IMG/VR virus record: IMGVR_UViG_3300030616_000017
Coordinates: 1 to 64,000 of that record
Strand: one strand, 5' to 3'
DNA: 64,000 nucleotides
From: a virus
The position numbers and the translations under genes are program-made. The notes below the pieces were generated by a model. It was not told where the DNA came from and made no database searches. It worked only from the letters and a program-made list of their open reading frames with translations. Numbering within the stretch: the first letter of the stretch is position 1; each line of letters starts with the position of its first letter. Of the stretch, positions 1 through 64,000 are shown piece after piece.

Positions 1-1730
1 ATTGCAGCCCAGTCTCCTCTTATATCTATTCCCACCCGACCACTAAAATCGTAACCAAAGTATTTCTGAGAAGAATGAGGAGTAGATGAAGTAAGCGTAG
101 CTGCACTATCCCATGTATTATCTGCTGTGTTTTGGAAAAATTGTACAAAACCTTCATCAGTGTCATAAGCTGATATTGCTAAATAGTCTTCCCCATCTAG
201 AAACGCAAGACTCCTCACCTCTACATCGCTATCTGGAGTGATAACATATTCATCTCCCCATGTATTAGCTCCTGAGAGTTTCAAAATATGAATATTGTCA
301 GAATCATGATCCCAATAAGCTAAATAATTATCAGAAATATCAAAATAATAAATAATCTTACTTTCAATGGTAACAATATTTCCCCAAGTCGTAGCTGCTG
401 TTTTTTGATAAACTTTGAGAGCAGTAGTAGTGCTTATGAGCATATGAGTATCAGTAATTGCAATTCTTGAAGAGTAGAGATCGGATAATGAGATAGTGGT
501 GTACGTATCGTTTATAGCTATTCCATTCTCTTTATACGTAATATAAATCTTATCAGTACCACCTGATTGATAGTTTCTCCACACTTGGTGAAGAAGAGAT
601 GCGTCTTGGAAATCTACATCACTGTGATCAGGGAGCTCGTATTTAGAGAACAAAGGCGTCACAAGCTTAGATGTAAATAAATAAAAGTCCTTCAGTTCTA
701 GCAGATTCTTAACTGCATTGGAAAGAATAAATGCTTTAGAAGCTTTTTGAGTAGGTACATTACTATCAGAATTGTCAACAAAATTAACATCTGTACTCAA
801 TTCTGCTCCCGATAAATACTGAGCATTAAGATCAGTGTTTAACACTCCATCATCTATAGGAATATCACCACTATTATGCCCTTGCGCCTTCCCCTCTAAA
901 GTAGAAGCGTTTATGTTGTTAAAGCGAACTGCCTTCATTCCATAATTCTGTATTTGATTTCCTGTAATAACAGAAGCAGAAGCCCCTCTAGTAATAGTGC
1001 ATAATACATACGCCCCCTCGTCCCCACCCAGCGTTGGCGCTGTAGGAGAGGAAGCATCAGTACCTTCTAATACTTGAAATGCTCCAGAGGAATCTATATA
1101 CAGCAAGTCTACTCGGCCAAGGGTGGTAGAGGAAAAAGAAGGGGATTCTTGATCATCCTGAAACACTACTTCTCCTGTAGCTGTAATTATATTTCCACCT
1201 TTAATAGAAACTTTGTTAGAAGCAGGCTCTGTAGCTTGCACATAAAAAGGATCATTGGTTGTAGAGGGAACAGGAGAAGAAGTTTCTTGAACTTCCCCTT
1301 CACTCAACTCTCCTTTTGTTCTCTTTGTATAATCAAAAGTCTCTGAAAGAGTGCTGCCGCTCCAAAGAGCTCTTCCTACTATAAGATCTGTACTAAGCAC
1401 ATCCCCCCACGCTACAGCTAACACATCCATATAGTTATTAGCTACATTAACCCAATTGTAGCGAAGAATAATATAAGGAATAGAAGGAGATACAGTAATG
1501 GAAACAGCTTCTGTCGTCTCCACTCTTGCTCCTATCCCATAAGAAGCGTCTTCAAAGTAAGCGGTTAGAGTGGAGAGAGAAACAGTAGAGTTATCTGTTT
1601 TAGATAACCTACCTCCATTATAAATTCCTGGTTGTATAATCTTATAGAATAGTCGATTAAATGTTTGTGCTCGCAGAGCTTGCTTATAATCAAAAGTAAG
1701 ATTTTGATTCCCTTTATTTTCAGATGCCAT
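1..1730 (-). CDS. Tail/baseplate fibre protein, partial at window edge
   Basis: An open frame starts at an ATG at 1730 and runs off the left edge without a stop, so at least 576 residues are present and the C-terminus is missing. An AGAGGA ribosome binding site and a late-promoter motif lie just upstream. The middle contains an N-T-D-L-N-A-Q-Y-L-S-G stretch, like the N-T-L-N-A-x-x-L-D-G linkers of phage tail fibres, followed by N-V-P-T-Q-K-A. The distal part has beta-propeller-like repeats (L-A-Y-W-D, L-A-I-S-A-Y-D, T-W-G, T-W-D). It follows the gp6-like and LamG-containing baseplate genes. It is probably a short fibre or other baseplate-attached protein; the fibre role rests on these motifs and on position. 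Confidence 0.7.
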   Translation of the reverse strand, partial: MASENKGNQNLTFDYKQALRAQTFNRLFYKIIQPGIYNGGRLSKTDNSTVSLSTLTAYFEDASYGIGARVETTEAVSITVSPSIPYIILRYNWVNVANNYMDVLAVAWGDVLSTDLIVGRALWSGSTLSETFDYTKRTKGELSEGEVQETSSPVPSTTNDPFYVQATEPASNKVSIKGGNIITATGEVVFQDDQESPSFSSTTLGRVDLLYIDSSGAFQVLEGTDASSPTAPTLGGDEGAYVLCTITRGASASVITGNQIQNYGMKAVRFNNINASTLEGKAQGHNSGDIPIDDGVLNTDLNAQYLSGAELSTDVNFVDNSDSNVPTQKASKAFILSNAVKNLLELKDFYLFTSKLVTPLFSKYELPDHSDVDFQDASLLHQVWRNYQSGGTDKIYITYKENGIAINDTYTTISLSDLYSSRIAITDTHMLISTTTALKVYQKTAATTWGNIVTIESKIIYYFDISDNYLAYWDHDSDNIHILKLSGANTWGDEYVITPDSDVEVRSLAFLDGEDYLAISAYDTDEGFVQFFQNTADNTWDSAATLTSSTPHSSQKYFGYDFSGRVGIDIRGDWAA

Positions 1731-1758
1731 TAAAATAGTCCTCTTTCTTCTCTTTCTC

Positions 1759-1772
1759 TATATTATATTAGT
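1759..1772 (-). promoter_or_regulatory. Candidate late promoter motif
   Basis: Full match to the ACTAATATAATATA motif, 28 nt before the ATG at 1730, in the short gap after the preceding stop codon. Confidence 0.6.
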
Positions 1773-1775
1773 GAG

Positions 1776-4070
1776 TTAAGAATTCTGTACAAAAAACTGA
1801 ATAGCTAAATGGTTGAGAGTGTTTTCAAATTCTGTAGGAGGAAACGTGGCGTAGACTATCATATTATCATCTTCATCATATACTCCTGCCTCTGTAACCT
1901 CTATCAGCTCTGTTGTCTTGTAAGAGGCTTCTATAAGAGTGGAATCAGCTGGGACTGAATTAGCTACATAATCGTAGTATACATAAATATCTTTTCCGGC
2001 ATCGGTGGGGCTAGAAAAGGTAATAGTCACATAGCCGGTGTTGTAGTTGATCTCTCCATCACTTATTCCAGTTCCTGTTATTTCTCCATTTCCATCATCC
2101 TCTACCGTATAGTTAGCGTCTCCTATCCAAAAGTTAATATTAAATGTTCCTGGATATACATTTTGATTAGCCGTGTATGTTTCTATAGTAGTTTTAGATT
2201 CAGCAGTGTACCAACCCTCTTGAACTATACTTTTTAATAAGCTGGTGGTGAAGGAATACTCTCCAGATGCGTAGTTGATAGTGCCACTTGCCGCATCCCC
2301 TTCTAAACTCCCCTCTCCATCATCCGTAATTGTGTAATAAGAAGGAAAAGAAAAATAGCGAATGGAGAAGGTGTTCGGTTTAATGTTAGCAAAATCTGTA
2401 ATTCCAGAAAAAGATGAGGTTACATCATCTCCTACTGCTACCAATTCTTTATTCCTACTGTTGGCAGGATAAATAGAGGTAGCATAAAACCAATCATCTA
2501 TTGTACGGTATTGATTGGTGGAGAGAGTGGAGGTGTAGAGTTCATTAGATAGCATGCGCAGTGTTCCTGGCTTATTGGTGTATAGGTAGTTTCTGTCAGA
2601 AAGAGCAATAAGCTTATTATATACTCTCACACTATCAATCATTCCTCTAAACCATCCAGAACCATTATCAGAACCTATATAAACATCCCCATCACTTTCT
2701 GCTACTGTTTGATAGGCAGCATTAGTCAACTGGTCTTGTAACACATTGTTTACGTAAATAGAAAGGATGGAGGTAGAGTATTCTATGGTAAGCATAATAA
2801 AGAGTAGATGATTATCAAAATCATTAGCCGGCCATGCTACCTCATTAGCTACTCCCCCTACATTAAACTTTAATTCTTCAGTTGTTTTATCATAGGAAAT
2901 ATCAATAGAAGAAGAAGAGTAAATATAGGCTTGATTTTCTATTTGTCCAAATCTATCAGGCTTTATCCACATTGCAAGTGTTTTGTCGTCAGTTGCAACA
3001 TAGGTGAAGTCCTCAATAAGAGCCTCTGTATTAATTCCATTAAAGTGAAGCCCTTGACCACTTACCCCATCTACCAATACAAAAGATCCACTTACTGTGG
3101 CGTCGTTATTGTTAGGAGACTCATCTTGCATTATCTCTGTATTTTGATCTTCAAACTCTAAGTGTAGCAATAGGTCTTGTAATATTTCTTGATTAGTAGA
3201 AGAGAGCAAATCTTTCTGCCCTGTTCCAAACTTAAAATACGTAGGAGTTACCTCTGTTGTATAAACTGGCGTAGTGGCAGCTTTAAGTTTAAGAGTAGGG
3301 ATTGAATATGCGGCTCCAGGATTTTGATTATCATACACCCCTGAATCATCAATTACAATAGAAAGGTTGCAGCCAGGATGAGGAATATCTACAGCTTTTC
3401 TTCCATACTCCATCCCTTTTCTTAAATAGGTGAAATACTCTTCTGTAAGCAAATAGTCGGTTCCATTTTTGGTAATGAGCTCATTTATAAGATACTCTGC
3501 TGCTATGTGTTTAGTGGGGTTTATTACTAGATCTTGGTCTAGTCTCCATGCGACATCACTATCTAGATAAAAAAGAGGCACTGCGTCGAGCTGGACCTCT
3601 TCACTTCTATATTGATCAAAATGCTCTACAGGAAGAAAACCAGTAAAGGGAGCGGTCTTGTCGTGAGAGGCTAAAGAGCTTACAGTGGTGGAGACGTCTG
3701 CAATTCTTAACAGCTTCAAATAATCTTTATAGATAATGTAGATAGCTCCCGCTTTAGGAATAAGCTTAAAGAGGTATCTATAGTAAGCGTATGTGGCTTT
3801 ATTTTTAATCTTAAAAACAATAGACTCTACTTCTTGTTGAACAAACTCTAAATCTTCTTTTAGAGAGAGGTTAGGGGAGTAACCTAAAGAACGAGAAAGA
3901 GCTACCAGATCAGCCACTTCGGTGTAGAGGGAAGGATTAAGATATCTTTGTTTTTCTTCTATTTCTGTTTTTACATTAACGAGCTCTTCAGTAACTGCAT
4001 CTAAAAAGTCACTCCAAAGATCACTTTCCCGTATAATGCGCTGTACTTGTTCTTTTATATCTATAGCCAT
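1776..4070 (-). CDS. Baseplate wedge-type protein with internal LamG domain
   Basis: 764 residues. The N-terminal 280 residues are helical, begin with a D-I-K-E-Q-V-Q-R-I-I segment, and resemble the attachment parts of myovirus baseplate wedge proteins encoded after gp6. Residues about 300-480 form a concanavalin/LamG-like domain (L-H-L-E-F-E-D...D-E-S-P-N-N-N-D-A-T-V-S-G, then L-A-M-W-I-K-P and V-Y-I-G-S-D). The C-terminal third has two similar beta units containing E-D-D-G-N-G-E or T-D-D-G-E-G-S followed by I-N-Y-x-x-G-x-Y, the same unit seen at the end of the gp6-like protein. It lies 24 nt downstream of that gene. Likely a T4 gp7/gp8-position protein that also binds glycans. The LamG call is firm; the T4 equivalence is a guess. 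Confidence 0.65.
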   Translation of the reverse strand: MAIDIKEQVQRIIRESDLWSDFLDAVTEELVNVKTEIEEKQRYLNPSLYTEVADLVALSRSLGYSPNLSLKEDLEFVQQEVESIVFKIKNKATYAYYRYLFKLIPKAGAIYIIYKDYLKLLRIADVSTTVSSLASHDKTAPFTGFLPVEHFDQYRSEEVQLDAVPLFYLDSDVAWRLDQDLVINPTKHIAAEYLINELITKNGTDYLLTEEYFTYLRKGMEYGRKAVDIPHPGCNLSIVIDDSGVYDNQNPGAAYSIPTLKLKAATTPVYTTEVTPTYFKFGTGQKDLLSSTNQEILQDLLLHLEFEDQNTEIMQDESPNNNDATVSGSFVLVDGVSGQGLHFNGINTEALIEDFTYVATDDKTLAMWIKPDRFGQIENQAYIYSSSSIDISYDKTTEELKFNVGGVANEVAWPANDFDNHLLFIMLTIEYSTSILSIYVNNVLQDQLTNAAYQTVAESDGDVYIGSDNGSGWFRGMIDSVRVYNKLIALSDRNYLYTNKPGTLRMLSNELYTSTLSTNQYRTIDDWFYATSIYPANSRNKELVAVGDDVTSSFSGITDFANIKPNTFSIRYFSFPSYYTITDDGEGSLEGDAASGTINYASGEYSFTTSLLKSIVQEGWYTAESKTTIETYTANQNVYPGTFNINFWIGDANYTVEDDGNGEITGTGISDGEINYNTGYVTITFSSPTDAGKDIYVYYDYVANSVPADSTLIEASYKTTELIEVTEAGVYDEDDNMIVYATFPPTEFENTLNHLAIQFFVQNS

Positions 4071-4094
4071 TATTTATGTTCTCTCTCTCTCTTT

Positions 4095-5825
4095 TTAAGA
4101 AGTAGTATAGTTAGCAGTAATATTATCTGTTTCTGCGATCTTAAATATTTGGTTTCTTTCTTTAAGGTCTATATTAAGAGATGATACTTCAAAATATACC
4201 TTAATAGCATAGGAGGAATAATCTTTAGTAAGCCCTGATATAACCGAAAGTACCCCCTCTCCTGTATCGTAGTTAATAGAGCTACCGGTTAAATCGTAAG
4301 GAGATTCAGCAACAAAGCCTCCTAACCCATCATCTGTTCCAACCAATACATACTCTGGAGAGGCGGCAGTAAGATCTTTAATATAAATACTCATTGATTC
4401 TTTTTCTATTGGGTAGGTGGGAGCATCCAAATCACCTATATAAGCTGAATTAAAAGTGGGATAGAAAATAACTTGAATATAAGATGAGTGATACGTAACT
4501 CCTCCTACCGTATTCAAAGCTCCTTTCCACTCCGTGTCGTAAAGAGATTGCTTAAAGTCAATATTTGTTAAGGAATAGTCCGTGGTGAATTTACTAATAA
4601 AATTAGCTTTAACTTCTGAGAGAACGTAAGAGGTGTCTCTTACAAAGATATCAGAGTTAAGAGCTATCTCTACAAATTCAGCATCTACGAACCTCACTAT
4701 ATCTGTAGGAGGCTTATCTTCCTTTAAGTACTCAATGAGTGTTATTTTCTGATCTTCTGTGAGCTGTTCTCCTGCCGGTGTAAAAGCTGATACATACACT
4801 ACGTTTTCTAGAGTCTCTATCCATGTCCAGAGATCAAGGTTGTTATCAAGATTATATTCATATGCGCCCCACACCGTAGCTTTCTGTACATAAGGGTGGG
4901 CTTGAAGTTTTACTTCATAGTCTTTTTGAACAACTGCTTTCTCTCCAGCTTGGAAAGTGTCAATTCCATTTGTACGAATTTCTTCTAACGTCTCTTCATC
5001 ACTCCCCCCGTCAAGAGCAGCAGTGTTAGTACAGAATAAAGTAATAGGATCTCCTCCCTCTGTATAAAAAGAACTCTCCACAGATGTTATAAGAGAGGTA
5101 GCTACTACGTTACCCTCTATTCCAAGAGTTTCAACATAATAGATAATAACTGTATCTCCAGTTTGAAGTTTCTTACCAAACACATCGTTTCCAAACTTTA
5201 CCGTAACTCCATCAAAATTAAGAGTGGTTTCAAACTCATACACTTCATCTGCACTATCTGATGCATTAAGGTCATCTACCTCTGTCCACTCCACTCCATT
5301 CACGGTAACCTTATAATACTCATTCTCTACACTATCATTTGTAATAGATATTTGCTCGTAATTATCCCCTTGAGCCACATGTGTGTAAGACTTTGGCTCT
5401 CCCTGCACAACGGGAATATCAATATAGTTGTCACTAGTGAGTAGGTTTTCATTTTGAATAGCTGTGAATTTAAGATCCCCTCCATCGGAGAAAACTGAGT
5501 ATTGCGGAATAGGTACAATGTCAGAGGGGGGAGAAGCGAAAGAAGAATCTGCAGACACTCTTATATTTCCTCTTGCACCTATCTTACGGTGAGGATCGTA
5601 TCCTCTAAAGCGAGCTTGAGTAACGAGAGCTGATTTCTCCGTAGCTAAATCCCATCTTGTATTACGAGTAAGAAACTCATCATATGAGGCAAGCTGAGCT
5701 ATATTCTCCGCTACAGCATCTATAATTCTACTGTTCGTTGAAAACATAAGAATTTCGGCCCATGATGCCTTACTTCTTAAACTATTTGTTATTCTTGCTT
5801 TTATACTCTCTGTATCAAACTGCAT
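4095..5825 (-). CDS. Baseplate wedge protein, gp6/baseplate J-like
   Basis: 576 residues. The N-terminus (S-K-A-S-W-A-E-I-L...A-E-N-I-A-Q-L-A-S-Y-D-E-F-L) and the central segment D-G-G-S-D-E-E-T-L-E-E-I-R followed by A-V-V-Q-K-D-Y-E are typical of the baseplate J / T4 gp6 family, whose members form the wedge ring around the hub. The C-terminal 150 residues carry an extra beta unit (D-D-G-L-G-G-F then I-N-Y-D-T-G-E-G) shared with the downstream LamG protein. It starts 3 nt after the gp25 stop, matching the usual gp25-gp6 order. The family assignment is confident. Confidence 0.85.
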   Translation of the reverse strand: MQFDTESIKARITNSLRSKASWAEILMFSTNSRIIDAVAENIAQLASYDEFLTRNTRWDLATEKSALVTQARFRGYDPHRKIGARGNIRVSADSSFASPPSDIVPIPQYSVFSDGGDLKFTAIQNENLLTSDNYIDIPVVQGEPKSYTHVAQGDNYEQISITNDSVENEYYKVTVNGVEWTEVDDLNASDSADEVYEFETTLNFDGVTVKFGNDVFGKKLQTGDTVIIYYVETLGIEGNVVATSLITSVESSFYTEGGDPITLFCTNTAALDGGSDEETLEEIRTNGIDTFQAGEKAVVQKDYEVKLQAHPYVQKATVWGAYEYNLDNNLDLWTWIETLENVVYVSAFTPAGEQLTEDQKITLIEYLKEDKPPTDIVRFVDAEFVEIALNSDIFVRDTSYVLSEVKANFISKFTTDYSLTNIDFKQSLYDTEWKGALNTVGGVTYHSSYIQVIFYPTFNSAYIGDLDAPTYPIEKESMSIYIKDLTAASPEYVLVGTDDGLGGFVAESPYDLTGSSINYDTGEGVLSVISGLTKDYSSYAIKVYFEVSSLNIDLKERNQIFKIAETDNITANYTTS

Positions 5826-5828
5826 ACT

Positions 5829-6224
5829 TTATACCTTTGATTTAATTTTTTCGTCTACTGTAGTGGTTAATTTCAGTGCGGGAGCGTACACCTCTATATA
5901 GATCTGCCAGTAGCGTCTCTCATAATTTGGTGTTACGATGAGACGCCTTACCTCTAGAGCTGGCTCAAAATCTTGCTCCAGCCCATCTCTTAATGTCATC
6001 CTAATATCATCTGCTTCAAGCGCTGTCATAGGCTTAGAGAGAAGAGAAGTAAGGTAGCCTCCTCTTTGAGGATCCCTTACTACATCTCCTTTATATGAGG
6101 CAAGCCAGAGTTTAATAGATTGACTAAGAGCACTCTCTCCCCACTGCTCTGTTATCTGCCCGTTAGGATCTATGCTTCCTGAATAGTCTGTGTCGTAGAC
6201 GTATATTTGATTACTGTCACTCAT
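5829..6224 (-). CDS. Baseplate wedge protein gp25-like
   Basis: 131 residues, the normal length for the gp25/GpW family. It shows the family pattern: an early Q-S-I-K-L-W-L segment, then G-D-V-V-R-D-P-Q-R-G-G-Y-L at about 45-57, a helix (A-D-D-I-R-M-T-L-R-D-G-L), and a final I-V-T-P-N-Y-E-R-R-Y-W-Q-I-Y-I-E-V strand. gp25 joins the sheath initiator to the wedge. It is directly followed by the gp6-like gene. The ATG is formed inside the end of a late-promoter motif, so no Shine-Dalgarno sequence fits between motif and start; see findings. Confidence 0.9.
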   Translation of the reverse strand: MSDSNQIYVYDTDYSGSIDPNGQITEQWGESALSQSIKLWLASYKGDVVRDPQRGGYLTSLLSKPMTALEADDIRMTLRDGLEQDFEPALEVRRLIVTPNYERRYWQIYIEVYAPALKLTTTVDEKIKSKV

Positions 6225-6235
6225 ATTATATTAGT
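6223..6235 (-). promoter_or_regulatory. Candidate late promoter motif overlapping a start codon
   Basis: ACTAATATAATAT runs straight into the gp25 ATG (CTAATATAATATG). If it acts as a -10-type element, transcription would begin at or inside the start codon. Confidence 0.45.
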
Positions 6236-6238
6236 GAG

Positions 6239-6880
6239 TTATAAATACTTCCGGTAATTTAAGTGATCTCGTACACTAAGTTTAGGCCATCGAGGTTTTT
6301 TATTTGTTTTAGCTTTCTTTCCCACATGTCTAAAACCCATTAACCACCAAGGAATACCCACCACTATATCCATACCGTTTTCAAAACGAGTAAGATGATC
6401 CCACCGCTCTCTAATCTTTTTAAGGTTCCAAAACCAAAGAACTCTTGGAGATCCAAACACCACAGTATTAAGCCTATTTCTATACTCAGGATACTTGAAC
6501 CAAATAGCTTCATGAGCTAATGTAGCGATCGCTGCTCCTTGAGAGAATCCTGTAATAGAAATTCTTCCTGGTCTGTATTTGTTAATTATAAAGTATAAAT
6601 CCTTTTCTATACTTTTCCATTTTTTAATAAACCCTCTGTGAGCAAGCCACGTAGGTTTTGCTGTTCTGTAAGCCTTGGCAAAGAAATTAAAATTCTGCTT
6701 CCAGTCTAATTGTAACTCCCCATCTTTGAAAAACTCACTTGATCCTTGAAAACTAATTTCTAAAAGTTCTGGATAGCTTTCCCCACACATTCTATATTTC
6801 CATTCTGTGTCGGTTTCTGCATTCTCATACCAAGGCCCAGTTATCGCCCAATCGTACACCTCTAAGATTGTTTTATGCAT
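6239..6880 (-). CDS. Class 3 lipase-like hydrolase
   Basis: 213 residues. An alpha/beta-hydrolase core is visible: strand plus nucleophile elbow I-T-G-F-S-Q-G-A-A with Ser113, then V-V-F-G-S-P-R-V at 140-147, then N-G-M-D-I-V-V-G-I-P at 168-177 (probable catalytic Asp171), G-F-R-H-V-G at 182-187, and a final D-H-L-N-Y-R (His206). This order matches fungal-type class 3 lipases. H-R-G-F near 81-84 matches the H-x-G-F before the lipase lid helix. It sits between the fibre chaperone and gp25 inside the tail operon, without a signal peptide, so it may be a virion component acting on host lipid. Substrate is unknown. Confidence 0.8.
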   Translation of the reverse strand: MHKTILEVYDWAITGPWYENAETDTEWKYRMCGESYPELLEISFQGSSEFFKDGELQLDWKQNFNFFAKAYRTAKPTWLAHRGFIKKWKSIEKDLYFIINKYRPGRISITGFSQGAAIATLAHEAIWFKYPEYRNRLNTVVFGSPRVLWFWNLKKIRERWDHLTRFENGMDIVVGIPWWLMGFRHVGKKAKTNKKPRWPKLSVRDHLNYRKYL

Positions 6881-6924
6881 TGTTATGTTATTCCCCTTGT
6901 TTGTAATTATACTATTATGTCTCT

Positions 6925-7455
6925 CTATAACGTATTAGTATATTGATCTAGTAATTCTTGAAGGGCTTGTTTGGAAGTGGCTTGTTCTATTTGATCTTTT
7001 ACTGCCCACTTATCAGCATACGCCTCTTGTTTGAATTTTAGCATAGAAGCAGCAAAAATATTAAAATCGTCTATATGTGAGATAACAATAAAATCGTTTT
7101 CTCTAGTGCGCCAATGAAGAGGAAATATATCAAGAGCAGCACTCACTGCACTCATGTAACTTGTCATATTATTTTGAGCTTTTTCATCTGCCTGAATAGT
7201 TGAGCCTTCATACATAAAACCTTTTTCCAGCTTATTGATAAACTCCTCTTCTACTTTCTTTTTATATTCATCTTTTAAATCAGCTAAATCTTCTTCTTGA
7301 AGAATAAGAGTCTCTTGATTTAATTCTTCCCAAGTAGGCTTTACCCTTTTATCTTCCCATCTAATCTTTTCATATGCCTCTTGAGTATTAGCAGTTAATG
7401 AGCCTCTATATTTTGCTCCCGGTACAAGTCTATCAAGTGTAAGTGCTACATCCAT
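6925..7455 (-). CDS. DUF4376-like tail fibre accessory protein
   Basis: 176 residues. The C-terminal 80 residues (M-T-S-Y-M-S-A-V-S-A-A-L...L-H-W-R-T-R-E-N-D-F...K-F-K-Q-E-A-Y-A-D-K-W-A-V-K-D-Q-I) resemble DUF4376, a domain often encoded beside phage tail fibres and thought to assist fibre assembly. The centre is charged and helical. Its ATG overlaps the stop region of the giant fibre gene, so the two are translationally coupled, which supports a chaperone or capping role. The function is inferred from family and position. Confidence 0.65.
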   Translation of the reverse strand: MDVALTLDRLVPGAKYRGSLTANTQEAYEKIRWEDKRVKPTWEELNQETLILQEEDLADLKDEYKKKVEEEFINKLEKGFMYEGSTIQADEKAQNNMTSYMSAVSAALDIFPLHWRTRENDFIVISHIDDFNIFAASMLKFKQEAYADKWAVKDQIEQATSKQALQELLDQYTNTL

Positions 7456-10400
7456 TATGTTATCTCTCCTATTTTATAAAAGTATGCTCTTGTATATGTT
7501 TCATGAGGTAGTGCTACTGAAAAATGGTCCCCACCTCTTAAACCAAAACCATATGTGGTTTTGGTAGATTCACAAATATGTTGTACCTCTACCTCCACTT
7601 CTGCTAGTACGCTAATTCTACCTTTAATAACTGCTTCATTTGCAGTATAATCCCCCGCCCCCACTGCCATATTAGCACTTCTAAGCAATACAGAAGAATT
7701 GGTGGTATCATATAATCTAGCAACATGGGAATTAACATCATGAGCTGGACATCGTATTTCAACGTCATAGATTCCAGAAGGAAGCGTAATAATTGCTGTT
7801 CCTGTATCGAGGGAGGCTCCCGAGATTTCATTATGAACTGTTGTATTTAAGTCTCTTGTTCTCCAAGCACCTGCTGTGAAAGTTCCTCCATCTGTATTAT
7901 ACGCTTTTCTATCCTCTACTTGAAATAGAGGAGCTGCTTCTACATTTTGATCATAATTAATTGTTCTATTTACCTGGTAGCTTTCTACTTGTTCAATCCA
8001 AAGATCAGCATAGATTTCATGTTCAACAAAGAATATATCTCCTACACTCTCTCCCCAATCATCATCACTTGTTTTGAATTCCCCGATTCGTTCTAATCGA
8101 ATAGTAGTTTCTTCAGTAAGATGAATAACCCCTCTTCCAAACGATTTAGAAGCTACATAATCCCCATTGTTACTCATTTCGGAACTACCAGAAAGAAGCG
8201 TAGCTCCAGTAGTTACATTATATAAACGTGAACTAAAGTGCTCTGTTCTATAACTAGTTAGATACCAATTCATATCATACTTACCAGCAGGAAGCGTTAT
8301 AGTATGGTTCATTGTATCCATGGAGGCAGAGTAGATTTCATTAGTAACAAGAGTATTAAGCTCTGATGTTTCCCATGTAGCTGCAGTATCCATTGTTCCG
8401 GACACTACACCTGTTCCTTCTCTTTGCTGTGCATGAAGAATAGGAGGACGATTTATATTGTTTACATTTTCTATATCATAAGTGCGGGTTATTTCAAGAG
8501 CTTCTTGTTGCCAGACCATTACTCTACCATACAGTTCATAAGCTACAGGCTCATATGTTCCTGTTTCAGCTCCCCAAACGTAACCATCAGATCCACTTGT
8601 TTGGATATAATTATCAACTCTAAGTTCAGAGGTTTCAGTGAGTACCAGCACTCCCGCAATAGTATTGCTTGTATCCGCGTAACCCCCTCCTGATCCAGAA
8701 AAAGAACTATTACCCCAAAGTTCAGTGGTAGATGTAGTAACGTTATATAAACGAAGTCTAGATCTTTCAGTTCTATATGATTTAAAATCAGCTTCTATAA
8801 AATATCTGCCTGCAGGAAGTGTAAAGGTGTAATTTGCAGAATCAAAAGTAGCTCCCGTTATTTCATTTAATACAGAAGTATTAAGTGATCTTGTATTCCA
8901 ATCATCATCAGTGGGAGTAGTGGGGTTTGTCCATCCGCTTGCATGCCTTTCTTCCATATGAAGAAGAGGAGGAGAGTTGAGAGTATTTAATGTTTGAATA
9001 TTATATTCACGAGTTATTTCTAAAGCTTCTACTTGAAGAATTCTTAAACTTGCAAAGGTTTCATTCTGGAGTAGTGAACGGCTGTTATCCATCTGAAGGC
9101 CAGAGGCATAAACTTGCGAATAGTTAACATCTACAGCAAATTGAAGTTCTATGGTAGTTTCGTCTAAAAGATCGATAGTAGTTTGCCCTACTGATTTTCC
9201 AGATCCTCCGTATGTGTTTAGAGCATATGTTCCAATTCCCTCTGCAAGGATTACAGAATTAGTAATGTCATATAAACGAGAAATACTTCTTTGAGTTGCA
9301 TAAAAATCCTGCACCCAAGAAATATCATACTTACCCGCTGGAAGAGTAACTTGATTACTTGATAAACTTGCTCCTATAATTTCATTATCAACAACGGTAT
9401 TAAGGGTGCGAGTTGTCCAAGTATCATCAGCTGCAATTGCTCCCCCCTCATCTCCTGCTCCAGCTCTATGCTCAAGCAACATTTGAGGAGGACGATTAAT
9501 ATTATTATCTCGACTTATAGTAAAGTTCTCAGTTATGTCATACGTATTGACTTTCCAAGCCCTAAGCTGTGCATTAAGAGCGTAGTTAACAGGAACGGTT
9601 ACTAATTCACGGCCCCAAGTTCTATCATCCTCTCCACTTGTATAGCCCCAATGCCGGAGTTCATATACTGTATCTCCTGTTGGCTCTACATATCCTGCTC
9701 CAATCAATTCTCCGTCAATATTATCAACGTTAAAATATTTTCTGGAGCCCATAATAGCTATTTGGCCATGAGTTACATCATAAAGAACATCCACTGCGTG
9801 TTGAGTTTCATAAGCATTTTCCCACCATTCAATCCACCACTTACCAGCAGGGAGAGTGAATTGACTATTACCTACATCAAGAGAGGCTCCTGTGCTATCA
9901 TCATGAGCTACTGTATTAAATTCTCTTGGTAACCATGTTTGATCAGTATTTGTAGAAGTAGGAGTAGAGGCACTATCCCTCTGCTCAATCATAAAAAGAG
10001 GAGGTGTGTTTAAATTGTTATCGGTAGATACCGTGAAAGTTTCTGTTATATCATAGGTGTTAATCGTCCATATTTTTATTTCAGCATTATAAAGCCAAAC
10101 AGGATGTCCACTTGGTCCTATTTCATTAGCAGCTTCTTCACTATCCCATTGTTGTTGTAATTCAATTACAATGCTAGAGGCTGTTTCGACTATTCCTGAT
10201 CCGATTGATTCTGCACTATGCCCAGCATAAACACTTTTACCTTTTAATAGCTCTGCTCCATTTGTAGCATCATATAATCTAGTAACAGTGTGATTAGTAC
10301 TATATTGGTTTCCAGAAAATTCAATATAATATTTTCCAGCAGGAAGAGTAATCTGATGATTAGTAAGGTCTACATTTCCTGTAGGAACACTTCCATCATT

Positions 10401-13400
10401 GTGCACAATGGAGTTTAATTTTCTTTTATTCCAAACATTAGCAGACCCAAAATCTCCTGGTGCGTTCCCGGCATCAAAATATTCAATTACTTGAAGAAGC
10501 GGGGGAGAGTTTAAATTGTGATCTACAGTATAAGTATGAGAAATCTCATACTCATTAAGCTGAAGAACATGAAGATGAGAAGCTACAACGGTTCCAGTTA
10601 TGGTTCCACCATGAATTGCAATGGCTTGTGAATAAGCTGTATCAACCCAATATTGTAATTCTAGAGTACTTTCTTCTGTAAGAGTAAAATACGTTTTGCC
10701 TCCACACGTAGCACTGCTTCCTGAGCTGTTTCCATGATACTGCCCTGTTCCTTGTACAATTGTAGTTCCATGAGTTACGTCCTGCACTCTCGCTGAACTA
10801 TAAAGTGTGTACATAAAGGATTGACCAAAATCTAAGTAATATGTTCCCGCTGGAAGTGTGAGTTGATGATTACTTATATCTACTGTAGCCCCACTAATCT
10901 CATTGTGTCTATTGGTGTTTAGAGGCGTGGTGTTCCATTGATCCGCACCCGCATCAGCAACGCTCACCGCAGTTTCGTGAGTAAAAAGAACACCAGGAGG
11001 AAAATTGATATTGTTTACTTGATCTACTGAATAAGTTTGATTAAGAGCGTTTACTTGCCAAAAATCAATCCAACTATAAACTTCAATATCAATATCTGGA
11101 ATATAATCATTTGCATTTATCCCTAAATCATAATTTTCTGCAGCATCATTCATTACAGCTTGGAGTTCAATTACTGTTTCCCCTAATAATTCAAATTGTC
11201 CTCCTCCTGTACTACTAGTAGTGTGCTGATAGCTGGTGTGGGCATAACCACTCTGACCTGTTAAGAGAGTAATTCCGTTTGTTATATCCCGAAGTCTAGT
11301 TTGAGCCTCCCCAGAATGACGCAAAGGAACACTCCAATTAGTTCTGTATTTCCCCGCTGGAAGAGTTACTTGATAAATATAGCTAACATTATCAACAGCA
11401 AGGGAAGCTCCGCTAATTTCATTAACTTTAACCGTATTAAGAGGAACTTCAAACCAAACATCATTTGTAGTAGTAAAGAGCCCCTCTAATGAGTTGAGCC
11501 CTGCTGTCATATTGTGCTCTACTCTCATATATGGGTAACTAAAAATTACATCACCCATATTGAGTTTTTTGTAAGTTTGACTTATAGGTTCATATACAAG
11601 AAGATCAAGAGTAAGAGGGTCTTCTGTAGCTGAGCTAAAGTTAGCAAACTCCCCTCCTGATACTCTATACTCTGTTGCCCATTTAATTGTATTTGTATTA
11701 CGTACTTTAATAACATAAATAACAGACATATTGATAGGTCTATTTTCATCAGCTGTGGGAACTACAGTTGAAGCATTAAAATTAACATCTGCATAGTCAG
11801 ACCCACCAGAACCGCCAATATTAGCAGTTACCCCTGATAAGCTAAAAACCCCACTTGCGCTTGACCCTGTATAAAATCTAACATTATCAATAGTACCTGT
11901 AATGTTTCTAATAGCATCACTTTGCAACCAACCAGAACAGCTACTGCCCCTTAAAAATCTTTGAGCTGAATTGGTGTCAGGTAATGTTTTTCCGTTAAAA
12001 GGAGAAGAGCTATCACTAAGAACTTGTCCATTACACTTTTCAAAAGAAGGATGAATAGTGGCAGGAGGATAAATATAATACATATCTCCCGCTGTAGGAA
12101 AGGTATCATAATCAAGTGTAAGCTCTGAACCATTTATTACTGTTACTTTTCCGAATATTTCTTGAGTTGCATTATAAACAATATCCCCTACAGCCACATC
12201 ATAATCTTCAAAATTAACTCTTGCATCAATTAGCTTATTCTCTTCATAAGAAGAGGTGTAATAGTTTGTTCCATCTCCTATGCGAGGAGTATTTGCCATA
12301 GCTTCAAAGCTTTCATGCCAAGCTACGATTGCCCCAAGCGGAACTTCATCTATATTATCTTGAAATCCATTCCAAAGTTTCCAATAATCTTCGTCTGCAT
12401 CAAGAGCAGGATCATTATTAATGTTTGCATCTACAAGAGAAATATATAGATCATTATCAAGTGATACAATATTTCCTTTCATATAAACTTCTGATTCTGC
12501 CCATATAGAAGCTACACCATGGTCTCCTTGAGGACCTTGCTCCCCTTGTTCACCTTGTTCACCTTGTGGCCCTTCTACATTAACATAATTCCCCCAAGTG
12601 CCGTCAGGGTTTTTAAAACGAAGATTAGTTCCTGAGAATTCATGTTCAGGCGCATCCCCTGCTGGTCCTCTTAATTGTGTAGTTTTTAATCCATATACAG
12701 CTCTTAATTGATATGAGCCAGTGTCACCTCCCACAGTAAAGGAAGTGAAAGAAGTATATTGAATATATGCATCATAAAATGCCCCTGAATAAATAATAAG
12801 TCCGGGGTATTTGTCATCCGTATTTGCTAAAAAGAACTCTACAGGAATTAAACTAGAAGTAACATGCCCACTAGCATCATTATCCCCTACAATTAAAATA
12901 AAATCAAAATCATTCCAACTATATCCAGTAGGTAAATCATATGTACCGGATGTAGTAGTACCGTAAAAAAGCTGCACTATTCTATCATCATCTTCTACAT
13001 TTAAGAAATCAGCAATATCTTTTATAGTAGCATTTTTATAAAGATCAGTTGATGCATCCCATACAGCGAATTTATCATTAGAACTTAAAGATCCAATAGA
13101 AGAAAGGTTTTTAAACTCTGACCCATCACTTGTAATTTCATAATAAGTGGCAAGAGCAGTATCTACAGAATTTTTAATCTTAATAAGAGGAATAGCTGAG
13201 ATGTTTATTGGGTACGTATCTACACCTTCATGCTTAAATTGAAGATGTCGCGTTGACCCGCCTGCGTACAGTGTTATATCATCGCTATAAGTTCCATCAT
13301 CTGGTATGGTGATTTCATCATCACCGTCTGCTCCAGGTCGAAGGTTTTTAACTTGATATAAATTGTTAACTGACTCAGCTTGCAATCTACCTGCTGTTTG

Positions 13401-16400
13401 CCGTGCCCTGATAAATCTCTCTTCACCTATCATATCAATGAGGGTTTCACCATAAAAAGGGGAATCAACATCCTCTATAACTGAGCCATCTAGTTCCATC
13501 CAGCCAGGCTGAACATCGGGAGCAGTATACACTTTATAAGAAAAAGGTGCGGTAGTATCAAAAGAAGGCTCATAATCAAGCCCAATCTCTGTTTCAGAGG
13601 TAATAACCGTAACAGTAGCTGGGTATTCATAAATGGTGTCAAGAGCTAAATAAGCCACTTCTTCATCAGTTATTTCTCTATCATATAGAGCAACTTCTCT
13701 TATCATTCCCATAAAAGGATCAGTTCCTGGTGTAACTGTGGCTTCTGTGTTATGCCCAAGAACAATAGGACGAGAGGAGCCTGTCATTGCAGCCCCTGTT
13801 CCTGATCCTATCAATACACCATTCACCCAGAATTTATAAGCATCGGTGGCGTTATCTACTGTAAAAGCTACATGATGCCATTGGTTAACAGCAACGTCTA
13901 CTGACTCTTCTAGAGTTGATGCCATATTAAACTCAACAGTTTGATCTGGCCCTTCTCCTTGATGAACTTCAATATCCCAATAATCACTAACATCTCTAGA
14001 AATAATTCTTGCATTTGCATCTCCACTTTGAGTAGTAGATTTAAACCAAAGAGCAGCAGAGAATTTACCTGAACCTGTTCCAAAAGCGTTTCCTGCATCT
14101 GTAGCATCTAATAATTCTATATAAGCTTCATCGCCATCAAAGTAAAATGCTTCAGTACCAGAACCAGTATCACTCCAAGTAACTCCTCCGTTAAGTGTTC
14201 CCCCTATTTCATTATCACTCATATCAAGAGCAGAGCCATTAAGAGGTATCCAAGCTTCAAGATAAGAAGTTACATCCTCTCTATTATACAAAGAAGTAAT
14301 AGTAGTAAAATCATGGGCAAAGGAGAAGATACGAATTTCATTCATCTCACCATCAAAATAATTCTCAAAAGTAGACCCATTATATGGCTCTCCAGCATCA
14401 AACAGACTGGAAGACATATACGTTCTACCGATATAGTTATCTGTATTATCAGCTCCCGCCGTGCCTATAGTTCCAGTAGATGTGGTATTAACAAGTGAGC
14501 CATCAATATAAAGCTTAATTTCATCAGTAGTCTCACTCCAAGTAGCAACAACATGGTATTCTGTTCCTGCAACTACAGAGCCTCCTTCTACCATTTTCCA
14601 TCCTGCGTTTGTGTAAATACCAAATGAGAATTTTCCGTCATGAATAGCTAATACTCTATCTCTTGCGTCTTCGGTGAAAAATAGAAATGCTTCTTGGGTA
14701 ACACGAGGAGTAACCCAAACAGAAAGTGTTCCTTCATAACGTGTATTATTATAAAAAGCATTTCCAGGCTGTATCCAACCATCAACACCATCAAATACAG
14801 CAGAAAGATCATTCTCATATTCAATATACGTAATATCATTCTCTATGGAGGCATTGTATCCATTACCGCTTGAATCATTAGCATCACCGTCTGCTGTATA
14901 ATAAGCCTCTCTATCCACAGCAACGCTATTAGCATCAATCTTTAACCATACAATATCACCAATTTCTACATTAGTACTTTCAAAGGTAGCAGAAGAATCG
15001 GTTATTTTTGCTGAAGCTGATCCTGTATCTCTTATACCACTTTCTTTAACTACTTTACTTTTAGCTTCAAAGCTCTTATCCCAATATATAATCGATCCAA
15101 GAGGGAGCTCTTCTCCTCTTTCTGATATACTGTATTCAGTCCATTTAGAAGAAACTCCGGGCTCATCCCCTGCTGTAGTAGCTTCTGTAGCTTTATATAA
15201 CACACCATTATGTTCTACAATAGCATCTTCAGAATAAGCAATTAGAGCACTCCATTGAGAAGCAAACCCAATAATACTTTCTCCATCGTCGCCTTGCGGT
15301 CCAGCCGGTCCTTGCGCTCCCGTATCTCCCTTCACACCTCGATATGTTTTGGGGCGAATAACTACATTATACCAATAAGCTTCTGTGGAGAGAGGGGCTA
15401 CATTTGCGCTATCACTCTCTGTTTCAATTCTTCCTATACCATTTGTAGCTGTTCTAATCCTAATAGTATTATTGTCGACATAATATGGTTGCCAACCTAA
15501 GTTTTCAGCATTCGCTCCTTGTCCCTCTGAAGCCTTAAATATAAAATCGTTTCCATCTTTTATGAATACTTGAATATCCAGATCTTCAAGAGCAAGATTA
15601 AGACCATGAGAGACTGAGCTTCCTAGTGAATCCCCCAAATACTGATCCGTCCAATCACTACAAGCCACCCATCCTGTTGTATATTTGTCTTTAAGAGTTC
15701 TAGGGTTAAGATATTCATAAAAGGTATCAATCTCTACTGCTTTATACAATCCTGTACTTTCATCATAGATAACTAATTTATCAGGATCAGAGAGAGATGT
15801 AAGAAGTGAAAGTGTATGAAAAGAAGTACCGTCTATTCTATAGTATTGAGCAAGCTTAGTTTGTGTTCCTAATTTAATTTTGAGAATGGGTATTGCTGAG
15901 ATGTTAATAGGCCGAGTTTCTTCAGCAGTTTGAGGGGCACCGTTTCCAAACTCATCCTCGATAGGAGCAGATCCTGTTTTACCCCAATCAGCTGCATTAG
16001 TACTTGGAGGAAGTCCTCTAAGTATATATGCGTCATCTGTTGTATTATCGTCTTGAGTTACGGGCACATCGTCTTGATCAAAGGTTCCTCCTGCTGTCCC
16101 ACCAACCTTATTAAACAAGCGCCAATCGTGACCTTGAAATGCATGACTCTGCAATCTACCCGCTGTGCTTCTTGCTCGTATAAATCTTTCTTCCCCTATT
16201 ATATCCTCAACAGTAAGTCCATCAAAAGGAGATTCCGAATCATTAATAACAGAACCGTCCATTTCAATCCAACCAGGCTGAACATCAGGTTCTTCATAAA
16301 TTGTATAAGTAAAAAAGAAGCCTACTAATGGTTCATAATCGAGGGTTATTTGAGTTTCACTGTCAACCGATACAACAGTACTAGGAACAGTTAGGGTTTC

Positions 16401-17996
16401 CTCCATTGTCCAGGAAGGCCCGGAAGAAGTACCATCGGTTCCTCCTGTAGTAGCTGATATGGTGGTTCCTGTTCCATCATCTATCTTCCAATAATAATCA
16501 AGATCGGTTTCTGTTCCTTCTAACCTTTCAAACATAGAAGAAGGTGTTTGTACTCCATCCCACACTCGAAAGTCACTGATAATACCGTTAAAACTTCTAT
16601 TATCTGCTCCTGTTCCGAAGCCTCCAATAGTTAGATTTCCATACGTAGTTCCAAAATCAATATCAATAGCTGAAGAAATATCCTCTACACCATTAACATA
16701 TACTTTTAATGAACTAGCATTATACGTAACAGAGAGGCGATAAATAGTATCATCAGATAATGTACTGCCTGTTTCATAGTAATGTGTTGATCCATCCCAT
16801 GACATAGTTTTAACTACATTTCCGTGAACACCTACTGAAAAAATAGTAGAGTTTGAAGCTTTAAAAATAGTAAAAATTCTATTATCTATATCCGGGTTTA
16901 CAGAAGTACTGTCAGTAATCTTTATAAGAGCTTCAATAGTAAAGCCACTATCACCATCATATGTCGTAAAAATACTATTAGAAACTCCAGTGTCTATTAA
17001 GTCATCTGTACCATCAAATTCAAGAGTTGGCCATTCTGTAGTCCAAAGAATATCTCCAGCACTTATTCCATCAGTGCTAAATGTTGCATCGGAATCAACT
17101 AGTTTGGTACTTGTTGAGCTATTTGTTCTTCTTCCTGTAGCTTTAACGGTTTTAATTTTTGCTTCAAGTGATTTATCCCAAAAAGCAATAGTACCAAGAG
17201 GAAGTTCTTCTGAGGGTTCAGGAAAAAGATACTCTGTCCAGTATGTAGGAGAGCTATCAGGGGTATTTCCTGTATTGCTATCTACAAGACTTACATAATA
17301 TTTATTATCATACGTTACTACAGCTCTTTCATCATAGGTCACACCAACTTCCCAAGCTATAGCAATACCATCTTCTCCATCAGTTCCATCGGCCCCGTCA
17401 GCTCCATCAGCTCCATCAGCACCTGCTGGCCCCGGATCTCCTTGTGGCCCTGCTGGACCTTGCAGATCAACATAGCTACCCCAACTTCCATTAGGGTTTT
17501 CAAATCTTAATTGAGTTCCACTCCATTCATGCTCAGGGGGTTCTCCTGGAGCTCCGTCCTCTCCATCTGCTCCGTCGGTGCCAGCCGGACCGCTTATATC
17601 AATCCAAGGTCCCCATGTACCTAAATAACTTTCAAACCTAAAAAGAGAGCCATCAATTTCATAATCAATAACAACAGGTCCGGGAGGCCCCTCCGGTCCT
17701 TCATCTCCTGTATCGCCTTTTTCTCCTTGGGGACCTTGGGGACCTTGAGGACCGGCAGGCCCTGTATCCCCCGTATCCCCTTTTAAATCAACATACGGCC
17801 CCCACGATCCTCCTGTATTTTGAACACTAAGAGATGTTCCATCCCAATCATGAGATAATACAAGCCCACCTCCATATGCAGCAACCCAGTCTTCAATTGG
17901 ATCAGTAACGTTGCGAAGATCGTCTTTATTCCCCGATATTCCTGTATTAGCTATTTGTAGTGCAATTACTTCATCAGCTAGTAAACCTGAAGCCAT
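7455..17996 (-). CDS. Giant modular tail fibre protein (3,513 residues)
   Basis: The largest gene in the window. Collagen-like Gly-x-y runs occur at residues 72-107, 136-152 and 180-210 and again near 1810-1825. Four copies of a short unit with G-x-W-G-x-Y/W-x-D/N flank them. Three chitin-binding-like units (W...Y...V...Y...P...W) precede three tail-collar-like domains (P-L-G-x-I, then G-W-I-E-M-D-G-S-V, then R-F-I-R-A-R). Three LamG-like lectin domains lie between these. The C-terminal part, from about residue 2165, is eight tandem units of about 168 residues, each with T-L-P-A-G-K-Y and R-L-Y-D-x-T. This is an adhesin for host recognition, trimeric if the collagen runs behave as usual. The DUF4376-like gene follows it. 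Confidence 0.9.
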   Translation of the reverse strand: MASGLLADEVIALQIANTGISGNKDDLRNVTDPIEDWVAAYGGGLVLSHDWDGTSLSVQNTGGSWGPYVDLKGDTGDTGPAGPQGPQGPQGEKGDTGDEGPEGPPGPVVIDYEIDGSLFRFESYLGTWGPWIDISGPAGTDGADGEDGAPGEPPEHEWSGTQLRFENPNGSWGSYVDLQGPAGPQGDPGPAGADGADGADGADGTDGEDGIAIAWEVGVTYDERAVVTYDNKYYVSLVDSNTGNTPDSSPTYWTEYLFPEPSEELPLGTIAFWDKSLEAKIKTVKATGRRTNSSTSTKLVDSDATFSTDGISAGDILWTTEWPTLEFDGTDDLIDTGVSNSIFTTYDGDSGFTIEALIKITDSTSVNPDIDNRIFTIFKASNSTIFSVGVHGNVVKTMSWDGSTHYYETGSTLSDDTIYRLSVTYNASSLKVYVNGVEDISSAIDIDFGTTYGNLTIGGFGTGADNRSFNGIISDFRVWDGVQTPSSMFERLEGTETDLDYYWKIDDGTGTTISATTGGTDGTSSGPSWTMEETLTVPSTVVSVDSETQITLDYEPLVGFFFTYTIYEEPDVQPGWIEMDGSVINDSESPFDGLTVEDIIGEERFIRARSTAGRLQSHAFQGHDWRLFNKVGGTAGGTFDQDDVPVTQDDNTTDDAYILRGLPPSTNAADWGKTGSAPIEDEFGNGAPQTAEETRPINISAIPILKIKLGTQTKLAQYYRIDGTSFHTLSLLTSLSDPDKLVIYDESTGLYKAVEIDTFYEYLNPRTLKDKYTTGWVACSDWTDQYLGDSLGSSVSHGLNLALEDLDIQVFIKDGNDFIFKASEGQGANAENLGWQPYYVDNNTIRIRTATNGIGRIETESDSANVAPLSTEAYWYNVVIRPKTYRGVKGDTGAQGPAGPQGDDGESIIGFASQWSALIAYSEDAIVEHNGVLYKATEATTAGDEPGVSSKWTEYSISERGEELPLGSIIYWDKSFEAKSKVVKESGIRDTGSASAKITDSSATFESTNVEIGDIVWLKIDANSVAVDREAYYTADGDANDSSGNGYNASIENDITYIEYENDLSAVFDGVDGWIQPGNAFYNNTRYEGTLSVWVTPRVTQEAFLFFTEDARDRVLAIHDGKFSFGIYTNAGWKMVEGGSVVAGTEYHVVATWSETTDEIKLYIDGSLVNTTSTGTIGTAGADNTDNYIGRTYMSSSLFDAGEPYNGSTFENYFDGEMNEIRIFSFAHDFTTITSLYNREDVTSYLEAWIPLNGSALDMSDNEIGGTLNGGVTWSDTGSGTEAFYFDGDEAYIELLDATDAGNAFGTGSGKFSAALWFKSTTQSGDANARIISRDVSDYWDIEVHQGEGPDQTVEFNMASTLEESVDVAVNQWHHVAFTVDNATDAYKFWVNGVLIGSGTGAAMTGSSRPIVLGHNTEATVTPGTDPFMGMIREVALYDREITDEEVAYLALDTIYEYPATVTVITSETEIGLDYEPSFDTTAPFSYKVYTAPDVQPGWMELDGSVIEDVDSPFYGETLIDMIGEERFIRARQTAGRLQAESVNNLYQVKNLRPGADGDDEITIPDDGTYSDDITLYAGGSTRHLQFKHEGVDTYPINISAIPLIKIKNSVDTALATYYEITSDGSEFKNLSSIGSLSSNDKFAVWDASTDLYKNATIKDIADFLNVEDDDRIVQLFYGTTTSGTYDLPTGYSWNDFDFILIVGDNDASGHVTSSLIPVEFFLANTDDKYPGLIIYSGAFYDAYIQYTSFTSFTVGGDTGSYQLRAVYGLKTTQLRGPAGDAPEHEFSGTNLRFKNPDGTWGNYVNVEGPQGEQGEQGEQGPQGDHGVASIWAESEVYMKGNIVSLDNDLYISLVDANINNDPALDADEDYWKLWNGFQDNIDEVPLGAIVAWHESFEAMANTPRIGDGTNYYTSSYEENKLIDARVNFEDYDVAVGDIVYNATQEIFGKVTVINGSELTLDYDTFPTAGDMYYIYPPATIHPSFEKCNGQVLSDSSSPFNGKTLPDTNSAQRFLRGSSCSGWLQSDAIRNITGTIDNVRFYTGSSASGVFSLSGVTANIGGSGGSDYADVNFNASTVVPTADENRPINMSVIYVIKVRNTNTIKWATEYRVSGGEFANFSSATEDPLTLDLLVYEPISQTYKKLNMGDVIFSYPYMRVEHNMTAGLNSLEGLFTTTNDVWFEVPLNTVKVNEISGASLAVDNVSYIYQVTLPAGKYRTNWSVPLRHSGEAQTRLRDITNGITLLTGQSGYAHTSYQHTTSSTGGGQFELLGETVIELQAVMNDAAENYDLGINANDYIPDIDIEVYSWIDFWQVNALNQTYSVDQVNNINFPPGVLFTHETAVSVADAGADQWNTTPLNTNRHNEISGATVDISNHQLTLPAGTYYLDFGQSFMYTLYSSARVQDVTHGTTIVQGTGQYHGNSSGSSATCGGKTYFTLTEESTLELQYWVDTAYSQAIAIHGGTITGTVVASHLHVLQLNEYEISHTYTVDHNLNSPPLLQVIEYFDAGNAPGDFGSANVWNKRKLNSIVHNDGSVPTGNVDLTNHQITLPAGKYYIEFSGNQYSTNHTVTRLYDATNGAELLKGKSVYAGHSAESIGSGIVETASSIVIELQQQWDSEEAANEIGPSGHPVWLYNAEIKIWTINTYDITETFTVSTDNNLNTPPLFMIEQRDSASTPTSTNTDQTWLPREFNTVAHDDSTGASLDVGNSQFTLPAGKWWIEWWENAYETQHAVDVLYDVTHGQIAIMGSRKYFNVDNIDGELIGAGYVEPTGDTVYELRHWGYTSGEDDRTWGRELVTVPVNYALNAQLRAWKVNTYDITENFTISRDNNINRPPQMLLEHRAGAGDEGGAIAADDTWTTRTLNTVVDNEIIGASLSSNQVTLPAGKYDISWVQDFYATQRSISRLYDITNSVILAEGIGTYALNTYGGSGKSVGQTTIDLLDETTIELQFAVDVNYSQVYASGLQMDNSRSLLQNETFASLRILQVEALEITREYNIQTLNTLNSPPLLHMEERHASGWTNPTTPTDDDWNTRSLNTSVLNEITGATFDSANYTFTLPAGRYFIEADFKSYRTERSRLRLYNVTTSTTELWGNSSFSGSGGGYADTSNTIAGVLVLTETSELRVDNYIQTSGSDGYVWGAETGTYEPVAYELYGRVMVWQQEALEITRTYDIENVNNINRPPILHAQQREGTGVVSGTMDTAATWETSELNTLVTNEIYSASMDTMNHTITLPAGKYDMNWYLTSYRTEHFSSRLYNVTTGATLLSGSSEMSNNGDYVASKSFGRGVIHLTEETTIRLERIGEFKTSDDDWGESVGDIFFVEHEIYADLWIEQVESYQVNRTINYDQNVEAAPLFQVEDRKAYNTDGGTFTAGAWRTRDLNTTVHNEISGASLDTGTAIITLPSGIYDVEIRCPAHDVNSHVARLYDTTNSSVLLRSANMAVGAGDYTANEAVIKGRISVLAEVEVEVQHICESTKTTYGFGLRGGDHFSVALPHETYTRAYFYKIGEIT
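7458..11520 (-). repeat. Eight tandem ~168-residue repeats in the fibre C-terminus
   Basis: Within the giant fibre gene the signature [I/V/F]-T-L-P-[A/S]-G-x-[Y/W] appears eight times, each followed about 25 residues later by [R/V]-L-Y-[D/N]-x-T or a close variant, and preceded in most copies by an L-N-T-x-V-x-[N/D] segment and a P-P-x-[L/F] link. The copies are diverged at both protein and DNA level, which indicates old duplications rather than a recent expansion. Confidence 0.85.
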
Positions 17997-18002
17997 ATAT
18001 TA

Positions 18003-18710
18003 TTATCCTCCAATTTTGACCTTTGTTGATTTTGCTCCGCTTATATCAAGCGTAATAGCAGAAGCAGGGGGTCCTGTTGAACCTGATAAAGGATCAGTAT
18101 GCGTATGTGTAGAAAGAGTAGTTATTAGTTGTTGTAATGAGGTGTTAAGCTGTGTCCAAAGCACTGCATTATCGCTCTCCCCCGCTAACGTTATTGCATC
18201 TGATTCTAAGTTCACTGCTCCGTCTACTATACTTAGTACTGTTCCATTTACGTTAAGATATATTTCTCCAGCATCGTTAACCACTAAATAGGTTCCTGTA
18301 CTTTGAATAATACCTACATCACCATTTACTGCATTGTGAAAAAATACCGTACCATCACTCAACAGCTTAAAGTTAATGTCAGGGTATGAGGAAGAAGATA
18401 ATTCAGCAACAGAACTTAATGAACTCTCTATTCCTTCATAATCGAACAATTCATCTAAATAAGCCCCTCCAATATAGTAAAAATACTTGAAGAGCTTATC
18501 TACTAGTACTTTAACTGTCTGCCCCTCCTCTGGAAGATGCATAGACACGTTAGTGCTATCGGAGCCCACCACGTACGGATCAGCCCACGGAAGAAGAGAT
18601 TCTTTAACATCTTTAAGCTCAGGAAGAATACGCACTTGTATTCTTCCTTTCTCATCTGGGTCGCTCTTATCTATTACTGTCGCATATCTTAGCAATAAGT
18701 CATTCATCAT
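18003..18710 (-). CDS. Baseplate spike protein, gpV/gp5-like
   Basis: 235 residues. Residues 1-80 form the OB-fold typical of baseplate assembly protein V and T4 gp5: D-K-S-D-P-D-E-K-G-R-I-Q-V-R, then L-P-W-A-D-P-Y, then P-E-E-G-Q-T-V-K-V. The rest is short beta repeats ending in S-T-H-T-H-T-D-P and V-K-I-G-G, as in spike needles. No lysozyme domain is present, unlike T4 gp5. It overlaps the hub gene by 4 nt, the usual hub-spike pair. Confidence 0.8.
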   Translation of the reverse strand: MMNDLLLRYATVIDKSDPDEKGRIQVRILPELKDVKESLLPWADPYVVGSDSTNVSMHLPEEGQTVKVLVDKLFKYFYYIGGAYLDELFDYEGIESSLSSVAELSSSSYPDINFKLLSDGTVFFHNAVNGDVGIIQSTGTYLVVNDAGEIYLNVNGTVLSIVDGAVNLESDAITLAGESDNAVLWTQLNTSLQQLITTLSTHTHTDPLSGSTGPPASAITLDISGAKSTKVKIGG

Positions 18711-19900
18711 AGTAGTGTTGCCTTTAGGTTATATGTGTTAGGAATTTGTACATACTTTCTTCCTACTATTATTTTAGTATAACCTTGATTCTCTTCGCCA
18801 TTCCAAACATGATCACAATTTTCTATAATATACTTTCCTGAATATCTTTTTGATAATTGCGTTTGATTTCCACTTCCAATAAATATATTCAGCTGAATAG
18901 CCTTACCTGATTGAAGCTTAGGGTGAAAAGGTAGTAAGCATATAAACCTATCTGTAAACATGCTCTTCTTCCCTTCATTGATCTGCCACCCTTTTAAGTT
19001 CTCTTTTGTTCCCGGATCTTCTTTTTCTTTTCCTACATAAAGAAAGCCTGTTTGAGTGGATGCATCCCCCGCTATAGGAAGAGAGAGGTTAGAGGCAGGT
19101 GGATGAGAGGTAATAAGATCTTCTACTGCTATTAACGACCCATCGCTTCTGCTTATAGAATAAATCTCCCTGTTTTTATACTTCCAAATATCTTTTAAGC
19201 TTGTTGTGTAGCGTTTTATTTCTTGCGTCTTCTTATATGTGTCACTCTGTTTTCTTTCTTTCTTTGTCCCCATCTCCACCTTATAATCTATAGTGGAAGC
19301 AATCGATTGGTTAAGAAGGCTCTTATAGTGCTTAAAATGGAATATATTGTCAGTGGTAACAAAAGAATAAAAAGGAGTATTGTCACTATTGACAGCGTAA
19401 GCATAAGGAAGAAGAATGTCATTAAGAAACTTAGCATCTGTAATAAGCGGTTGATACCAATAGTCATTGTTTCCCGTATCATCTATATCTACCCCTGAAA
19501 AATTAAATCTTGATACTAATTTTTTCACTACATTAGCTATCTTATCTTTGTAAGCGGTACTGCGTACTTGCTGAGCACTAAACCAAGCGTGAAGCAAACT
19601 CACCTCCACCGGCCCATTCAATAGACCAGGATGTGTAATCTCCTCCACCCTATCACTTATTAATGTATAAGGAGCTTTAATGTTTGTATTCTCAGCTCCA
19701 AACTCTATTCCTAATTCTTGTCCGGGAGTGGTGGTAAGATACTCTTGTAAAAACCCCGTCTCGTCTTGAAGAGTAAAAAAACCAGATGCATAGAGTGAGT
19801 AAATGCTATCGGAAATAGCAAAGGAGTAGAGAGAAGGATTGAGATCCACCTTCTGCCCATTGAATTGAATGTTTGTTGTATAGTACTCTATGCTTGCCAC
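18707..19900 (-). CDS. Baseplate hub protein, gp27/gpD-like
   Basis: 397 residues. Features of hub proteins: an early I-Q-F-N-G-Q-K-V-D strand, a segment T-P-G-Q-E-L-G-I-E-F-G, a central V-K-K-L-V-S-R-F...L-N-D-I-L-L-P-Y-A region and a late F-I-G-S-G-N-Q...Y-I-I-E-N-C-D-H-V-W segment. The hub receives the spike trimer encoded immediately downstream and the tube from above. The assignment relies on fold-like features plus position next to the spike gene. Confidence 0.7.
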   Translation of the reverse strand: MASIEYYTTNIQFNGQKVDLNPSLYSFAISDSIYSLYASGFFTLQDETGFLQEYLTTTPGQELGIEFGAENTNIKAPYTLISDRVEEITHPGLLNGPVEVSLLHAWFSAQQVRSTAYKDKIANVVKKLVSRFNFSGVDIDDTGNNDYWYQPLITDAKFLNDILLPYAYAVNSDNTPFYSFVTTDNIFHFKHYKSLLNQSIASTIDYKVEMGTKKERKQSDTYKKTQEIKRYTTSLKDIWKYKNREIYSISRSDGSLIAVEDLITSHPPASNLSLPIAGDASTQTGFLYVGKEKEDPGTKENLKGWQINEGKKSMFTDRFICLLPFHPKLQSGKAIQLNIFIGSGNQTQLSKRYSGKYIIENCDHVWNGEENQGYTKIIVGRKYVQIPNTYNLKATLL

Positions 19901-20212
19901 TTAAACTCTCTTATCGTAATAGAACTTTTCTAGATTTGCAAGAGAAGGAAGTACAATCTGTTTTCCAGGCTCTTCATCATAAATAAACCCTATGTTATTG
20001 AACCAAAATACAATATCATCTAGCTCTGCTATTCTATATTTCTCTAACATCATAATGTCAGGTCTTTTTATGTTATCAGCGGAGAGTTGATACTCTTCTC
20101 CTGGTTCTGTTGCAATAAAGTCTTGAGTAGGAATAGTAAAAATATCTTTATAATATGTACCGTCTTCTCCCTTTACTGAAGCTTCTTGTGCTAAATCGTA
20201 TCTACTTCTCAT
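19901..20212 (-). CDS. Small baseplate protein, gp53/LysM-like candidate
   Basis: 103 residues. The second half, R-P-D-I-M-M-L-E-K-Y-R-I-A-E-L-D-D-I-V-F-W-F-N-N-I-G followed by P-G-K-Q-I-V-L-P-S, resembles the LysM-like or gp53-type segment of small baseplate proteins, where a helix pair is followed by P-G-x-x-I-x-x-P. It sits directly against the hub gene with no gap. Assignment as gp53-like is tentative. Confidence 0.5.
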   Translation of the reverse strand: MRSRYDLAQEASVKGEDGTYYKDIFTIPTQDFIATEPGEEYQLSADNIKRPDIMMLEKYRIAELDDIVFWFNNIGFIYDEEPGKQIVLPSLANLEKFYYDKRV

Positions 20213-20225
20213 TGTCTAATCCTTT

Positions 20226-20861
20226 TTATACTGATCCGTCGAATCCAGCAAATCTACCAGGATCCACTAAGTTCTTTGTTGCTGTGAATACTGATTGAAT
20301 ATCTAGGGCTATCTTACCCCATATCGGATATCCAAAATTATCTGTTTCAGTAGATAGCGTGGGTTCTGCTTTCTTTATAATAATTTGATCAATTCTTAGC
20401 ATAGACCCTATCTCTAAAGAATAAATATCATTTTGAGATTTATCAATAAGATCAACTTCTGTAGGTCCAGGAGGTACCAGAATACCGCTTGCAAGAGCGT
20501 CTGGGAGAGGAATTTGCGCGAGAGTCATAATAGGTTTATACACTTGATTGAAAGCATCCGCTCTTTCCTTATTCACATAGAAACCTACGGTGGCTTGGAA
20601 GGAGAGAGGGTCAGTGCTTCTCCACACCTGCAGGCCGAACTGTTTGAACTTTGTAGAAAAGCCTACTCCAAAAGCTCCTTTAGATATCCTCCCCGATGTC
20701 TCTAAAATACGTAGTATCTTGTTATCGCCACCTCCAAAGAGAGGGCTGAATTCCGAAGAAAGAGATAACGTAATATCTTCCTCTAATATCATAGGAACTC
20801 CAGGTACCACTGGAGATCCATTTTTGTTTATTCTAAGTTTTTTTCCTGATGGTATTCTCAT
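20226..20861 (-). CDS. Baseplate/tail tube-associated protein
   Basis: 211 residues, not firmly recognised. Mostly beta strands with an N-terminal L-R-I-N-K-N-G-S-P, a central F-K-Q-F-G-L-Q-V-W-R-S-T-D-P-L-S-F-Q-A-T-V-G-F-Y segment and a C-terminal G-K-I-A-L-D-I-Q-S-V-F. The W-x-S-T-D-P-L-x-F pattern with following strands recalls tube-cap proteins (T4 gp48/gp54 position). It lies between tape measure and hub, fitting a baseplate-tube junction role. Confidence 0.5.
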   Translation of the reverse strand: MRIPSGKKLRINKNGSPVVPGVPMILEEDITLSLSSEFSPLFGGGDNKILRILETSGRISKGAFGVGFSTKFKQFGLQVWRSTDPLSFQATVGFYVNKERADAFNQVYKPIMTLAQIPLPDALASGILVPPGPTEVDLIDKSQNDIYSLEIGSMLRIDQIIIKKAEPTLSTETDNFGYPIWGKIALDIQSVFTATKNLVDPGRFAGFDGSV

Positions 20862-20870
20862 AACTCTCTT

Positions 20871-22565
20871 TTATTCAACCCCCATTACGAGTGCATCCAT
20901 TATGTTTGCTGGAGTATATTTGCTGGTAAAGTTTTGATTAACAATATTATTCTCCACTCTTCCTTCTCCACTTAATTTCTCTACAGCTTGCTGGAGCAAT
21001 GTTACCATAGTAGCTGTTTTGTCCGCTCTCAATGCATCCTGCTCCGCTCTCTGCATAACCCCATCTACCTCACTATCGTTAATCGCTCTTACTGGAGAGC
21101 GTGTAGCTACAATAGTATCTCCAGGAGCTGTTCTAAACATTTTTCCATTAGGCTGAATAACCATATCGTTGCCCGATGTGTATTCATTCATCCCTGCTAC
21201 GTAAAGTCCCTCAGCTCGAAGAGCCTTAATCTGATCAGCTGGACTCATTCTTGCAAAGTCTCTTCCAAGAGCCTTCACCCCTTCAGCTTGTACGTTCTGT
21301 TCTATTTCAGATTGTCTATAAGCAGCAAGCCCTCCGCCTCCACTTAACGCTAATGTTTTGAAAGCTTCTATAGGATGGTTTTTCCAATCAAGACTTCCTA
21401 AGAATCCAAAAAATGATCCTATGTTAAAAAAGAAATCTTTCATGGGGTTAATCAAGTTACTCTGTAACCATCCCCATACAGCATCTGCTCCTCTCTTAAT
21501 TCCAGAGCCTACATTATCAAAGAAACGAAACACCCCGTTAATAAGGTTTTCTTGTATCCATCCTGTAGCCGCTTCTTTTCTCTCTCCTATAAAAGAACCA
21601 ATAAATCCAAAGAAGTCTCCAATAGCTCCTGTAATGCCTTTCCACTTATCCGCAGCCCATGCTCCAGGATCAGATGAAAAAGAAGTTATTTCTCTATCAA
21701 GAAAACCGAGAACAGATTGTATACCTTTTACTAAGTTAGCGGGAAGATCTTTCATGAAGTTTCTTACTCCTCCCATAAACTCTGATTGCCATATATCTGC
21801 AAACCACTTCCCTAACTTATCAAAAGATTGAGCTATTTTCTTTCCTCCAAATAAACCCAATATACCGCCAAATGCAGCTCCAACCAATCCGCCAGCAATA
21901 GTTCCTATTCCCGGGACAATAGATCCTACTCCCGCTCCTATAAGAGCCCATTTACCCATATTCTTAAAAGCATCTTTGAGACCTCCTTCGCCCGGTCCAG
22001 CAAAGAAACCTCCCAACGCTCCCGCTACCTTGCTTACTCCCCAATTCTCAGCTTCAAAATATCCTTTAATTCCATCTACAGCCCCCCAAACGAGCCCCCC
22101 AGCAATTGCTGCCATAGGCCCTAGTTTTGACATCATACCGCCTATTCCTGCAGTGAGACCTGAGCCAGAGAAGAGCTTAGAGAGGAATCCTTTTTCTTTC
22201 TCCTCTTCCACATCATCTAGCTTGCCCGTTATGGAGTCAGCTATATACACTGACTCTGGGCTGTGATTGAGCATGACATTACGTTTAGGAGATAGCTTTT
22301 GAGGTCTTAGAAAACTAAGCATTTGAGAGAACTTATCATCTAAAGAATACATTCTTCCTACGTCTTCTGCCTGTGCTTTCTTTGCAGCAGGAAGAGCTTT
22401 AGCGGGAGCTGCCTCTTTTTGAAGATCTTTTATCTCTGAGAGCTCTTTGTAGATTTTACTTCCCACATCTTTAAGAAAGTATAGAGGTTTATTGACATCG
22501 GTTAGGAGAGCATTAATCTCATCTACTCTCTCATTAGCTCTCGTTAGAATAGGTATATCTGACAT
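20871..22565 (-). CDS. Tape measure protein
   Basis: 564 residues. The N-terminal 110 residues are helical. Residues about 125-250 hold several Gly/Ala-rich hydrophobic segments (A-I-A-G-G-L-V-W-G, V-G-S-I-V-P-G-I-G-T-I-A-G-G-L-V-G-A-A-F), followed by amphipathic Trp/Phe-rich repeats (I-G-D-F-F-G-F-I-G-S-F-I, W-I-Q-E-N-L-I-N, W-L-Q-S-N-L-I-N). Such a mixture is typical of tape measure proteins, which fill the tube and enter the host membrane. It lies directly after the tail chaperone with its frameshift, the conserved position. It is short for a myovirus, so the tail may be short or the protein may be T4 gp29-like. Confidence 0.75.
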   Translation of the reverse strand: MSDIPILTRANERVDEINALLTDVNKPLYFLKDVGSKIYKELSEIKDLQKEAAPAKALPAAKKAQAEDVGRMYSLDDKFSQMLSFLRPQKLSPKRNVMLNHSPESVYIADSITGKLDDVEEEKEKGFLSKLFSGSGLTAGIGGMMSKLGPMAAIAGGLVWGAVDGIKGYFEAENWGVSKVAGALGGFFAGPGEGGLKDAFKNMGKWALIGAGVGSIVPGIGTIAGGLVGAAFGGILGLFGGKKIAQSFDKLGKWFADIWQSEFMGGVRNFMKDLPANLVKGIQSVLGFLDREITSFSSDPGAWAADKWKGITGAIGDFFGFIGSFIGERKEAATGWIQENLINGVFRFFDNVGSGIKRGADAVWGWLQSNLINPMKDFFFNIGSFFGFLGSLDWKNHPIEAFKTLALSGGGGLAAYRQSEIEQNVQAEGVKALGRDFARMSPADQIKALRAEGLYVAGMNEYTSGNDMVIQPNGKMFRTAPGDTIVATRSPVRAINDSEVDGVMQRAEQDALRADKTATMVTLLQQAVEKLSGEGRVENNIVNQNFTSKYTPANIMDALVMGVE

Positions 22566-22599
22566 AGTATTACTTTTCCATTACCTTTTTTGTTTCTAT

Positions 22600-22613
22600 T
22601 ATATTATATTAGT
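22600..22613 (-). promoter_or_regulatory. Candidate late promoter motif
   Basis: ACTAATATAATATA, 34 nt upstream of the tape measure start and just after the end of the frameshifted chaperone frame. Confidence 0.6.
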
Positions 22614-22619
22614 AATTTT

Positions 22620-22749
22620 TTACAGGCCCGGAAAAATCTCATTATTTTTCTTTTTGTAATACTGTTCTAGATATTTCGTTCTGTCGAGTATGAGATGAGC
22701 TGGCATGCGCATGTAGTCTTCATGGGTTTCTGAGAAGTTACTGTTACCC
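22620..22749 (-). CDS. Candidate frameshift extension of the tail chaperone
   Basis: After the zero-frame end GTT TTT GGG TAA, the +1 frame is open for about 42 codons and ends in TAA at 22620-22622. The predicted tail (S-N-F-S-E-T-H-E-D-Y-M-R-M-P-A-H-L, then D-R-T-K-Y-L-E-Q-Y-Y-K-K-K) looks like a genuine helical protein. No Shine-Dalgarno sequence precedes its only ATGs. GGG before a stop, where tRNA-Gly could slip from GGG to GGT, is a plausible +1 site; a -2 slip on the T5 run is also possible. Tail chaperones upstream of tape measures commonly use such frameshifts. Confidence 0.55.
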
Positions 22750-23733
22750 AAAAACAACAGAATATTCTGTAGTATCCTCCTCGTCCACGGCCGGTATAAA
22801 GTCCAAGAGTCGAAATTGGAACCTCCTTGTTACTTTTTTTCCGGTGAGAGGAGAGGTGACTTCTATATCATTCTCAAGACCAAAAGCTCCATGCTTCTTT
22901 ACTATTTCATTGAAGCGTTTCCAAAAAAGCAGATCTAACGTATCGTATACGTCAAGCTTATCTTGTAAGCTATCTAAAGTTTTTCCATTGTAGCTTATGA
23001 GGGTGCTTGCTTGTCGTCTTCTTTCAAACTGCACACCTCTGTTCTTTAGATAACTAATGTAAGCTTTATAGGTGGAGGGGGTAATTGGTTGTTGTTTATC
23101 TTCTGGGAGAGAAGCGTTTTGTTGAAGAACTTTTTCAAAAGAACTAAATTGCATCGCTTCTGTTTCATACATTTCCGCTACAGCGTTCTTTGCATCCAAC
23201 ACATCTTGTAATCGGGGTAGGCGAAAAGCAACCTTCTCCCCTTTAATTGTTATAGTGATTGGTTCTTTGAACTCTTCTGCTAAATCAACAGTTTGTAAGA
23301 GAGAATGAGGTATGTCGATAGAAGGCCTATATTCGTTTCTCTGTATTCTTTCTTTTTTGTTCTCCTCCACCTCCTCTAACTCTTCTTGTGTGTAAGGGTA
23401 AGGAAAGTCTAAGATAGTTGAGCTCCAGAAGTTGATATAGATATTCATTAAGATTTCTTCTAATTCTTTTTCGTGTAGGTGAGCCACATCTATATCTTCC
23501 CACACCATCCCCCCTAACACTTGAAGAATAGTATCAAGAATATCTTCTTCAGATGCGAGAGCGAGTTGCATAGCATCAGCTCCTGTATAGTTACGCACGT
23601 GAAGTGTGGAAGGGGTATTAAGTTTTCCTTTACTACTAAGTTTGACTTTTAAATAAGAGGCAGGAGCTTTTTTACTCTGTTTCTTTTCTACAACTTCTTC
23701 ATTAGATTCGTCTTCTACAAAAATATCACTCAT
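22744..23733 (-). CDS. Tail assembly chaperone (zero-frame product)
   Basis: 329 residues in the zero frame. The N-terminus is acidic with a K-K-Q-S-K-K tract; the remainder is helical with a central I-T-I-T-I-K-G-E-K-V-A-F-R-L-P-R-L-Q-D and a C-terminal R-R-F-Q-F-R-L-L-D-F-I-P. It resembles T4 gp26-type and tail chaperone proteins only loosely. The position, between tube genes and tape measure, and a continuing +1 frame after the stop support the chaperone call. Its start follows a late-promoter motif. A hub assembly (gp26/gp51) role is the alternative. Confidence 0.6.
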   Translation of the reverse strand: MSDIFVEDESNEEVVEKKQSKKAPASYLKVKLSSKGKLNTPSTLHVRNYTGADAMQLALASEEDILDTILQVLGGMVWEDIDVAHLHEKELEEILMNIYINFWSSTILDFPYPYTQEELEEVEENKKERIQRNEYRPSIDIPHSLLQTVDLAEEFKEPITITIKGEKVAFRLPRLQDVLDAKNAVAEMYETEAMQFSSFEKVLQQNASLPEDKQQPITPSTYKAYISYLKNRGVQFERRRQASTLISYNGKTLDSLQDKLDVYDTLDLLFWKRFNEIVKKHGAFGLENDIEVTSPLTGKKVTRRFQFRLLDFIPAVDEEDTTEYSVVFG

Positions 23734-23763
23734 TACATCTCATCCTTTATATTTTTCGTTTCT

Positions 23764-23775
23764 TTATATGTTAGT
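23764..23775 (-). promoter_or_regulatory. Candidate late promoter motif (variant)
   Basis: ACTAACATATAA, one change from the core consensus, 30 nt upstream of the tail chaperone start. Confidence 0.45.
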
Positions 23776-23783
23776 ATATATTT

Positions 23784-24380
23784 TTATGCAGGTAAAGAGA
23801 ATTTTTCTATTACTTCATCTACAGAAAAATTAGCTGTTATTTGTTTATTGCCTGTTCCTTGGTAGTCCCATGCTAAATCTTCTATACCTAATAATAGTAT
23901 GTTCTTGAATTCAAAAGTCTTTATAGTTCTGTATTTAAGATCGGAAGCAAAAAAGCTGTTCACAGCCCCTGAAGGTAAAGCGCCCGTAGCTCTTAGATCA
24001 GAGAGAAGTGAATATTTCTGAATATTAAAAATAGCGTTCTTTGTGTGCTTTGCCCCATGCTTAAACGTTTTGAACGTTTCATCGTATATAGTGTCTTTCC
24101 ATTGTTTAAGAAAGGTATAAACCTCTAAATCTTCTGTTTCATTAAATGTGATAGAAAACTCATCTACAAACTCTACTGATGTAATATGTTTAGTTCCTGT
24201 TTTACGCATCTCCTTGCCAAACTTCTCAAAAGGAAGAGTGGTGCTGGAAACAAGAAACTTAATAGATAGCTCATTGCTGAGAAGAGGGATGTTCACAGGT
24301 AGTGATACATCTGTAAATATAATTTCCCATAAATTGGGGTTTAGATACTCTCTCTGTGTAGGGTCTAAAGTAATTGACAT
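23784..24380 (-). CDS. Second tail tube-like protein
   Basis: 198 residues. Contains F-L-V-S-S-T-T-L-P near residue 46 and a following V-E-F-V-D-E-F-S-I-T-F-N-E strand pair, the pattern of gp19-family tube proteins, where V-x-S-x-x-[L/I]-P starts the beta-sandwich. A C-terminal strand I-T-A-N-F-S-V-D-E-V ends the fold. It lies one gene downstream of the main tube protein, behind its own terminator and promoter. T4 gp54/gp48 are tube-fold initiators, so this could be the tube initiator or terminator rather than the repeating subunit. Confidence 0.6.
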   Translation of the reverse strand: MSITLDPTQREYLNPNLWEIIFTDVSLPVNIPLLSNELSIKFLVSSTTLPFEKFGKEMRKTGTKHITSVEFVDEFSITFNETEDLEVYTFLKQWKDTIYDETFKTFKHGAKHTKNAIFNIQKYSLLSDLRATGALPSGAVNSFFASDLKYRTIKTFEFKNILLLGIEDLAWDYQGTGNKQITANFSVDEVIEKFSLPA

Positions 24381-24396
24381 GCTTTTCTTTCCTCTC

Positions 24397-24408
24397 TATT
24401 ATATTAGT
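24397..24408 (-). promoter_or_regulatory. Candidate late promoter motif
   Basis: ACTAATATAATA, 16 nt upstream of the second tube-like gene and directly after a terminator hairpin. Confidence 0.6.
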
Positions 24409-24414
24409 GAAAAT

Positions 24415-24439
24415 AAAAAACCCCTCAATAAAGAGGGGT
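24415..24439 (-). terminator. Rho-independent terminator
   Basis: Perfect 7-bp stem ACCCCTC/GAGGGGT with a 6-nt loop, followed on the minus strand by a T6 run. It closes the sheath-tube transcript before the next late promoter. Confidence 0.8.
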
Positions 24440-24493
24440 AGAAGGAAAGGAGGGATATATAAAATCAATCACAAGGATTGATCATTTACATTA

Positions 24494-24574
24494 CTAGTTC
24501 AATTCTCTTGCTTCTAGGATATGATCTCCAATTTGTACATCTTCTCGAATCTCAATAATTTCGTCTTGTTTTAT
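24494..24574 (-). pseudogene. Decayed copy of the recurrent GD-module
   Basis: Between the tube stop and the terminator the minus strand reads K-Q-D-E-I-I-E-I-R-E-D-V-Q-I-G-D-H-I-L-E before TAG. This matches the N-terminus of the small head-type proteins at 30921 and 43581. The position of their ATG holds ATA. After L-E-A-R the frame breaks, and the +1 frame continues I-E-L-V-M then stop, the expected module ending. It looks like a remnant left by duplication or deletion and is probably not translated. Confidence 0.55.
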
Positions 24575-24588
24575 TGCTTTCTCTTTTT

Positions 24589-25107
24589 TTATAATCCTGA
24601 ATCATCCAAAGTAAGATAACTCATTGTAATAGTAACCACTATAGGATCGCCACTACTGTAATCAAATCCAATATCGCCTACATTCTGAACAAAACAACCC
24701 TTGAATCTCCAAGCCCCAAAATCGGGGATAGCATCATCATTAGGAGTTACAGCCCACACAGTAATGTTTGCTCTGTTGTTGTTAGCGGGACCATCAGGTC
24801 CAATTACACCGCTTGCAGAATCACCTACGGCATTCTTCCAAGCCACCAACCCTTTATAGATCCACCAGTTTCTATCTACTCTAAGATCAAAACTGAACTC
24901 TTTCGGTACATCGACTTTACCACCCGGCTTAACAATAGACACACCTTTATACGGTACTTCATATGTCTCTACGCCTGTAGCAGGAATAGTAACGCTTTGC
25001 ACTCTCACAAGGGTTGGTTCTATATCGATGTATGGAATAGGGTCGATAGACATGTTAAATAAATTGCTAAGCGCATCGTCGCCTGCATTATAGATTTTAT
25101 CAATCAT
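24589..25107 (-). CDS. Tail tube protein, gp19-like
   Basis: 172 residues, close to T4 gp19 (163). The pattern V-R-V-Q-S-V-T-I-P near 33-41, the strand E-F-S-F-D-L-R-V-D-R-N, a helix W-W-I-Y-K-G-L-V-A-W and the segment W-R-F-K-G-C-F-V-Q-N-V-G-D-I-G-F-D-Y-S are classic for the tube family. It directly follows the sheath gene and precedes a terminator. It forms the inner tube through which DNA passes. Confidence 0.9.
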   Translation of the reverse strand: MIDKIYNAGDDALSNLFNMSIDPIPYIDIEPTLVRVQSVTIPATGVETYEVPYKGVSIVKPGGKVDVPKEFSFDLRVDRNWWIYKGLVAWKNAVGDSASGVIGPDGPANNNRANITVWAVTPNDDAIPDFGAWRFKGCFVQNVGDIGFDYSSGDPIVVTITMSYLTLDDSGL

Positions 25108-25122
25108 TGTTCTTTAGTCTCC

Positions 25123-25135
25123 TTATTATATTAGT
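25123..25135 (-). promoter_or_regulatory. Candidate late promoter motif
   Basis: ACTAATATAATAA, 15 nt before the tube ATG, just after the sheath stop codon. Confidence 0.6.
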
Positions 25136-25137
25136 AA

Positions 25138-26709
25138 TTAGCCTATTACTTCACTTACCGATACTGTTTGACCCACATTCACAAATTCTAATTGTACTGT
25201 CTCGGAGAAAGGAGTTACCTTAACACCAAGTGTTAGAATGAATTTCCGCTGCGCAAGAGTATTGGCATCGTTGTTGTTCGTGTCGCATTGTGCTATATAT
25301 TCTGCAAGTAAGTTCTCTGCTAAAATCGGGTCCATAATAATAGAAGTTTTAGATACAGCAAGTCTTCTGTGTAACTCATCATTCAGCTTAACAATCTGAT
25401 ACACAAGAACTTGGTTCATAACGTTTGAAATAATATAATCAAATAGTCTTCTATGAGCAATCCAAGAACTATCAGAAAGGTTATTCGGGCTCTGTGCTGT
25501 ACGTTGAGACACTATCATTGTGCCGTAAGATGGGTATTGAACAATAGGGTTAATTCCAGCAGTATCAAGAGCTTCAAGCTCTGTTTCTGTAGGATCATAC
25601 TCCATCTCAATAATTCCTGAACCTAACTGACCACCATGATTGTTTTCATCCTGCCATGCAGGAGCTCCCCCATTGTAAATGTCACTCATCTGAGCAAGCT
25701 TCACACCTACACGACCTATTAAAGAAGTCCAGAAACTTGAATTGTTATATGTATCTCTTACTTTACCCTGATTCCAATAAAAAGCTAATCCAGCATTATT
25801 CACTCCGTAGCCTTCTTTAGTTGCAATTGCTGTAGTAGAATTTTCACCCGATGGCATAGCCATAATATAGAATGAATATTTTTGGTATGAACTTCTAAGA
25901 GAATCAAAGGCTGTCACAACAGAAGGATCAGCGGTTGGATCCATAAAAATGTCTGCTGCATATTTTCTAATTTGTTTGAAATAATCCCAAGAAGCAACAA
26001 GATCACTTGATTCAGGTTCTTCTCTTGCTCCTCCTGCAAAAGCTACATAAGTAGAATCATCAACAAACCCATTACCTATATCGTAAGTAGAGTTTCTTAC
26101 TACTTGTAGGTAATCATTGTCTTCAAAGATTTCTTCGATATAAATGTTCTTACCAAATCCATCCTTTTGGTTCTCTACAAGAGATACTGTATAAGAATCT
26201 ACTAAACTATAAGTAACTCCTGAATCCTCTGTTTTGTAAAGAGCAATAGTGAAGAAGGTGGTGTCTGTATTATACGTAACCTTAACAGCTAAATCATCTG
26301 TATAAGGGCTTTTTGCTAAAAGAGCAAAATATTCATTATCACTATTAAAAGAATAACTTGATACGAGGTCGGGATCAACTCCATCTGCTAAAGCTTCTGT
26401 TCCTGCATCCGTAACAAGAACCCCACCTAATTCTGAACCTGAATTTTCATCATAAGGGGCTGCTATCCAAAGAGCATCTTGTTTACAATATTCAATTGCT
26501 TCCCAGATATCAGGATATGTTGAGCTTGGCTTACCAAAAATATCAGTAATTCTTTTCTCTTCACCTTTATTAATTTTTATAGGAACTTTAGGTCCTTTAG
26601 GAGCTCTAATAACCATTGCTCCAATTGAACCAGCTTCCCCTATAACGGTAGACGATCTATCTATTTCTTTAACAGATAATCTCCATGAATTTGATGCGCT
26701 TGCTGGCAT
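25138..26709 (-). CDS. Tail sheath protein, gp18-like
   Basis: 523 residues. The N-terminus has I-D-R-S-S-T-V-I-G-E-A-G-S-I-G-A-M-V followed by G-P-K-V-P, the first strand pair of sheath proteins. The C-terminal third has S-W-I-A-H-R-R-L-F-D-Y-I, then L-V-Y-Q-I-V-K-L-N, R-K-F-I-L-T-L-G-V-K-V-T-P-F and V-Q-L-E-F-V-N-V, the handshake and helical core features. It sits immediately before the tube. It polymerises around the tube and contracts on infection. Confidence 0.92.
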   Translation of the reverse strand: MPASASNSWRLSVKEIDRSSTVIGEAGSIGAMVIRAPKGPKVPIKINKGEEKRITDIFGKPSSTYPDIWEAIEYCKQDALWIAAPYDENSGSELGGVLVTDAGTEALADGVDPDLVSSYSFNSDNEYFALLAKSPYTDDLAVKVTYNTDTTFFTIALYKTEDSGVTYSLVDSYTVSLVENQKDGFGKNIYIEEIFEDNDYLQVVRNSTYDIGNGFVDDSTYVAFAGGAREEPESSDLVASWDYFKQIRKYAADIFMDPTADPSVVTAFDSLRSSYQKYSFYIMAMPSGENSTTAIATKEGYGVNNAGLAFYWNQGKVRDTYNNSSFWTSLIGRVGVKLAQMSDIYNGGAPAWQDENNHGGQLGSGIIEMEYDPTETELEALDTAGINPIVQYPSYGTMIVSQRTAQSPNNLSDSSWIAHRRLFDYIISNVMNQVLVYQIVKLNDELHRRLAVSKTSIIMDPILAENLLAEYIAQCDTNNNDANTLAQRKFILTLGVKVTPFSETVQLEFVNVGQTVSVSEVIG

Positions 26710-26746
26710 TATACTCTCTCCTTTTCTTTCTTTTTAAAACTTTCTA

Positions 26747-26760
26747 TATATTATATTAGT
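26747..26760 (-). promoter_or_regulatory. Candidate late promoter motif
   Basis: ACTAATATAATATA, 37 nt upstream of the sheath start. Confidence 0.65.
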
Positions 26761-26772
26761 ACTGAGTTCTAA

Positions 26773-27459
26773 TTAATTCAACGTTTCTACTAAAACCTCA
26801 TAAATCTCGTCTATATCCTCTGTAGGAAGATTTTGATCAGCTGCGAACTTCAATAAAGCTGTTTCTGTAACCACTACGTTGGAGTTACTTTTGAGTGCAA
26901 GAGTTTCAAAATCAAAATCGATAGAGGCTGAATGAATCTTATTCCTTTCCAACCAATCTTGTTCATTATATGTGGGATTGATATCAAGACCACTATAAGA
27001 AAGGTGGGCTGGAAAAGCTATATCTTCTCCTTTTATACTTACAGAAGGTTTAAGGATAGTTTTATTATCCGTATCCCATACAAACTCACTGAATGCGTAC
27101 TTCACATCATAATCTGTATGACACCAATAGCTTGCTTCATAACTTAGAGTAATAGGCGCGAATTGCACCTTCTCTCCTATTTCATCTATAAACATACCTG
27201 AAGAGTACGCTCCAACATGCCACCTTTCTCTTATTCCAGGATCGTACCCGTTAAGATAAAAGTTAATGAAAGGAAGCTCAAGATTACCCTCATTCTGATC
27301 AGCTCTCTTTCTAAAAGCATAAGCGTTAGAGGCGTAAATAACTCGAGAAGCATCTCCGTTAAAGAACAGTTCTGCAAAGTGATCTATTGCCTGCAAGTCT
27401 ACTGCATAAATGTTATTGAGGAAGTTTACTGATGTATAATACTTACTTGTTACACTCAT
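26773..27459 (-). CDS. Tail-associated structural protein, unrecognised
   Basis: 228 residues. Not assigned to a family. Features include F-A-E-L-F-F-N-G-D-A-S-R-V-I-Y-A-S, L-P-F-I-N-F-Y-L-N-G-Y-D-P, and a beta-rich centre with V-Q-F-A-P-I-T-L-S-Y-E-A. The position just before the sheath matches tail terminator or sheath stabiliser genes (T4 gp3/gp15 role), which is only positional inference. A late-promoter motif abuts the ATG with no room for a Shine-Dalgarno sequence. Confidence 0.45.
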   Translation of the reverse strand: MSVTSKYYTSVNFLNNIYAVDLQAIDHFAELFFNGDASRVIYASNAYAFRKRADQNEGNLELPFINFYLNGYDPGIRERWHVGAYSSGMFIDEIGEKVQFAPITLSYEASYWCHTDYDVKYAFSEFVWDTDNKTILKPSVSIKGEDIAFPAHLSYSGLDINPTYNEQDWLERNKIHSASIDFDFETLALKSNSNVVVTETALLKFAADQNLPTEDIDEIYEVLVETLN

Positions 27460-27473
27460 TATATTATATTAGT
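27460..27473 (-). promoter_or_regulatory. Candidate late promoter motif abutting an ATG
   Basis: ACTAATATAATATA is followed immediately by the ATG at 27459, the second case (with gp25) where the motif directly touches a start codon. Confidence 0.5.
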
Positions 27474-27743
27474 TTACACCCTTGGTTCTTCAAGATCTAA
27501 GGAAGTTCTTACTTGAGATATGTTTCGGGGTTCTCTTCCGTAACGATCTTCATAGCGAGCATAGAGCATAGCGAGATAGGCTTTTCTAAGTTTTCTATCT
27601 CTCAACTCACTCTCATACCCATTGAGCAACTCTGTATTCGATAGCTCTAAAAGATCGTAACCGTATTCATCCCAAATTCTTTCTCCCACTTCTTGAGATC
27701 TTTTGCCGTTAAGTTGTTTTCCAAATTCTTTTAGTTTTATCAT
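27474..27743 (-). CDS. Small charged protein, unknown
   Basis: 89 residues, helical and rich in Arg, Glu and Leu. The N-terminus M-I-K-L-K-E-F shares the M-x-x-[I/L]-K-x-[F/I] pattern of several neighbours. The rest shows V-G-E-R-I-W-D-E-Y-G-Y-D-L-L and L-A-M-L-Y-A-R-Y-E-D-R-Y-G-R. No function is recognised. It is 15 nt from the tail gene downstream and 17 nt after the upstream gene, so probably co-transcribed. Confidence 0.6.
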   Translation of the reverse strand: MIKLKEFGKQLNGKRSQEVGERIWDEYGYDLLELSNTELLNGYESELRDRKLRKAYLAMLYARYEDRYGREPRNISQVRTSLDLEEPRV

Positions 27744-27760
27744 CTTTTTCCTCTTTTTTA

Positions 27761-28426
27761 TTAATACCTTTCAATGAAGGTTACTTGAAGTTTCTTTTCA
27801 TTCTTAAAAGCTATTGCAAAAAAGTCCTTTTCTTCATACATAGAAATAATGTCTCTTGTTGGAAGCTGCACATGTGATTTATTGTTACTAAATATGATTT
27901 CACTTCCTGTAATTTCCATTGTTGGTTGTCCCATGGTTATCGTAGGTTTTAGATCTTCCGAAATATATAAAGCAACTACATCAATCTTTTTACGTTCATA
28001 TTTTTTTAATTTTGCTATTTCATCTGATTCTTCTAAATTAGAAAGAACTTCAATCTTGTCACCTTTTTCTAAAACCACATTCCCGATTCTTATTTCTTCT
28101 ATAATTTCAATAACTTCTTTTTCCATTGTTTTCTCCTGAATGTTGTATAATTCTTCTATAATTCTTCTTAAATGTTTTTCGCAAGCGTTTAATATAACAT
28201 CTTTTGGAACTATTTCAACAGCTGTCAGCTCTTTAGCTTCACCATACGAATCAACTCTTTTGTCCTCTGCATAATAAGGTTTATAATTTTCAGGCACAAC
28301 TAAATTATTCCATTTTATAGCTACATCAGATCCCCAATTTCTTCCGTAATCCTCTACCCACCAATCCTTTCCTCTATTGTTGAAAACTTTCTTAGCTTTT
28401 TCATTATACAAACAAACTTTTCCCAT
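27761..28426 (-). CDS. GD-module protein with a nested internal start
   Basis: 221 residues as one open frame. Residues 1-100 are charged and Trp-rich at the start (W-W-V-E-D-Y-G-R-N-W-G). At residue 101 an ATG at 28126 with a strong AGGAG six bases upstream begins M-E-K-E-V-I-E-I-I-E-E-I-R-I-G-N-V-V-L-E, a full copy of the recurrent module. The downstream 90 residues are beta-rich (V-D-V-V-A-L-Y-I, I-F-S-N-N-K-S-H). A separate 121-residue product from 28126 is therefore likely, alone or in addition to the fused form. The role is inferred to be head-internal. Confidence 0.6.
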   Translation of the reverse strand: MGKVCLYNEKAKKVFNNRGKDWWVEDYGRNWGSDVAIKWNNLVVPENYKPYYAEDKRVDSYGEAKELTAVEIVPKDVILNACEKHLRRIIEELYNIQEKTMEKEVIEIIEEIRIGNVVLEKGDKIEVLSNLEESDEIAKLKKYERKKIDVVALYISEDLKPTITMGQPTMEITGSEIIFSNNKSHVQLPTRDIISMYEEKDFFAIAFKNEKKLQVTFIERY

Positions 28427-28438
28427 TCCTTTATCCTT

Positions 28439-28975
28439 TTAATACGAAAATAATCTATACCCAACAGATATAGCATATTTATCTATTGGAAGATAATATA
28501 ACGATGTATAAAACCTATTTATAATTTCTACATTAACACCTATACCTATTTGAGGTTCTGTTTGAACTGCGTTATTTACTAAAATAACAGACCCTGCAAT
28601 TGATATATAATGTTTTTTATTCATCCAATATTCTAATTCATTTACTAGTTCACTCATATCGTCTATAAGTAAATCTTGCCCCACCATTAGCTCTTCTGTA
28701 TTCTTAATTGCTTCTTCAGTGTTGGCTTGTGATTTATCAAGAAGAATATTTAGCTGTTTGTTTGCTTCTAATAGTGTATCATTATTTTCAAGAGCTTTAG
28801 TAAGAGCATCATTGGTTTTCAAATACGCTTCAGCCATATCAATGTAGGCTTGTCGCAGCTCGGCATAGCTCGGAGGAATGATTAACATTTCTCCTTGTAT
28901 GTATGTTACGTCTTCTTCAGCAAATATAAGGAAAGGAGTTATTAAAAATAATAGAATTACTAATAGTTTTTTCAT
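28439..28975 (-). CDS. Secreted coiled-coil protein with membrane-strand-like C-terminus
   Basis: 178 residues. A clear signal peptide (M-K-K-L-L-V-I-L-L-F-L-I-T-P-F-L-I-F-A, cleavage after Ala19) precedes a helical coiled coil (about 35-115). The last 60 residues are alternating strands (I-S-I-A-G-S-V-I-L, I-G-I-G-V-N-V-E-I, F-Y-T-S-L-Y-Y-L-P) ending in an aromatic Tyr, like outer-membrane beta proteins. No lipobox Cys is present. Next to a membrane/coiled-coil gene at 29917, it could be part of a lysis or envelope function. Spanin-like role is speculative. Confidence 0.6.
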   Translation of the reverse strand: MKKLLVILLFLITPFLIFAEEDVTYIQGEMLIIPPSYAELRQAYIDMAEAYLKTNDALTKALENNDTLLEANKQLNILLDKSQANTEEAIKNTEELMVGQDLLIDDMSELVNELEYWMNKKHYISIAGSVILVNNAVQTEPQIGIGVNVEIINRFYTSLYYLPIDKYAISVGYRLFSY

Positions 28976-29028
28976 TATCTATTGTTAATTATATCTTCTA
29001 TTGTATCGGAGGTAAAGTTTGTCTTTCA

Positions 29029-29610
29029 TTATTTTTCAACTCCTTCTAAATAAATATCAATGCCATTAATCTCCGCATTAGGAAATAGAGAAAAAAATCG
29101 ATCTTCTAATTGATCCCAAGCTGATCCCATAGCTACAATTTTAGCCCGAACAGTAACGTCATATTGGGTATGGGATATGTCCTCATAAGGAAAATTAGCA
29201 GTATCTAACACCTTTTTAACTTGATTAGCTACCGAGGCAGATTTCCCCTCTATAATCTTTATTCTATCTCCTTTCTCCAGAATCACATCTCCAATCCGAG
29301 TTTCTTCTTGAATTTCAATTATTTTGTCTTTTTTCATAATATCCCCTTGTATTGATTCCCCCATAGCTAGCAAAACGCGATCAACTTCCCACTCCTTAAA
29401 AGGAACAGTAATAGTTGTAAATCCACTTTTAATAGCCCCTTGTACTGCTTGCATTAAATAGTCGAATTTAACGCGTAGTTTTTTAGCTATATGAGCGACG
29501 TCACCAACACGAAACTGAGAAGATTGAGCACTTAGCGTATTTAAATAAAACTCTCCAGCTACGCCATTCACTCCGACAGCAGTCACCTGTTTTTCTTGGA
29601 TGTGTCTCAT
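29029..29610 (-). CDS. GD-module protein with a nested internal start
   Basis: 193 residues. Residues 1-91 contain S-S-Q-F-R-V-G-D-V-A-H-I-A-K-K-L and are unrecognised. At residue 92 an ATG (29337), preceded by AGGGG, starts M-K-K-D-K-I-I-E-I-Q-E-E-T-R-I-G-D-V-I-L, another copy of the module, giving a 102-residue protein ending with V-T-V-R-A-K-I-V-A-M. The reading frame is continuous between the halves, so both a fused and a short product are possible. Confidence 0.6.
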   Translation of the reverse strand: MRHIQEKQVTAVGVNGVAGEFYLNTLSAQSSQFRVGDVAHIAKKLRVKFDYLMQAVQGAIKSGFTTITVPFKEWEVDRVLLAMGESIQGDIMKKDKIIEIQEETRIGDVILEKGDRIKIIEGKSASVANQVKKVLDTANFPYEDISHTQYDVTVRAKIVAMGSAWDQLEDRFFSLFPNAEINGIDIYLEGVEK

Positions 29611-29615
29611 CTTCG

Positions 29616-29912
29616 TTATCTTACTCTTTGTATTTTTCTTTCTAAATCCATTAATCTTTTTGCAAACTTTTTGATGTCATCATCATAAAGAGTGTACTCT
29701 GGCCCCATACCTACTAAAGAATCATCAAACTCATTGAGCCAGTTTTCTCGTATGTCTGTCATCAAATCGTCCAATTTTTCTTCTACAAAAGCTTCAAATT
29801 CGTTTTCGACATCCATCATATCTTCTTGGATAATTTTAATCTTATCTCCTTTTTCAAGGATTACGTTTCCAAGGTTTATTTCTTCAGTAATTTCAATAAT
29901 TTCTTTTTTCAT
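29616..29912 (-). CDS. GD-module small protein
   Basis: 98 residues. It begins directly with the module (M-K-K-E-I-I-E-I-T-E-E-I-N-L-G-N-V-I-L-E) and reaches K-I-I-Q-E near residue 30, where I-Q-E fits the [L/I]-x-E rule of T4-type prohead proteases. The remaining 68 residues are acidic and helical. A likely head-internal protein released from its N-terminus during maturation, by inference. Confidence 0.6.
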   Translation of the reverse strand: MKKEIIEITEEINLGNVILEKGDKIKIIQEDMMDVENEFEAFVEEKLDDLMTDIRENWLNEFDDSLVGMGPEYTLYDDDIKKFAKRLMDLERKIQRVR

Positions 29913-29916
29913 TCCT

Positions 29917-30270
29917 CTACTCCTTAAAATACTTGCTTACTTTATACTGCGTCTCTTTTTGCGCTTGTTTGATTTCTTGGTTTTCCTTCTCCACATCGGT
30001 AACAGCACTATTTATTTCCTCTTGTTCTTTTTCAATCTTTTGATTAGAGGCTTTCAGCTCTTCATTCTTCTTTTTAATTTCTTCTTGTTTCTTTTTGATA
30101 GCTTTGACATCTTTTTGAGCTTTATCTATTTTCTTTTTTGTTTCTTTTTTCTTTTCATTATCATCTTGAGATAAAGCTTTAAGAACCATCATAGCAATAG
30201 TAAAAACAGAGCCTATGATGGTGAGCCACTTAACAATAGTTTGAATAATTAACTTAAACCAATCTTTCAT
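29917..30270 (-). CDS. Membrane-anchored coiled-coil protein, possible i-spanin
   Basis: 117 residues. An N-terminal transmembrane helix (about 6-33: I-I-Q-T-I-V-K-W-L-T-I-I-G-S-V-F-T-I-A-M) is followed by a long Lys/Glu coiled coil (about 38-110) with heptads such as K-K-K-Q-E-E-I-K-K-K-N. Topology resembles Rz-type inner-membrane spanins. The secreted protein at 28439 could be its partner, but no lipoprotein is visible. The Lys-rich coiled coil could alternatively face the cytoplasm. Confidence 0.5.
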   Translation of the reverse strand: MKDWFKLIIQTIVKWLTIIGSVFTIAMMVLKALSQDDNEKKKETKKKIDKAQKDVKAIKKKQEEIKKKNEELKASNQKIEKEQEEINSAVTDVEKENQEIKQAQKETQYKVSKYFKE

Positions 30271-30902
30271 ATACTTCCTGCAATGGGCAATAGTTCTTTT
30301 TCTGCGAACTCATCGGGAATCTTCAAGCTGTAGCGCGCGTAATCAAACCCCTCAGTGTCTACATAAAAGAAACCTTTTCTATCAACATTCACCACGTATT
30401 CCATACCAAAACTTTTATCAAAAATAGGTTCAGAAGCTGCTAGGTTTTTATCAAGCCATAGAATACTTTTTTCACGTACGATATTCTTGAGAGCTTCCTT
30501 CTGTGCGGAAGTAAGTATAGCATCTGAAAGTTCATCCCAATCTGCTTTTCTACGAGCAGCAGGATTTCTTAACATCATATCTCTTGTATCTCGAGCTGCT
30601 TCTTTTAGAATTTCGATTGTATCTCCTGCTTCTAAAATGCAATTACCTACTTTAATGTTCTTCTCAAGCACTACTGTGATAGGACTCTTTTTCTCTGCTG
30701 ATTCTTCTTTAAGCATTTCTTTAGAAATACGTGTAGTCTCCTTATCTAGTGCTTTCATGAATTCATTAGAAAGGGGATCATCTGAAGTCGCTAGTCCTTT
30801 TAGGAGCTGTACGCTCTTCATTTGTTCCTCGTTACTACCTGCAAAATTGCCTTGAAGATCTTTAATAATCTTCTTAATGTCTGCTTCTTGAATTTTTCTC
30901 AT
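30267..30902 (-). CDS. GD-module protein, internal module
   Basis: 211 residues. Begins M-R-K-I-Q-E-A-D-I-K-K, with a helical N-terminal 70 residues. The module lies inside (about 74-100: I-T-V-V-L-E-K-N-I-K-V-G-N-C-I-L-E-A-G-D) and ends E-I-L-K-E-A, again an [L/I]-x-E site. The C-terminal 110 residues are a distinct domain (W-D-E-L-S-D-A-I-L-T-S-A-Q-K-E-A-L...G-M-E-Y-V-V-N-V-D). No strong internal ribosome binding site was seen. It overlaps the membrane protein gene by 4 nt. Confidence 0.6.
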   Translation of the reverse strand: MRKIQEADIKKIIKDLQGNFAGSNEEQMKSVQLLKGLATSDDPLSNEFMKALDKETTRISKEMLKEESAEKKSPITVVLEKNIKVGNCILEAGDTIEILKEAARDTRDMMLRNPAARRKADWDELSDAILTSAQKEALKNIVREKSILWLDKNLAASEPIFDKSFGMEYVVNVDRKGFFYVDTEGFDYARYSLKIPDEFAEKELLPIAGSI

Positions 30903-30920
30903 TATTCCCTCCTGTTCTTG

Positions 30921-31229
30921 CTACAGTATGGCCGCTTCTCTAGCGCCTTCGTAAAAGCCGTCTTTATCACTATCTATATTATATTCATCACATGCTCCAG
31001 CGATAGCTGCTGCAACTAGCTCAGCTCCAAATTCGTATAAATCTACACCACTGTCAAAGTCATCATCTTTTGGCAATTCGTTATATACAGCCCGCGCGAG
31101 CTCTTTAGATCGCTGTTCCACTGTAACGGAGAGACGCTCATTCATTATCCGAATCTTGTCCCCCTCTTCAAGCACCACGTTTCCAATTTTTACTTCTTCT
31201 TTGATTTTAATAATTTTGTCTTTTTTCAT
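30921..31229 (-). CDS. GD-module small protein
   Basis: 102 residues, starting with the module (M-K-K-D-K-I-I-K-I-K-E-E-V-K-I-G-N-V-V-L) and ending in R-I-M-N-E-R-L. The C-terminal helices (R-S-K-E-L-A-R-A-V-Y-N-E-L-P-K-D-D) are clearly paralogous to the nested product starting at 31567 (A-A-K-D-L-I-E-A-V-Y-N-T-F-P-D-E-D), so the two arose by duplication. Confidence 0.65.
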   Translation of the reverse strand: MKKDKIIKIKEEVKIGNVVLEEGDKIRIMNERLSVTVEQRSKELARAVYNELPKDDDFDSGVDLYEFGAELVAAAIAGACDEYNIDSDKDGFYEGAREAAIL

Positions 31230-31264
31230 TGTCTTTCTTCCTCTTTATTACTTTTTTTAGAAAA

Positions 31265-32026
31265 TTACCTGTAATAGGCTCCGCCTTCTAATCCTTCTAT
31301 AAACTCCCTGATTTCAATATCTCCAAACAATGCAGCAAACTTTTGAACAAGGGCCTGAGCACAAACCCCCCCTATTTCAGCAGCTTCAACTCCTCCATAA
31401 GGATCTTCATCGGGAAAGGTATTATAAACAGCTTCTATTAAATCTTTAGCAGCCTTAACCACGTCTGGATGGAGTCTTTCTTTTAGAATACGGATTTTGT
31501 CTCCTTTCCCGAGAATAATTTCGCCAATCCTAATATCCTCTTTGATTTCTATAATCTTATCTTTCATAATATTATTCCTTTTTCTCTTTTCAAATATATA
31601 TTTAAACTTATTATTCCGCCGATACTGCGCGGCAATCCTTTCGTCAGCTAGCTCAATTTCAGAAGAAGACACTGTTACAACTTCCGCTTCTGAATCTAAA
31701 TACCGCACTGTACACTCACCTCTTCGGGGGATACTTTTAACAACACCATAAGAGGCTGTATCCCAAGATCTGTCACCATAATTGTCATAGCCTAGAACGC
31801 TAACAACATCTCCAATCTGAATGTTCTCGGCTATCTCTTTGATACTTTTTTTCAATGTATTCTCCTTCTTACTTTTTACAATACTCTTTGCTATAGACAT
31901 AACTTGAGCCCATTCTTCAGGTCCCCAATTATCTTCTTTCTTTTTGGTTTGATCTTTGAATATGTCTTTAGCTCTCTTCCAAGCTTTTTCTTTTTTTGGG
32001 TCGTCTTTAACCCAATTAACTGGCAT
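31265..32026 (-). CDS. Triple-nested open frame with two module copies
   Basis: 253 residues without an internal stop, but with three start sites. The first (ATG 32026) gives a domain with W-V-K-D-D-P-K-K-E-K-A-W-K-R-A and W-G-P-E-E-W-A-Q-V-M. The second is TTG at 31855 behind AAGGAGA, starting K-K-S-I-K-E-I-A-E-N-I-Q-I-G-D-V-V (a degenerate module) and a beta domain (S-Y-G-V-V-K-S-I-P-R-R-G). The third is ATG 31567 behind AAAGGA, starting M-K-D-K-I-I-E-I-K-E-D-I-R-I-G-E-I-I-L, a full module ending R-I-L-K-E. The 100-residue third product is paralogous to the gene at 30921. Confidence 0.6.
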   Translation of the reverse strand: MPVNWVKDDPKKEKAWKRAKDIFKDQTKKKEDNWGPEEWAQVMSIAKSIVKSKKENTLKKSIKEIAENIQIGDVVSVLGYDNYGDRSWDTASYGVVKSIPRRGECTVRYLDSEAEVVTVSSSEIELADERIAAQYRRNNKFKYIFEKRKRNNIMKDKIIEIKEDIRIGEIILGKGDKIRILKERLHPDVVKAAKDLIEAVYNTFPDEDPYGGVEAAEIGGVCAQALVQKFAALFGDIEIREFIEGLEGGAYYR

Positions 32027-32044
32027 CTCTACTTTCTCCTCAAA

Positions 32045-32082
32045 AAAATCTTGTTACTATGTTATATTAGTAACAAGATTTT
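32045..32082 (-). terminator. Strong terminator overlapping a late promoter
   Basis: Perfect 15-bp inverted repeat (arms 32045-32059 and 32068-32082) with an 8-nt loop; on the minus strand the second arm runs into a seven-T run. It ends the transcript of the DUF6717-like gene. The late-promoter motif at 32058-32071 lies inside the hairpin. Confidence 0.85.
32058..32071 (-). promoter_or_regulatory. Candidate late promoter motif inside a hairpin
   Basis: ACTAATATAACATA, one change from consensus, 31 nt upstream of the start at 32026 and embedded in the loop and second-arm region of the terminator. Confidence 0.5.
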
Positions 32083-32090
32083 AAAAGTTT

Positions 32091-32417
32091 CTATTCTAAG
32101 GAAAAATAAATCGTTTCAGGGGGCTGTTCGAAGTACTGATACAACACAGGGCAAAGCCATCCTTCTCTTCCTGTTTCCTCTGAATGGTACAGCGACCATT
32201 GATCTCCGCATGCTTCCTGAAGCTCAATTTTATGCTCCAGTTCCACTACATCAGAAAACATAAGCGTACGAGGCTCTTTTCCTAGCTGTTCTTTTACAGC
32301 TTCAATAATTTCTGAACTTCCCATAACAAATGCTTCATTTTTGATACCTTTGCCTCGATCATCAAAAACCCAATTATTTCCTTGTCTATGTATCCACACA
32401 ATGTATGTGTTTTCCAT
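32091..32417 (-). CDS. DUF6717-like small protein
   Basis: 108 residues from the ATG at 32417, chosen because GGAGGAGAAG lies directly upstream; an upstream in-frame extension crosses promoter sequence and is unlikely. Features: W-V-F-D-D-R-G-K-G-I, N-E-A-F-V-M-G, L-M-F-S-D, and a C-terminal G-W-L-C-P-V-L-Y-Q-Y-F...P-P-E-T-I-Y. The pattern W-V-F-D-D then G-W-L-C-P resembles DUF6717, of unknown function. It is a monocistronic unit with its own class II promoter and terminator, unlike the structural genes around it. Confidence 0.6.
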   Translation of the reverse strand: MENTYIVWIHRQGNNWVFDDRGKGIKNEAFVMGSSEIIEAVKEQLGKEPRTLMFSDVVELEHKIELQEACGDQWSLYHSEETGREGWLCPVLYQYFEQPPETIYFSLE

Positions 32418-32460
32418 CTTCTCCTCCTCGCGAGTCTTGTATATGCAGTTTTGTTGTATA

Positions 32461-32481
32461 TATATAATATAACAAAAAAAG
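32461..32481 (-). promoter_or_regulatory. Candidate class II promoter motif
   Basis: CTTTTTTTGTTATATTATATA on the minus strand, 43 nt upstream of the start at 32417. It closely matches the sites near 40258 and 55088. Its T-run also serves as the tail of the terminator at 32481. Confidence 0.45.
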
Positions 32482-32508
32482 CAGGAAAAGTCAAGTAACT
32501 CTTCCCGC
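32481..32508 (-). terminator. Probable terminator after the AAA ATPase gene
   Basis: An imperfect 10-position stem (GCGGGAAGAG with CTTTTCCTGC, two mismatches) and 8-nt loop, followed by seven T on the minus strand. It lies 28 nt after the ATPase stop. Confidence 0.6.
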
Positions 32509-32535
32509 TTTTTGAATATTTTTTCAAAAATGAAA

Positions 32536-34086
32536 CTAAGCAGTATACTTACCTTCTTTAAGTTCAATGAGAGCCCATCTCTGCCATTTTTTACTCTCTA
32601 ATGATTCTCCTGACATGAGAAATATGTGAAGCACTTTGGTGAAAAGTCTAAAGCTGAGAGGCTGATTAGCTTTATGAATAAATCTCTTTATCCAGTCCAA
32701 GATACTCTGCTTCGTGTTAATATCTACATCTGTAGGGTCTATACCTGATAGTGCTTGTTGAATAATATCGGCTACCTGCTCATCTGTAAAGAGAAAACTG
32801 ATAGCGTATACGCGGTCTTGAATCGGTTGAGGAATTTTAGGAAAGTTGGTAATCATAATAACTTTAGAATTAAAGGCAAAGTTATACATACTCTCTCCTG
32901 CCTCCACATCCATAAGACCTGCATCGGAAGTAAAATCTATAACATCGCTCGTACTAACTTCGGGGGCTGCTTCTCCAGTATCCCCTCTTTTTTGTTTCTT
33001 TTCCACCTTTACAATTCTAGGCGTATCAGGATCAAGAATACTTTTAAGAATGTTCTGAATGGTGTTATTTTTCATATCATCATTGGTGAGGATATCATCC
33101 AAGATAATAATCTCTCCTTCTCTATGCTTGTAAAGCAGCGTAAGGAGACCTTCATATCCCTTAACCTTTCCTTTAGTATAATATGTTTGAGGCAGATTAC
33201 CCAAGATTTCTTTAGCATAGTATGATTTTCCAATACCGCCTCTTCCGTAGAGATACACGCCCTGAGCAGGGAGTTTATCTTGCATCATTTGACGGAAATA
33301 GAATTTCATAAGATCATACTTCTCTAAATGTTCGTTCTGCATAATCTCTTGCTCGAACTCATCCTCTGCACTCGAATTAGTGGTAATAGGCTGTTCCGGC
33401 TGGCCTCTTCTAATATTTACGTGAGGAATTGCGTCAGCGGCTCTATCATCCCCCATTTCGCTGAAAGCTCTTCGACAATACATCTGAAAAGTCCCTACGT
33501 TTGGAATACTTTCTCTGATGCCTCTTGAGCTGAGCCAATTTAAATACATGTCTTGGATAACAGCCCAATCCCTGCTTCTCCCTCTTGCCATTTCGGCAGC
33601 AGCGCCCGGATCTGATTGCATCCACTCTAATACACCACTCCTATGAGAAAACCTTTCTTGGAGATTTGCTTGAGCCTTGTAGCTTTCTTCTACAACATCG
33701 AAATACTCTCCAGTCAATACCATAGCAATATGATCTAGCACCTGTACAATATTAAACTGAGGAGGAATTTCAATTGTATAAGTGGGTGTCCTAGATACCT
33801 TCTCAAACACATCTACCGACACAATGCTATCAGAACTACCTGTTAAAGCAAAGTTAAGTCTAATAGCCTCAAATGTACCATAGAAAGACATATAACCAGC
33901 AAACTTTCCTTCTGCGTTTTGATATTCAATAGGGAATGAAGCTGGTTCTTTCATCCCACTAAAATCAATTCCTGTTTTTCTGTTCAACACTCTCAGCATC
34001 TTGGGAACCATTTCAGCAGCCTTTCCTGCACGAAACGCTTCTTGAGTGCTTTTCTTTTTGTCTTCAAAGCTCTTTACTAATCTCAT
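32536..34086 (-). CDS. AAA-type ATPase, unknown role
   Basis: 516 residues. A P-loop G-R-G-G-I-G-K-S lies near residues 281-288, Walker B E-I-I-I-L-D-D near 319-325, and a sensor-1-like strand K-V-I-M-I-T-N-F-P follows. An insertion with K-K-Q-K-R-G-D-T-G-E-A-A-P-E separates them. The N-terminal 250 residues are not recognised; they begin M-R-L-V-K-S-F. The core resembles single-domain AAA/helicase-like phage ATPases. It is surrounded by structural-type genes, so it may act on DNA in the late phase or in packaging. No terminase nuclease motif was seen. Confidence 0.7.
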   Translation of the reverse strand: MRLVKSFEDKKKSTQEAFRAGKAAEMVPKMLRVLNRKTGIDFSGMKEPASFPIEYQNAEGKFAGYMSFYGTFEAIRLNFALTGSSDSIVSVDVFEKVSRTPTYTIEIPPQFNIVQVLDHIAMVLTGEYFDVVEESYKAQANLQERFSHRSGVLEWMQSDPGAAAEMARGRSRDWAVIQDMYLNWLSSRGIRESIPNVGTFQMYCRRAFSEMGDDRAADAIPHVNIRRGQPEQPITTNSSAEDEFEQEIMQNEHLEKYDLMKFYFRQMMQDKLPAQGVYLYGRGGIGKSYYAKEILGNLPQTYYTKGKVKGYEGLLTLLYKHREGEIIILDDILTNDDMKNNTIQNILKSILDPDTPRIVKVEKKQKRGDTGEAAPEVSTSDVIDFTSDAGLMDVEAGESMYNFAFNSKVIMITNFPKIPQPIQDRVYAISFLFTDEQVADIIQQALSGIDPTDVDINTKQSILDWIKRFIHKANQPLSFRLFTKVLHIFLMSGESLESKKWQRWALIELKEGKYTA

Positions 34087-34095
34087 TATTCTCTC

Positions 34096-34695
34096 TTACT
34101 CCTTTCCTAATCTTTTAAGTAATGCGTTAAATATATTTTTGTTTAATAAATACCAATGTCTATCTCTTTTTCCCGTCTCTTTATTAGCATAGATAAGATT
34201 GCCTTGCTTTTCTGCTTCTCTCGATAGAATTTCATAAACAGGAACCAAATCCCCGTAAGCAGGCGTAAAAGATATGCATTGAAAATCAGCAGGGTCTTGA
34301 TAATGGTCTTGAAATGCGGTAAGAATTTTAGCAATAGTTGAAAAGACTAACGTACCTAAATTGGATTTAAGATTGCTCATACCTGAAAGAGAATTACTAA
34401 AAGCTAGCGTATGAATAAAAACTTTTATTTGTGTTTCCAGCCCTTCTCTATTCACCTTTATTATACGCCCTGTTGAAGTTAGACGTGTAAGCGTTACCTT
34501 ATACGTAATCGATGTAGCGCCAGGATACATAATTGCAAGATCTACCCACTCTCCGTTGGTATCTTGTAGCTTTACATCTTCTCCTTTGATCTTGAACTCT
34601 GCTTCAAACTCTTTGACTGTATCTTTTTTAATGCTAAAAGGGAGGTATTTGGTAAACCCAATTTCCTCTATCTTATCTTTCTTTACGTATCTCAT
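34096..34695 (-). CDS. Unknown protein upstream of the ATPase
   Basis: 199 residues, unrecognised. Starts M-R-Y-V-K-K-D-K-I-E-E. Strands in the first half (I-T-Y-K-V-T-L-T-R-L-T-S-T-G-R-I-I-K) and helices in the second (L-G-T-L-V-F-S-T-I-A-K-I-L-T-A-F-Q), ending R-D-R-H-W-Y-L-L-N-K. Nine nt before the ATPase gene, so likely a functional partner. Confidence 0.55.
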   Translation of the reverse strand: MRYVKKDKIEEIGFTKYLPFSIKKDTVKEFEAEFKIKGEDVKLQDTNGEWVDLAIMYPGATSITYKVTLTRLTSTGRIIKVNREGLETQIKVFIHTLAFSNSLSGMSNLKSNLGTLVFSTIAKILTAFQDHYQDPADFQCISFTPAYGDLVPVYEILSREAEKQGNLIYANKETGKRDRHWYLLNKNIFNALLKRLGKE

Positions 34696-34721
34696 TGTTT
34701 GTTTTCCTTAAATAATTTCAA

Positions 34722-34735
34722 TATATTATATTAGT
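34722..34735 (-). promoter_or_regulatory. Candidate late promoter motif overlapping a stop codon
   Basis: ACTAATATAATATA overlaps the last codons and stop (V-L-I-stop) of the upstream gene and lies 26 nt before the start at 34695. Confidence 0.6.
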
Positions 34736-35664
34736 ACGCCAACTTCTTCTAATTCATTATCCCACTCTTTCGTGCTAAGATTAGAAAGTTTTTGCAGAGC
34801 AGCATAGTCTACACCCCACATATCTTCATAATATTCCATCATACTACCTGTTTGATGATTGGTGTTTTTAGCAATATTCAAAATCATAAATTGTTCTTCT
34901 ACAGGATATCTCGCAATGCTTTTAAGTTGAGATGTAATTTTCTTAATATTAGCATGAGTCTTATCTAGCCCCTTCGCTTTCCAAAACTTATACCATGCTG
35001 GAAAAAGAATTTTTTCATATGCTGTCATCATCATTTCGTGAGTATCAACAAGAGGAATCTTTTTGCGAGCCTCATCTTCGAAAACACCCATTCTTTCAAG
35101 CTCATCATACAATTGTTCAGGAGTAAGGTAGTTCATTGAAGTTTGTTTTTCTACTTCCGCTTTTAGATCTGTAAACAACTCTTCCTTTTCAACTGCAATA
35201 GCACAAAAGAGATCCTTTCTCGTTCTTACAGAAGGATTATACCCTTCTATTTCGCGAGCGATTATATCCATTGTATACAGAAGACCTTCTTCTTCCAACA
35301 TCGACTTGCCTTTCTCGTCATGAAACCGCAAGTACGCCCATTTTCGTGGTTCTTGTATTCCATGTTGAGTAAGCCACTCCTCAAACACCGTTAAAAAAGT
35401 AGGGGAAAGTAGATGAATTAACTTCTCCCCCAATTCTTTCAAAATATTTACTATGTTCTCTTTTCTATCTAAGGAGCCAGAAAATCTATAAGAAACAAGT
35501 TTATTGTATTTGTATTCCACCTCGTAAAGATAGGTAAAATAAGGAAGAAGATCGTCTCCCTTTTTTGCTTCTCTAGGAATTCTTACTCTTACGCTATTAA
35601 GCTCGGCAAGAGAGGACTCATGAAGAGGTATATTGGATTTACTAATTTGTTTTATCCGAATCAT
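34726..35664 (-). CDS. Unknown helical protein
   Basis: 312 residues, unrecognised. Starts M-I-R-I-K-Q-I-S-K. Helical throughout, with L-T-V-F-E-E-W-L-T-Q-H-G, a central Y-L-T-P-E-Q-L-Y-D-E-L-E and A-W-Y-K-F-W-K-A-K-G-L-D-K-T. The C-terminus is shaped by the late-promoter motif read as coding sequence. It probably belongs with the two genes downstream. Confidence 0.55.
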   Translation of the reverse strand: MIRIKQISKSNIPLHESSLAELNSVRVRIPREAKKGDDLLPYFTYLYEVEYKYNKLVSYRFSGSLDRKENIVNILKELGEKLIHLLSPTFLTVFEEWLTQHGIQEPRKWAYLRFHDEKGKSMLEEEGLLYTMDIIAREIEGYNPSVRTRKDLFCAIAVEKEELFTDLKAEVEKQTSMNYLTPEQLYDELERMGVFEDEARKKIPLVDTHEMMMTAYEKILFPAWYKFWKAKGLDKTHANIKKITSQLKSIARYPVEEQFMILNIAKNTNHQTGSMMEYYEDMWGVDYAALQKLSNLSTKEWDNELEEVGVLI

Positions 35665-35707
35665 CTTATTTCTGCCCTTTTACAATAAACTTTTGTTTAT
35701 TCATTGT

Positions 35708-36130
35708 TTATCTATTAAAATACTCGGCTGGGTCTATGAGGCTATAAACATAATCCTTTTTCCAGGCCCAATCGGCTTCGAAATTACCTTTTCTATCTGG
35801 GTCATAAATCCAACCAAGCTCCCATCTGCCTCGTTTCCAGACCCCATCGTGCCACCAGCCTTTTTCCCAAGTTCCGTCTTCCCAAATTCCATCTGCCCAA
35901 TAACCGTCTTTCCAAGTTCCTCGTTTCCAAGTCCCCCTTGACCAAGTACCATTATACCAGATGCCATCTTTCCAAGTTCCGCCTTTCCAAACACCATCTC
36001 TCCAACGGCCGTTTTCCCAAACGCCATCTTCCCAAATGCCATCTTTCCAAGTTCCACCTTTCCAAGTTCCCCCTTCCCAATTCTGAAAAGACGAACTTTC
36101 GTTTACTCCAAATCTTTTAAGTTGTATCAT
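35708..36130 (-). CDS. Trp-rich pentapeptide repeat protein
   Basis: 140 residues. After M-I-Q-L-K-R-F-G come about 18 consecutive five-residue repeats of the form G-[T/I/V/R/Y]-W-[K/E/R]-[D/G/N/R], spanning residues 18-106, with a strictly placed Trp. The period and regularity suggest a beta-solenoid with a Trp ladder. Similar Trp-Asn/Gly repeat proteins are known in T4-like marine phages, of unknown role. The C-terminal 35 residues (W-A-W-K-K-D-Y-V-Y-S-L) are non-repetitive. Confidence 0.7.
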   Translation of the reverse strand: MIQLKRFGVNESSSFQNWEGGTWKGGTWKDGIWEDGVWENGRWRDGVWKGGTWKDGIWYNGTWSRGTWKRGTWKDGYWADGIWEDGTWEKGWWHDGVWKRGRWELGWIYDPDRKGNFEADWAWKKDYVYSLIDPAEYFNR

Positions 36131-36164
36131 TAATCTTCTCCTAAAAATTATTTAATGTTGCTGT

Positions 36165-36398
36165 TTATAAATCCTCTATTTTAATTTTCTCTTTTTTCTT
36201 TTTATGACTTAATTCAATTAACTGAATTAATAAGCTCTTCTTTTCTCTAAGCCTATCAAACATAAAACCCTCTTTACTAATTTTCATCTTCCTATTAGCA
36301 AGCTCATTAATAACGAAAATAAAACCTACTAATAAAATTGATAAAAATACCATTACAAACCATTCCGGCAATGCAAAAAACCCTTTCCAAAATTCCAT
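36165..36398 (-). CDS. Small single-pass membrane protein
   Basis: 77 residues. One transmembrane helix (about 13-31: F-V-M-V-F-L-S-I-L-L-V-G-F-I-F-V-I) followed by a basic cytoplasmic-like tail with K-K-K-K-E-K-I-K. No holin pair or other family is recognised. Its start overlaps the ferritin-like gene's end. Confidence 0.55.
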   Translation of the reverse strand: MEFWKGFFALPEWFVMVFLSILLVGFIFVINELANRKMKISKEGFMFDRLREKKSLLIQLIELSHKKKKEKIKIEDL

Positions 36399-36754
36399 TA
36401 CTTTTTACTCCACACCTTTATTTTTTGCCCAGGATGTAGAGTTATCTCATTTATTGTTACTTCAGTTTCAATATCAATAACTTCTTCATACCCCGCTTCT
36501 TGAGATTCTACTTCTTCTGAATCAACACGATCAAGAACGGCATGAAATTCCCCAATATGTACTTTTTCTTCTTTTGCAATATCCAATAATACTTTTTTAA
36601 GTAAAGAGTGCTTGGACGCACGCGCAAGAATATTATATAGATTTATTGCACTTTGTTCCGCTGAAATTGCTATTCTTAGAATTTCTTGATCTGTAGCATC
36701 CTCTAAGTTTAATTCTGTTATAGCCTGTAAAACTGATTCTTTTATTCTTTTCAT
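36398..36754 (-). CDS. Ferritin-like protein with a C-terminal GD-module
   Basis: 118 residues. Residues 25-80 form a ferritin-like half-bundle: I-A-I-S-A-E-Q-S-A-I-N-L-Y and D-I-A-K-E-E-K-V-H-I-G-E-F, with Glu and E-x-x-H metal-ligand patterns as in rubrerythrins and encapsulated ferritins, which dimerise to complete the four-helix site. The last 28 residues (V-I-D-I-E-T-E-V-T-I-N-E-I-T-L-H-P-G-Q-K) follow the recurrent module, here at the C-terminus. It may be an iron-binding or redox cargo loaded into the head, by analogy with encapsulin cargo; this is inference. Confidence 0.65.
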   Translation of the reverse strand: MKRIKESVLQAITELNLEDATDQEILRIAISAEQSAINLYNILARASKHSLLKKVLLDIAKEEKVHIGEFHAVLDRVDSEEVESQEAGYEEVIDIETEVTINEITLHPGQKIKVWSKK

Positions 36755-36774
36755 TCTGATTTCTTCCTAAAAGT

Positions 36775-37338
36775 TTATATATAAGAGGTGTCTATATATT
36801 TCCTTATAAACTCCTCTATGTTCATAAATATGTAGACTCTTGATCCGTATTGATCAAACGATCCTAAATATGTCAGTTCGGGAATAGCACGAGCAAACTT
36901 TCTAGATAGCAGCTCATATACTTTTACTCTTGATTGTTCTTCTTGTTTTGCTGTGAAACAAAAAGCACAAGTATAACTCATCAAATCTGGTATAAGATCA
37001 TGAATAGCAATATCCACTACTGTAGAGAGTACTGTGAATTGATTTCCTGTATCGGTTAAGTCATACTGAATATTATCCCCATCACCTAACAGAGCAAACT
37101 CTATAGAAATAGCAAGGGTTCTTTCTACACCTTCACGAATTTCATAAGGATCAATTATGGGTACTATACCCTCTATTTGCTTAACTAAAGGGTCTAGCAT
37201 ATCCTCTGCTATATCTTCCAGGCTGAAATGCTTAGTGTGCACCTCATACTCATTCTCCCCCACCGTAAAAGTGTACTGTCTCTTATTGTGCTTTTTATAG
37301 GGAACTGGTTGATCTAAGATTTCTTTTATTCTTACCAT
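36775..37338 (-). CDS. Paralogous protein of unknown function, copy 2
   Basis: 187 residues from the ATG at 37338, chosen because GAGG lies eight bases upstream and the protein then aligns with its neighbour from the first residue (M-V-R-I-K-E-I-L-D-Q-P-V-P-Y versus M-V-K-I-K-K-F-N-E-I-L-D-K-P). Both share D-T-G-x-Q-F-T-[I/V]-L-S-T-V-V near the centre and a conserved F-L/Y-L-G-x-F near the C-terminus. Function unknown; probably virion-associated. Confidence 0.6.
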   Translation of the reverse strand: MVRIKEILDQPVPYKKHNKRQYTFTVGENEYEVHTKHFSLEDIAEDMLDPLVKQIEGIVPIIDPYEIREGVERTLAISIEFALLGDGDNIQYDLTDTGNQFTVLSTVVDIAIHDLIPDLMSYTCAFCFTAKQEEQSRVKVYELLSRKFARAIPELTYLGSFDQYGSRVYIFMNIEEFIRKYIDTSYI

Positions 37339-37916
37339 ATCGGCAACCTCGCCATACCACTCTTCAGCCACTCTAACATCTCTTTTTCTCTCATAAAATA
37401 GAATACCATCTCTTTATCGACCCCTTCAAACTCGCCTAAAAACATAATATCGGGAAACTGTTTAATAAACCTTTCAACAAGAGTCCTGTATACTCTTTCT
37501 CTGGATTTCTCCTTAGCACTAAAAGAGATTAAGGGCACTTTGAATTGAGAAAGAATTTCTTTTGTTATGATTTCTACAACAGTAGAAAGAATAGTAAACT
37601 GTTCCCCTGTATCTGTTACTTTGAAATGTGTCCCTTCTGTATCCTCTCTATAAAACACAATATCGGGACAAGAATCAATACTCATAAGTTTTCGGAGCAT
37701 ATCTGGAGGGAGAGCTCCTTGAAACTTTTCCATGAAATGGGTAATAAGAACTTCTTTTGCCTTTGTTGCTACCCAGCTGCTAAGCACATCTACCACATAC
37801 TCTGCGTGGTTACTATCTCTTTCATTCCCCAGCTCAAATCGCCACCTATCACTAGCAATTTGTTCGTAAGGAAGCGGTTTGTCTAAAATCTCATTAAACT
37901 TTTTAATTTTAACCAT
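37332..37916 (-). CDS. Paralogous protein of unknown function, copy 1
   Basis: 194 residues. Paralogue of the gene directly downstream, sharing the start pattern, D-T-G-E-Q-F-T-I-L-S-T-V-V and S-R-E-R-V-Y-R-T-L. A tandem duplication is the simplest explanation. The alternating strands and helices resemble small head or neck-associated proteins, but no family was recognised. Confidence 0.6.
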   Translation of the reverse strand: MVKIKKFNEILDKPLPYEQIASDRWRFELGNERDSNHAEYVVDVLSSWVATKAKEVLITHFMEKFQGALPPDMLRKLMSIDSCPDIVFYREDTEGTHFKVTDTGEQFTILSTVVEIITKEILSQFKVPLISFSAKEKSRERVYRTLVERFIKQFPDIMFLGEFEGVDKEMVFYFMREKEMLEWLKSGMARLPIW

Positions 37917-37921
37917 AGAGT

Positions 37922-38071
37922 TTATCCTTTTTTCTTAATGATAAAGGGAAGAGAAATATCCCATCTCCAGCTCGTGTATTGAACATAATCTAAGCTGTCT
38001 CTGTTCTCCCAAGGCAAAATTGTGCCAACATCCGGGTGAACTTCTTTTAAGTTTTTTCTCGTCTCAATCAT
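37922..38071 (-). CDS. 49-residue small protein
   Basis: An open frame with ATG at 38071 overlapping the upstream stop (ATGA) and TAA at 37922. The product is Trp-rich (L-P-W-E-N-R-D-S-L-D-Y, S-W-R-W-D-I-S-L-P-F). It fills an otherwise empty 150-nt gap between two genes, and the stop-start overlap matches local gene packing. Function unknown. Confidence 0.5.
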   Translation of the reverse strand: MIETRKNLKEVHPDVGTILPWENRDSLDYVQYTSWRWDISLPFIIKKKG

Positions 38072-39105
38072 TGAATTAAACCTCTACTTTTTAATTTTTT
38101 AGACAGCATAGCTGCCATCTGATTTATAAAGAACTTGATTTGTCTCATTAAGCCGTATAAATGTTTATCTAAGAATGCTTCTCCATCTCCGTGAAATGCA
38201 TCCCACCGTTGAGGACGTCTACTTTCTGGATACATAGAAGCATCCAGCTGTGTAAGCCAATAATTGAAGCCTTGGAACTGAAACGAAGGACTAGTACTGA
38301 ATACCTGCACGTCGCTCACTTCCAAGATTTCTTTCATCTCCTTCTGCCCTATACTCTCTCCTTCAAACGCTTCTATCCACTCTAAAGCTCCTAGTATCTT
38401 GACTTGAATCTCATACACTTTAGCGCGATTGCGATTAAGAGAGAGAGAAGAAGGGTCTACTTCCATCTTATCAGTGCTATAAAATCTGTAAGAGCTTCCT
38501 ATGTTATCGTTAGGAGCTTTAGCCCCAAGCTCTGTAGCACTAGTTAAGAATTGAAATGTAACACTCCCTTCTGCTTCATTTATTACACAATCAACAAGCT
38601 TTGCTGTAATGTTTTCTGCACCCATTACTCTATTTCTATCTTTGCGCCATGTCTGTGTAAAGTCGCTTGCATTACCTGCGTCAGCTAAGTCATACAGAGA
38701 AATCTCTTTAAGTGTTCCTTTAGGATAATGAATAAGAGGACGATTGATTGTCTTCTTTTCTACCCTCTCAAACTTCTTTGTATATTCTTTGTCATTTATA
38801 AAACGATCACCTGCTAAGTCTACAGGAATCACTAACGCACCTTTCACATTGCCGTCATAATCCTCTATATCCATAGGAGGAGTCATGGTGGTATAATGTT
38901 TATCCCCATGCAAAAGATCAGTACCACTAAAAATAGTAGCGACTCTTGGAAACTTTGATATTCTATGTTTAGTCACCAAGAAGTCTCTATAGGAGTCAAA
39001 AAACACTCCTAACACTTTGTAAGAGGAAATAACAAATCTCACTATTCTTACTTCATCTAAATTATCTAGCCCTAATTGGGTCTTTAGAAGCTTTCCTGTT
39101 GTCAT
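38068..39105 (-). CDS. Structural-type protein, unknown
   Basis: 345 residues, unrecognised. Starts T-T-G-K-L-L-K-T-Q-L-G-L. Contains F-P-R-V-A-T-I-F-S-G, T-M-T-P-P-M-D-I-E-D-Y, and W-R-K-D-R-N-R-V-M-G. The C-terminus has an amphipathic hydrophobic helix (R-Q-I-K-F-F-I-N-Q-M-A-A-M-L). It overlaps both neighbours by 1-4 nt. The context suggests a virion or head-tail junction protein. Confidence 0.5.
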   Translation of the reverse strand: MTTGKLLKTQLGLDNLDEVRIVRFVISSYKVLGVFFDSYRDFLVTKHRISKFPRVATIFSGTDLLHGDKHYTTMTPPMDIEDYDGNVKGALVIPVDLAGDRFINDKEYTKKFERVEKKTINRPLIHYPKGTLKEISLYDLADAGNASDFTQTWRKDRNRVMGAENITAKLVDCVINEAEGSVTFQFLTSATELGAKAPNDNIGSSYRFYSTDKMEVDPSSLSLNRNRAKVYEIQVKILGALEWIEAFEGESIGQKEMKEILEVSDVQVFSTSPSFQFQGFNYWLTQLDASMYPESRRPQRWDAFHGDGEAFLDKHLYGLMRQIKFFINQMAAMLSKKLKSRGLIQ

Positions 39106-39611
39106 TAGATTTCATCCCCATAGCTCTCTACAATAGACTGCACCTCTTCTGGAAGAGGCATATTATGAGGAGAGCAATTAAACTTTCTTCCTGTAATGTA
39201 ACCTGCTTGCACTGTTCCTAGCAGCTCCGACACTCTTAATACTAAATACAAATCTTTTGCACTCCTTCCATCATGAATTATATGAATAAGAATATCTCCT
39301 TTTTCCACATTATCCTCATGAGCGGCAAATCCTTCTATAGGAAGTACATCGTAAAAGTAAAGAGCTTCTGGCTGAGCGACTGCGCTTGTAACATCCTCTC
39401 TTAGTCTTGTGTAGGGTAGGTCATCAGGAAAAATTAAATTAACGGTGATTTTATCACTATCAATAATTTCTACTGTTTCGTCTCCATATATGTTTTCTTC
39501 TACTTTAAGACGAACAACAACAGACTCTATTCCTATTTGACTTATTTTATAGTCTCGGAGTTTGAGTCTGGCTTGTATTTGGCTTTTAGCGATTTTATCT
39601 TGTAGGCTCAA
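39105..39611 (-). CDS. Structural-type protein, unknown
   Basis: 168 residues, beta-rich, with V-V-V-R-L-K-V-E-E-N, I-T-V-N-L-I-F-P-D-D-L-P-Y and L-Y-L-V-L-R-V-S-E-L-L-G. Overlaps the downstream gene by one base. Led by a late-promoter motif, which supports a late virion role. No family recognised. Confidence 0.5.
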   Translation of the reverse strand: MSLQDKIAKSQIQARLKLRDYKISQIGIESVVVRLKVEENIYGDETVEIIDSDKITVNLIFPDDLPYTRLREDVTSAVAQPEALYFYDVLPIEGFAAHEDNVEKGDILIHIIHDGRSAKDLYLVLRVSELLGTVQAGYITGRKFNCSPHNMPLPEEVQSIVESYGDEI

Positions 39612-39633
39612 CCTTTCTTTCCTTTTTGAGTAT

Positions 39634-39647
39634 TATATTATATTAGT
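39634..39647 (-). promoter_or_regulatory. Candidate late promoter motif
   Basis: ACTAATATAATATA, 22 nt upstream of the start at 39611. Confidence 0.6.
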
Positions 39648-39664
39648 ACTCATATAGAAAAGAT

Positions 39665-40216
39665 TTAAGAAACTGGTCGCCGAGCAGAAGGAACTCTTGT
39701 TTGAGCTCTCTCTTCTCCTTTTACAGAGTTGGCTCTATCCTCTATAGAAAGAGAGCGAAGTTCACTTCGCATATTAAGCGAAAGGTTGATGAGTAGATTA
39801 TCTATTTTTTTCCACCCCTCCACAAGTTGGCGGTATAGGGATAGTTCCCTTTCAAGACGATCTAAAGAAGACCTCTTCTCCCTAAACTCTTCTTTATTTC
39901 TTACTCTTGTTTCAGATTCAAGCTCTTGTTTAGAGAGCCACTTAGTTCCCGCGATATCGTTCGTGTTGATCTCTCTTCTTGTAGCTACGAATCTCTCATC
40001 CCACCACATATCGAACTCTCTCTGTGCGGAAATCAATTCTGCTTTCTTTCTTTGATACTCCGATGTAAGAGTAAAAAGAATAGGCCCATAATTAGCAAGA
40101 GCTCCGTTGAGTCTATCTGGTGTAATAATTTCATTATCGGTTAGGGTAGCATATCGTCTGTACTTTTGTACGACAGCACTTACCATATCGATGTATTCTC
40201 TTGTATTTTCATCCAC
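39665..40216 (-). CDS. Helical protein, possible UvsY-like recombination mediator
   Basis: 183 residues, nearly all helical and charged. Residues about 60-150 (Y-Q-R-K-K-A-E-L-I-S-A-Q-R-E-F-D-M-W-W-D, W-L-S-K-Q-E-L-E-S-E, Y-R-Q-L-V-E-G-W-K-K-I-D-N-L-L) end with L-N-M-R-S-E-L-R-S-L-S-I-E-D. This layout resembles phage UvsY-like mediators that help load the recombinase on single-stranded DNA. Its own class II promoter separates it from the late genes, which fits a non-structural function. The assignment is tentative. Confidence 0.4.
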   Translation of the reverse strand: MDENTREYIDMVSAVVQKYRRYATLTDNEIITPDRLNGALANYGPILFTLTSEYQRKKAELISAQREFDMWWDERFVATRREINTNDIAGTKWLSKQELESETRVRNKEEFREKRSSLDRLERELSLYRQLVEGWKKIDNLLINLSLNMRSELRSLSIEDRANSVKGEERAQTRVPSARRPVS

Positions 40217-40257
40217 GAAAATACCCTCCTCGTTGTGTTGTAATTTCCTTACTATAT

Positions 40258-40276
40258 GTTATAATATAACAAAAAA
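40258..40276 (-). promoter_or_regulatory. Candidate class II promoter motif
   Basis: TTTTTTGTTATATTATAAC on the minus strand, 41 nt upstream of the start at 40216; same layout as the sites at 32461 and 55088. Confidence 0.45.
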
Positions 40277-40310
40277 TATCACTTTTTTAAATGATAGAGG
40301 AGGGTATTGT

Positions 40311-40895
40311 TTATAACAATTCGTGTTCTTTCAACTCTTCTTTATACTCATCAGTCATTTTTTCTTCTGCATTTTCATCTACTTTCTTCAACTCCTCTTC
40401 TAAAGCTACGTCATCTGGAATAACCTTGCCAGAAAAAATTCTCTCATCTGCTTCACTCAAGCCGGTTCCATCTGCTTTTCCTTTTCCAGGCCCAGCGCCT
40501 TGACCATGAGGCCCGGTTCCATCTCTTTTATACAACCTATCTTCTTCTGTTTCTTCCTCATCTTCATCTTCCTCTTCCTCTTCATCTTTATACGGCTCTT
40601 CTTTATGAGTCATCACTGAATCAATTCCAAAAGAAGTAGAGCTTTGTACTGCTTCTTCTATAAAGTCTTTAGCGGATTTTTCAGATTTAATAAACTCTGC
40701 TACACTAAATCTTTCATCTACTCCCAGATGAGAGAGTACAATACGCTTTGCATATTCGAAATGCTTGCTCTCAAAAACCTCTTCCTTTACTCCGTAAGCT
40801 TCAGAGGTGCTTGCTTTAGCTTTTTCCCACAACTTTTTAATATCGTTTTCTGACTGTCCTGTTTCTTTAACCAATGCTTTCACATAAGGGCTCAT
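40311..40895 (-). CDS. Acidic protein with glycine-rich linker
   Basis: 194 residues. Residues 1-80 are a helical domain (P-Y-V-K-A-L-V-K-E-T-G-Q-S-E-N-D-I-K-K-L-W) common in phage structural loci. A run of acidic residues (about 100-118) follows, then K-R-D-G-T-G-P-H-G-Q-G-A-G-P-G-K-G at 123-139, a Gly/Pro linker seen in many phage proteins, and an acidic helical end. It may be a scaffold or head-internal protein. Function unknown. Confidence 0.55.
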   Translation of the reverse strand: MSPYVKALVKETGQSENDIKKLWEKAKASTSEAYGVKEEVFESKHFEYAKRIVLSHLGVDERFSVAEFIKSEKSAKDFIEEAVQSSTSFGIDSVMTHKEEPYKDEEEEEDEDEEETEEDRLYKRDGTGPHGQGAGPGKGKADGTGLSEADERIFSGKVIPDDVALEEELKKVDENAEEKMTDEYKEELKEHELL

Positions 40896-40910
40896 CTTTC
40901 TTTACCTCTC

Positions 40911-41240
40911 TTATATACTTTGGATGGTGTTTCTAGCAGCCCACTTATTGGACCAAATCCAAATATATGGATCAGTTCCGTTTTTGGCTGTTTGAATCAT
41001 CTGCTTATATGTTCTGTTCTTTGTTGAGGGAGGATCGGTTTCATGATCCTTTGCTTTCAATCGTCTAAGTAACAAAGCGAATTCATCTTCAGATCCTCTA
41101 AAGCGAAACTCCCCTTTGTTAACCCCATCCCCTTGCCTGTTTTCGACAGGGCGTAGGCGATATTGATTTTCTCCCTCTACATAAATCTTAATTTTAAGTA
41201 GTCTATTTCTTTCTTCTTTTACTTTTTTAAGTATAACCAT
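40911..41240 (-). CDS. Small basic protein, unknown
   Basis: 109 residues. Starts M-V-I-L-K-K-V-K-E-E-R. The middle has E-F-R-F-R-G-S-E-D-E-F-A-L-L-L-R-R-L; the end has Y-I-W-I-W-S-N-K-W-A-A-R-N. A single domain of unknown role, tightly packed between neighbours. Confidence 0.5.
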   Translation of the reverse strand: MVILKKVKEERNRLLKIKIYVEGENQYRLRPVENRQGDGVNKGEFRFRGSEDEFALLLRRLKAKDHETDPPSTKNRTYKQMIQTAKNGTDPYIWIWSNKWAARNTIQSI

Positions 41241-41253
41241 CTATCCTTGCTCC

Positions 41254-41643
41254 TTAACTTGAGGATGATTCTCCCTCTTCATCACTGTCTGGTGTATAAC
41301 CGTACACTCTTACTTTTATTGTATTCTCTTCCCCCGATGTATCTGCAAACCCAATAGAAACTAATCCTGCAGAAAACAATTCAGAAGGAGAAAAAGCAAA
41401 AAAATCTTTTATACCGAATTGAACTACTTCTGCTCCTGTAAGTGTAATAGTCGCTTCTCCTGTCGCCTCAATCACCACTAAGCGAATATCTTCTATAGTG
41501 TTTACAGGAAGGGTAAGAGCTCCCAGAGCGAGAAGATTTACATCGTATTCTACTTTCTCTTGTAATGTCCAAGTTATCTCTTTGTAAAAATTATTTGTAT
41601 TTCTTGTGAGATTTTCATCGTATACTTTGCTTATGAATTTCAT
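41254..41643 (-). CDS. Small beta-rich virion protein
   Basis: 129 residues. A beta-sandwich-like pattern: I-T-W-T-L-Q-E-K-V-E-Y-D-V, I-R-L-V-V-I-E-A-T-G-E-A-T-I-T-L-T, V-S-I-G-F-A-D-T-S-G-E-E and I-K-V-R-V-Y-G-Y, with a Ser/Glu tail. Looks like a small decoration or appendage protein. A late-promoter motif lies eleven bases upstream, with a GAGGA ribosome site between. No family assigned. Confidence 0.5.
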   Translation of the reverse strand: MKFISKVYDENLTRNTNNFYKEITWTLQEKVEYDVNLLALGALTLPVNTIEDIRLVVIEATGEATITLTGAEVVQFGIKDFFAFSPSELFSAGLVSIGFADTSGEENTIKVRVYGYTPDSDEEGESSSS

Positions 41644-41653
41644 TCTTTTCCTC

Positions 41654-41666
41654 TTATTATATTAGT
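41654..41666 (-). promoter_or_regulatory. Candidate late promoter motif
   Basis: ACTAATATAATAA starting in the stop codon of the upstream gene, 10 nt before the start at 41643, with a GAGGA ribosome binding site between. Confidence 0.55.
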
Positions 41667-41893
41667 TATATTTCCCCATAAAGATACTTAACAATGTAAT
41701 CGTATAAGTAACTATAAAATACATTATCACTTGGTGTTGGTACTTCTGAAATATTCACTCTATCAAAACTTATAGGAATAAGAGTATTGTTAATGAAGAT
41801 TTCAGTATGCTTTCTCTTTTCCTTCAAAGAAATATAAAATCCGGGCAAGTCTTCTTCTAAACGTTGTTGTATCCTTCTAAGCTCTGCGTCCAT
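41666..41893 (-). CDS. Small protein, unknown
   Basis: 75 residues, starting within the preceding gene (37-nt overlap in another frame). Contains L-P-G-F-Y-I-S-L-K-E-K-R-K-H and ends Y-D-Y-I-V-K-Y-L-Y. The overlap pattern suggests translational coupling. Function unknown. Confidence 0.5.
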   Translation of the reverse strand: MDAELRRIQQRLEEDLPGFYISLKEKRKHTEIFINNTLIPISFDRVNISEVPTPSDNVFYSYLYDYIVKYLYGEI

Positions 41894-42138
41894 GGTGCGT
41901 CTTTATAGTTTTCAGCAAGTTTTTCTAATTTTTTTACAATTTCTTCCGTTATTGTAAAATCTAAAACTTGCTGAGGAACACCTTCTTTTATGGCTTGGAA
42001 GTCGAGGTCTTGTTCTACCTCATCTTCCTCTTCCATGTATTCGGCGTACCACCTATCCTCCTCTATATTTAATATAACAGTAAAATGATCAAAATTAAAG
42101 GATATCTCATGGAAAGTTTCTATTAGAGGATCACTCAT
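41857..42138 (-). CDS. Small acidic protein, unknown
   Basis: 93 residues, strongly acidic (Y-M-E-E-E-D-E-V-E-Q-D-L-D), with a helical C-terminal segment. Overlaps the upstream gene by 8 nt and the next by 37 nt. Function unknown. Confidence 0.5.
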   Translation of the reverse strand: MSDPLIETFHEISFNFDHFTVILNIEEDRWYAEYMEEEDEVEQDLDFQAIKEGVPQQVLDFTITEEIVKKLEKLAENYKDAPWTQSLEGYNNV

Positions 42139-42823
42139 CTTTTAAGATACCTCTTTTCATAAGATGTTCTATAAGAGCTAAGCCGTGCTTTGGAAAAAAA
42201 GGAATATTACTTGGATTTCTTTCCGGGGCTGATCTAAGAGGATGCATCTGCCCATACAAGTGTCCGTGGTAGCGAAGAGCCCATGCATCTCTAAAAATAA
42301 AATCACCATTTATTCCTAGCATTTGGGCGTTATAGTCGCCAACATCTAAATACTTAGCACTGCGCTTGTGTCGTTGAACTAAACGCCTATACTCAGCTTG
42401 AGCTTCTTGTTGGGTGCGTGCTCTTCTTTGAGCTTTTTCTCTAAAACGTCTTCTTGTTTCGGGATACAGAGATTGAATATGCTTTTGAGGAGGCTTCTTT
42501 ACCCACTTCTTATAACTACCTAATCTATATTTCCATATTTTATTATTGAGGGTGAGTTCTTTTAAGGTAAGAATGCTTTCGTATTGATGACGTATTCTTC
42601 GCTGATTCCTTCCTCTGCTCCCCCTAACGTAAGCTCCGTATTGAGGATAGGAAAAGGTTTCTATTTTAAAATACTTCTGGGGTCGCTCAGGGTGATTAAC
42701 ATTTATATCATATCTTTCTTTGATAACTACACGCCTCAATACATCTCTTTCTCTGTAGTTGAAGCGTGTGGGGAAGTGTCTGCGGGTAAGTAGCATGACT
42801 TGTTTTATGGTAAAATTACCCAT
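42131..42823 (-). CDS. Basic structural protein, unknown
   Basis: 230 residues, strongly basic, with many Arg and Lys (R-R-R-F-R-E-K-A-Q-R-R-A-R, R-L-V-Q-R-H-K-R-S). The basic character could reflect contact with DNA or a head-neck interface. The N-terminus I-K-Q-V-M-L-L-T-R-R-H-F-P and the C-terminus A-L-R-Y-H-G-H-L-Y-G-Q-M-H are unassigned. Confidence 0.5.
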   Translation of the reverse strand: MGNFTIKQVMLLTRRHFPTRFNYRERDVLRRVVIKERYDINVNHPERPQKYFKIETFSYPQYGAYVRGSRGRNQRRIRHQYESILTLKELTLNNKIWKYRLGSYKKWVKKPPQKHIQSLYPETRRRFREKAQRRARTQQEAQAEYRRLVQRHKRSAKYLDVGDYNAQMLGINGDFIFRDAWALRYHGHLYGQMHPLRSAPERNPSNIPFFPKHGLALIEHLMKRGILKDE

Positions 42824-42829
42824 AAACTG

Positions 42830-43570
42830 TTACCCCCGTAGCAGCACAACTTTAGGATAGTTTTTCCACTTCTCTGTTACTTCTTCGTATAACTCTTCTG
42901 CTCTAGAAATAAGCTCTCCTCCATCTAAATCATCAGGAGAGGAGGTAGAGATTTGATTGCGTAAAGAACCAAAATAATGAAGAACATAGCTCTGGGCTAA
43001 TTTAATAACATCTTCTTCAAATCTAAAATCAACAGATGCCCAGTCTAAAGAGTATTTAGCCCATATAATAGACAATTGGCCTGTAATGTTGCTGTAGCCT
43101 GTGACTTTTCTGTTAGCATAATCAATTGTTTTCTTAAAGCCTTTATATGTATCTGTGATACTTTGTCTACGAGCTTTCTCTGCATAGTACACTTCACTAT
43201 ATCCATAGTCGTTTCCTGTATTCCACATATTAGCATACCCTCTGCTTTCCGCTTGTCTGATGTTGAGGTCGTTAATAAGAGGGTTACCTGTTTTTATCGT
43301 AGAATAATAAGGGCGGGTGTTAAGACGAAGATCTAGTACGCCCCATGTCTGCTCATCAGGAAAATCCACTGAAAATGTAGAATTGACTTGATAAGAGGCT
43401 TCCTCTTTCACGGGAAACCATTTGAAGTAAATGTTCTTTAGAGCGGGCAAAATGAGTAGATCTTCCACTTGATCTCTTGTTACTTCTAAATCGGTTTCCG
43501 ATACAATGGGATAACCCATGCAAGTCATTATTCTTTGATATATGTCATCGGGAAGTGTAAGTTGAGACAT
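42830..43570 (-). CDS. Possible neck/head completion protein
   Basis: 246 residues. Starts L-T-L-P-D-D-I-Y-Q-R-I-M-T-C-M-G-Y-P and contains L-I-L-P-A-L-K-N-I-Y-F-K-W-F-P, a typical start of phage head completion and adaptor proteins with short helical domains. The C-terminal half includes L-A-Q-S-Y-V-L-H-Y-F-G-S-L-R and L-I-S-R-A-E-E-L-Y-E-E-V. Position near the capsid genes supports a T4 gp13/gp14-type role, unproven. Confidence 0.45.
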   Translation of the reverse strand: MSQLTLPDDIYQRIMTCMGYPIVSETDLEVTRDQVEDLLILPALKNIYFKWFPVKEEASYQVNSTFSVDFPDEQTWGVLDLRLNTRPYYSTIKTGNPLINDLNIRQAESRGYANMWNTGNDYGYSEVYYAEKARRQSITDTYKGFKKTIDYANRKVTGYSNITGQLSIIWAKYSLDWASVDFRFEEDVIKLAQSYVLHYFGSLRNQISTSSPDDLDGGELISRAEELYEEVTEKWKNYPKVVLLRG

Positions 43571-43580
43571 CTCTTCTCCC

Positions 43581-43865
43581 TTAGAATTGTTTAGATGCTG
43601 TAAAGCTTAAATTCCTAAAAAGCTGGGAAACTTCGTAATCTACATCTGCCCAATCTTCAGACATGTACATAAAAAGATTAGCTAAATCTGTTGCTAAGTA
43701 TCTAGAACCTTTATCACTGTAAACTTCTGTTGTAAGACTGGAAAAGTCAGGTCCAAGAAATCTTTTAAAATGATCCTCTTTTAGAATACGAATCTTATCA
43801 CCTTTTTCAAGAATAATATTCCCAATACGAGTATCTTCTTTTATTTCCACAATACCTTTTTTCAT
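43581..43865 (-). CDS. GD-module small protein
   Basis: 94 residues, starting with the module (M-K-K-G-I-V-E-I-K-E-D-T-R-I-G-N-I-I-L-E) and ending R-I-L-K-E-D. The remaining 64 residues are helical with L-A-T-D-L-A-N-L-F-M-Y-M-S. It is the cleanest match to the 31567 and 30921 copies outside their cluster, showing that the module is dispersed. Confidence 0.65.
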   Translation of the reverse strand: MKKGIVEIKEDTRIGNIILEKGDKIRILKEDHFKRFLGPDFSSLTTEVYSDKGSRYLATDLANLFMYMSEDWADVDYEVSQLFRNLSFTASKQF

Positions 43866-43901
43866 TCTTGTTTACTCCTTCTTAAATAAACCACTTAGAA
43901 A

Positions 43902-43948
43902 AGCCTTTTACCTCAATCTGTAGTAGGAAGAGGAGGAGGTAAAAGGCT
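43902..43948 (-). terminator. Long perfect hairpin, terminator or attenuator
   Basis: A 13-bp perfect inverted repeat (arms 43902-43914 and 43936-43948) with a 21-nt purine/pyrimidine-biased loop, followed on the minus strand by a short T run. It lies between two module genes and could attenuate transcription between them. Confidence 0.55.
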
Positions 43949-43964
43949 GATGTAAAGAGTTCAC

Positions 43965-44222
43965 TTATTTCTTTTTCTTTTTAGATTCTTCTTTTTCTTC
44001 TTCGTCATCTTTTTCTTCTTCGTCTTCACCTTCTTCATCTTCTTTTTCGTCTTCGTCGCCCATTTCTTCTTCTTCATCTTTCTTTTTAGCTTCCTCTACC
44101 TTAGAGTAAACTATAATTTCATCACCTTTTTCAAGGATGATGTCGGTGCCAGCAATTCTAACATCCTCTTCTATAGTAAGCTTTACACCTTTTTCTTTTT
44201 TCTTCTTTTCTGCGTATCTCAT
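43965..44222 (-). CDS. GD-module protein with a highly acidic tail
   Basis: 85 residues from the ATG at 44222, chosen for the AAGGAG site upstream. The module variant is V-K-L-T-I-E-E-D-V-R-I-A-G-T-D-I-I-L-E-K, then a tail of almost only Glu, Asp and Lys (E-E-E-K-D-D-E-E-E-K type). Strongly acidic small proteins are found in the T4 prohead core (gp67/gp68), so a core role near the capsid genes is plausible but unproven. Confidence 0.6.
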   Translation of the reverse strand: MRYAEKKKKEKGVKLTIEEDVRIAGTDIILEKGDEIIVYSKVEEAKKKDEEEEMGDEDEKEDEEGEDEEEKDDEEEKEESKKKKK

Positions 44223-44260
44223 GCTTTTGTTCTCCTTTTCTAAATAAAGCAATCCGTGTT

Positions 44261-44274
44261 AATATTATATTAGT
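44261..44274 (-). promoter_or_regulatory. Candidate late promoter motif
   Basis: ACTAATATAATATT, 38 nt upstream of the start at 44222, in a gap following the endonuclease gene. Confidence 0.55.
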
Positions 44275-44335
44275 ATGCCTTTTATAAAAAAATACAAGAA
44301 TATAATAAAAAAACCCTTACTATAACAAACTTATA

Positions 44336-46264
44336 TCATTTTTTGTGACGAGACGTACCTACTACTTGATTTTTCCATTTTGCAGTTTGAGAAAAATGTT
44401 CAACCCCATACTTACTTAAATTATTCTTCTTACGTGTTTCTTTAACTTCTTTGTTTTGCATTACCCATTCTGTTCCGTATTTTTTAAGATTAGTTTGTTT
44501 TCTTTTTTCTAACACACTTCTCCACTCTTCTTTTGTATACTTAGCATGATGTTTTTTTATTTTTTCACTACTGAGTTTATTTTTACACTTTTTATCTCCG
44601 CAAGTGTCCCAATAGAACATACCTGAACCTGAAAATGCTTTTTCCTTTCCACAATAAGGGCATATAGTAGACTCATTTTGAGACTTCAAGTATTTATTGT
44701 AGTAATCTTTGCGATCAATCTCGGGGTGAGCTATTGACAAGTGTTTTTTAAGACCTTTGAGAGACTTCATATTACGTTTACAAATTTCGCAATATTCGTA
44801 CCCTTCTTTACGGGGTTCTTCATGGTGTTCTGGCTTATGAAAATAATCTATTTGCTTTTCATTATTTTTTATATTCTCTTCTACTACTCCCCATCCAAAC
44901 ACCATATTACCGCAATCCCATATACGATCAAATCCATTATTTTTCATATTTTCCCATTCAGATAATTCAGAATTAAAATCATTAATCAGTTTATGTAATT
45001 TATGTTTTTGATATTTAATTCTACTCTCTAGATTCATATAATCTTTTGTGTAAAAATAGTTTGGGGAACTGGTATTTATATATGTAAACCCATTAGTTCT
45101 ATACACTTTTCCTGTGCTGTATCTCTTATCAGCATAAGATAATATATTTTTAGGATGATAATTTTTAACAAAATGATTTAATAATTTACTAAATCCCCCC
45201 ACTATTTGTACACTATGCAAAGAAGCAAAACGATGTATCTCATATTCATAAGTATTGTACCTTGAATGACCTAGAGCAAGCACCTGAACCAATCTACTGT
45301 TTTGATCTCGCAGACCATAAAAAATAGTGCTTCCTAAATAGGATTGTTGTAAATGATTTTGTTTGAGAAAATCTTGCGCTTCCTTTTTGTTTACTTTCTC
45401 ACAAATAGTTTTACGGGCATATATTCTTTCATTAAAAATACCTAACTTGCTTAATACAAGACTTTTCACTATATCCCAATATTTTACCATCTCTACATCT
45501 AATATATGTATAACATCAATATTAAAGTAGTCCTTAAAAAAATTATTTTTTTGTATATGATAACTTCTAGGGGTATTTCCCCTTATCTCTGAGTGCCAAT
45601 ATACCCCATCTATTTCTATACCAATGTTTTTATCAGGTATGTATACATCAAGCTCTTTATTTTTACCTCCATCTATATAAAACCTCTTGTTTTTTTCATA
45701 TTTTATAGAATATTCATCAAGAAGATCGGTTATATAAAGTTCTATACCGGAAATACCTTTATACTCTTTAGGAAAACACTTAGGGCATAACGGTACCCTT
45801 CTTCCTACAGAATTACCAGTAAAAATAGTTCCGCAGTGTTTACATTTCCATTGATATTCATATCTAACTCCCTTCCACTCTGTATCTATATTAAATAGTG
45901 GTTCAGAGTGCTTATCTTGCTTCATCTCAGTTTTAATACGAGAAATACTTCTATAATAATTTTTACAAGAGGCGGAGCATAATGTAGGAAACTTTTTAGA
46001 GGTTTTATTCCATGTTACTTTTTTACCGCAATATACGCAAGTAGGATGTTTATGGAGTTCATTTTCTATGCAATATATGCGAGCATTGAAATCTATGTCT
46101 TCAGGAAGAAAATTAGTGGCTTGCTCTACTTCTCTTTTAATTTGATTAAAGAAAGGATATTTAACAGGGTCTCGATCCTCATTTAATTTATTTAAGGTTT
46201 GGGTATTTCCTTCTTTAAATAAATGTTGATACATTCTACTCTTTAAATCTTTAGTATAAACCAC
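44336..46264 (-). CDS. Free-standing homing endonuclease-like protein
   Basis: 642 residues. Zinc-finger-like C-x-x-C pairs occur near 76-79 (C-V-Y-C), 136-139 (C-K-H-C), 156-159, 496-499 (C-E-I-C) and 538-541 (C-P-Y-C). A nuclease core lies near 200-225 (E-L-D-V-Y-I-P-D-K-N-I-G-I-E-I-D-G-V-Y-W-H-S-E), a PD-(D/E)xK/Vsr-type motif. The C-terminus has NUMOD-like DNA-binding repeats (L-K-K-Y-G-T-E-W-V-M-Q-N and L-S-K-Y-G-V-E-H-F-S-Q). Located next to the major capsid gene, a classic target region for mobile endonucleases, and framed by its own promoter motifs. Confidence 0.8.
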   Translation of the reverse strand: MVYTKDLKSRMYQHLFKEGNTQTLNKLNEDRDPVKYPFFNQIKREVEQATNFLPEDIDFNARIYCIENELHKHPTCVYCGKKVTWNKTSKKFPTLCSASCKNYYRSISRIKTEMKQDKHSEPLFNIDTEWKGVRYEYQWKCKHCGTIFTGNSVGRRVPLCPKCFPKEYKGISGIELYITDLLDEYSIKYEKNKRFYIDGGKNKELDVYIPDKNIGIEIDGVYWHSEIRGNTPRSYHIQKNNFFKDYFNIDVIHILDVEMVKYWDIVKSLVLSKLGIFNERIYARKTICEKVNKKEAQDFLKQNHLQQSYLGSTIFYGLRDQNSRLVQVLALGHSRYNTYEYEIHRFASLHSVQIVGGFSKLLNHFVKNYHPKNILSYADKRYSTGKVYRTNGFTYINTSSPNYFYTKDYMNLESRIKYQKHKLHKLINDFNSELSEWENMKNNGFDRIWDCGNMVFGWGVVEENIKNNEKQIDYFHKPEHHEEPRKEGYEYCEICKRNMKSLKGLKKHLSIAHPEIDRKDYYNKYLKSQNESTICPYCGKEKAFSGSGMFYWDTCGDKKCKNKLSSEKIKKHHAKYTKEEWRSVLEKRKQTNLKKYGTEWVMQNKEVKETRKKNNLSKYGVEHFSQTAKWKNQVVGTSRHKK

Positions 46265-46291
46265 TAATCAACCTCTTTTTATACAATCTAA

Positions 46292-46314
46292 TTATAATAT
46301 AACATTATATTAGT
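46292..46314 (-). promoter_or_regulatory. Composite promoter region before the endonuclease
   Basis: A late motif (ACTAATATAATGT) lies at 46302-46314, and a partial class II core (GTTATATTATAA) at 46292-46303, about 30-50 nt upstream of the endonuclease start. Confidence 0.5.
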
Positions 46315-46359
46315 AATAGTTCAAGAGTAGAGGTTATTTTAATGTAAAATAAGCAGTAA

Positions 46360-46390
46360 AAAACCCTCCTACTAAGAGGAGGGTTGTTTT
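46360..46390 (-). terminator. Rho-independent terminator after the major capsid gene
   Basis: A 9-bp stem (AACCCTCCT/AGGAGGGTT) with a 6-nt loop followed on the minus strand by a T6 run, 27 nt after the capsid stop. Isolates the highly expressed capsid transcript from the endonuclease. Confidence 0.85.
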
Positions 46391-46416
46391 TTAGTTTATC
46401 TTATAAAGTCAATCTC

Positions 46417-47826
46417 TTACAGATTGTTAAGCTTCATCCGAACAATATAATTAGAATTGAGAACCTTATTATCACCAAAGTGATAAAGTCCAGTCTCTTT
46501 GTAAGCTTCTTTATATTCCAAAGTTTGAGTTTGATACAGCGGAATCAGCGAACCGAATACAATCGCCATATCGTTGCTTTCACTTGGGTTTCTCCAAACA
46601 CCAATTGCTTCGTCAGCAGGAACAATATTAGCAGGAGCAACATACACCGGCTTGCCAAGAAGCGTACCAGCTCTGTAAATACCTACTTGGGGCTGAGCAC
46701 CGTCCATGGTGAATTTGTCGTGAAGAGTAAGATAAGAGTACACATCAGAACCAACAACGAGATTGTTAATTCCACCTCTTTGAAGAGCTTTGTAGATTAC
46801 CTGACCAGCTTCAGTAAGCTTTCTTGTAAAACTCTGAGCATGGGCAACTTCACTATCAGCACCAGCAGCAGCAAAATCAGCGTTGAACTCGGTAAGGGTG
46901 TTACCCTTTGAATAACGATAAGCCATTCTAACAGCTTGGAAATCAAGAGATTTCTTCAGCTCGTCGCCGGCTCCAGAAAGAAGAGCTTCTTCAGCGTCGA
47001 TGTCAAGAGTAGTACCAAGCAGAAGCTCAGTCATCTTACTCCAAGACACATACAGCGGCCAAGGTTTGGCTCTCAGCTGGTAGTCACGAAGTTGTAACTC
47101 AACAGCTTCAATTTCATCAGTGGTTTCTTCAGAGTCGAAGAAGTACTGAACAACAACAGCAGTAGGAGTAAGTGAATCAAAATTCACAGTTACGCCACCA
47201 CTTGCAGTGTATTCAACGGTATTAGTCCCGCTTGAAAGAGCATCACCAACAAGATTACCACTACCGTCATCAACAGCAACGGGGGTATTGTCAGCAAGAA
47301 TCTTGACTGAGAAGGGGCGAAGAGGCCCATTAGCTACAGTAAGGGTCCAAGGACCGGTACCAGAACCAGAAGCTGATTCTTCTTCCATTTCAGAAGCATA
47401 ACGATAAGCTGAACTTTCGTGAGTTACATTACCATCGGTAGCTCCTCTATTGGTGGCAGCATAAACAGGGCTGAGGTAGTAAATACTATCTCTTGCAGTT
47501 ACCATCGGATAGTCGTGGAAGATTTCTCCTCTTACACTATTCGGATAACCAAGTCTGACAACGCGAAGAACGTTTTCAGGGGTTGTTGAGAACGCACTAG
47601 AGATCTGAGTCTCAGTGAGTCTTGATAGGTGGCGTTCTTGGTTTTCTAACATAATAGCAAGGCCACGAGCCTTTTGCTCATCTTTTTCCATGAGCTTATC
47701 CATGTTAGTTCCTACGCCGGGATCTTTCGACCATTTTTCAAAAAGCTGATTACCAATCTGCTTGTATTCAGAGAGGTTCTGCTTTTCTTGTTCTTTAAGA
47801 ACTTTTTCTTGCATAGCTTTACGCAT
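46417..47826 (-). CDS. Major capsid protein, gp23-like
   Basis: 469 residues, near T4 gp23 (521). The first 72 residues are a helical charged propeptide-like segment ending R-L-T-E, which fits cleavage after [L/I]-x-E as in gp23. The following mature start (T-Q-I-S-S-A-F-S) and the HK97-fold features (V-L-R-V-V-R-L-G-Y-P, Y-Y-L-S-P-V-Y-A, a beta-rich insertion around 150-230, and a C-terminal I-V-F-G-S-L-I-P-L-Y) match the family. It has its own long leader, late-promoter motif and terminator. Confidence 0.9.
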   Translation of the reverse strand: MRKAMQEKVLKEQEKQNLSEYKQIGNQLFEKWSKDPGVGTNMDKLMEKDEQKARGLAIMLENQERHLSRLTETQISSAFSTTPENVLRVVRLGYPNSVRGEIFHDYPMVTARDSIYYLSPVYAATNRGATDGNVTHESSAYRYASEMEEESASGSGTGPWTLTVANGPLRPFSVKILADNTPVAVDDGSGNLVGDALSSGTNTVEYTASGGVTVNFDSLTPTAVVVQYFFDSEETTDEIEAVELQLRDYQLRAKPWPLYVSWSKMTELLLGTTLDIDAEEALLSGAGDELKKSLDFQAVRMAYRYSKGNTLTEFNADFAAAGADSEVAHAQSFTRKLTEAGQVIYKALQRGGINNLVVGSDVYSYLTLHDKFTMDGAQPQVGIYRAGTLLGKPVYVAPANIVPADEAIGVWRNPSESNDMAIVFGSLIPLYQTQTLEYKEAYKETGLYHFGDNKVLNSNYIVRMKLNNL

Positions 47827-47968
47827 GACTGTTTTTTTCTCCTATAAGGTTTTTAAAAGTTATACTTTCGAAGGCAGGACCTCTTATATTAAAAGAAGGC
47901 ACTCAACTTCACTTTTTTTCGGCTCTTATTTGAAAGAAACCTCTAATACTTTTATACTATCATTTCTT
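47827..47968 (-). other. Long capsid mRNA leader
   Basis: The gap between the late motif and the capsid start is about 142 nt, unusually long here. It contains a GGAG site 12 nt before the ATG and no recognisable gene or strong hairpin. Confidence 0.45.
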
Positions 47969-47982
47969 TATATTATGTTAGT
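47969..47982 (-). promoter_or_regulatory. Candidate late promoter motif
   Basis: ACTAACATAATATA, one change from consensus, 143 nt upstream of the capsid start. Confidence 0.5.
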
Positions 47983-48006
47983 AGTATTTTTTCAGAAAAG
48001 TTACAT

Positions 48007-48032
48007 AAAAAAAGGAGGCTTAGTAGCCTCCT
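48007..48032 (-). terminator. Rho-independent terminator after hsp20
   Basis: A 9-bp perfect stem (AAGGAGGCT/AGCCTCCTT) with a 4-nt loop and a T7 run on the minus strand, five bases after the Hsp20 stop. Confidence 0.85.
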
Positions 48033-48036
48033 TAAT

Positions 48037-48447
48037 TTAAGTTAGTTTCAATCGTTTTGGTTTTAGGTCTTCTTTAGCTGGAATAAAAATAGTTAGAATT
48101 CCATTGCTTAGTGAAGCACTTGCTTTATCCACATTGTACTTGGACTGTGGAATAGCATACTTAGTTACAGAAGAAGAAGTTTTAATCCCTTTGTGTAGTA
48201 CTTTCAACTTCCCTTCCATTTCCGTTTTTACAGAAGGTAGAGTTAGTTTTAGAGCATCATTCTCAAACTCAATCTCCACTTCTTCTTTGTCATACCCCGC
48301 TACAGCAAAACGAAAAGTAATATCTTTCGTTTCTTCATCAATAATGACATCGTAAGGGGGAAATGTTGGGTAAGGAAAATCCTCTACCTCAAAACCTTTG
48401 AACACTTGATCAAATAGATCAAACACGTTGTAAATAGAACGATTCAT
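48037..48447 (-). CDS. Hsp20-type small heat shock protein
   Basis: 136 residues, standard length. The alpha-crystallin domain is clear: D-V-I-I-D-E-E-T-K-D-I-T-F-R-F-A-V-A-G-Y-D-K-E-E-V near 33-57, A-L-K-L-T-L-P near 65-71, and S-A-S-L-S-N-G-I-L-T-I-F-I-P at 111-124 (the G-x-L-x-[I/V] signature). It is a chaperone that holds unfolded proteins. It lies between capsid and scaffold genes, so it may assist capsid folding. T4-like marine phages also carry Hsp20 genes. A strong AAGGAGG ribosome site precedes it. Confidence 0.9.
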   Translation of the reverse strand: MNRSIYNVFDLFDQVFKGFEVEDFPYPTFPPYDVIIDEETKDITFRFAVAGYDKEEVEIEFENDALKLTLPSVKTEMEGKLKVLHKGIKTSSSVTKYAIPQSKYNVDKASASLSNGILTIFIPAKEDLKPKRLKLT

Positions 48448-48540
48448 AGTATAAACCTCCTTGAAGCGTTTATATAAATATATTTAAGACCTTCATACGA
48501 AGCGTCTCTTTGTTCTATATTTGTATATGTAATAATATCA

Positions 48541-48564
48541 AACCTCTCTCTAAAAAGAGAGAGG
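48541..48564 (-). terminator. Probable terminator after the gene at 48599
   Basis: An 8-bp perfect stem (CCTCTCTC/GAGAGAGG), 6-nt loop, with a short TTT tail on the minus strand. Lies in the 150-nt gap before hsp20, which otherwise holds AT-rich leader sequence. Confidence 0.6.
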
Positions 48565-48598
48565 AAAAATATTACAACATTTTTTATGATGTTAAATC

Positions 48599-48907
48599 TT
48601 AGGTGTCTGCTTCGCTGTCTGAATTACCATCTCTCTGAGCAATCACAACAATTTGCTGATCTTCAGTGAGAGAGTATGACCCGCCGTTTTCAATCTTAAC
48701 TTGACCTTCATCAGGGTAAGTAATCACTGCGCCCGTCATAGCTACGACAGCGCCTGATGAACTAAGGGTCATCACAGTAGAAGCTAAAAGATAATCGTCT
48801 ACTTGAAAGTCAATTAGAAGTTCTCCATCGCTGGCATCTCCCGCTGTAACTGTATGTCGATATCCAAAGCTAACACCGTTGGTTGGTCTGGCTAGTACTG
48901 TACTCAT
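48599..48907 (-). CDS. Possible capsid decoration or virion protein
   Basis: 102 residues, beta-rich (G-V-S-F-G-Y-R-H-T-V-T-A-G, L-L-I-D-F-Q-V, A-V-V-A-M-T-G-A-V-I-T-Y, Q-I-V-V-I-A-Q-R), with a short acidic end. It lies between scaffold and capsid genes with its own late motif and terminator, so high expression is expected. Size and context fit a capsid decoration or stabilising protein; no family recognised. Confidence 0.5.
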   Translation of the reverse strand: MSTVLARPTNGVSFGYRHTVTAGDASDGELLIDFQVDDYLLASTVMTLSSSGAVVAMTGAVITYPDEGQVKIENGGSYSLTEDQQIVVIAQRDGNSDSEADT

Positions 48908-48932
48908 TCTTTTTCTCCTTTATAATTGTCTT

Positions 48933-48944
48933 TAATATTTTAGT
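48933..48944 (-). promoter_or_regulatory. Candidate late promoter motif (variant)
   Basis: ACTAAAATATTA, a weaker match overlapping the upstream stop, 25 nt before the start at 48907. Confidence 0.4.
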
Positions 48945-49242
48945 GGTTAATTTCTTCTTGTATAGAAACTGACCCAACCCAGTTAACACTTCTCAAAGCC
49001 TGTAGTTCTGAATTATCTACTTCAACCCAGAATACCATATTCTTAGGATCCATTACAGGCTCTTCGAAAGCAATACCGAGATTATCTAACACTTTCTTCA
49101 CCTGACTCTGAGCTCTCTTGTCTCTAGGGTCAGTCATAATCATGATATCATTTGAAGCTCGTTCTCTCAATTCGAGATCTTTTTGAAACTTTTCAAAAGC
49201 AAGACCTTCTTCTATAGATGAAAAATCTCGGATTTTCCTCAT
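48940..49242 (-). CDS. Small head-region protein, unknown
   Basis: 100 residues. Starts M-R-K-I-R-D-F-S-S-I-E-E-G-L-A. Helical N-terminal half; a ferredoxin-like second half (S-Q-V-K-K-V-L-D-N-L-G-I...V-F-W-V-E-V-D-N-S-E-L-Q-A-L). It follows the scaffold gene by four bases. Function unknown. Confidence 0.5.
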   Translation of the reverse strand: MRKIRDFSSIEEGLAFEKFQKDLELRERASNDIMIMTDPRDKRAQSQVKKVLDNLGIAFEEPVMDPKNMVFWVEVDNSELQALRSVNWVGSVSIQEEINH

Positions 49243-49246
49243 GATC

Positions 49247-50197
49247 TTACAGCCATCCTTCTCTGATTTTCATACCTGAACTAAGATAAGCTTTTTCTCT
49301 TTCTGTTCCTTTGTCATCTTCCTTGATAAGAGGAATTTTATGATAAGGAGAAGGAGAATCTTCAATTAAGTCTTTCAGAGAAAGGTACGTTCTTTGAGCT
49401 TCCATAAGAGTTCTGCACTTGAGAATTTGCTCTTTGATCTTTTTCATATTAGGATAGCGATCAACCATTCTTTCATAGTAATCTCTTACGGATGCAGTTG
49501 CGCTTTCTAAAAGATCATCGTTCTGTTCTTCCTCTTCTTCAACCTGCTCTTCAACTACCTCATCCTCTACCTTTTCTTCTACCTCTTCTTCTTTTTTCTT
49601 CTTTATTTTCTTTGTAGGTTTGTCTACCTTTTGAGATTCTTCAACTTGCTTTTTAAGCTCTCTGATTTTTTCTTTGAGCTCTTCAATCTCTTCCTCTTTT
49701 TCTTCTGTATAATGATACAGCTCATTGTACTCGGAGGCTTTTACCATACCGTTTTTCTCTGCAAGAGCGGTATCATACATTTCCTTAAACTTTTCTTCTC
49801 TAAGTTTAAGATCATCCAGCATCTGCGCGGCCTTCTCGTACTTGACTTTAACCGCTTCATATTTTTGAGTTACTTCTTCAATTTGTTCAGTAAGAGTTGT
49901 TTTCTCTTTTTCCACAGACTCTACAGATTCTTTTAACTTATCTGTCTCTTTACCTTTTATAGCTAACTCGTAAAGGGTATCATTAATTTCTTTGATTTTA
50001 GCGTTTGCTTCTTCAAGATACTCTTGTACAAAAGAACTTTCAGCGTCTTCGCAATACTCTACGATTTCTTGGTAAACAGAAAGCTTGTCTTTTAGATCTT
50101 CTGTAGCATCTGCACTTTCGAAAAGATGCTTTAGCCCAAGCTTTAAATTCTTCTCTGCAAGAGTAAGCTTCTTCTCTTTTGTGGGATTCTCAGCCAT
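49247..50197 (-). CDS. Internal-start scaffold protein
   Basis: The same frame from an ATG at 50197 (M-A-E-N-P-T-K-E-K-K), preceded by AAAGGAGA with the core six bases before the start. Gives 316 residues of mostly coiled coil (E-S-V-E-K-E-K-T-T-L-T-E-Q-I, E-L-K-E-K-I-R-E-L-K-K-Q). This recalls lambda C/Nu3, where the scaffold is the C-terminal, separately started part of the protease gene. The ribosome site is visible; the separate product is inferred. Confidence 0.65.
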   Translation of the reverse strand: MAENPTKEKKLTLAEKNLKLGLKHLFESADATEDLKDKLSVYQEIVEYCEDAESSFVQEYLEEANAKIKEINDTLYELAIKGKETDKLKESVESVEKEKTTLTEQIEEVTQKYEAVKVKYEKAAQMLDDLKLREEKFKEMYDTALAEKNGMVKASEYNELYHYTEEKEEEIEELKEKIRELKKQVEESQKVDKPTKKIKKKKEEEVEEKVEDEVVEEQVEEEEEQNDDLLESATASVRDYYERMVDRYPNMKKIKEQILKCRTLMEAQRTYLSLKDLIEDSPSPYHKIPLIKEDDKGTEREKAYLSSGMKIREGWL

Positions 50198-50788
50198 TGC
50201 TTTCTCCTTTTTTTCTTCGACTTTTTCTTCTACTTTTTTCTCAGCAGACTCTTTATCCTCTTCTTTCTCTTCTTTTTTTGATTCTTTAGATGCAAACACT
50301 TGGTAAGACGGTTGGTCTACCCAATCTGCATATCTCTCAATTTCAAATCCTTCTTCTAAAACGGTGCCATTATCATCAACATCACCATAAGCTGAACTTG
50401 ATAATCCTATTTGGCCGCCCGCTTCTAAAATCTCATTAGCAAGTTCGCCATTCTTCCCTACTAGATAAGCATCTACATACATAATCCCCTCTCGCACATG
50501 AGGATTTTTCTCCACTGCGAAAGTGTTAAGTACGTCTGCTTCGTCTTTAGGATGATTGGCTAGCCCTAATGTTACCGCACTTTCCTTCATCAGTTTTTCA
50601 GCTAATTTAGATGAATAAATTCTTTCATTCAGGTTTTTCTGATCTAGTCTCCAAACCGGAATTTCATACGCCCCTCTACACTTGTAAGTGGTGCCATCTT
50701 GTTCAAGTAAAGCCTCACTTTCTGTTAGAGGAAGTTTCTTTATATCATCTTTTTTGACTGTAAATCTTTCTTGAAGTTTTTGTCTCAT
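49247..50788 (-). CDS. Prohead protease fused to scaffold, gp21-gp22-like
   Basis: 513 residues from the ATG at 50788, preferred for the AAGGAG site upstream. Residues 1-165 are a gp21-type serine protease: the T-L-G-L-A-N-H-P segment (His79), then V-D-A-Y-L-V, then G-G-Q-I-G-L-S-S-S-A-Y-G-D-V with the Ser near 130-132. From about 170 the protein is a charged coiled coil to the C-terminus (K-K-E-E-K-E-E, and a long Glu/Lys central helix), as in scaffolds. An internal ATG at residue 198 with its own site can give free scaffold. The protease matures the head by cutting at [L/I]-x-E sites. Confidence 0.8.
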   Translation of the reverse strand: MRQKLQERFTVKKDDIKKLPLTESEALLEQDGTTYKCRGAYEIPVWRLDQKNLNERIYSSKLAEKLMKESAVTLGLANHPKDEADVLNTFAVEKNPHVREGIMYVDAYLVGKNGELANEILEAGGQIGLSSSAYGDVDDNGTVLEEGFEIERYADWVDQPSYQVFASKESKKEEKEEDKESAEKKVEEKVEEKKEKAMAENPTKEKKLTLAEKNLKLGLKHLFESADATEDLKDKLSVYQEIVEYCEDAESSFVQEYLEEANAKIKEINDTLYELAIKGKETDKLKESVESVEKEKTTLTEQIEEVTQKYEAVKVKYEKAAQMLDDLKLREEKFKEMYDTALAEKNGMVKASEYNELYHYTEEKEEEIEELKEKIRELKKQVEESQKVDKPTKKIKKKKEEEVEEKVEDEVVEEQVEEEEEQNDDLLESATASVRDYYERMVDRYPNMKKIKEQILKCRTLMEAQRTYLSLKDLIEDSPSPYHKIPLIKEDDKGTEREKAYLSSGMKIREGWL

Positions 50789-50831
50789 AATAATTGACTT
50801 CTCCTTAATCGCTTTCCAATACAAAACTTTA

Positions 50832-50845
50832 TATATTATTTTAGT
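50832..50845 (-). promoter_or_regulatory. Candidate late promoter motif (variant)
   Basis: ACTAAAATAATATA, one change from consensus, 43 nt upstream of the protease-scaffold start. Confidence 0.5.
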
Positions 50846-50863
50846 AGCGATTTCTCAAAAATA

Positions 50864-52663
50864 TTAACCTTTTAGAGCTTTTACCCTATCTTTGCTGATA
50901 ACTTGTAACAGTTCTCTCTGTTGCCTGCTCATGTTGGACGAACAATAGAAATGATTATTAGCTAATACCCCTTCTTTAAGAGATTTTTTAGCTTGAAAAA
51001 GAGCTTCTGTGATTAAATCATGGAACTCTTCCTCGTTATAACTTTCTAAAATCTTATTAGTTTTATTTTTCTTAGTTTGTGCCCACAAACTTCCACTTGT
51101 CTCTTCCTCTTCTTCTCCGCCGCTCTCTCTTGCTTTAATAACTGCACCTACCCATTCGTCGATATCTTCGGAATTTAAGAATGAGAGTTTACTAAAGATT
51201 TTTTTGACTACATCTGGGGGAAGCGCTTCTCCTCTATCAAGCCCTAGAGCTTGACCTAAATTATCGATGGTGTCTTTAGCTAATCTTAAAGTATCGTTCT
51301 TAGTCTGTGTTCTATCTCTACTTTCTTCCACCATTGGATAATTCATAGAGAGTTCAAAATCTTCATCATAATCGAAAGCGCCTGTCATTGCAAATTGATT
51401 TCTAACAAGCTGTGTGAGCTCCTCAAGAATTGCAGATTGAAGTCGATAGACAGCTCTTGCAAAAGGCTTATGTTGTCGTAAAAGTGACTGCCCGCTAGTA
51501 CCAAAACTGGACCTATCTACTACCAGATAACCTTTAGGCACTCTTGTACCCATAATAAGATCATCTCGCAATAGCTCTATATCTGCTATATCGTCTAAGT
51601 TCATACGGCTTTCTATTTGGTCAACAGATATAAGTCCTGAGGGGGTCCAAATAGAGGAATTAGCCGCAAATTCTTCTTTGCCTGAAGGATCATTTCCTAA
51701 ATTATTAAATTCTTCTATCGCCTCTTGCACTTTTTCCCATTGAGATACTGCATCTACTTCATCTCCTGTCTCTACCTCGTAGTGACGAATAGGGAAGCTA
51801 GTGGCTCTTGCTAATGCCATGAGATTTTTCGCAGCTTGAAGTTGGCGGAACGGTGCTAAAGAATTAATAAGTAAGGGTCTACCAAAAGGCCAAAATTCAC
51901 TCTGTGTAGTAAAGGAGCGGAAATGTAGGAGGTTCCATGGCGGTAAATAAAGTTTAGCCCCTAAATCGAATCCAAAAAGATAAGACTTGAATGCTTGAGC
52001 TGTCATCTCTACATCTTCACTTTGCAGAATTTTAGAAAGAGCTACAAGACGGGAATCGCTCTGTAAAAATGTGCTGAATTTCTTCTTTTTATTCTGTTTA
52101 CTCATTTGAGAGGCTTTGAATTCAAACCTCTCTTTTACATCGTATACGTCAATAGGCACCAACTCTGTATAGCCTTCTTCTCTGTTGGAAGGGGCTACAA
52201 TAAAATCATCGCCATAAAGGGCTAACCCCCAAGCAATGTTACGAAGAATAGAAGAGTTAAGCCCTATTTTTTCAAAAAATTCTACAATATATTTTCTTAC
52301 TTTTCTGTCTTTAGCGTCTACTTTGATGATTTCTTTTTGGGAATCGTCTTGCACCACTTCGTCAGCGTACAATTCTACTGTCATGGAAATAATGCTATTA
52401 TTGTAATAAGCGTATTCTAAAGCCGCATACCTCTCCAATCTATTTTTTAGCGTTTCGGAATTTTCATACGTATCCGCTAAATACATAGTATAAAGCTTCT
52501 GCAGTTCATCAGGAAGCTTTATTGCAAGAGGTGATTTTTCTTTTCTATCTGGCTTCTTTTCGCCGGGTACTGGAATAGTTACGTCGCTATTTTTGTATGT
52601 TTGCGACGCTATTCCAAAAATATTTCTTAGACTATTTAAAAAACCCTTTTGTGATTTGGCCAT
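50864..52663 (-). CDS. Portal protein, gp20-like
   Basis: 599 residues (T4 gp20 has 524). Matches the family by an N-terminal Y-L-A-D-T-Y-E-N region, Y-A-A-L-E-Y-A-Y-Y-N-N-S-I-I-S-M-T-V-E-L-Y-A-D-E-V, W-G-L-A-L-Y-G-D-D-F-I, W-N-L-L-H-F-R, the wing/stem R-D-D-L-I-M-G-T-R-V-P-K-G-Y-L-V and the clip L-E-E-L-T-Q-L-V-R-N-Q-F. The C-terminus is helical and extended. It forms the dodecameric DNA gate. The order portal, protease, scaffold, then capsid is T4-like. Confidence 0.92.
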   Translation of the reverse strand: MAKSQKGFLNSLRNIFGIASQTYKNSDVTIPVPGEKKPDRKEKSPLAIKLPDELQKLYTMYLADTYENSETLKNRLERYAALEYAYYNNSIISMTVELYADEVVQDDSQKEIIKVDAKDRKVRKYIVEFFEKIGLNSSILRNIAWGLALYGDDFIVAPSNREEGYTELVPIDVYDVKERFEFKASQMSKQNKKKKFSTFLQSDSRLVALSKILQSEDVEMTAQAFKSYLFGFDLGAKLYLPPWNLLHFRSFTTQSEFWPFGRPLLINSLAPFRQLQAAKNLMALARATSFPIRHYEVETGDEVDAVSQWEKVQEAIEEFNNLGNDPSGKEEFAANSSIWTPSGLISVDQIESRMNLDDIADIELLRDDLIMGTRVPKGYLVVDRSSFGTSGQSLLRQHKPFARAVYRLQSAILEELTQLVRNQFAMTGAFDYDEDFELSMNYPMVEESRDRTQTKNDTLRLAKDTIDNLGQALGLDRGEALPPDVVKKIFSKLSFLNSEDIDEWVGAVIKARESGGEEEEETSGSLWAQTKKNKTNKILESYNEEEFHDLITEALFQAKKSLKEGVLANNHFYCSSNMSRQQRELLQVISKDRVKALKG

Positions 52664-52688
52664 ACTATCTCTCTACCTTAAATAAGTG

Positions 52689-52702
52689 TATATTATATTA
52701 GT
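52689..52702 (-). promoter_or_regulatory. Candidate late promoter motif
   Basis: ACTAATATAATATA, 25 nt upstream of the portal start. Confidence 0.6.
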
Positions 52703-52715
52703 AGAAAGAAAGCAA

Positions 52716-52922
52716 TTAGTAAAATCTTTTATTTTGCTTTTTATGTGTTTTTATCCTTGTCTGGTTCCAGCTGTATGGAATTTGAATAGAAGTGGTAAAC
52801 ATTCTATACGCAGTTTCTGTGTTGCAAATAGGGCATAGAACTACTTTAGGATGTTCATCTTGCATAGGAAACTCTTTCTCTACAACTTCTCCGCAGGCTT
52901 CACACTTGTAAGAATACTTCAA
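52716..52922 (-). CDS. FmdB-type zinc ribbon protein
   Basis: 68 residues. C-E-A-C at 8-11 and C-P-I-C at 31-34 form a zinc ribbon; the beginning M-K-Y-S-Y-K-C-E-A-C-G and later Y-R-M-F-T are FmdB-like. Such proteins are small putative regulators. The C-terminus is basic (R-I-K-T-H-K-K-Q-N-K-R), suggesting nucleic acid contact. It overlaps the SbcD-like gene by 4 nt. Confidence 0.75.
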   Translation of the reverse strand: MKYSYKCEACGEVVEKEFPMQDEHPKVVLCPICNTETAYRMFTTSIQIPYSWNQTRIKTHKKQNKRFY

Positions 52923-53902
52923 AGTATCAACTCCTTAATTTTATCTTGTATGGTTGGATTATTGATTTTCTTTACAGTAAAGAACTTTTCAAGATAGCTC
53001 GCTAAGTCTTCTTTCTCCCCTACCACTACTCCTACCTCTTTATCCTCCGTTTCTTCATTAGGCTTGAACCACTGATTTATATAAATCTCTCCGTATTTGT
53101 GCTTAATAGAAGGAAGGTCGGGAGCATTGTACACATTATAAATAGGATAAGGACAATCCTGTCTATCGAGAGGTTTCACATTACCTGTCGTAGCCTTATT
53201 ATAATCAACCTCATAAAAATCAATAAACTTCGGGATTTCTTGTACTTCTTCTTCTCCTGTTTCAGTATCAATGAGGTTAAGTGTACAAGTAATTCCCTTT
53301 TCATCACTTCTTGTAATGGTATTTACTCCTACATAACCTTCACTTAAATTAGGAATATGGTAATGCCCCATACGTCGAATACCTGATAAAGCATCAATAT
53401 CTACTTTATCTCCAAACATCTCTTTATGAAAGAAGTGTCCGAAAATATAATTAAACTCTATCTCTTTGTGCCCCTCTACCCATTCTTCGTAATACTCCTG
53501 CTGGGATTTTCCTCCGTAAAAACCAGGAGGAATAGCAGGAAGAAGAGCTATTTTTATTTTGTCAATATCTGCCATTTGAGGAGTACGGACAATTTCTACA
53601 TTGGAATGCTCTTCAAGAGGATCAACTGCATACGTTTCTTTAACTCTATTTATCTCATGCACTCCATTACCGGCAAGCACATAAATTCTTTTAAAGTTCA
53701 AAGAATTAAAAAAGCGATGGGCGAGCTGGTATTCCTTAGGGCTGGGACTTCTTCTATGAAAAAAATCTCCTACATGAACAGCATAATTTTCTTCATTATT
53801 CCATTCCTGTTTCGCAACCCAGTCAAAATAGTCTTTCTTTGCAGAAAAGTACGGTTCTTCGAAACGAACGTGGTCATCTCCAAATACAATAAGTTTACTC
53901 AT
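52919..53902 (-). CDS. SbcD/gp47-like metallophosphoesterase
   Basis: 327 residues. Calcineurin-like motifs in order: G-D-D-H at 8-11 (D-x-H type), G-D-F-F-H at 45-49, G-N-G-V-H-E at 78-83, G-H-F-F-H at 155-159 and G-H-Y-H at 179-182. These fit the Mre11/SbcD/T4 gp47 exonuclease family. The third motif has an inserted Gly-Val between Asn and His compared with the usual G-N-H. No gp46/SbcC ATPase partner is in the window. It probably processes DNA ends in replication or recombination. Confidence 0.75.
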   Translation of the reverse strand: MSKLIVFGDDHVRFEEPYFSAKKDYFDWVAKQEWNNEENYAVHVGDFFHRRSPSPKEYQLAHRFFNSLNFKRIYVLAGNGVHEINRVKETYAVDPLEEHSNVEIVRTPQMADIDKIKIALLPAIPPGFYGGKSQQEYYEEWVEGHKEIEFNYIFGHFFHKEMFGDKVDIDALSGIRRMGHYHIPNLSEGYVGVNTITRSDEKGITCTLNLIDTETGEEEVQEIPKFIDFYEVDYNKATTGNVKPLDRQDCPYPIYNVYNAPDLPSIKHKYGEIYINQWFKPNEETEDKEVGVVVGEKEDLASYLEKFFTVKKINNPTIQDKIKELIL

Positions 53903-53929
53903 TTACACTCCTTTTAAAATATTTTTATC

Positions 53930-54208
53930 TTACAGGGGGGCATCCATTTGGGGACCACCTGTAAATCGGGTTTCTTTAATAGGGGTTATTTGCTCTTCCT
54001 TCTTAACTGTTTTCAACTGTTGCTCATCAAAATATTCTCCAATTGGCAACTCCATCTTTGTATCTTTTTTAAAAATAATTTTCGGTTTAACACAATACTG
54101 AATACATTCATTAAAATATTGCACTCTGGCAGTTACAGTTCCCTTAAACCCAGTAACAATATCCTCTACCTGTTCTCCAAGATCAAACTTAAAATAAACT
54201 TCACTCAT
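53930..54208 (-). CDS. Small conserved phage-type protein
   Basis: 92 residues. Pattern F-D-L-G-E-Q-V-E-D-I-V-T-G-F-K-G-T-V-T-A-R-V-Q-Y near 8-31 and E-Y-F-D-E-Q-Q-L near 58-65 resembles a widespread small phage protein with a short beta-barrel-like fold. Function unknown. It is in an operon with Pth2 and the macro protein. Confidence 0.6.
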   Translation of the reverse strand: MSEVYFKFDLGEQVEDIVTGFKGTVTARVQYFNECIQYCVKPKIIFKKDTKMELPIGEYFDEQQLKTVKKEEQITPIKETRFTGGPQMDAPL

Positions 54209-54221
54209 ACTATTTATCTCC

Positions 54222-54635
54222 TTATAATAGTTTTAAATTACCAGTAATTTTATTAATTTCTTCAGACTTTGCAGGGCCTATAGCAATACAAGTAGGTGTT
54301 TTTACACCATGAAATTCAGTTAAGCCGCTATCTACAATATAAGAACAAGGTAAATTTCTTTTTTCAGCTTCCCTGTATAATTCATTTAACTCTTCCTCTG
54401 AATTACAGCTTACTACTACTTTAGTAAAAAGACCCTCCATCCAATCTCTCATATCTTCTGTTATATTCTGAATAACGCAATAATACTGATTCTCAACCCC
54501 AGCATCGATATCCATTACAGTAATATTGTCAAAAAATACTTTCATAGAAGCATGTGCTGATTGAGCTGCAATTTTTCCTTTACGCATTTTAAGGTCTTTT
54601 CTTACTACTATAACTTGTTTAATTTCTTCACTCAT
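54222..54635 (-). CDS. Peptidyl-tRNA hydrolase 2 (Pth2)
   Basis: 137 residues, full length for Pth2. Conserved features: V-V-R-K-D-L-K-M-R-K-G-K-I-A-A-Q-S-A-H-A-S at 10-30, the strand D-S-G-L-T-E-F at 102-108, and the end G-V-K-T-P-T-C-I-A-I-G-P plus T-G-N-L-K-L-L. Pth2 frees peptidyl-tRNA stalled on aborted chains and is typical of archaea and eukaryotes, with scattered bacterial and phage copies. It could sustain translation late in infection. Confidence 0.88.
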   Translation of the reverse strand: MSEEIKQVIVVRKDLKMRKGKIAAQSAHASMKVFFDNITVMDIDAGVENQYYCVIQNITEDMRDWMEGLFTKVVVSCNSEEELNELYREAEKRNLPCSYIVDSGLTEFHGVKTPTCIAIGPAKSEEINKITGNLKLL

Positions 54636-54644
54636 ATTTTTTCC

Positions 54645-55070
54645 TTATATATAACATACTCGAATTTCTATGTTTGTATTTCTAAAAACTTCCTTTATGT
54701 CTTCCTCTGTAATCTCCCAGGGAAGCTGATCTAAACCTGAACCAATTTTAGGCATTACAATATGTTTAATTCCAGTATTCATTGCTATATATTTCATATC
54801 ATGTAAAGCATAAAAAAGATCCTGTTGTTTAGGCTTCCCAGATGATCTGGCCTTTGTAATAAGATTAAAAACTCCATGATGAAGAATACACGTAGGGTAT
54901 TTCCTTTCCTGTTCAGAGTATATGTCTTTCATCTCATAAAGATTAAACTTTTTTTTAATTGGTACAGCAATACCAGCCCCCATTCTACAATCAGATGCAA
55001 TACAATGAGCAACATGGTACTTATTAAAATCAACTGTAAAAATATCTCGCTTTTCTATGCTGTATATCAT
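54645..55070 (-). CDS. Macro domain ADP-ribose hydrolase (TARG1/DarG-like)
   Basis: 141 residues, a stand-alone macro domain. Motifs: A-H-C-I-A-S-D-C-R-M-G-A-G-I-A at 21-35 for ADP-ribose binding, a Lys-rich loop with S-G-K-P-K, and P-K-I-G-S-G-L-D-Q-L-P-W-E at 107-119 with the Asp (114) of the ALC1/TARG1/DarG branch. That branch removes ADP-ribose from protein carboxylates or from DNA bases. A counter-defence role against ADP-ribosyltransferase toxins such as DarT is attractive but inferred. Led by a class II motif. Confidence 0.82.
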   Translation of the reverse strand: MIYSIEKRDIFTVDFNKYHVAHCIASDCRMGAGIAVPIKKKFNLYEMKDIYSEQERKYPTCILHHGVFNLITKARSSGKPKQQDLFYALHDMKYIAMNTGIKHIVMPKIGSGLDQLPWEITEEDIKEVFRNTNIEIRVCYI

Positions 55071-55087
55071 TTTTTTTCTCCTTATTT

Positions 55088-55106
55088 ATATAATATAACC
55101 AAAAAA
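55088..55106 (-). promoter_or_regulatory. Candidate class II promoter motif
   Basis: TTTTTTGGTTATATTATAT on the minus strand, 17 nt upstream of the macro gene, with the same layout as at 32461 and 40258. Confidence 0.45.
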
Positions 55107-55700
55107 TCATATATTTTCAAGTGATATATCTAAATGGTTTTTGCCTTCTAAGTAGTGTTTAGCATATAAATCTTCCGGTAAATTACTAAGGATGTAGGGT
55201 TTATGATCTTTTCCAATAAATTCTACTCGATCTAAGCCAAAGTGATTAGCAATTTTTCTCCAATTTTTTATCCATTTGGATTTATCCTTTCTTTCATGAT
55301 GCTGCACATATAAATCCATTCCTCCCAAATCAAACCCTAACACTTTAACTTCCTTATATCCCTCATACAGAGCTGCTGCTACCAATGTAGATCCAGATTC
55401 TGCATAAAAATGTTTCGGTAAAGTTAATTGTTGAACACCAGGTAATTCCCAAGATCTTTTATTCTTTCCATATATTGCCATTTTTAATCGGTATTTTCTT
55501 TTGTATTTTACTGCGATTTTTAACGCTACATAATCTCCTATCAATCTATCCAAGCGGGGTAATGAGCCATTTGCAAGCTCTAAAAAAGCAGAATTACAAG
55601 CCCATATTTCACCTTCCCATTCTTGAATAAACTTAACATAATTTTTTCGGGATACGCCGTTTCCTAAAATAAGTACTTTTTCATGATTGATTTGTTGCAT
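55107..55700 (-). CDS. MptE/DUF115-like sugar-cassette protein, copy 2
   Basis: 197 residues. Starts with a Rossmann-like L-I-L-G-N-G-V-S-R at 10-18, then G-E-I-W-A-C-N-S, R-L-I-G-D, and S-G-S-T-L-V-A-A-A-L-Y-E-G-Y-K-E-V-K-V-L-G-F-D-L-G. This is the layout of MptE/DUF115-type and GT42-like proteins, where G-N-G-x-S and S-G...A...G-x-x-x-I-x-L-x-G-x-D recur. It is a clear paralogue of the gene at 57118 and overlaps the CMP-sialate synthetase gene, so it may transfer or handle a nonulosonic acid. Confidence 0.6.
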   Translation of the reverse strand: MQQINHEKVLILGNGVSRKNYVKFIQEWEGEIWACNSAFLELANGSLPRLDRLIGDYVALKIAVKYKRKYRLKMAIYGKNKRSWELPGVQQLTLPKHFYAESGSTLVAAALYEGYKEVKVLGFDLGGMDLYVQHHERKDKSKWIKNWRKIANHFGLDRVEFIGKDHKPYILSNLPEDLYAKHYLEGKNHLDISLENI

Positions 55701-56400
55701 AACCTTTTTCCTGTAATAATGTTTCTAGTATGTTCCAATCCTCTTTTTCATCTATTTCATAAGAAGTATACGGTGGTGTAATATATAAAGAAACAGGGGG
55801 AGTTAAGCGACATTTATTGTCTATATAATTTTGAATAGAGTTTATGTATATACCTCCATTTTCTACAAATAAGCCATTATGAAAGTTCTGTCTTCTTTCT
55901 CTTTTTATAGGATCATAATTAACTGGAACTCCAACTTGTTCTATTCTAGATTTATATGTCCAGAAAAACCTTTCACTTTGACTTACACTTAACAAGGATT
56001 TACAATCAGTTTCTTCTACATATTGTGAAATAGCTCCATCAACAAAAAAAGAATTTACCCACGGAGAAGTGGCCTGAACAAGAACTATGTGATCTTCTGG
56101 CTCTCTTTTAAACACACCTTTATGTATCCAGTCCATTACCGCCGATTCAGTAGTAGCTTCGTCTGTAGCTGTCTCAATAGAACGCCAATGTATTCTACCT
56201 TTTGAAAAATAAAAAGAAACAAAAGCATCTGCATAGTTCATACTATCTAAAAGTACGTGAAACTCTTCTATATAATGTGATTTTTGAAGAGCATTACATA
56301 CCCACCAAAATAAAGGCTTTCCAAGAAAATCTTTAATGTTTTTATTCGGTATTCCCTTGGATCCGCTTCTTAGAGGAACAATCCCTATATATCTACTCAT
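55681..56400 (-). CDS. neuA: CMP-sialic acid synthetase-like (NeuA family)
   Basis: 239 residues from the ATG at 56400 (GGAG nine bases upstream; it overlaps the stop of the upstream gene). Conserved motifs: I-V-P-L-R-S-G-S-K-G-I-P-N-K-N at 6-20, an E-x-A-T-T-E-S-A region, L-V-Q-A-T-S-P-W near 113-120, and N-G-G-I-Y-I-N. These are the nucleotide and sugar sites of CMP-nonulosonate cytidylyltransferases, which activate sialic, legionaminic or pseudaminic acids with CTP. Which sugar is used cannot be read from sequence. Confidence 0.85.
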   Translation of the reverse strand: MSRYIGIVPLRSGSKGIPNKNIKDFLGKPLFWWVCNALQKSHYIEEFHVLLDSMNYADAFVSFYFSKGRIHWRSIETATDEATTESAVMDWIHKGVFKREPEDHIVLVQATSPWVNSFFVDGAISQYVEETDCKSLLSVSQSERFFWTYKSRIEQVGVPVNYDPIKRERRQNFHNGLFVENGGIYINSIQNYIDNKCRLTPPVSLYITPPYTSYEIDEKEDWNILETLLQEKGYATNQS

Positions 56401-57118
56401 AGCTTTTTTCTCCATTTTTCGTAAATACAAAAGTTGCGTAATGAATTTTTTCTCTAATGTTAGAAATATATAAAGGTTGTAAAGAAACAGAAAGTAGGGC
56501 TTTCCAAAATTCATCTAGCATAAACGAAGTAGCACGCATATGCTTAACTTTATATTCATCTATATTCTCAATAGGCTTATAAGCTTCTTCCCCATTATCG
56601 TAGCGTATTTGAATCACTCCTACTCCGTTTACTTTCAAAGCTTGAGCTATTATTTGTAACACTTCCATAGCGTATTCTTTCGAGGGAAAATGCTGAAAAA
56701 CAGCAGTAGAAAGAAAAAGGTCAACAGGATCGTGAATCGATTCTAGAACAAATTGCGGGTTCTCTTCTATTAAAATAGGAGTAAATGTAATGTTGTTTTC
56801 TTCCGCAACCGCTTGTGACGCTTCTAAACTACGGAGAGAAATATCAATACCGATATATTTTTTTATGTAAGGAATTAAAGCATTGATATTAGAACCGCCA
56901 CCAACTCCCCACTCAGCAATTATCATTGGCCCCATTTTTCGATCTAAAAATGAGAAACCCTGTTTTATTTGCGGTAAATTCCTTTTTCCTAGACTTTCCC
57001 ACTTAGCAAGGTCTTTATAAATTCCTTTTCCTCGAATATGAGAAATGGCGTCTTGATGATCTAAATCAGAACTGTTTACCCACACATCTTTTACTTTATT
57101 AAAATCTTTTTGGTCCAT
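56393..57118 (-). CDS. SAM-dependent methyltransferase
   Basis: 241 residues from the ATG at 57118, overlapping the preceding stop (TAATG) with GGAGG seven bases upstream. Motif I: I-A-E-W-G-V-G-G-G-S-N near 66-76; motif II: Y-I-G-I-D-I-S near 87-93; then D-L-F-L-S-T-A-V-F-Q-H and G-V-G-V-I-Q-I-R. A class I methyltransferase, probably modifying a sugar of the cassette product. Confidence 0.75.
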   Translation of the reverse strand: MDQKDFNKVKDVWVNSSDLDHQDAISHIRGKGIYKDLAKWESLGKRNLPQIKQGFSFLDRKMGPMIIAEWGVGGGSNINALIPYIKKYIGIDISLRSLEASQAVAEENNITFTPILIEENPQFVLESIHDPVDLFLSTAVFQHFPSKEYAMEVLQIIAQALKVNGVGVIQIRYDNGEEAYKPIENIDEYKVKHMRATSFMLDEFWKALLSVSLQPLYISNIREKIHYATFVFTKNGEKSYE

Positions 57119-57738
57119 TATACAACCTCCAAGTGATTTATACCCTGCGAATACAATTGCCAATATTTATTATCTGGCTCATCACTCAATAAATATTTTT
57201 TATGATCTTTTCCTATGAATTCAATCCTATCAAGCCCATAACTTTTGGCTATCTTGCGCCAATGCTGAATCCAATTAGTTTTATTCTGAGTATGAAGATC
57301 ATCCACGTAAATATCATAACCCCCCAAATCAAACCCAGCTAAATAAATCTTTTCATACCCCTCTACTAATGCTTTAACGGTAAGCGTGCTTCCTGAATCT
57401 CTAACATACATTGCAGGAATATTATCTAATTTTTCAACATGAGGTAAAGCTATATTTTGAGGTCGTTTAGAAAAAATTCTATAGGCAAACTTGTATTTAT
57501 CAATAGCAGCAGAAGCTTCTTTTAATGCATCGTGATCACCTGTTAGTACATTAAGCCTTGGAATGTCCTTAGTAATAAGTTCTTTGAACACGTTATTGCA
57601 GCCCCATATCTCTCCCGGCCAATGCTGTACAAATGGTTTATGCCGCAGTCTTGATACCCCGTTTCCAAGAATCAATACAGATTTTATATTTGGATTTTTC
57701 CTATAGGTGTCTAGGATTCGTTTACATTGTTCTGTCAT
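57118..57738 (-). CDS. MptE/DUF115-like sugar-cassette protein, copy 1
   Basis: 206 residues. Starts like its paralogue (V-L-I-L-G-N-G-V-S-R at 21-30, G-E-I-W-G-C-N-N, L-N-V-L-T-G-D-H-D), then D-S-G-S-T-L-T-V-K-A-L-V-E-G-Y-E-K-I-Y-L-A-G-F-D-L and W-I-Q-H-W-R-K-I-A. Two diverged copies in the same cassette suggest related steps on different substrates. The pattern also recalls GT42 sialyltransferases (I-A-G-N-G-P-S). Catalytic role unproven. Confidence 0.6.
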   Translation of the reverse strand: MTEQCKRILDTYRKNPNIKSVLILGNGVSRLRHKPFVQHWPGEIWGCNNVFKELITKDIPRLNVLTGDHDALKEASAAIDKYKFAYRIFSKRPQNIALPHVEKLDNIPAMYVRDSGSTLTVKALVEGYEKIYLAGFDLGGYDIYVDDLHTQNKTNWIQHWRKIAKSYGLDRIEFIGKDHKKYLLSDEPDNKYWQLYSQGINHLEVV

Positions 57739-57740
57739 AA

Positions 57741-58331
57741 CTAGTTGTACCCTTTCTTTTTAAATACTAGCATTTTTAAAAAACTACTTTCTATAAACCC
57801 CCACTGATCATCCTCAATTCTACTAAACCACCAATCTCTATTTCGAATAGTTTGATGTAAGTTTCCTATATCCTTAAACTCAGATTCTTTTTTTAGAAGA
57901 TTCGTCCAAGTCATGTTTATTTCTTTTCCATATGCAATTTTAAGAAATAAATATTTTTTACTAACCCTTTTGATTTCTTTGATAGCTTGTTCCGCGTCTT
58001 CAGGAATTAGATGTTCTAATACATCACACGAAAAGACAGCGTCGAATTTATTATCCTCAAAAGGTAATTCTACAGCAGTTGCAACTTGACAAGTTGAAAG
58101 CCCTATGGTTTTAGATTCCTGAATAGCCGTAGTAGAAACATCAACACCATATCCCTCTATTCCTTTTTCAATGAATTTTTTAACCGCCATGCCTTGTGAA
58201 CAGCCAATTTCTAATAGAGAAGAAAACTTATAGTTATCGGTTATATAGTCCACATATTTTATACCGTGATTTTTTAAATCTTTATGATAGCCTTTCCTGT
58301 ATAAAAAATCATACACTTTATAATAATCCAT
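57741..58331 (-). CDS. SAM-dependent methyltransferase
   Basis: 196 residues. Motif I L-L-E-I-G-C-S-Q-G at 39-47, a following G-Y-G-V-D-V-S, motif with A-V-E-L-P-F-E-D-N-K-F-D-A-V-F-S-C-D-V-L-E-H-L near 87-109. Class I fold of the UbiE/Methyltransf_11 kind. The substrate is likely a sugar of the cassette; evidence for that is context only. Confidence 0.8.
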   Translation of the reverse strand: MDYYKVYDFLYRKGYHKDLKNHGIKYVDYITDNYKFSSLLEIGCSQGMAVKKFIEKGIEGYGVDVSTTAIQESKTIGLSTCQVATAVELPFEDNKFDAVFSCDVLEHLIPEDAEQAIKEIKRVSKKYLFLKIAYGKEINMTWTNLLKKESEFKDIGNLHQTIRNRDWWFSRIEDDQWGFIESSFLKMLVFKKKGYN

Positions 58332-58994
58332 TCAATTCTCCTTTAAATGCCCAAGTCTTTGTTCTAAACTATTGATTGTTTCAGAAGATGCTTTCACTTT
58401 TCCTGAAGATATTAACTCATAAATATACCGATGATTATTATCAGAATCATGAACTGTCTGAGGTGTTTTTCTGTTTCTTTGCATTTCCGCAGCTTCCTCA
58501 ATTATAGATTCTGGCAAATACCCCGGATAATATTTTTGTTTATTATTAGAATAAAAATCCACGCCTGTAATGTGAAACTCTTTTGGCGAAGCAGAAACAA
58601 TCATATCTAAAATAATAGCACCCATTAAAGCCCCTCTAATTTCCAATACTCGGGGACTTTGAACTATTACTTCAACAGGAACACCATTATCTATAATTGA
58701 ATCATATAAAGGAGAGTTAAAACTTTTACAATATATATGCTTTAACCCCCGGGCTTTAAGTTTGTCCATATCTATTTCTTGAATATGCCTTTGAAATTGA
58801 GAATTAAAAAATAGAACTGAGTACTTACTTCCATAATCTCTATTAAAATCGGGATCATCTAAGAAAAAAACTGAACCGTTAGTTCTTACAACTATGTCAA
58901 AAGAATCAATCCATTCCCCTAACCCCTTATTTCTAATGCAAGGAGAGGGACCTACAAATATAACTTTTTTATTGGTCATATATTCTATATTCAC
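58332..58994 (-). CDS. Sialyltransferase-like protein (GT29/GT42 type), copy 2
   Basis: 220 residues with a GTG start, supported by AGAGG five bases upstream. The pattern I-F-V-G-P-S-P-C-I near 11-19, G-L-G-E-W-I-D-S-F-D-I-V-V-R-T-N-G near 24-40 is the L-sialylmotif-like layout of GT29 enzymes. Later A-L-M-G-A-I-I-L-D...F-H-I-T-G-V-D-F-Y matches the S-motif-like region, and H-D-S-D-N-N-H supplies a conserved His as in motif VS. It probably transfers the CMP-activated acid; the acceptor is unknown. Confidence 0.65.
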   Translation of the reverse strand: MNIEYMTNKKVIFVGPSPCIRNKGLGEWIDSFDIVVRTNGSVFFLDDPDFNRDYGSKYSVLFFNSQFQRHIQEIDMDKLKARGLKHIYCKSFNSPLYDSIIDNGVPVEVIVQSPRVLEIRGALMGAIILDMIVSASPKEFHITGVDFYSNNKQKYYPGYLPESIIEEAAEMQRNRKTPQTVHDSDNNHRYIYELISSGKVKASSETINSLEQRLGHLKEN

Positions 58995-59012
58995 TTAAAC
59001 CTCTTTTTTAGT

Positions 59013-60110
59013 TTAATTGCTTTCACAATATCTATTAAACTCATCAAAATTATTTTTGATAATATGAAATAAGTTTTCTTTAGCTTCTTCAATTTCCTTT
59101 TGAATTTTTCTCTTGTGCTGTAACATATATAAAGCTTTTTCTACTAGAGTTTCTTGTATTTTATCTTCATCATCCAGATCAATCATCCAGTCAAGTTTAT
59201 TTATATCTTCCAGAAAAAACTTAATTTTATTATGCACATGCAAAGACAGAACAGGAATTCCTAATCCAAAAGGAATCATCTGAGAGTGACCTCTACCTGC
59301 AATTACTAAATCGAAAGATTTATAGAAGTTAAAAGAATCTTCTACTGAGTAACGTCTTATATCAATAATAGTATGTGGAATATTTAATTCAACTAAATAA
59401 TCTAGAATTTCAACATCAAAATTGGGAGCATGAAGAACAACAGTAATTGAATACCCTTTATCTACTAATTCCTCAATCCCTTTAGCAATAGGTAAAACTT
59501 TTTGGCGAGGTGTTTCTCCGTATCTCAAAACTTTTCGATCAAAAGGAATATTTATTGCAATCTTTTTTGTTTTTCCGGGGTTTGTAGGAACATTCCACAG
59601 ATGATTAATAATTGTGGTAGTACAAGGTACAAAAGAAATATCAGTGTCTAAATCTGAAGGAAAATGAGGTAATAGTTTCTCAATATCCCCTTTATGTCTA
59701 AGACTGAAGTGAATAGTTTTTTGAGATAATAATTCTACAGAAGATAGAAATAGTTCACTTGGTTCTTGCCCCCAAAAATAATTAAACCCTACAGTAAAAA
59801 CAATAATAGGAATTTGAATACTTTCTAAGACCTCATTGCTTACTTTCCAATGCCAACCAGAAACTTCATTAGAGGATAATCCATGCGCCATAAACAGACC
59901 TCCTCCCCCCACCAGAATTACATCAACATCTTCTAAAATAGTTTTAGCATTTTCATCTGCCCATTCTCTTATATTCATAGGTTTCCATGAAATAGAGTGC
60001 TTACAAAACTTTTCAAACGTTTTTCTAACAGCATGTGTTAAGACATAGTCTCCGTAATTGCCTCTTTTTTCTGAGTAACTTAGATGTAGAATTCTTACAG
60101 GCTCACTCAT
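59013..60110 (-). CDS. Polysaccharide pyruvyl transferase-like protein
   Basis: 365 residues. Starts with I-L-H-L-S-Y-S-E-K-R-G-N-Y-G-D, the early glycine loop of the CsaB/WcaK family, then V-D-V-I-L-V-G-G-G-G-L-F near 61-72, I-A-I-N-I-P-F-D-R, and a late F-D-L-V-I-A-G-R-G-H-S-Q-M-I-P-F-G-L-G-I-P-V-L-S, the typical double Rossmann layout. Family members add pyruvate ketals to sugars. In this cassette it may decorate the glycan; a distinct transferase activity is possible. Confidence 0.75.
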   Translation of the reverse strand: MSEPVRILHLSYSEKRGNYGDYVLTHAVRKTFEKFCKHSISWKPMNIREWADENAKTILEDVDVILVGGGGLFMAHGLSSNEVSGWHWKVSNEVLESIQIPIIVFTVGFNYFWGQEPSELFLSSVELLSQKTIHFSLRHKGDIEKLLPHFPSDLDTDISFVPCTTTIINHLWNVPTNPGKTKKIAINIPFDRKVLRYGETPRQKVLPIAKGIEELVDKGYSITVVLHAPNFDVEILDYLVELNIPHTIIDIRRYSVEDSFNFYKSFDLVIAGRGHSQMIPFGLGIPVLSLHVHNKIKFFLEDINKLDWMIDLDDEDKIQETLVEKALYMLQHKRKIQKEIEEAKENLFHIIKNNFDEFNRYCESN

Positions 60111-60768
60111 ACGCTTCCTTATGTGATATTATCATATCTAGTTTTTCTAAAAAACGAGCATCACAACTTATATAATGTGTTTCAATTATTTCTTTTAAGA
60201 CTACAGCATTCCAATACCTCGAATGGGCTAAGTGGCCGTCTTTATGTGATTCATCTTCAAACGCTTTCATAGTTGGATGAATATACCCTTCCACATATCC
60301 ACTCCAATCTTTATTGTACACATTAGCCCGATTTATGTACATATCCATTCCAGTAAGAAAGAGGTGCTTAGGCTTTAATTTTGTTAAATAGTGGACAACA
60401 GCAACTCCTGAATACGTAAACCCTCTTTTCATTTTACTTTCCACTTCTTTGAAAGCTCGAGGAATAGCTGTATGAGGAATATCTGTATATTGCGGGTAAT
60501 TTCTTTTGAAAAGAAAATGTTTTACAAAAGGGTATTTTTTAAGGTCTGGTTTTAATTCTCTTACAAATGGATTAGTTAAAAAATGAAGTGTGTCTTTTTT
60601 TCCGTAATCTTTTTGATATTCTTTATCTTTTTGTATAAAGAGAGAGCCATTAAACTTCACCACAACATCATGTGAATCAATAAACTCTCCGAGGCGTTTC
60701 CCTTTAATAATATCACTGCTGCCAACAACAATAATTGATTTTCCTTCTACAATTTCCTTGCAATCCAT
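60103..60768 (-). CDS. Sialyltransferase-like protein (GT29/GT42 type), copy 1
   Basis: 221 residues. S-I-I-V-V-G-S-S-D-I-I-K at 10-21 and G-E-F-I-D-S-H-D-V-V-V-K-F-N-G at 26-40 match the sialylmotif-L-like pattern; F-T-Y-S-G-V-A-V-V-H-Y...L-F-L-T-G-M-D-M-Y matches the S region; G-H-L-A-H-S-R-Y supplies a late His. Paralogue of the gene at 58332. Together with NeuA and NeuB it suggests real use of a CMP-sugar in infection. Confidence 0.65.
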   Translation of the reverse strand: MDCKEIVEGKSIIVVGSSDIIKGKRLGEFIDSHDVVVKFNGSLFIQKDKEYQKDYGKKDTLHFLTNPFVRELKPDLKKYPFVKHFLFKRNYPQYTDIPHTAIPRAFKEVESKMKRGFTYSGVAVVHYLTKLKPKHLFLTGMDMYINRANVYNKDWSGYVEGYIHPTMKAFEDESHKDGHLAHSRYWNAVVLKEIIETHYISCDARFLEKLDMIISHKEAYE

Positions 60769-62039
60769 GATGTATCCTTAAAGGTTGCTTCAACCTTAAT
60801 GTTTCTATCTACAGCTTTTCGAACTCCGGGATGATGTTTACTTAAATAATCATGACCCCCTATAAAGCCGCCTCTCTTGACTTTCGGTAGCCACATTTTA
60901 ATATCCTGCTCTACGAATTCTTCTGCGTGATTACCATCAATATATACAAAGTCTAAACTCCCCTCTTTGAAATCTTTTACAGCTTCTTGAGATTTTGTTT
61001 TTATTTTAGTCACGTTAGGATATTGTGAAAGTACAAAGATATCAAATTGTTTTTCCACCTCAACCATATTATATTTAGACGGATCGGAGGCCCCGTCGTA
61101 ATTACTATAATTAGATTGCCAAGGGTCAACACAAGTTAAATGTTTAACTCTTTTAGCAAAAACTTCGGATGAATTTCCGGCAAAAGAACCAATTTCCACC
61201 ATAGTTACTTTTTCGATAGGTTTTACTCGGCTGATGTAATCACATAAATCTTCTAACCCCGAAATAGCATTTTTTGCTTTTCTTATACTAATTCTGTTCA
61301 TAATGTTCCACCATTTTTCTTCTAACTTAGCAAAATCTACCTTATCGCGGTAGTCTCTTCTTGTAATAGGATCTTGCCAAGGTTTAATAGCTACGTAATG
61401 TAGAATCTTAGCTTTATCAACTGTTTTCTTAAACTTATCACTTTTATACATTCTTTTTTCTACATTATACTCTTTAGGTAGAATTTGTGTTTTTTCTCTG
61501 AAATACTTATTTAAGCATTCTTGATCAGGCAACTTATATCCCTGTTTAATATCTTCGACTAATGCGTGATACGTTTTCTCATTTAACCATTGTTTGCCTA
61601 TAACAAATACTCCGCTATTGAAAGTACTAACAAGTCTATCACAAGCCTCTCTGTAGCTTCTCACAGCTAAAAACTCAGTATGATCTCTAAACAATAAACT
61701 TATTCTATCAAGCACTATCACATCTAAATCAATAAAAATAGCTTGTTGATACCCAAGCTTATACAAAGAAAAAATATCTAGCTTGTAATACGTATTGCGA
61801 AGATGAGGTACGGTTATTTCAAAATTAGTACCTTCATACATCTTATAATTCGGTTGAATAAATGTAAGCTTTGGATAGTATTGACGACAAAACTCTCTAT
61901 CTTTCTCTGTCATTCCTATTTCAAGAAGAACAAAATCAAGAGAAAAATCGGGATGCACTTGAAGCAGAGATTTAACAAATCCTACATAACCAGGAATAAA
62001 ATTCGGCGTAATTAGGGAGCATAAACACTTTTTTAACAT
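60747..62039 (-). CDS. GT8-like glycosyltransferase fused to a methyltransferase
   Basis: 430 residues. N-terminal 245 residues are GT8-like (T-P-N-F-I-P-G-Y-V-G-F-V-K-S-L near 11-25, the D-x-D signature F-I-D-L-D-V at 102-107, F-N-S-G-V-F, and H-Y-V-A-I-K-P-W). From about 250 a class I methyltransferase follows (M-V-E-I-G-S-F-A-G-N-S near 275-285, D-F-V-Y-I-D-G-N-H-A near 352-361, G-G-F-I-G-G-H-D-Y). One protein likely transfers and methylates a sugar. It overlaps the NeuB-like gene by 7 nt. Confidence 0.8.
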   Translation of the reverse strand: MLKKCLCSLITPNFIPGYVGFVKSLLQVHPDFSLDFVLLEIGMTEKDREFCRQYYPKLTFIQPNYKMYEGTNFEITVPHLRNTYYKLDIFSLYKLGYQQAIFIDLDVIVLDRISLLFRDHTEFLAVRSYREACDRLVSTFNSGVFVIGKQWLNEKTYHALVEDIKQGYKLPDQECLNKYFREKTQILPKEYNVEKRMYKSDKFKKTVDKAKILHYVAIKPWQDPITRRDYRDKVDFAKLEEKWWNIMNRISIRKAKNAISGLEDLCDYISRVKPIEKVTMVEIGSFAGNSSEVFAKRVKHLTCVDPWQSNYSNYDGASDPSKYNMVEVEKQFDIFVLSQYPNVTKIKTKSQEAVKDFKEGSLDFVYIDGNHAEEFVEQDIKMWLPKVKRGGFIGGHDYLSKHHPGVRKAVDRNIKVEATFKDTSWIARKL

Positions 62040-62875
62040 CCACGTAAATCCTCTCTCTTTTTAAGTTCGCTGGGAAACACTTCTCTGGGCTCATACCCTG
62101 TATATGCGGTACTTAAATCTCTGATGCCTTTGACTAACTTAAAAAATCCCGAAGGCTCTATTGAGGATTTTTGATCACTCCCCCACATAGCGTGGTCCAT
62201 TGTAATGTGTGCTTCTACCCATTTAGCTCCTAGGTAAATAGAAGCAATGGTTGGTATAATTCCATAATAGTGATTGCTGTAGCCTGCACAAATATGAGGC
62301 CACTTATCCTTTATCCACTCAATATAGCGCAAGTTTAATTCTTCTACGGGAGTAGGATAGGCAGAGTTGGTGTGCATAAGCACGTGAGGTTGTAGCAAAC
62401 TGACTGCTTCTGCAACTTCTTGTTCATTACTCATACCAGAGGACATAATCCTAAATCTGAAATTCTCTTTACAAAACTGTAAAAGTTCTTTGTTGGTAAT
62501 ATGAGCGGAAGGAATTTTGACAATTTGTGTCAGTTCGGTCATAAATTGAGCGCTCTCTATGTCCCAAACAGAAGCAAAAAAGCCAATGTTGTTCTCTTTT
62601 GCTTTTTTACTGAGATACAAGTACTCATCTCTATCAAACTCAATGTCTTTTTTGTATTGAAGGTATGTGGTGGGATCTTTTCGCCAAGGAACAATTTTCT
62701 CTTGGTTTTTCTTCTCAGGAGGAACTGCTTTATCTGGGTCTCTTTTTTGGAACTTTACATAGTCCGCGCCAGATAAAGCAGCTACTTGAATTAACTTTAC
62801 AGCTGTATCGACATCTTTTCCTTTTTCCTCTGTTACCGCATTGATACCTATTTCTGCAATAATATTTACTTTCAT
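62033..62875 (-). CDS. neuB: N-acetylneuraminate synthase-like (NeuB family)
   Basis: 280 residues. The TIM-barrel motifs are clear: I-A-E-I-G-I-N-A at 6-13, G-A-D-Y-V-K-F-Q at 36-43, K-I-P-S-A-H-I-T-N near 120-128, M-S-S-G-M-S near 144-149, T-N-S-A-Y-P-T-P near 169-176, G-Y-S-N-H near 198-202 and G-A-K-W-V-E-A-H near 216-223. It condenses phosphoenolpyruvate with an N-acetyl sugar. The usual C-terminal antifreeze-like (SAF) domain is absent, so it is about 60 residues short; activity without it is uncertain. Confidence 0.85.
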   Translation of the reverse strand: MKVNIIAEIGINAVTEEKGKDVDTAVKLIQVAALSGADYVKFQKRDPDKAVPPEKKNQEKIVPWRKDPTTYLQYKKDIEFDRDEYLYLSKKAKENNIGFFASVWDIESAQFMTELTQIVKIPSAHITNKELLQFCKENFRFRIMSSGMSNEQEVAEAVSLLQPHVLMHTNSAYPTPVEELNLRYIEWIKDKWPHICAGYSNHYYGIIPTIASIYLGAKWVEAHITMDHAMWGSDQKSSIEPSGFFKLVKGIRDLSTAYTGYEPREVFPSELKKREDLRGC

Positions 62876-62918
62876 CTTTGCTATATCCTTTTCTATATAG
62901 TTTTTACTTGGAACGTTA

Positions 62919-62930
62919 CATTATATTAGT
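62919..62930 (-). promoter_or_regulatory. Candidate late promoter motif
   Basis: ACTAATATAATG, about 43 nt upstream of the NeuB-like start, suggesting that the sugar cassette is read late. Confidence 0.55.
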
Positions 62931-62959
62931 AAAAGGGGTGAAAGTAAAAGCAAAGATAA

Positions 62960-63607
62960 TCAAGGAGATAAATATCGCCTGAGATCCTGCTGAATATCTT
63001 TAAGACGAATTTGTATCCATTGAGTAGTATATCCCATTTTTTTCCCAATAGCGTTATAAGTATAACCGCCCAGCCTCATCTCTAGCATAGAGCTATCTTC
63101 TACAGAAAGACTCTTCTTGAAAGAATCAATAGTAATCTTTAAATCTATATCACCCCCGAAACTTTCGTAGTTCTTAGAAGCGCAAATAGAATTATCTATT
63201 CTTTGATCTATTCCTGCTAAAGAGTCGTTAAAGGAATGAGTTACAAGAGCTGCTTCAGGGAGAGGGGTATGTCGGGGTCTTTTTTTTCTTCCGTCCACTT
63301 CAAAAACGGAAAATCTTTCTTTCGTGGCATATCTTTTTATTTGATTGCGAAGAATGTAGTTAAAAATTGCCCAAATCTTCCAAGTAGAAGAATTAGTGAT
63401 TTTATTAAGTTGCACGTTATTTACTGCTTTTTGCATAGAAAAATAGGCATCTGATACAAAATCCTGTTTATCTTCCCTGGTAAACCCATATATTTTGCCT
63501 ATTTTAAAGGCAGTATGGGTTATAAAAGGTTTGTATTTTTCATACAAAGCATATAACATGTCATTATTTCCATTTTTTGCAGCTACTACCATTTGGTAAT
63601 CGTTCAT
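62960..63607 (-). CDS. Phage sigma factor (sigma-70/ECF type)
   Basis: 215 residues. Region 2 is visible at about 5-95: M-V-V-A-A-K-N-G-N-N-D-M-L-Y-A-L-Y-E-K-Y, then D-F-V-S-D-A-Y-F-S-M-Q-K-A-V, and W-K-I-W-A-I-F-N-Y-I. Region 4 covers about 160-212 with a helix-turn-helix (L-E-M-R-L-G-G-Y-T-Y-N-A-I-G-K-K-M-G-Y). It binds core RNA polymerase and is a good candidate to recognise the ACTAATATAATATA late motif, one copy of which precedes it. This is a gp55-like role by inference. Confidence 0.8.
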   Translation of the reverse strand: MNDYQMVVAAKNGNNDMLYALYEKYKPFITHTAFKIGKIYGFTREDKQDFVSDAYFSMQKAVNNVQLNKITNSSTWKIWAIFNYILRNQIKRYATKERFSVFEVDGRKKRPRHTPLPEAALVTHSFNDSLAGIDQRIDNSICASKNYESFGGDIDLKITIDSFKKSLSVEDSSMLEMRLGGYTYNAIGKKMGYTTQWIQIRLKDIQQDLRRYLSP

Positions 63608-63620
63608 AGAGCCTCCTGTT

Positions 63621-63632
63621 ACATATATTAGT
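63621..63632 (-). promoter_or_regulatory. Candidate late promoter motif (partial)
   Basis: ACTAATATATGT, 13 nt upstream of the sigma factor start with an AGGAGG ribosome site between; a partial match that could allow self-regulation. Confidence 0.4.
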
Positions 63633-63642
63633 GCATATAAAA

Positions 63643-63668
63643 TAGCAGGACCCGTTACGGATCCTGCT
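63643..63668 (-). terminator. Terminator-like hairpin
   Basis: A stem of about 10 bp (AGCAGGA-CCCG with CGGATCCTGCT, one mismatch) and a 3-nt loop between the small gene at 63684 and the sigma factor, followed on the minus strand by ATTTTAT. Confidence 0.55.
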
Positions 63669-63683
63669 TTTGAAAAAAGGGGG

Positions 63684-63944
63684 TTAAATAAGGTTATAGG
63701 ATTTCGCCTTTGTAATCAGGTCATCCACTACTTCATCTATCGTGGTTCTTTCTTGAAGAACATCGTCGATGAAATTCGACATCGTAGAAATGTCGGTTCC
63801 CTCTCTTGTATTGACAGCTCTCAGAACAGAAGGAAGAGAGTATCCTGCAGGACTTCCTGTCATACCCTGCGTTTTTGCCTCAAAAACCTTCTGAAGATCC
63901 TGTCCCGTCTTTTCAATCTCGGTCAGTTCAATTCTCTTATTCAT
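63684..63944 (-). CDS. Small protein, unknown
   Basis: 86 residues from the ATG at 63944, chosen for GGAGG five bases upstream rather than the upstream in-frame ATG. Helical, with Q-D-L-Q-K-V-F-E-A-K-T-Q-G and L-P-S-V-L-R-A-V-N-T-R-E-G-T-D-I-S. The second segment resembles M-L-R-V-L-N-R-K-T-G-I-D-F-S near the start of the AAA ATPase at 32536, so the two may share a short domain. Function unknown. Confidence 0.5.
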   Translation of the reverse strand: MNKRIELTEIEKTGQDLQKVFEAKTQGMTGSPAGYSLPSVLRAVNTREGTDISTMSNFIDDVLQERTTIDEVVDDLITKAKSYNLI

Positions 63945-64000
63945 AAATGCCTCCTGGTTATTGTTTCTATTAATATTATACCTTATTTTCAAACAAAAAG

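Follow-up and report, generated by a model that had tools for sequence, protein, structure and literature searches.

Virion glycans have been described in mycobacteriophages (Che8 and relatives; Freeman et al. 2023, cited in PMC11256854 and PMC12619734), and flagellin receives nonulosonic acids (NulO) in the cytosol through Maf (PMC13317340) or FlmG (PMC7591256). In Streptomyces, the walls contain Kdn teichulosonic acid (PMC11481543); the locus SCO4873-SCO4882 carries a NeuA fused to a HAD phosphatase, and its product is a Kdn polymer with methyl groups (PMC13011467). Reads of neuB and neuA were reported in viromes by Roux et al. in 2013 (PMC3877843), with neuB abundant and unexplained in clean viromes; that study counted reads and offered no gene context, domain analysis or mechanism. 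Our search of the open-access literature, outside which most subscription papers lie, found no description of phage NeuB cassettes, and bacterial viruses are seldom regarded as sialylated.

The window, which is the whole 64,000-nucleotide stretch of DNA analysed here, covers the opening 64 kb of a virus record of 147,158 bp in full, and its source is an uncultured tailed phage. Ten minus-strand ORFs fill positions 55107-62875 (Table 1). Most of them overlap, the intergenic distances run from -46 to +18 bases, and the region contains no plus-strand ORF that reaches 100 aa. The start of NeuA was corrected to the ATG at 56400, and that of the second methyltransferase was moved to the ATG at 57118, where a GGAGG motif (RBS) is present. 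A sequence-only reading had proposed this gene inventory, a compact operon and a position between sigma factor and portal genes; the Pfam matches, the tight spacing and the phrog_351 and phrog_213 matches bear these points out. The ten-gene operon probably makes an activated sialic-acid-like sugar that is attached to something inside the infected cell.

Table 1. Features of the glycan cassette and its neighbours in the window.
Coordinates	Strand	Feature	Length and start	Evidence
50864..52663	-	Portal protein (neighbour)		phrog_213 4.6e-14
55107..55700	-	GT42-fold protein b	197 aa	Fold inferred from similarity to protein a
55681..56400	-	NeuA-type CMP-nonulosonate synthetase	239 aa, from ATG 56400	Pfam CTP_transf_3 5.9e-18
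56393..57118	-	Second methyltransferase	241 aa, from ATG 57118	Pfam Methyltransf_12 3.5e-7
57118..57738	-	GT42-fold protein a	206 aa	No credible Pfam match; fold search
57741..58331	-	Methyltransferase (Methyltransf_11)	196 aa	Pfam 1.2e-17
58332..58994	-	GT29-type sialyltransferase-like protein 2	220 aa, GTG start	Pfam 26.3 bits, cut-off 23; 6e-6
59013..60110	-	Polysaccharide pyruvyltransferase-like protein	365 aa	Pfam PS_pyruv_trans 58.3 bits, cut-off 25.3; 1.5e-15
60103..60768	-	GT29-type sialyltransferase-like protein 1	221 aa	Pfam GT29 36.2 bits, cut-off 23; 6e-9
60747..62039	-	GT8 glycosyltransferase fused to class I methyltransferase (Methyltransf_24)	430 aa	Pfam 2e-20, 6e-19
62033..62875	-	NeuB-type synthase, SAF-less, TIM barrel only	280 aa	Pfam NeuB 2.3e-58
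62960..63607	-	RNA polymerase sigma factor (neighbour)		phrog_351 1.4e-11; Sigma70_r2 4.8e-4, under Pfam cut-off

The cassette has phage-encoded glycosyltransferases and a presumed cytosolic decoration of virion proteins in common with the mycobacteriophages. However, a nonulosonate synthase, a CMP-sugar synthetase and sialyltransferase-fold enzymes are all missing from the mycobacteriophage systems as described in PMC11256854 and PMC12619734, and their acceptor was demonstrated, whereas that of the cassette is predicted. NeuB and NeuA-type enzymes for CMP-NulO are shared with flagellin glycosylation, in which a structural protein receives the sugar in the cytoplasm and is assembled afterwards. 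Transfer to flagellin is carried out by Maf or FlmG, whereas the window encodes GT29- and GT42-fold proteins that are too short for an added acceptor-binding TPR domain. The Streptomyces locus likewise has a SAF-less NeuB family member and NeuA, but its product is a bacterial wall polymer, and a Kdn role of the window enzyme is putative.

In the PDB, the best match of the window NeuB was 6ncs (290 aa), followed by 8h2c, 1vli and 1xuu. The PEP, metal and catalytic residues of the TIM barrel were retained: E8, K41, Q43, K120, S123 and S145 correspond to NmNeuB positions 25/53/55/129/132/154, and Y173, S200, H202, E221, H223 and D234 to positions 186/213/215/234/236/247. Among 83 viral NeuBs, nearly all likewise keep the catalytic positions. 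At position 134, NmNeuB, PseI and SpsE have Glu, whereas Leu, Lys or His predominate in these viral proteins. The window NeuB ends after the barrel and lacks the C-terminal SAF/antifreeze domain with Arg314; all 83 viral NeuBs are shorter than 300 aa and therefore none has SAF. In Neu5Ac synthase, Arg314 of SAF contacts ManNAc and holds its N-acetyl group, and the R314A variant is inactive (PMC6795526). The window protein scored under the NCBIfam equivalog cut-offs for NnaB (TIGR03569; best match), with 176.3 against 399.65 bits, and for PseI, with 119.4 against 340.25.

The window NeuA matched PpNeuA (2.6e-27) and the CMP-Neu5Ac synthetase 1qwj (1.2e-19) in the PDB. Its cytidylyltransferase domain carries NulO-type motifs (SGSKGIP...KNI, QATSP and KRxRRQ) that align with both proteins, and its score was below the PseF equivalog cut-off (76.4 versus 205.7). 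Together, the catalytic residues, the NeuA motifs and two fold searches lend good support to synthesis and transfer of a CMP-nonulosonate-type sugar.

Near NeuB, a HAD phosphatase of about 100 aa was present in 71 of 80 viral loci (within 3 kb in 63), often overlapping the NeuB stop, and a KdsC-like phosphatase lay within 3 kb in 28 of 41 bacterial loci. Immediately upstream of NeuB, the Streptomyces relatives carry NeuA fused to HAD; judged by gene order, the L108-type loci putatively correspond to SCO4882. The focal sub-clade is without the phosphatase, which was absent from the focal phage and from the two relatives with the most similar NeuBs. Because SAF and Arg314 are absent and HAD- or KdsC-type phosphatases lie near NeuB, the viral NeuB family probably uses a phosphorylated, possibly non-acetylated (Kdn-like) aldose. 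For the window enzyme, such a precursor appears more likely than ManNAc, since this SAF-less NeuB is without the N-acetyl-binding residue and its relatives pair with phosphatases. A phosphorylated precursor other than ManNAc would explain the missing epimerase: the sequence-only reading had seen no epimerase or precursor gene in the window, and single-protein queries of the whole 147,158-bp record also found no NeuC, aminotransferase, dehydratase or sugar phosphatase. The term "sialic acid" is too specific in view of the absent SAF/Arg314 and the phosphatase-paired relatives.

A general rule that SAF-less means Kdn was rejected. In bona fide Bacteroidota loci over the Kdn-9-P phosphatase cut-off (NF058599), the NeuBs mostly contain SAF (e.g. 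L170-L175), and therefore the absence of SAF alone does not mean Kdn. NeuA-HAD fusions accompany a SAF-less NeuB in L176 and L178, which are over this cut-off, and in L180 and L181, which are just below. A Kdn-9-P synthase of the BT1714-like kind would be expected beside such a phosphatase, and the focal genome yielded none. KDN-9-phosphatase scores of 144-163 bits beside bacterial SAF-less NeuBs were non-discriminating as support, because about half of the sampled Bacteroidota genomes have a gene near this level.

The GT29-like window proteins are candidate sialyltransferases: both exceed the curated GT29 score for sialylmotif L, and the fold, modelled for protein 2, and a conserved His agree with this family. 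One His is invariant in GT29 alignment A4, which includes GT29-like protein 1, and H182 of GT29-like protein 2 was invariant across 21 sequences. With the AF2 model of protein 2 (pLDDT 90.9, pTM 0.90), all 29 Foldseek PDB matches at E<=0.001 were mammalian sialyltransferases. Two further proteins had been read as MptE/DUF115-like; neither matched PF01973 in Pfam, and a GT42 fold fits them better. Sequence searches gave no Pfam family match for GT42-fold protein a or b and no PDB match for the pair, so their placement comes from the fold search. The top ten PDB matches of the protein a model (pLDDT 84.6, pTM 0.85) were Campylobacter jejuni CstI/CstII (prob 0.99-1.00, TM about 0.5). Proteins a and b are 48% identical and share a His preceding a helix. 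A different protein, in sister phage L011, matches MptE-like/DUF115 (PF01973) below the cut-off. With this reassignment, the cassette would hold four candidate CMP-sugar transferases, two GT29-like and two GT42-fold. They have the fold and the conserved His in common with CstI/CstII (GT42) and mammalian ST3Gal/ST8Sia (GT29), but sequence identity is below 20% and donor and acceptor use is predicted. Among the remaining enzymes, the GT8 and methyltransferase halves of the fusion are two separate adjacent genes in L011, and the best NCBIfam match of the Methyltransf_11 protein was a pseudaminic-acid-associated methylase, far under the cut-off.

When NeuB alignment A1 was used as the query, relatives of the window NeuB were recovered on at least 431 IMG/VR contigs. 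IMG/VR searches with the single NeuB protein, the single GT42-like protein or the GT42-like pair gave no matches, nor did a whole-cassette DNA search among 50,697 phage records. The closest relatives of the window NeuB fall into a clade that is almost entirely viral, with 66 viral rows against 1 MAG row and a support of 98. Transferases and NeuB/NeuA co-occurred when tested in both directions. Sister phages keep the gene set at different genome positions, and three diverged phages have retained the core genes. In G004, a sister phage, 14 bp separate NeuB from the gene that comes after it, a homologue of window gene 42830-43570; beyond this gene come homologues of further window genes and of the tail module. 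A DegT aminotransferase was found within 3 kb of NeuB in 12 of the 80 viral loci, and therefore the sugar may differ among phages. This cassette type is widespread yet almost undescribed among phages. Through the window and its relatives, the abundance of neuB that was noticed in clean viromes in 2013 (PMC3877843) gains a genomic context. These loci suggest that anionic sugars are produced by many large phages, in which they could act as a shield for the virion or change its adsorption. They also define a SAF-less NeuB type whose substrate is directly testable.

We put at about even the chance that the cassette is a cytosolic glycosylation system in which a Kdn-like nonulosonate is made, CMP-activated and moved onto a phage structural protein. 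As the conserved catalytic residues suggest, the SAF-less NeuB would join PEP to an aldose from the host, which is probably not ManNAc but a hexose 6-phosphate, for example Man-6-P. The product would be a Kdn-like nonulosonate, probably as the 9-phosphate. Dephosphorylation would fall to a host phosphatase in the focal phage and to the small HAD phosphatase beside NeuB in most related phages. NeuA would then activate the nonulosonate with CTP. GT8 may put a hexose on the acceptor, the two GT29-fold and two GT42-fold transferases may add the CMP-sugar, and the chain may be capped with methyl and pyruvyl groups. In the least certain step, the sugar would be placed on a structural protein of the phage in the cytosol, either ahead of assembly or in the course of it. 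Assembly of the glycan in the cytosol is favoured, because a polytopic membrane protein (at least 7 predicted spans; flippase, polymerase or ligase type) was found within 8 kb of NeuB in none of the 80 viral loci but in 18 of the 41 bacterial loci. By a simple hydropathy count, the cassette proteins have no predicted membrane spans except one weak segment, and the soluble glycosyltransferases have no adjoining export genes. The enzymes of the cassette are also soluble candidates for glycan synthesis. Virion protein glycosylation is our best guess for the target. More tentatively, the virus-specific SAF-less NeuB clade, the mini HAD phosphatase and the GT29-/GT42-fold transferases may constitute a widespread phage system that coats virion proteins in the cytosol with nonulosonates from phosphorylated, non-N-acetylated sugars.

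The main rival is modification of the host envelope, in which the CMP-sugar would be added at the cytosolic face to host lipooligosaccharide or another lipid-linked glycan, masking the phage receptor and leading to superinfection exclusion and less adsorption to debris. We consider it possible but doubtful. CstI and CstII, the closest folds to the window GT42-like protein, act on lipooligosaccharide in C. jejuni, and since CstII-type enzymes can sialylate it at the inner membrane, the absence of a flippase is compatible with a host-envelope acceptor. In addition, bacterial locus L111 groups a SAF-less NeuB, a NeuA and a GT29-like protein, and several glycosyltransferases with capping enzymes suit a surface oligosaccharide. 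These points are countered by the missing polytopic proteins in viral loci, the near absence of membrane spans in the cassette and its retention across sister phages of diverged gene content. Phage DNA had been suggested as a target alongside virion glycoproteins and host surface glycans. The glycosyltransferases would then decorate a modified base; the focal genome also encodes QueC, GTP cyclohydrolase I, a QueE-like radical SAM protein and a Vut_1/YhhQ-type transporter, and phage glycosyltransferases often modify DNA (PMC12619734). DNA is nevertheless very unlikely, because sister phage records, which may be incomplete, keep cassette genes but lack QueC, found only in the focal record. Sialyltransferase folds are, to our knowledge, unlike known DNA glucosyltransferases, and we know of no precedent for a CMP-sugar route on DNA.

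The product itself might be ordinary Neu5Ac, Leg or Pse, made from host-supplied UDP-GlcNAc-derived precursors. NeuB and NeuA families are common to these pathways and NnaB is the best NCBIfam match, but its 176 bits fall far from the cut-off of 399.65, SAF/Arg314 is absent, Glu134 is replaced and NeuC-like genes occur in just 2 of the 80 viral loci, making this product improbable. The idea that the cassette is a polysaccharide island captured from bacteria not long ago, carried as passing cargo and of no function to the phage, has hardly any likelihood. Glycan islands do move between genomes, and the core genes occupy different places in sister phages; however, the viral NeuBs fall in their nearly virus-only clade, three diverged phages keep the core genes, and the reading frames are intact and tightly overlapping.

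The record is 147,158 bp long, with the window as its first 64 kb, and belongs to a contractile-tailed phage (matches to tail sheath, 1e-33; portal, 5e-14; major head protein, 3e-11). Spacing within the ten-ORF cassette ranges from -46 to +18 bases, and the plus strand has no competing ORF of 100 aa. A sigma factor flanks the operon on one side and a series of macro-domain, PTH2, SbcD-like and portal genes on the other; the sequence-only reading had placed it between sigma factor and portal. Pfam supported every gene assignment of that reading except MptE/DUF115, for which neither of the two proteins gave a credible match.

Coordinates of the cassette and of neighboring or related features (window positions unless a record or locus is named; L002 and L003 are stretches of the focal record, G000, beyond the window)
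Feature	Position	Strand	Remark
Cassette	55107-62875	minus	
NeuA	start 56400	minus	corrected start
Second methyltransferase	start 57118	minus	corrected start
GT42-like protein	57118-57738	minus	
GT29-like protein	58332-58994	minus	
Macro-domain protein	54645-55070		immediately downstream of cassette
PTH2-type peptidyl-tRNA hydrolase	54222-54635		immediately downstream of cassette
HNH/homing-endonuclease-like ORF	44336-46264		phrog_3339, 5e-97; adjoins major head protein gene
Major head protein gene	46417-47826		
Gene with homologue in G004	42830-43570		
Giant ORF	7455-17996		3,513 aa
7-deazaguanine-type genes	G000 66824-72236 (L002:2824-8236)	minus	QueC, GTP cyclohydrolase I, QueE-like radical SAM protein, Vut_1/YhhQ-type transporter
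285-aa protein	L002:4068-4925		DpdA-like by eye; no Pfam match
Xanthine/uracil permease	G000 90616-91827 (L003:6616-7827)		full-length; Pfam 2e-75
18 tRNA genes	L003:7991-16057		
Huge phage LR756508 island	L007:7136-16074		GDP-fucose-type genes, sulfotransferase-like proteins, SAF-less NeuB, four GT29-like proteins
Nucleotide-sugar dehydrogenase, sister phage cassette	L011:14930-16663		apparently intein-interrupted; N and C parts in two neighboring ORFs, possibly a split intein

The known catalytic positions of N. meningitidis NeuB (NmNeuB) are kept in the window NeuB and in nearly all of 83 viral relatives. At position 134 (Glu in NmNeuB), the window NeuB has His and the relatives mostly Leu, Lys or His; Phe112 is replaced by Trp, and Asn74 is unconserved. 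Every viral member has at most 299 aa and therefore lacks SAF, the C-terminal domain of standard NeuB. Part of the list of catalytic positions comes from PMC6795526, where SAF residue Arg314 touches the ManNAc N-acetyl group and the R314A mutant is inactive. The closest PDB match of the window NeuB is a 290-aa synthase (6ncs), and its scores fall more than 200 bits short of the NnaB and PseI equivalog cut-offs. With its catalytic residues kept and SAF with Arg314 missing, this NeuB is probably an active enzyme, though not a standard Neu5Ac synthase.

An alignment of the window NeuB with those of LR756508 (44% identity) and marine virus AG-345-L05 (38%) retrieved relatives on at least 431 IMG/VR contigs and hundreds from bacteria; the best-scoring 80 of each were kept, near-duplicates included, and locus counts are descriptive rather than independent events. 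In a 138-row tree, built by a quick method and with long terminal branches, the viral NeuBs formed a nearly exclusive clade (66 viral and one MAG, support 98), with LR756508 inside and AG-345-L05 outside. The window NeuB clustered with those of viral loci L010 and L016 (support 99). L010, L012 and L011 appear to be one phage.

Of the 80 viral loci, 71 have a HAD protein of ~100 aa no more than ~11 kb from NeuB (63 have it within 3 kb), and the two genes frequently overlap by a few bases at the NeuB stop. The DxDxT, TARG, GKP and IDDK motifs of this HAD protein are conserved (58 aligned members), and in NCBIfam it comes nearest to the capsule phosphatase EcbF-BcbF, with a score well under cut-off. 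This phosphatase was not found in the focal phage, L010-L012 or L016. Among the 41 bacterial loci that could be analysed, 28 have a KdsC-like phosphatase within 3 kb of NeuB, and such a domain is fused to NeuA in Actinomarina, Blastopirellula and Streptomyces. Since phosphatases adjoin viral and bacterial NeuBs or are fused to NeuA, these results suggest that an intermediate is phosphorylated. Man-6-P is the substrate of Kdn-9-P synthases (PMC6200933), and a Kdn teichulosonic acid is a component of Streptomyces walls (PMC11481543), its gene region being SCO4873-SCO4882 (PMC13011467). A simple rule tying SAF-less NeuB to Kdn was contradicted by Bacteroidota loci with an over-cut-off Kdn-9-P phosphatase, in which NeuB either contains or lacks SAF. 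On balance, we favor a phosphorylated aldose as NeuB substrate with moderate confidence and propose Kdn or a Kdn-like sugar as the product more tentatively.

For the transferase folds (TRANSFERASES), the model of the GT29-like protein at 58332-58994 (pLDDT 90.9, pTM 0.90) matched only mammalian sialyltransferases among its 29 PDB matches at E<=0.001 (TM ~0.5), and one His is invariant across 21 relatives. The top ten PDB matches of the model of the GT42-like protein at 57118-57738 (pLDDT 84.6) were CstI and CstII. An alignment of eight domains, including one incomplete one, shows a His immediately before a helix in seven of them; this His may be the counterpart of CstII His188. Viral GT29 relatives occur in giant viruses, herpesviruses and annotations of uncultured Caudovirales, so phage GT29 has precedents at the level of annotation. 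In the reciprocal test, NeuB or NeuA was present at 34 of 79 viral GT29-like loci; the twelve at the head of the list, the best-scoring apart from two that were set aside, all had NeuB.

We classified the cassette among phage glycosylation systems. Its gene content, the kept catalytic residues, the lack of SAF, the phosphatase linkage, the folds of two proteins, the viral clade and the lack of export genes near NeuB are results of computation; all substrates, the reaction order, the acceptor and the biological role are inferred. Reads of neuB and neuA were listed in clean viromes in 2013 and left unexplained (PMC3877843); a description of the cassette was not found in the openly accessible literature. 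An exported Wzx/Wzy-type polymer is unlikely, because proteins with at least seven predicted spans occur within 8 kb of NeuB at none of the 80 viral loci but at 18 of 41 bacterial loci (simple hydropathy count); by the same count, cassette proteins each have at most one weak hydrophobic segment. DNA had been named as a possible target, and this role is disfavored because QueC is confined to the focal record and was not found in sister phage records. The core gene set also occurs in two sister phages, elsewhere in their genomes; G001 shares replication genes with the focal phage, and G004 structural and tail genes. In G004, NeuB ends ~14 bp upstream of the homologue of a window gene, and the NeuA-type gene is located elsewhere. 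Mycobacteriophages provide a precedent for virion glycosylation (PMC11256854, PMC12619734), and flagellin systems provide one for NulO transfer in the cytosol (PMC13317340, PMC7591256); capping of host lipooligosaccharide by the cassette sugar is a possible alternative. The giant ORF of the window possibly encodes a giant fiber or tail protein and is a candidate glycan acceptor.
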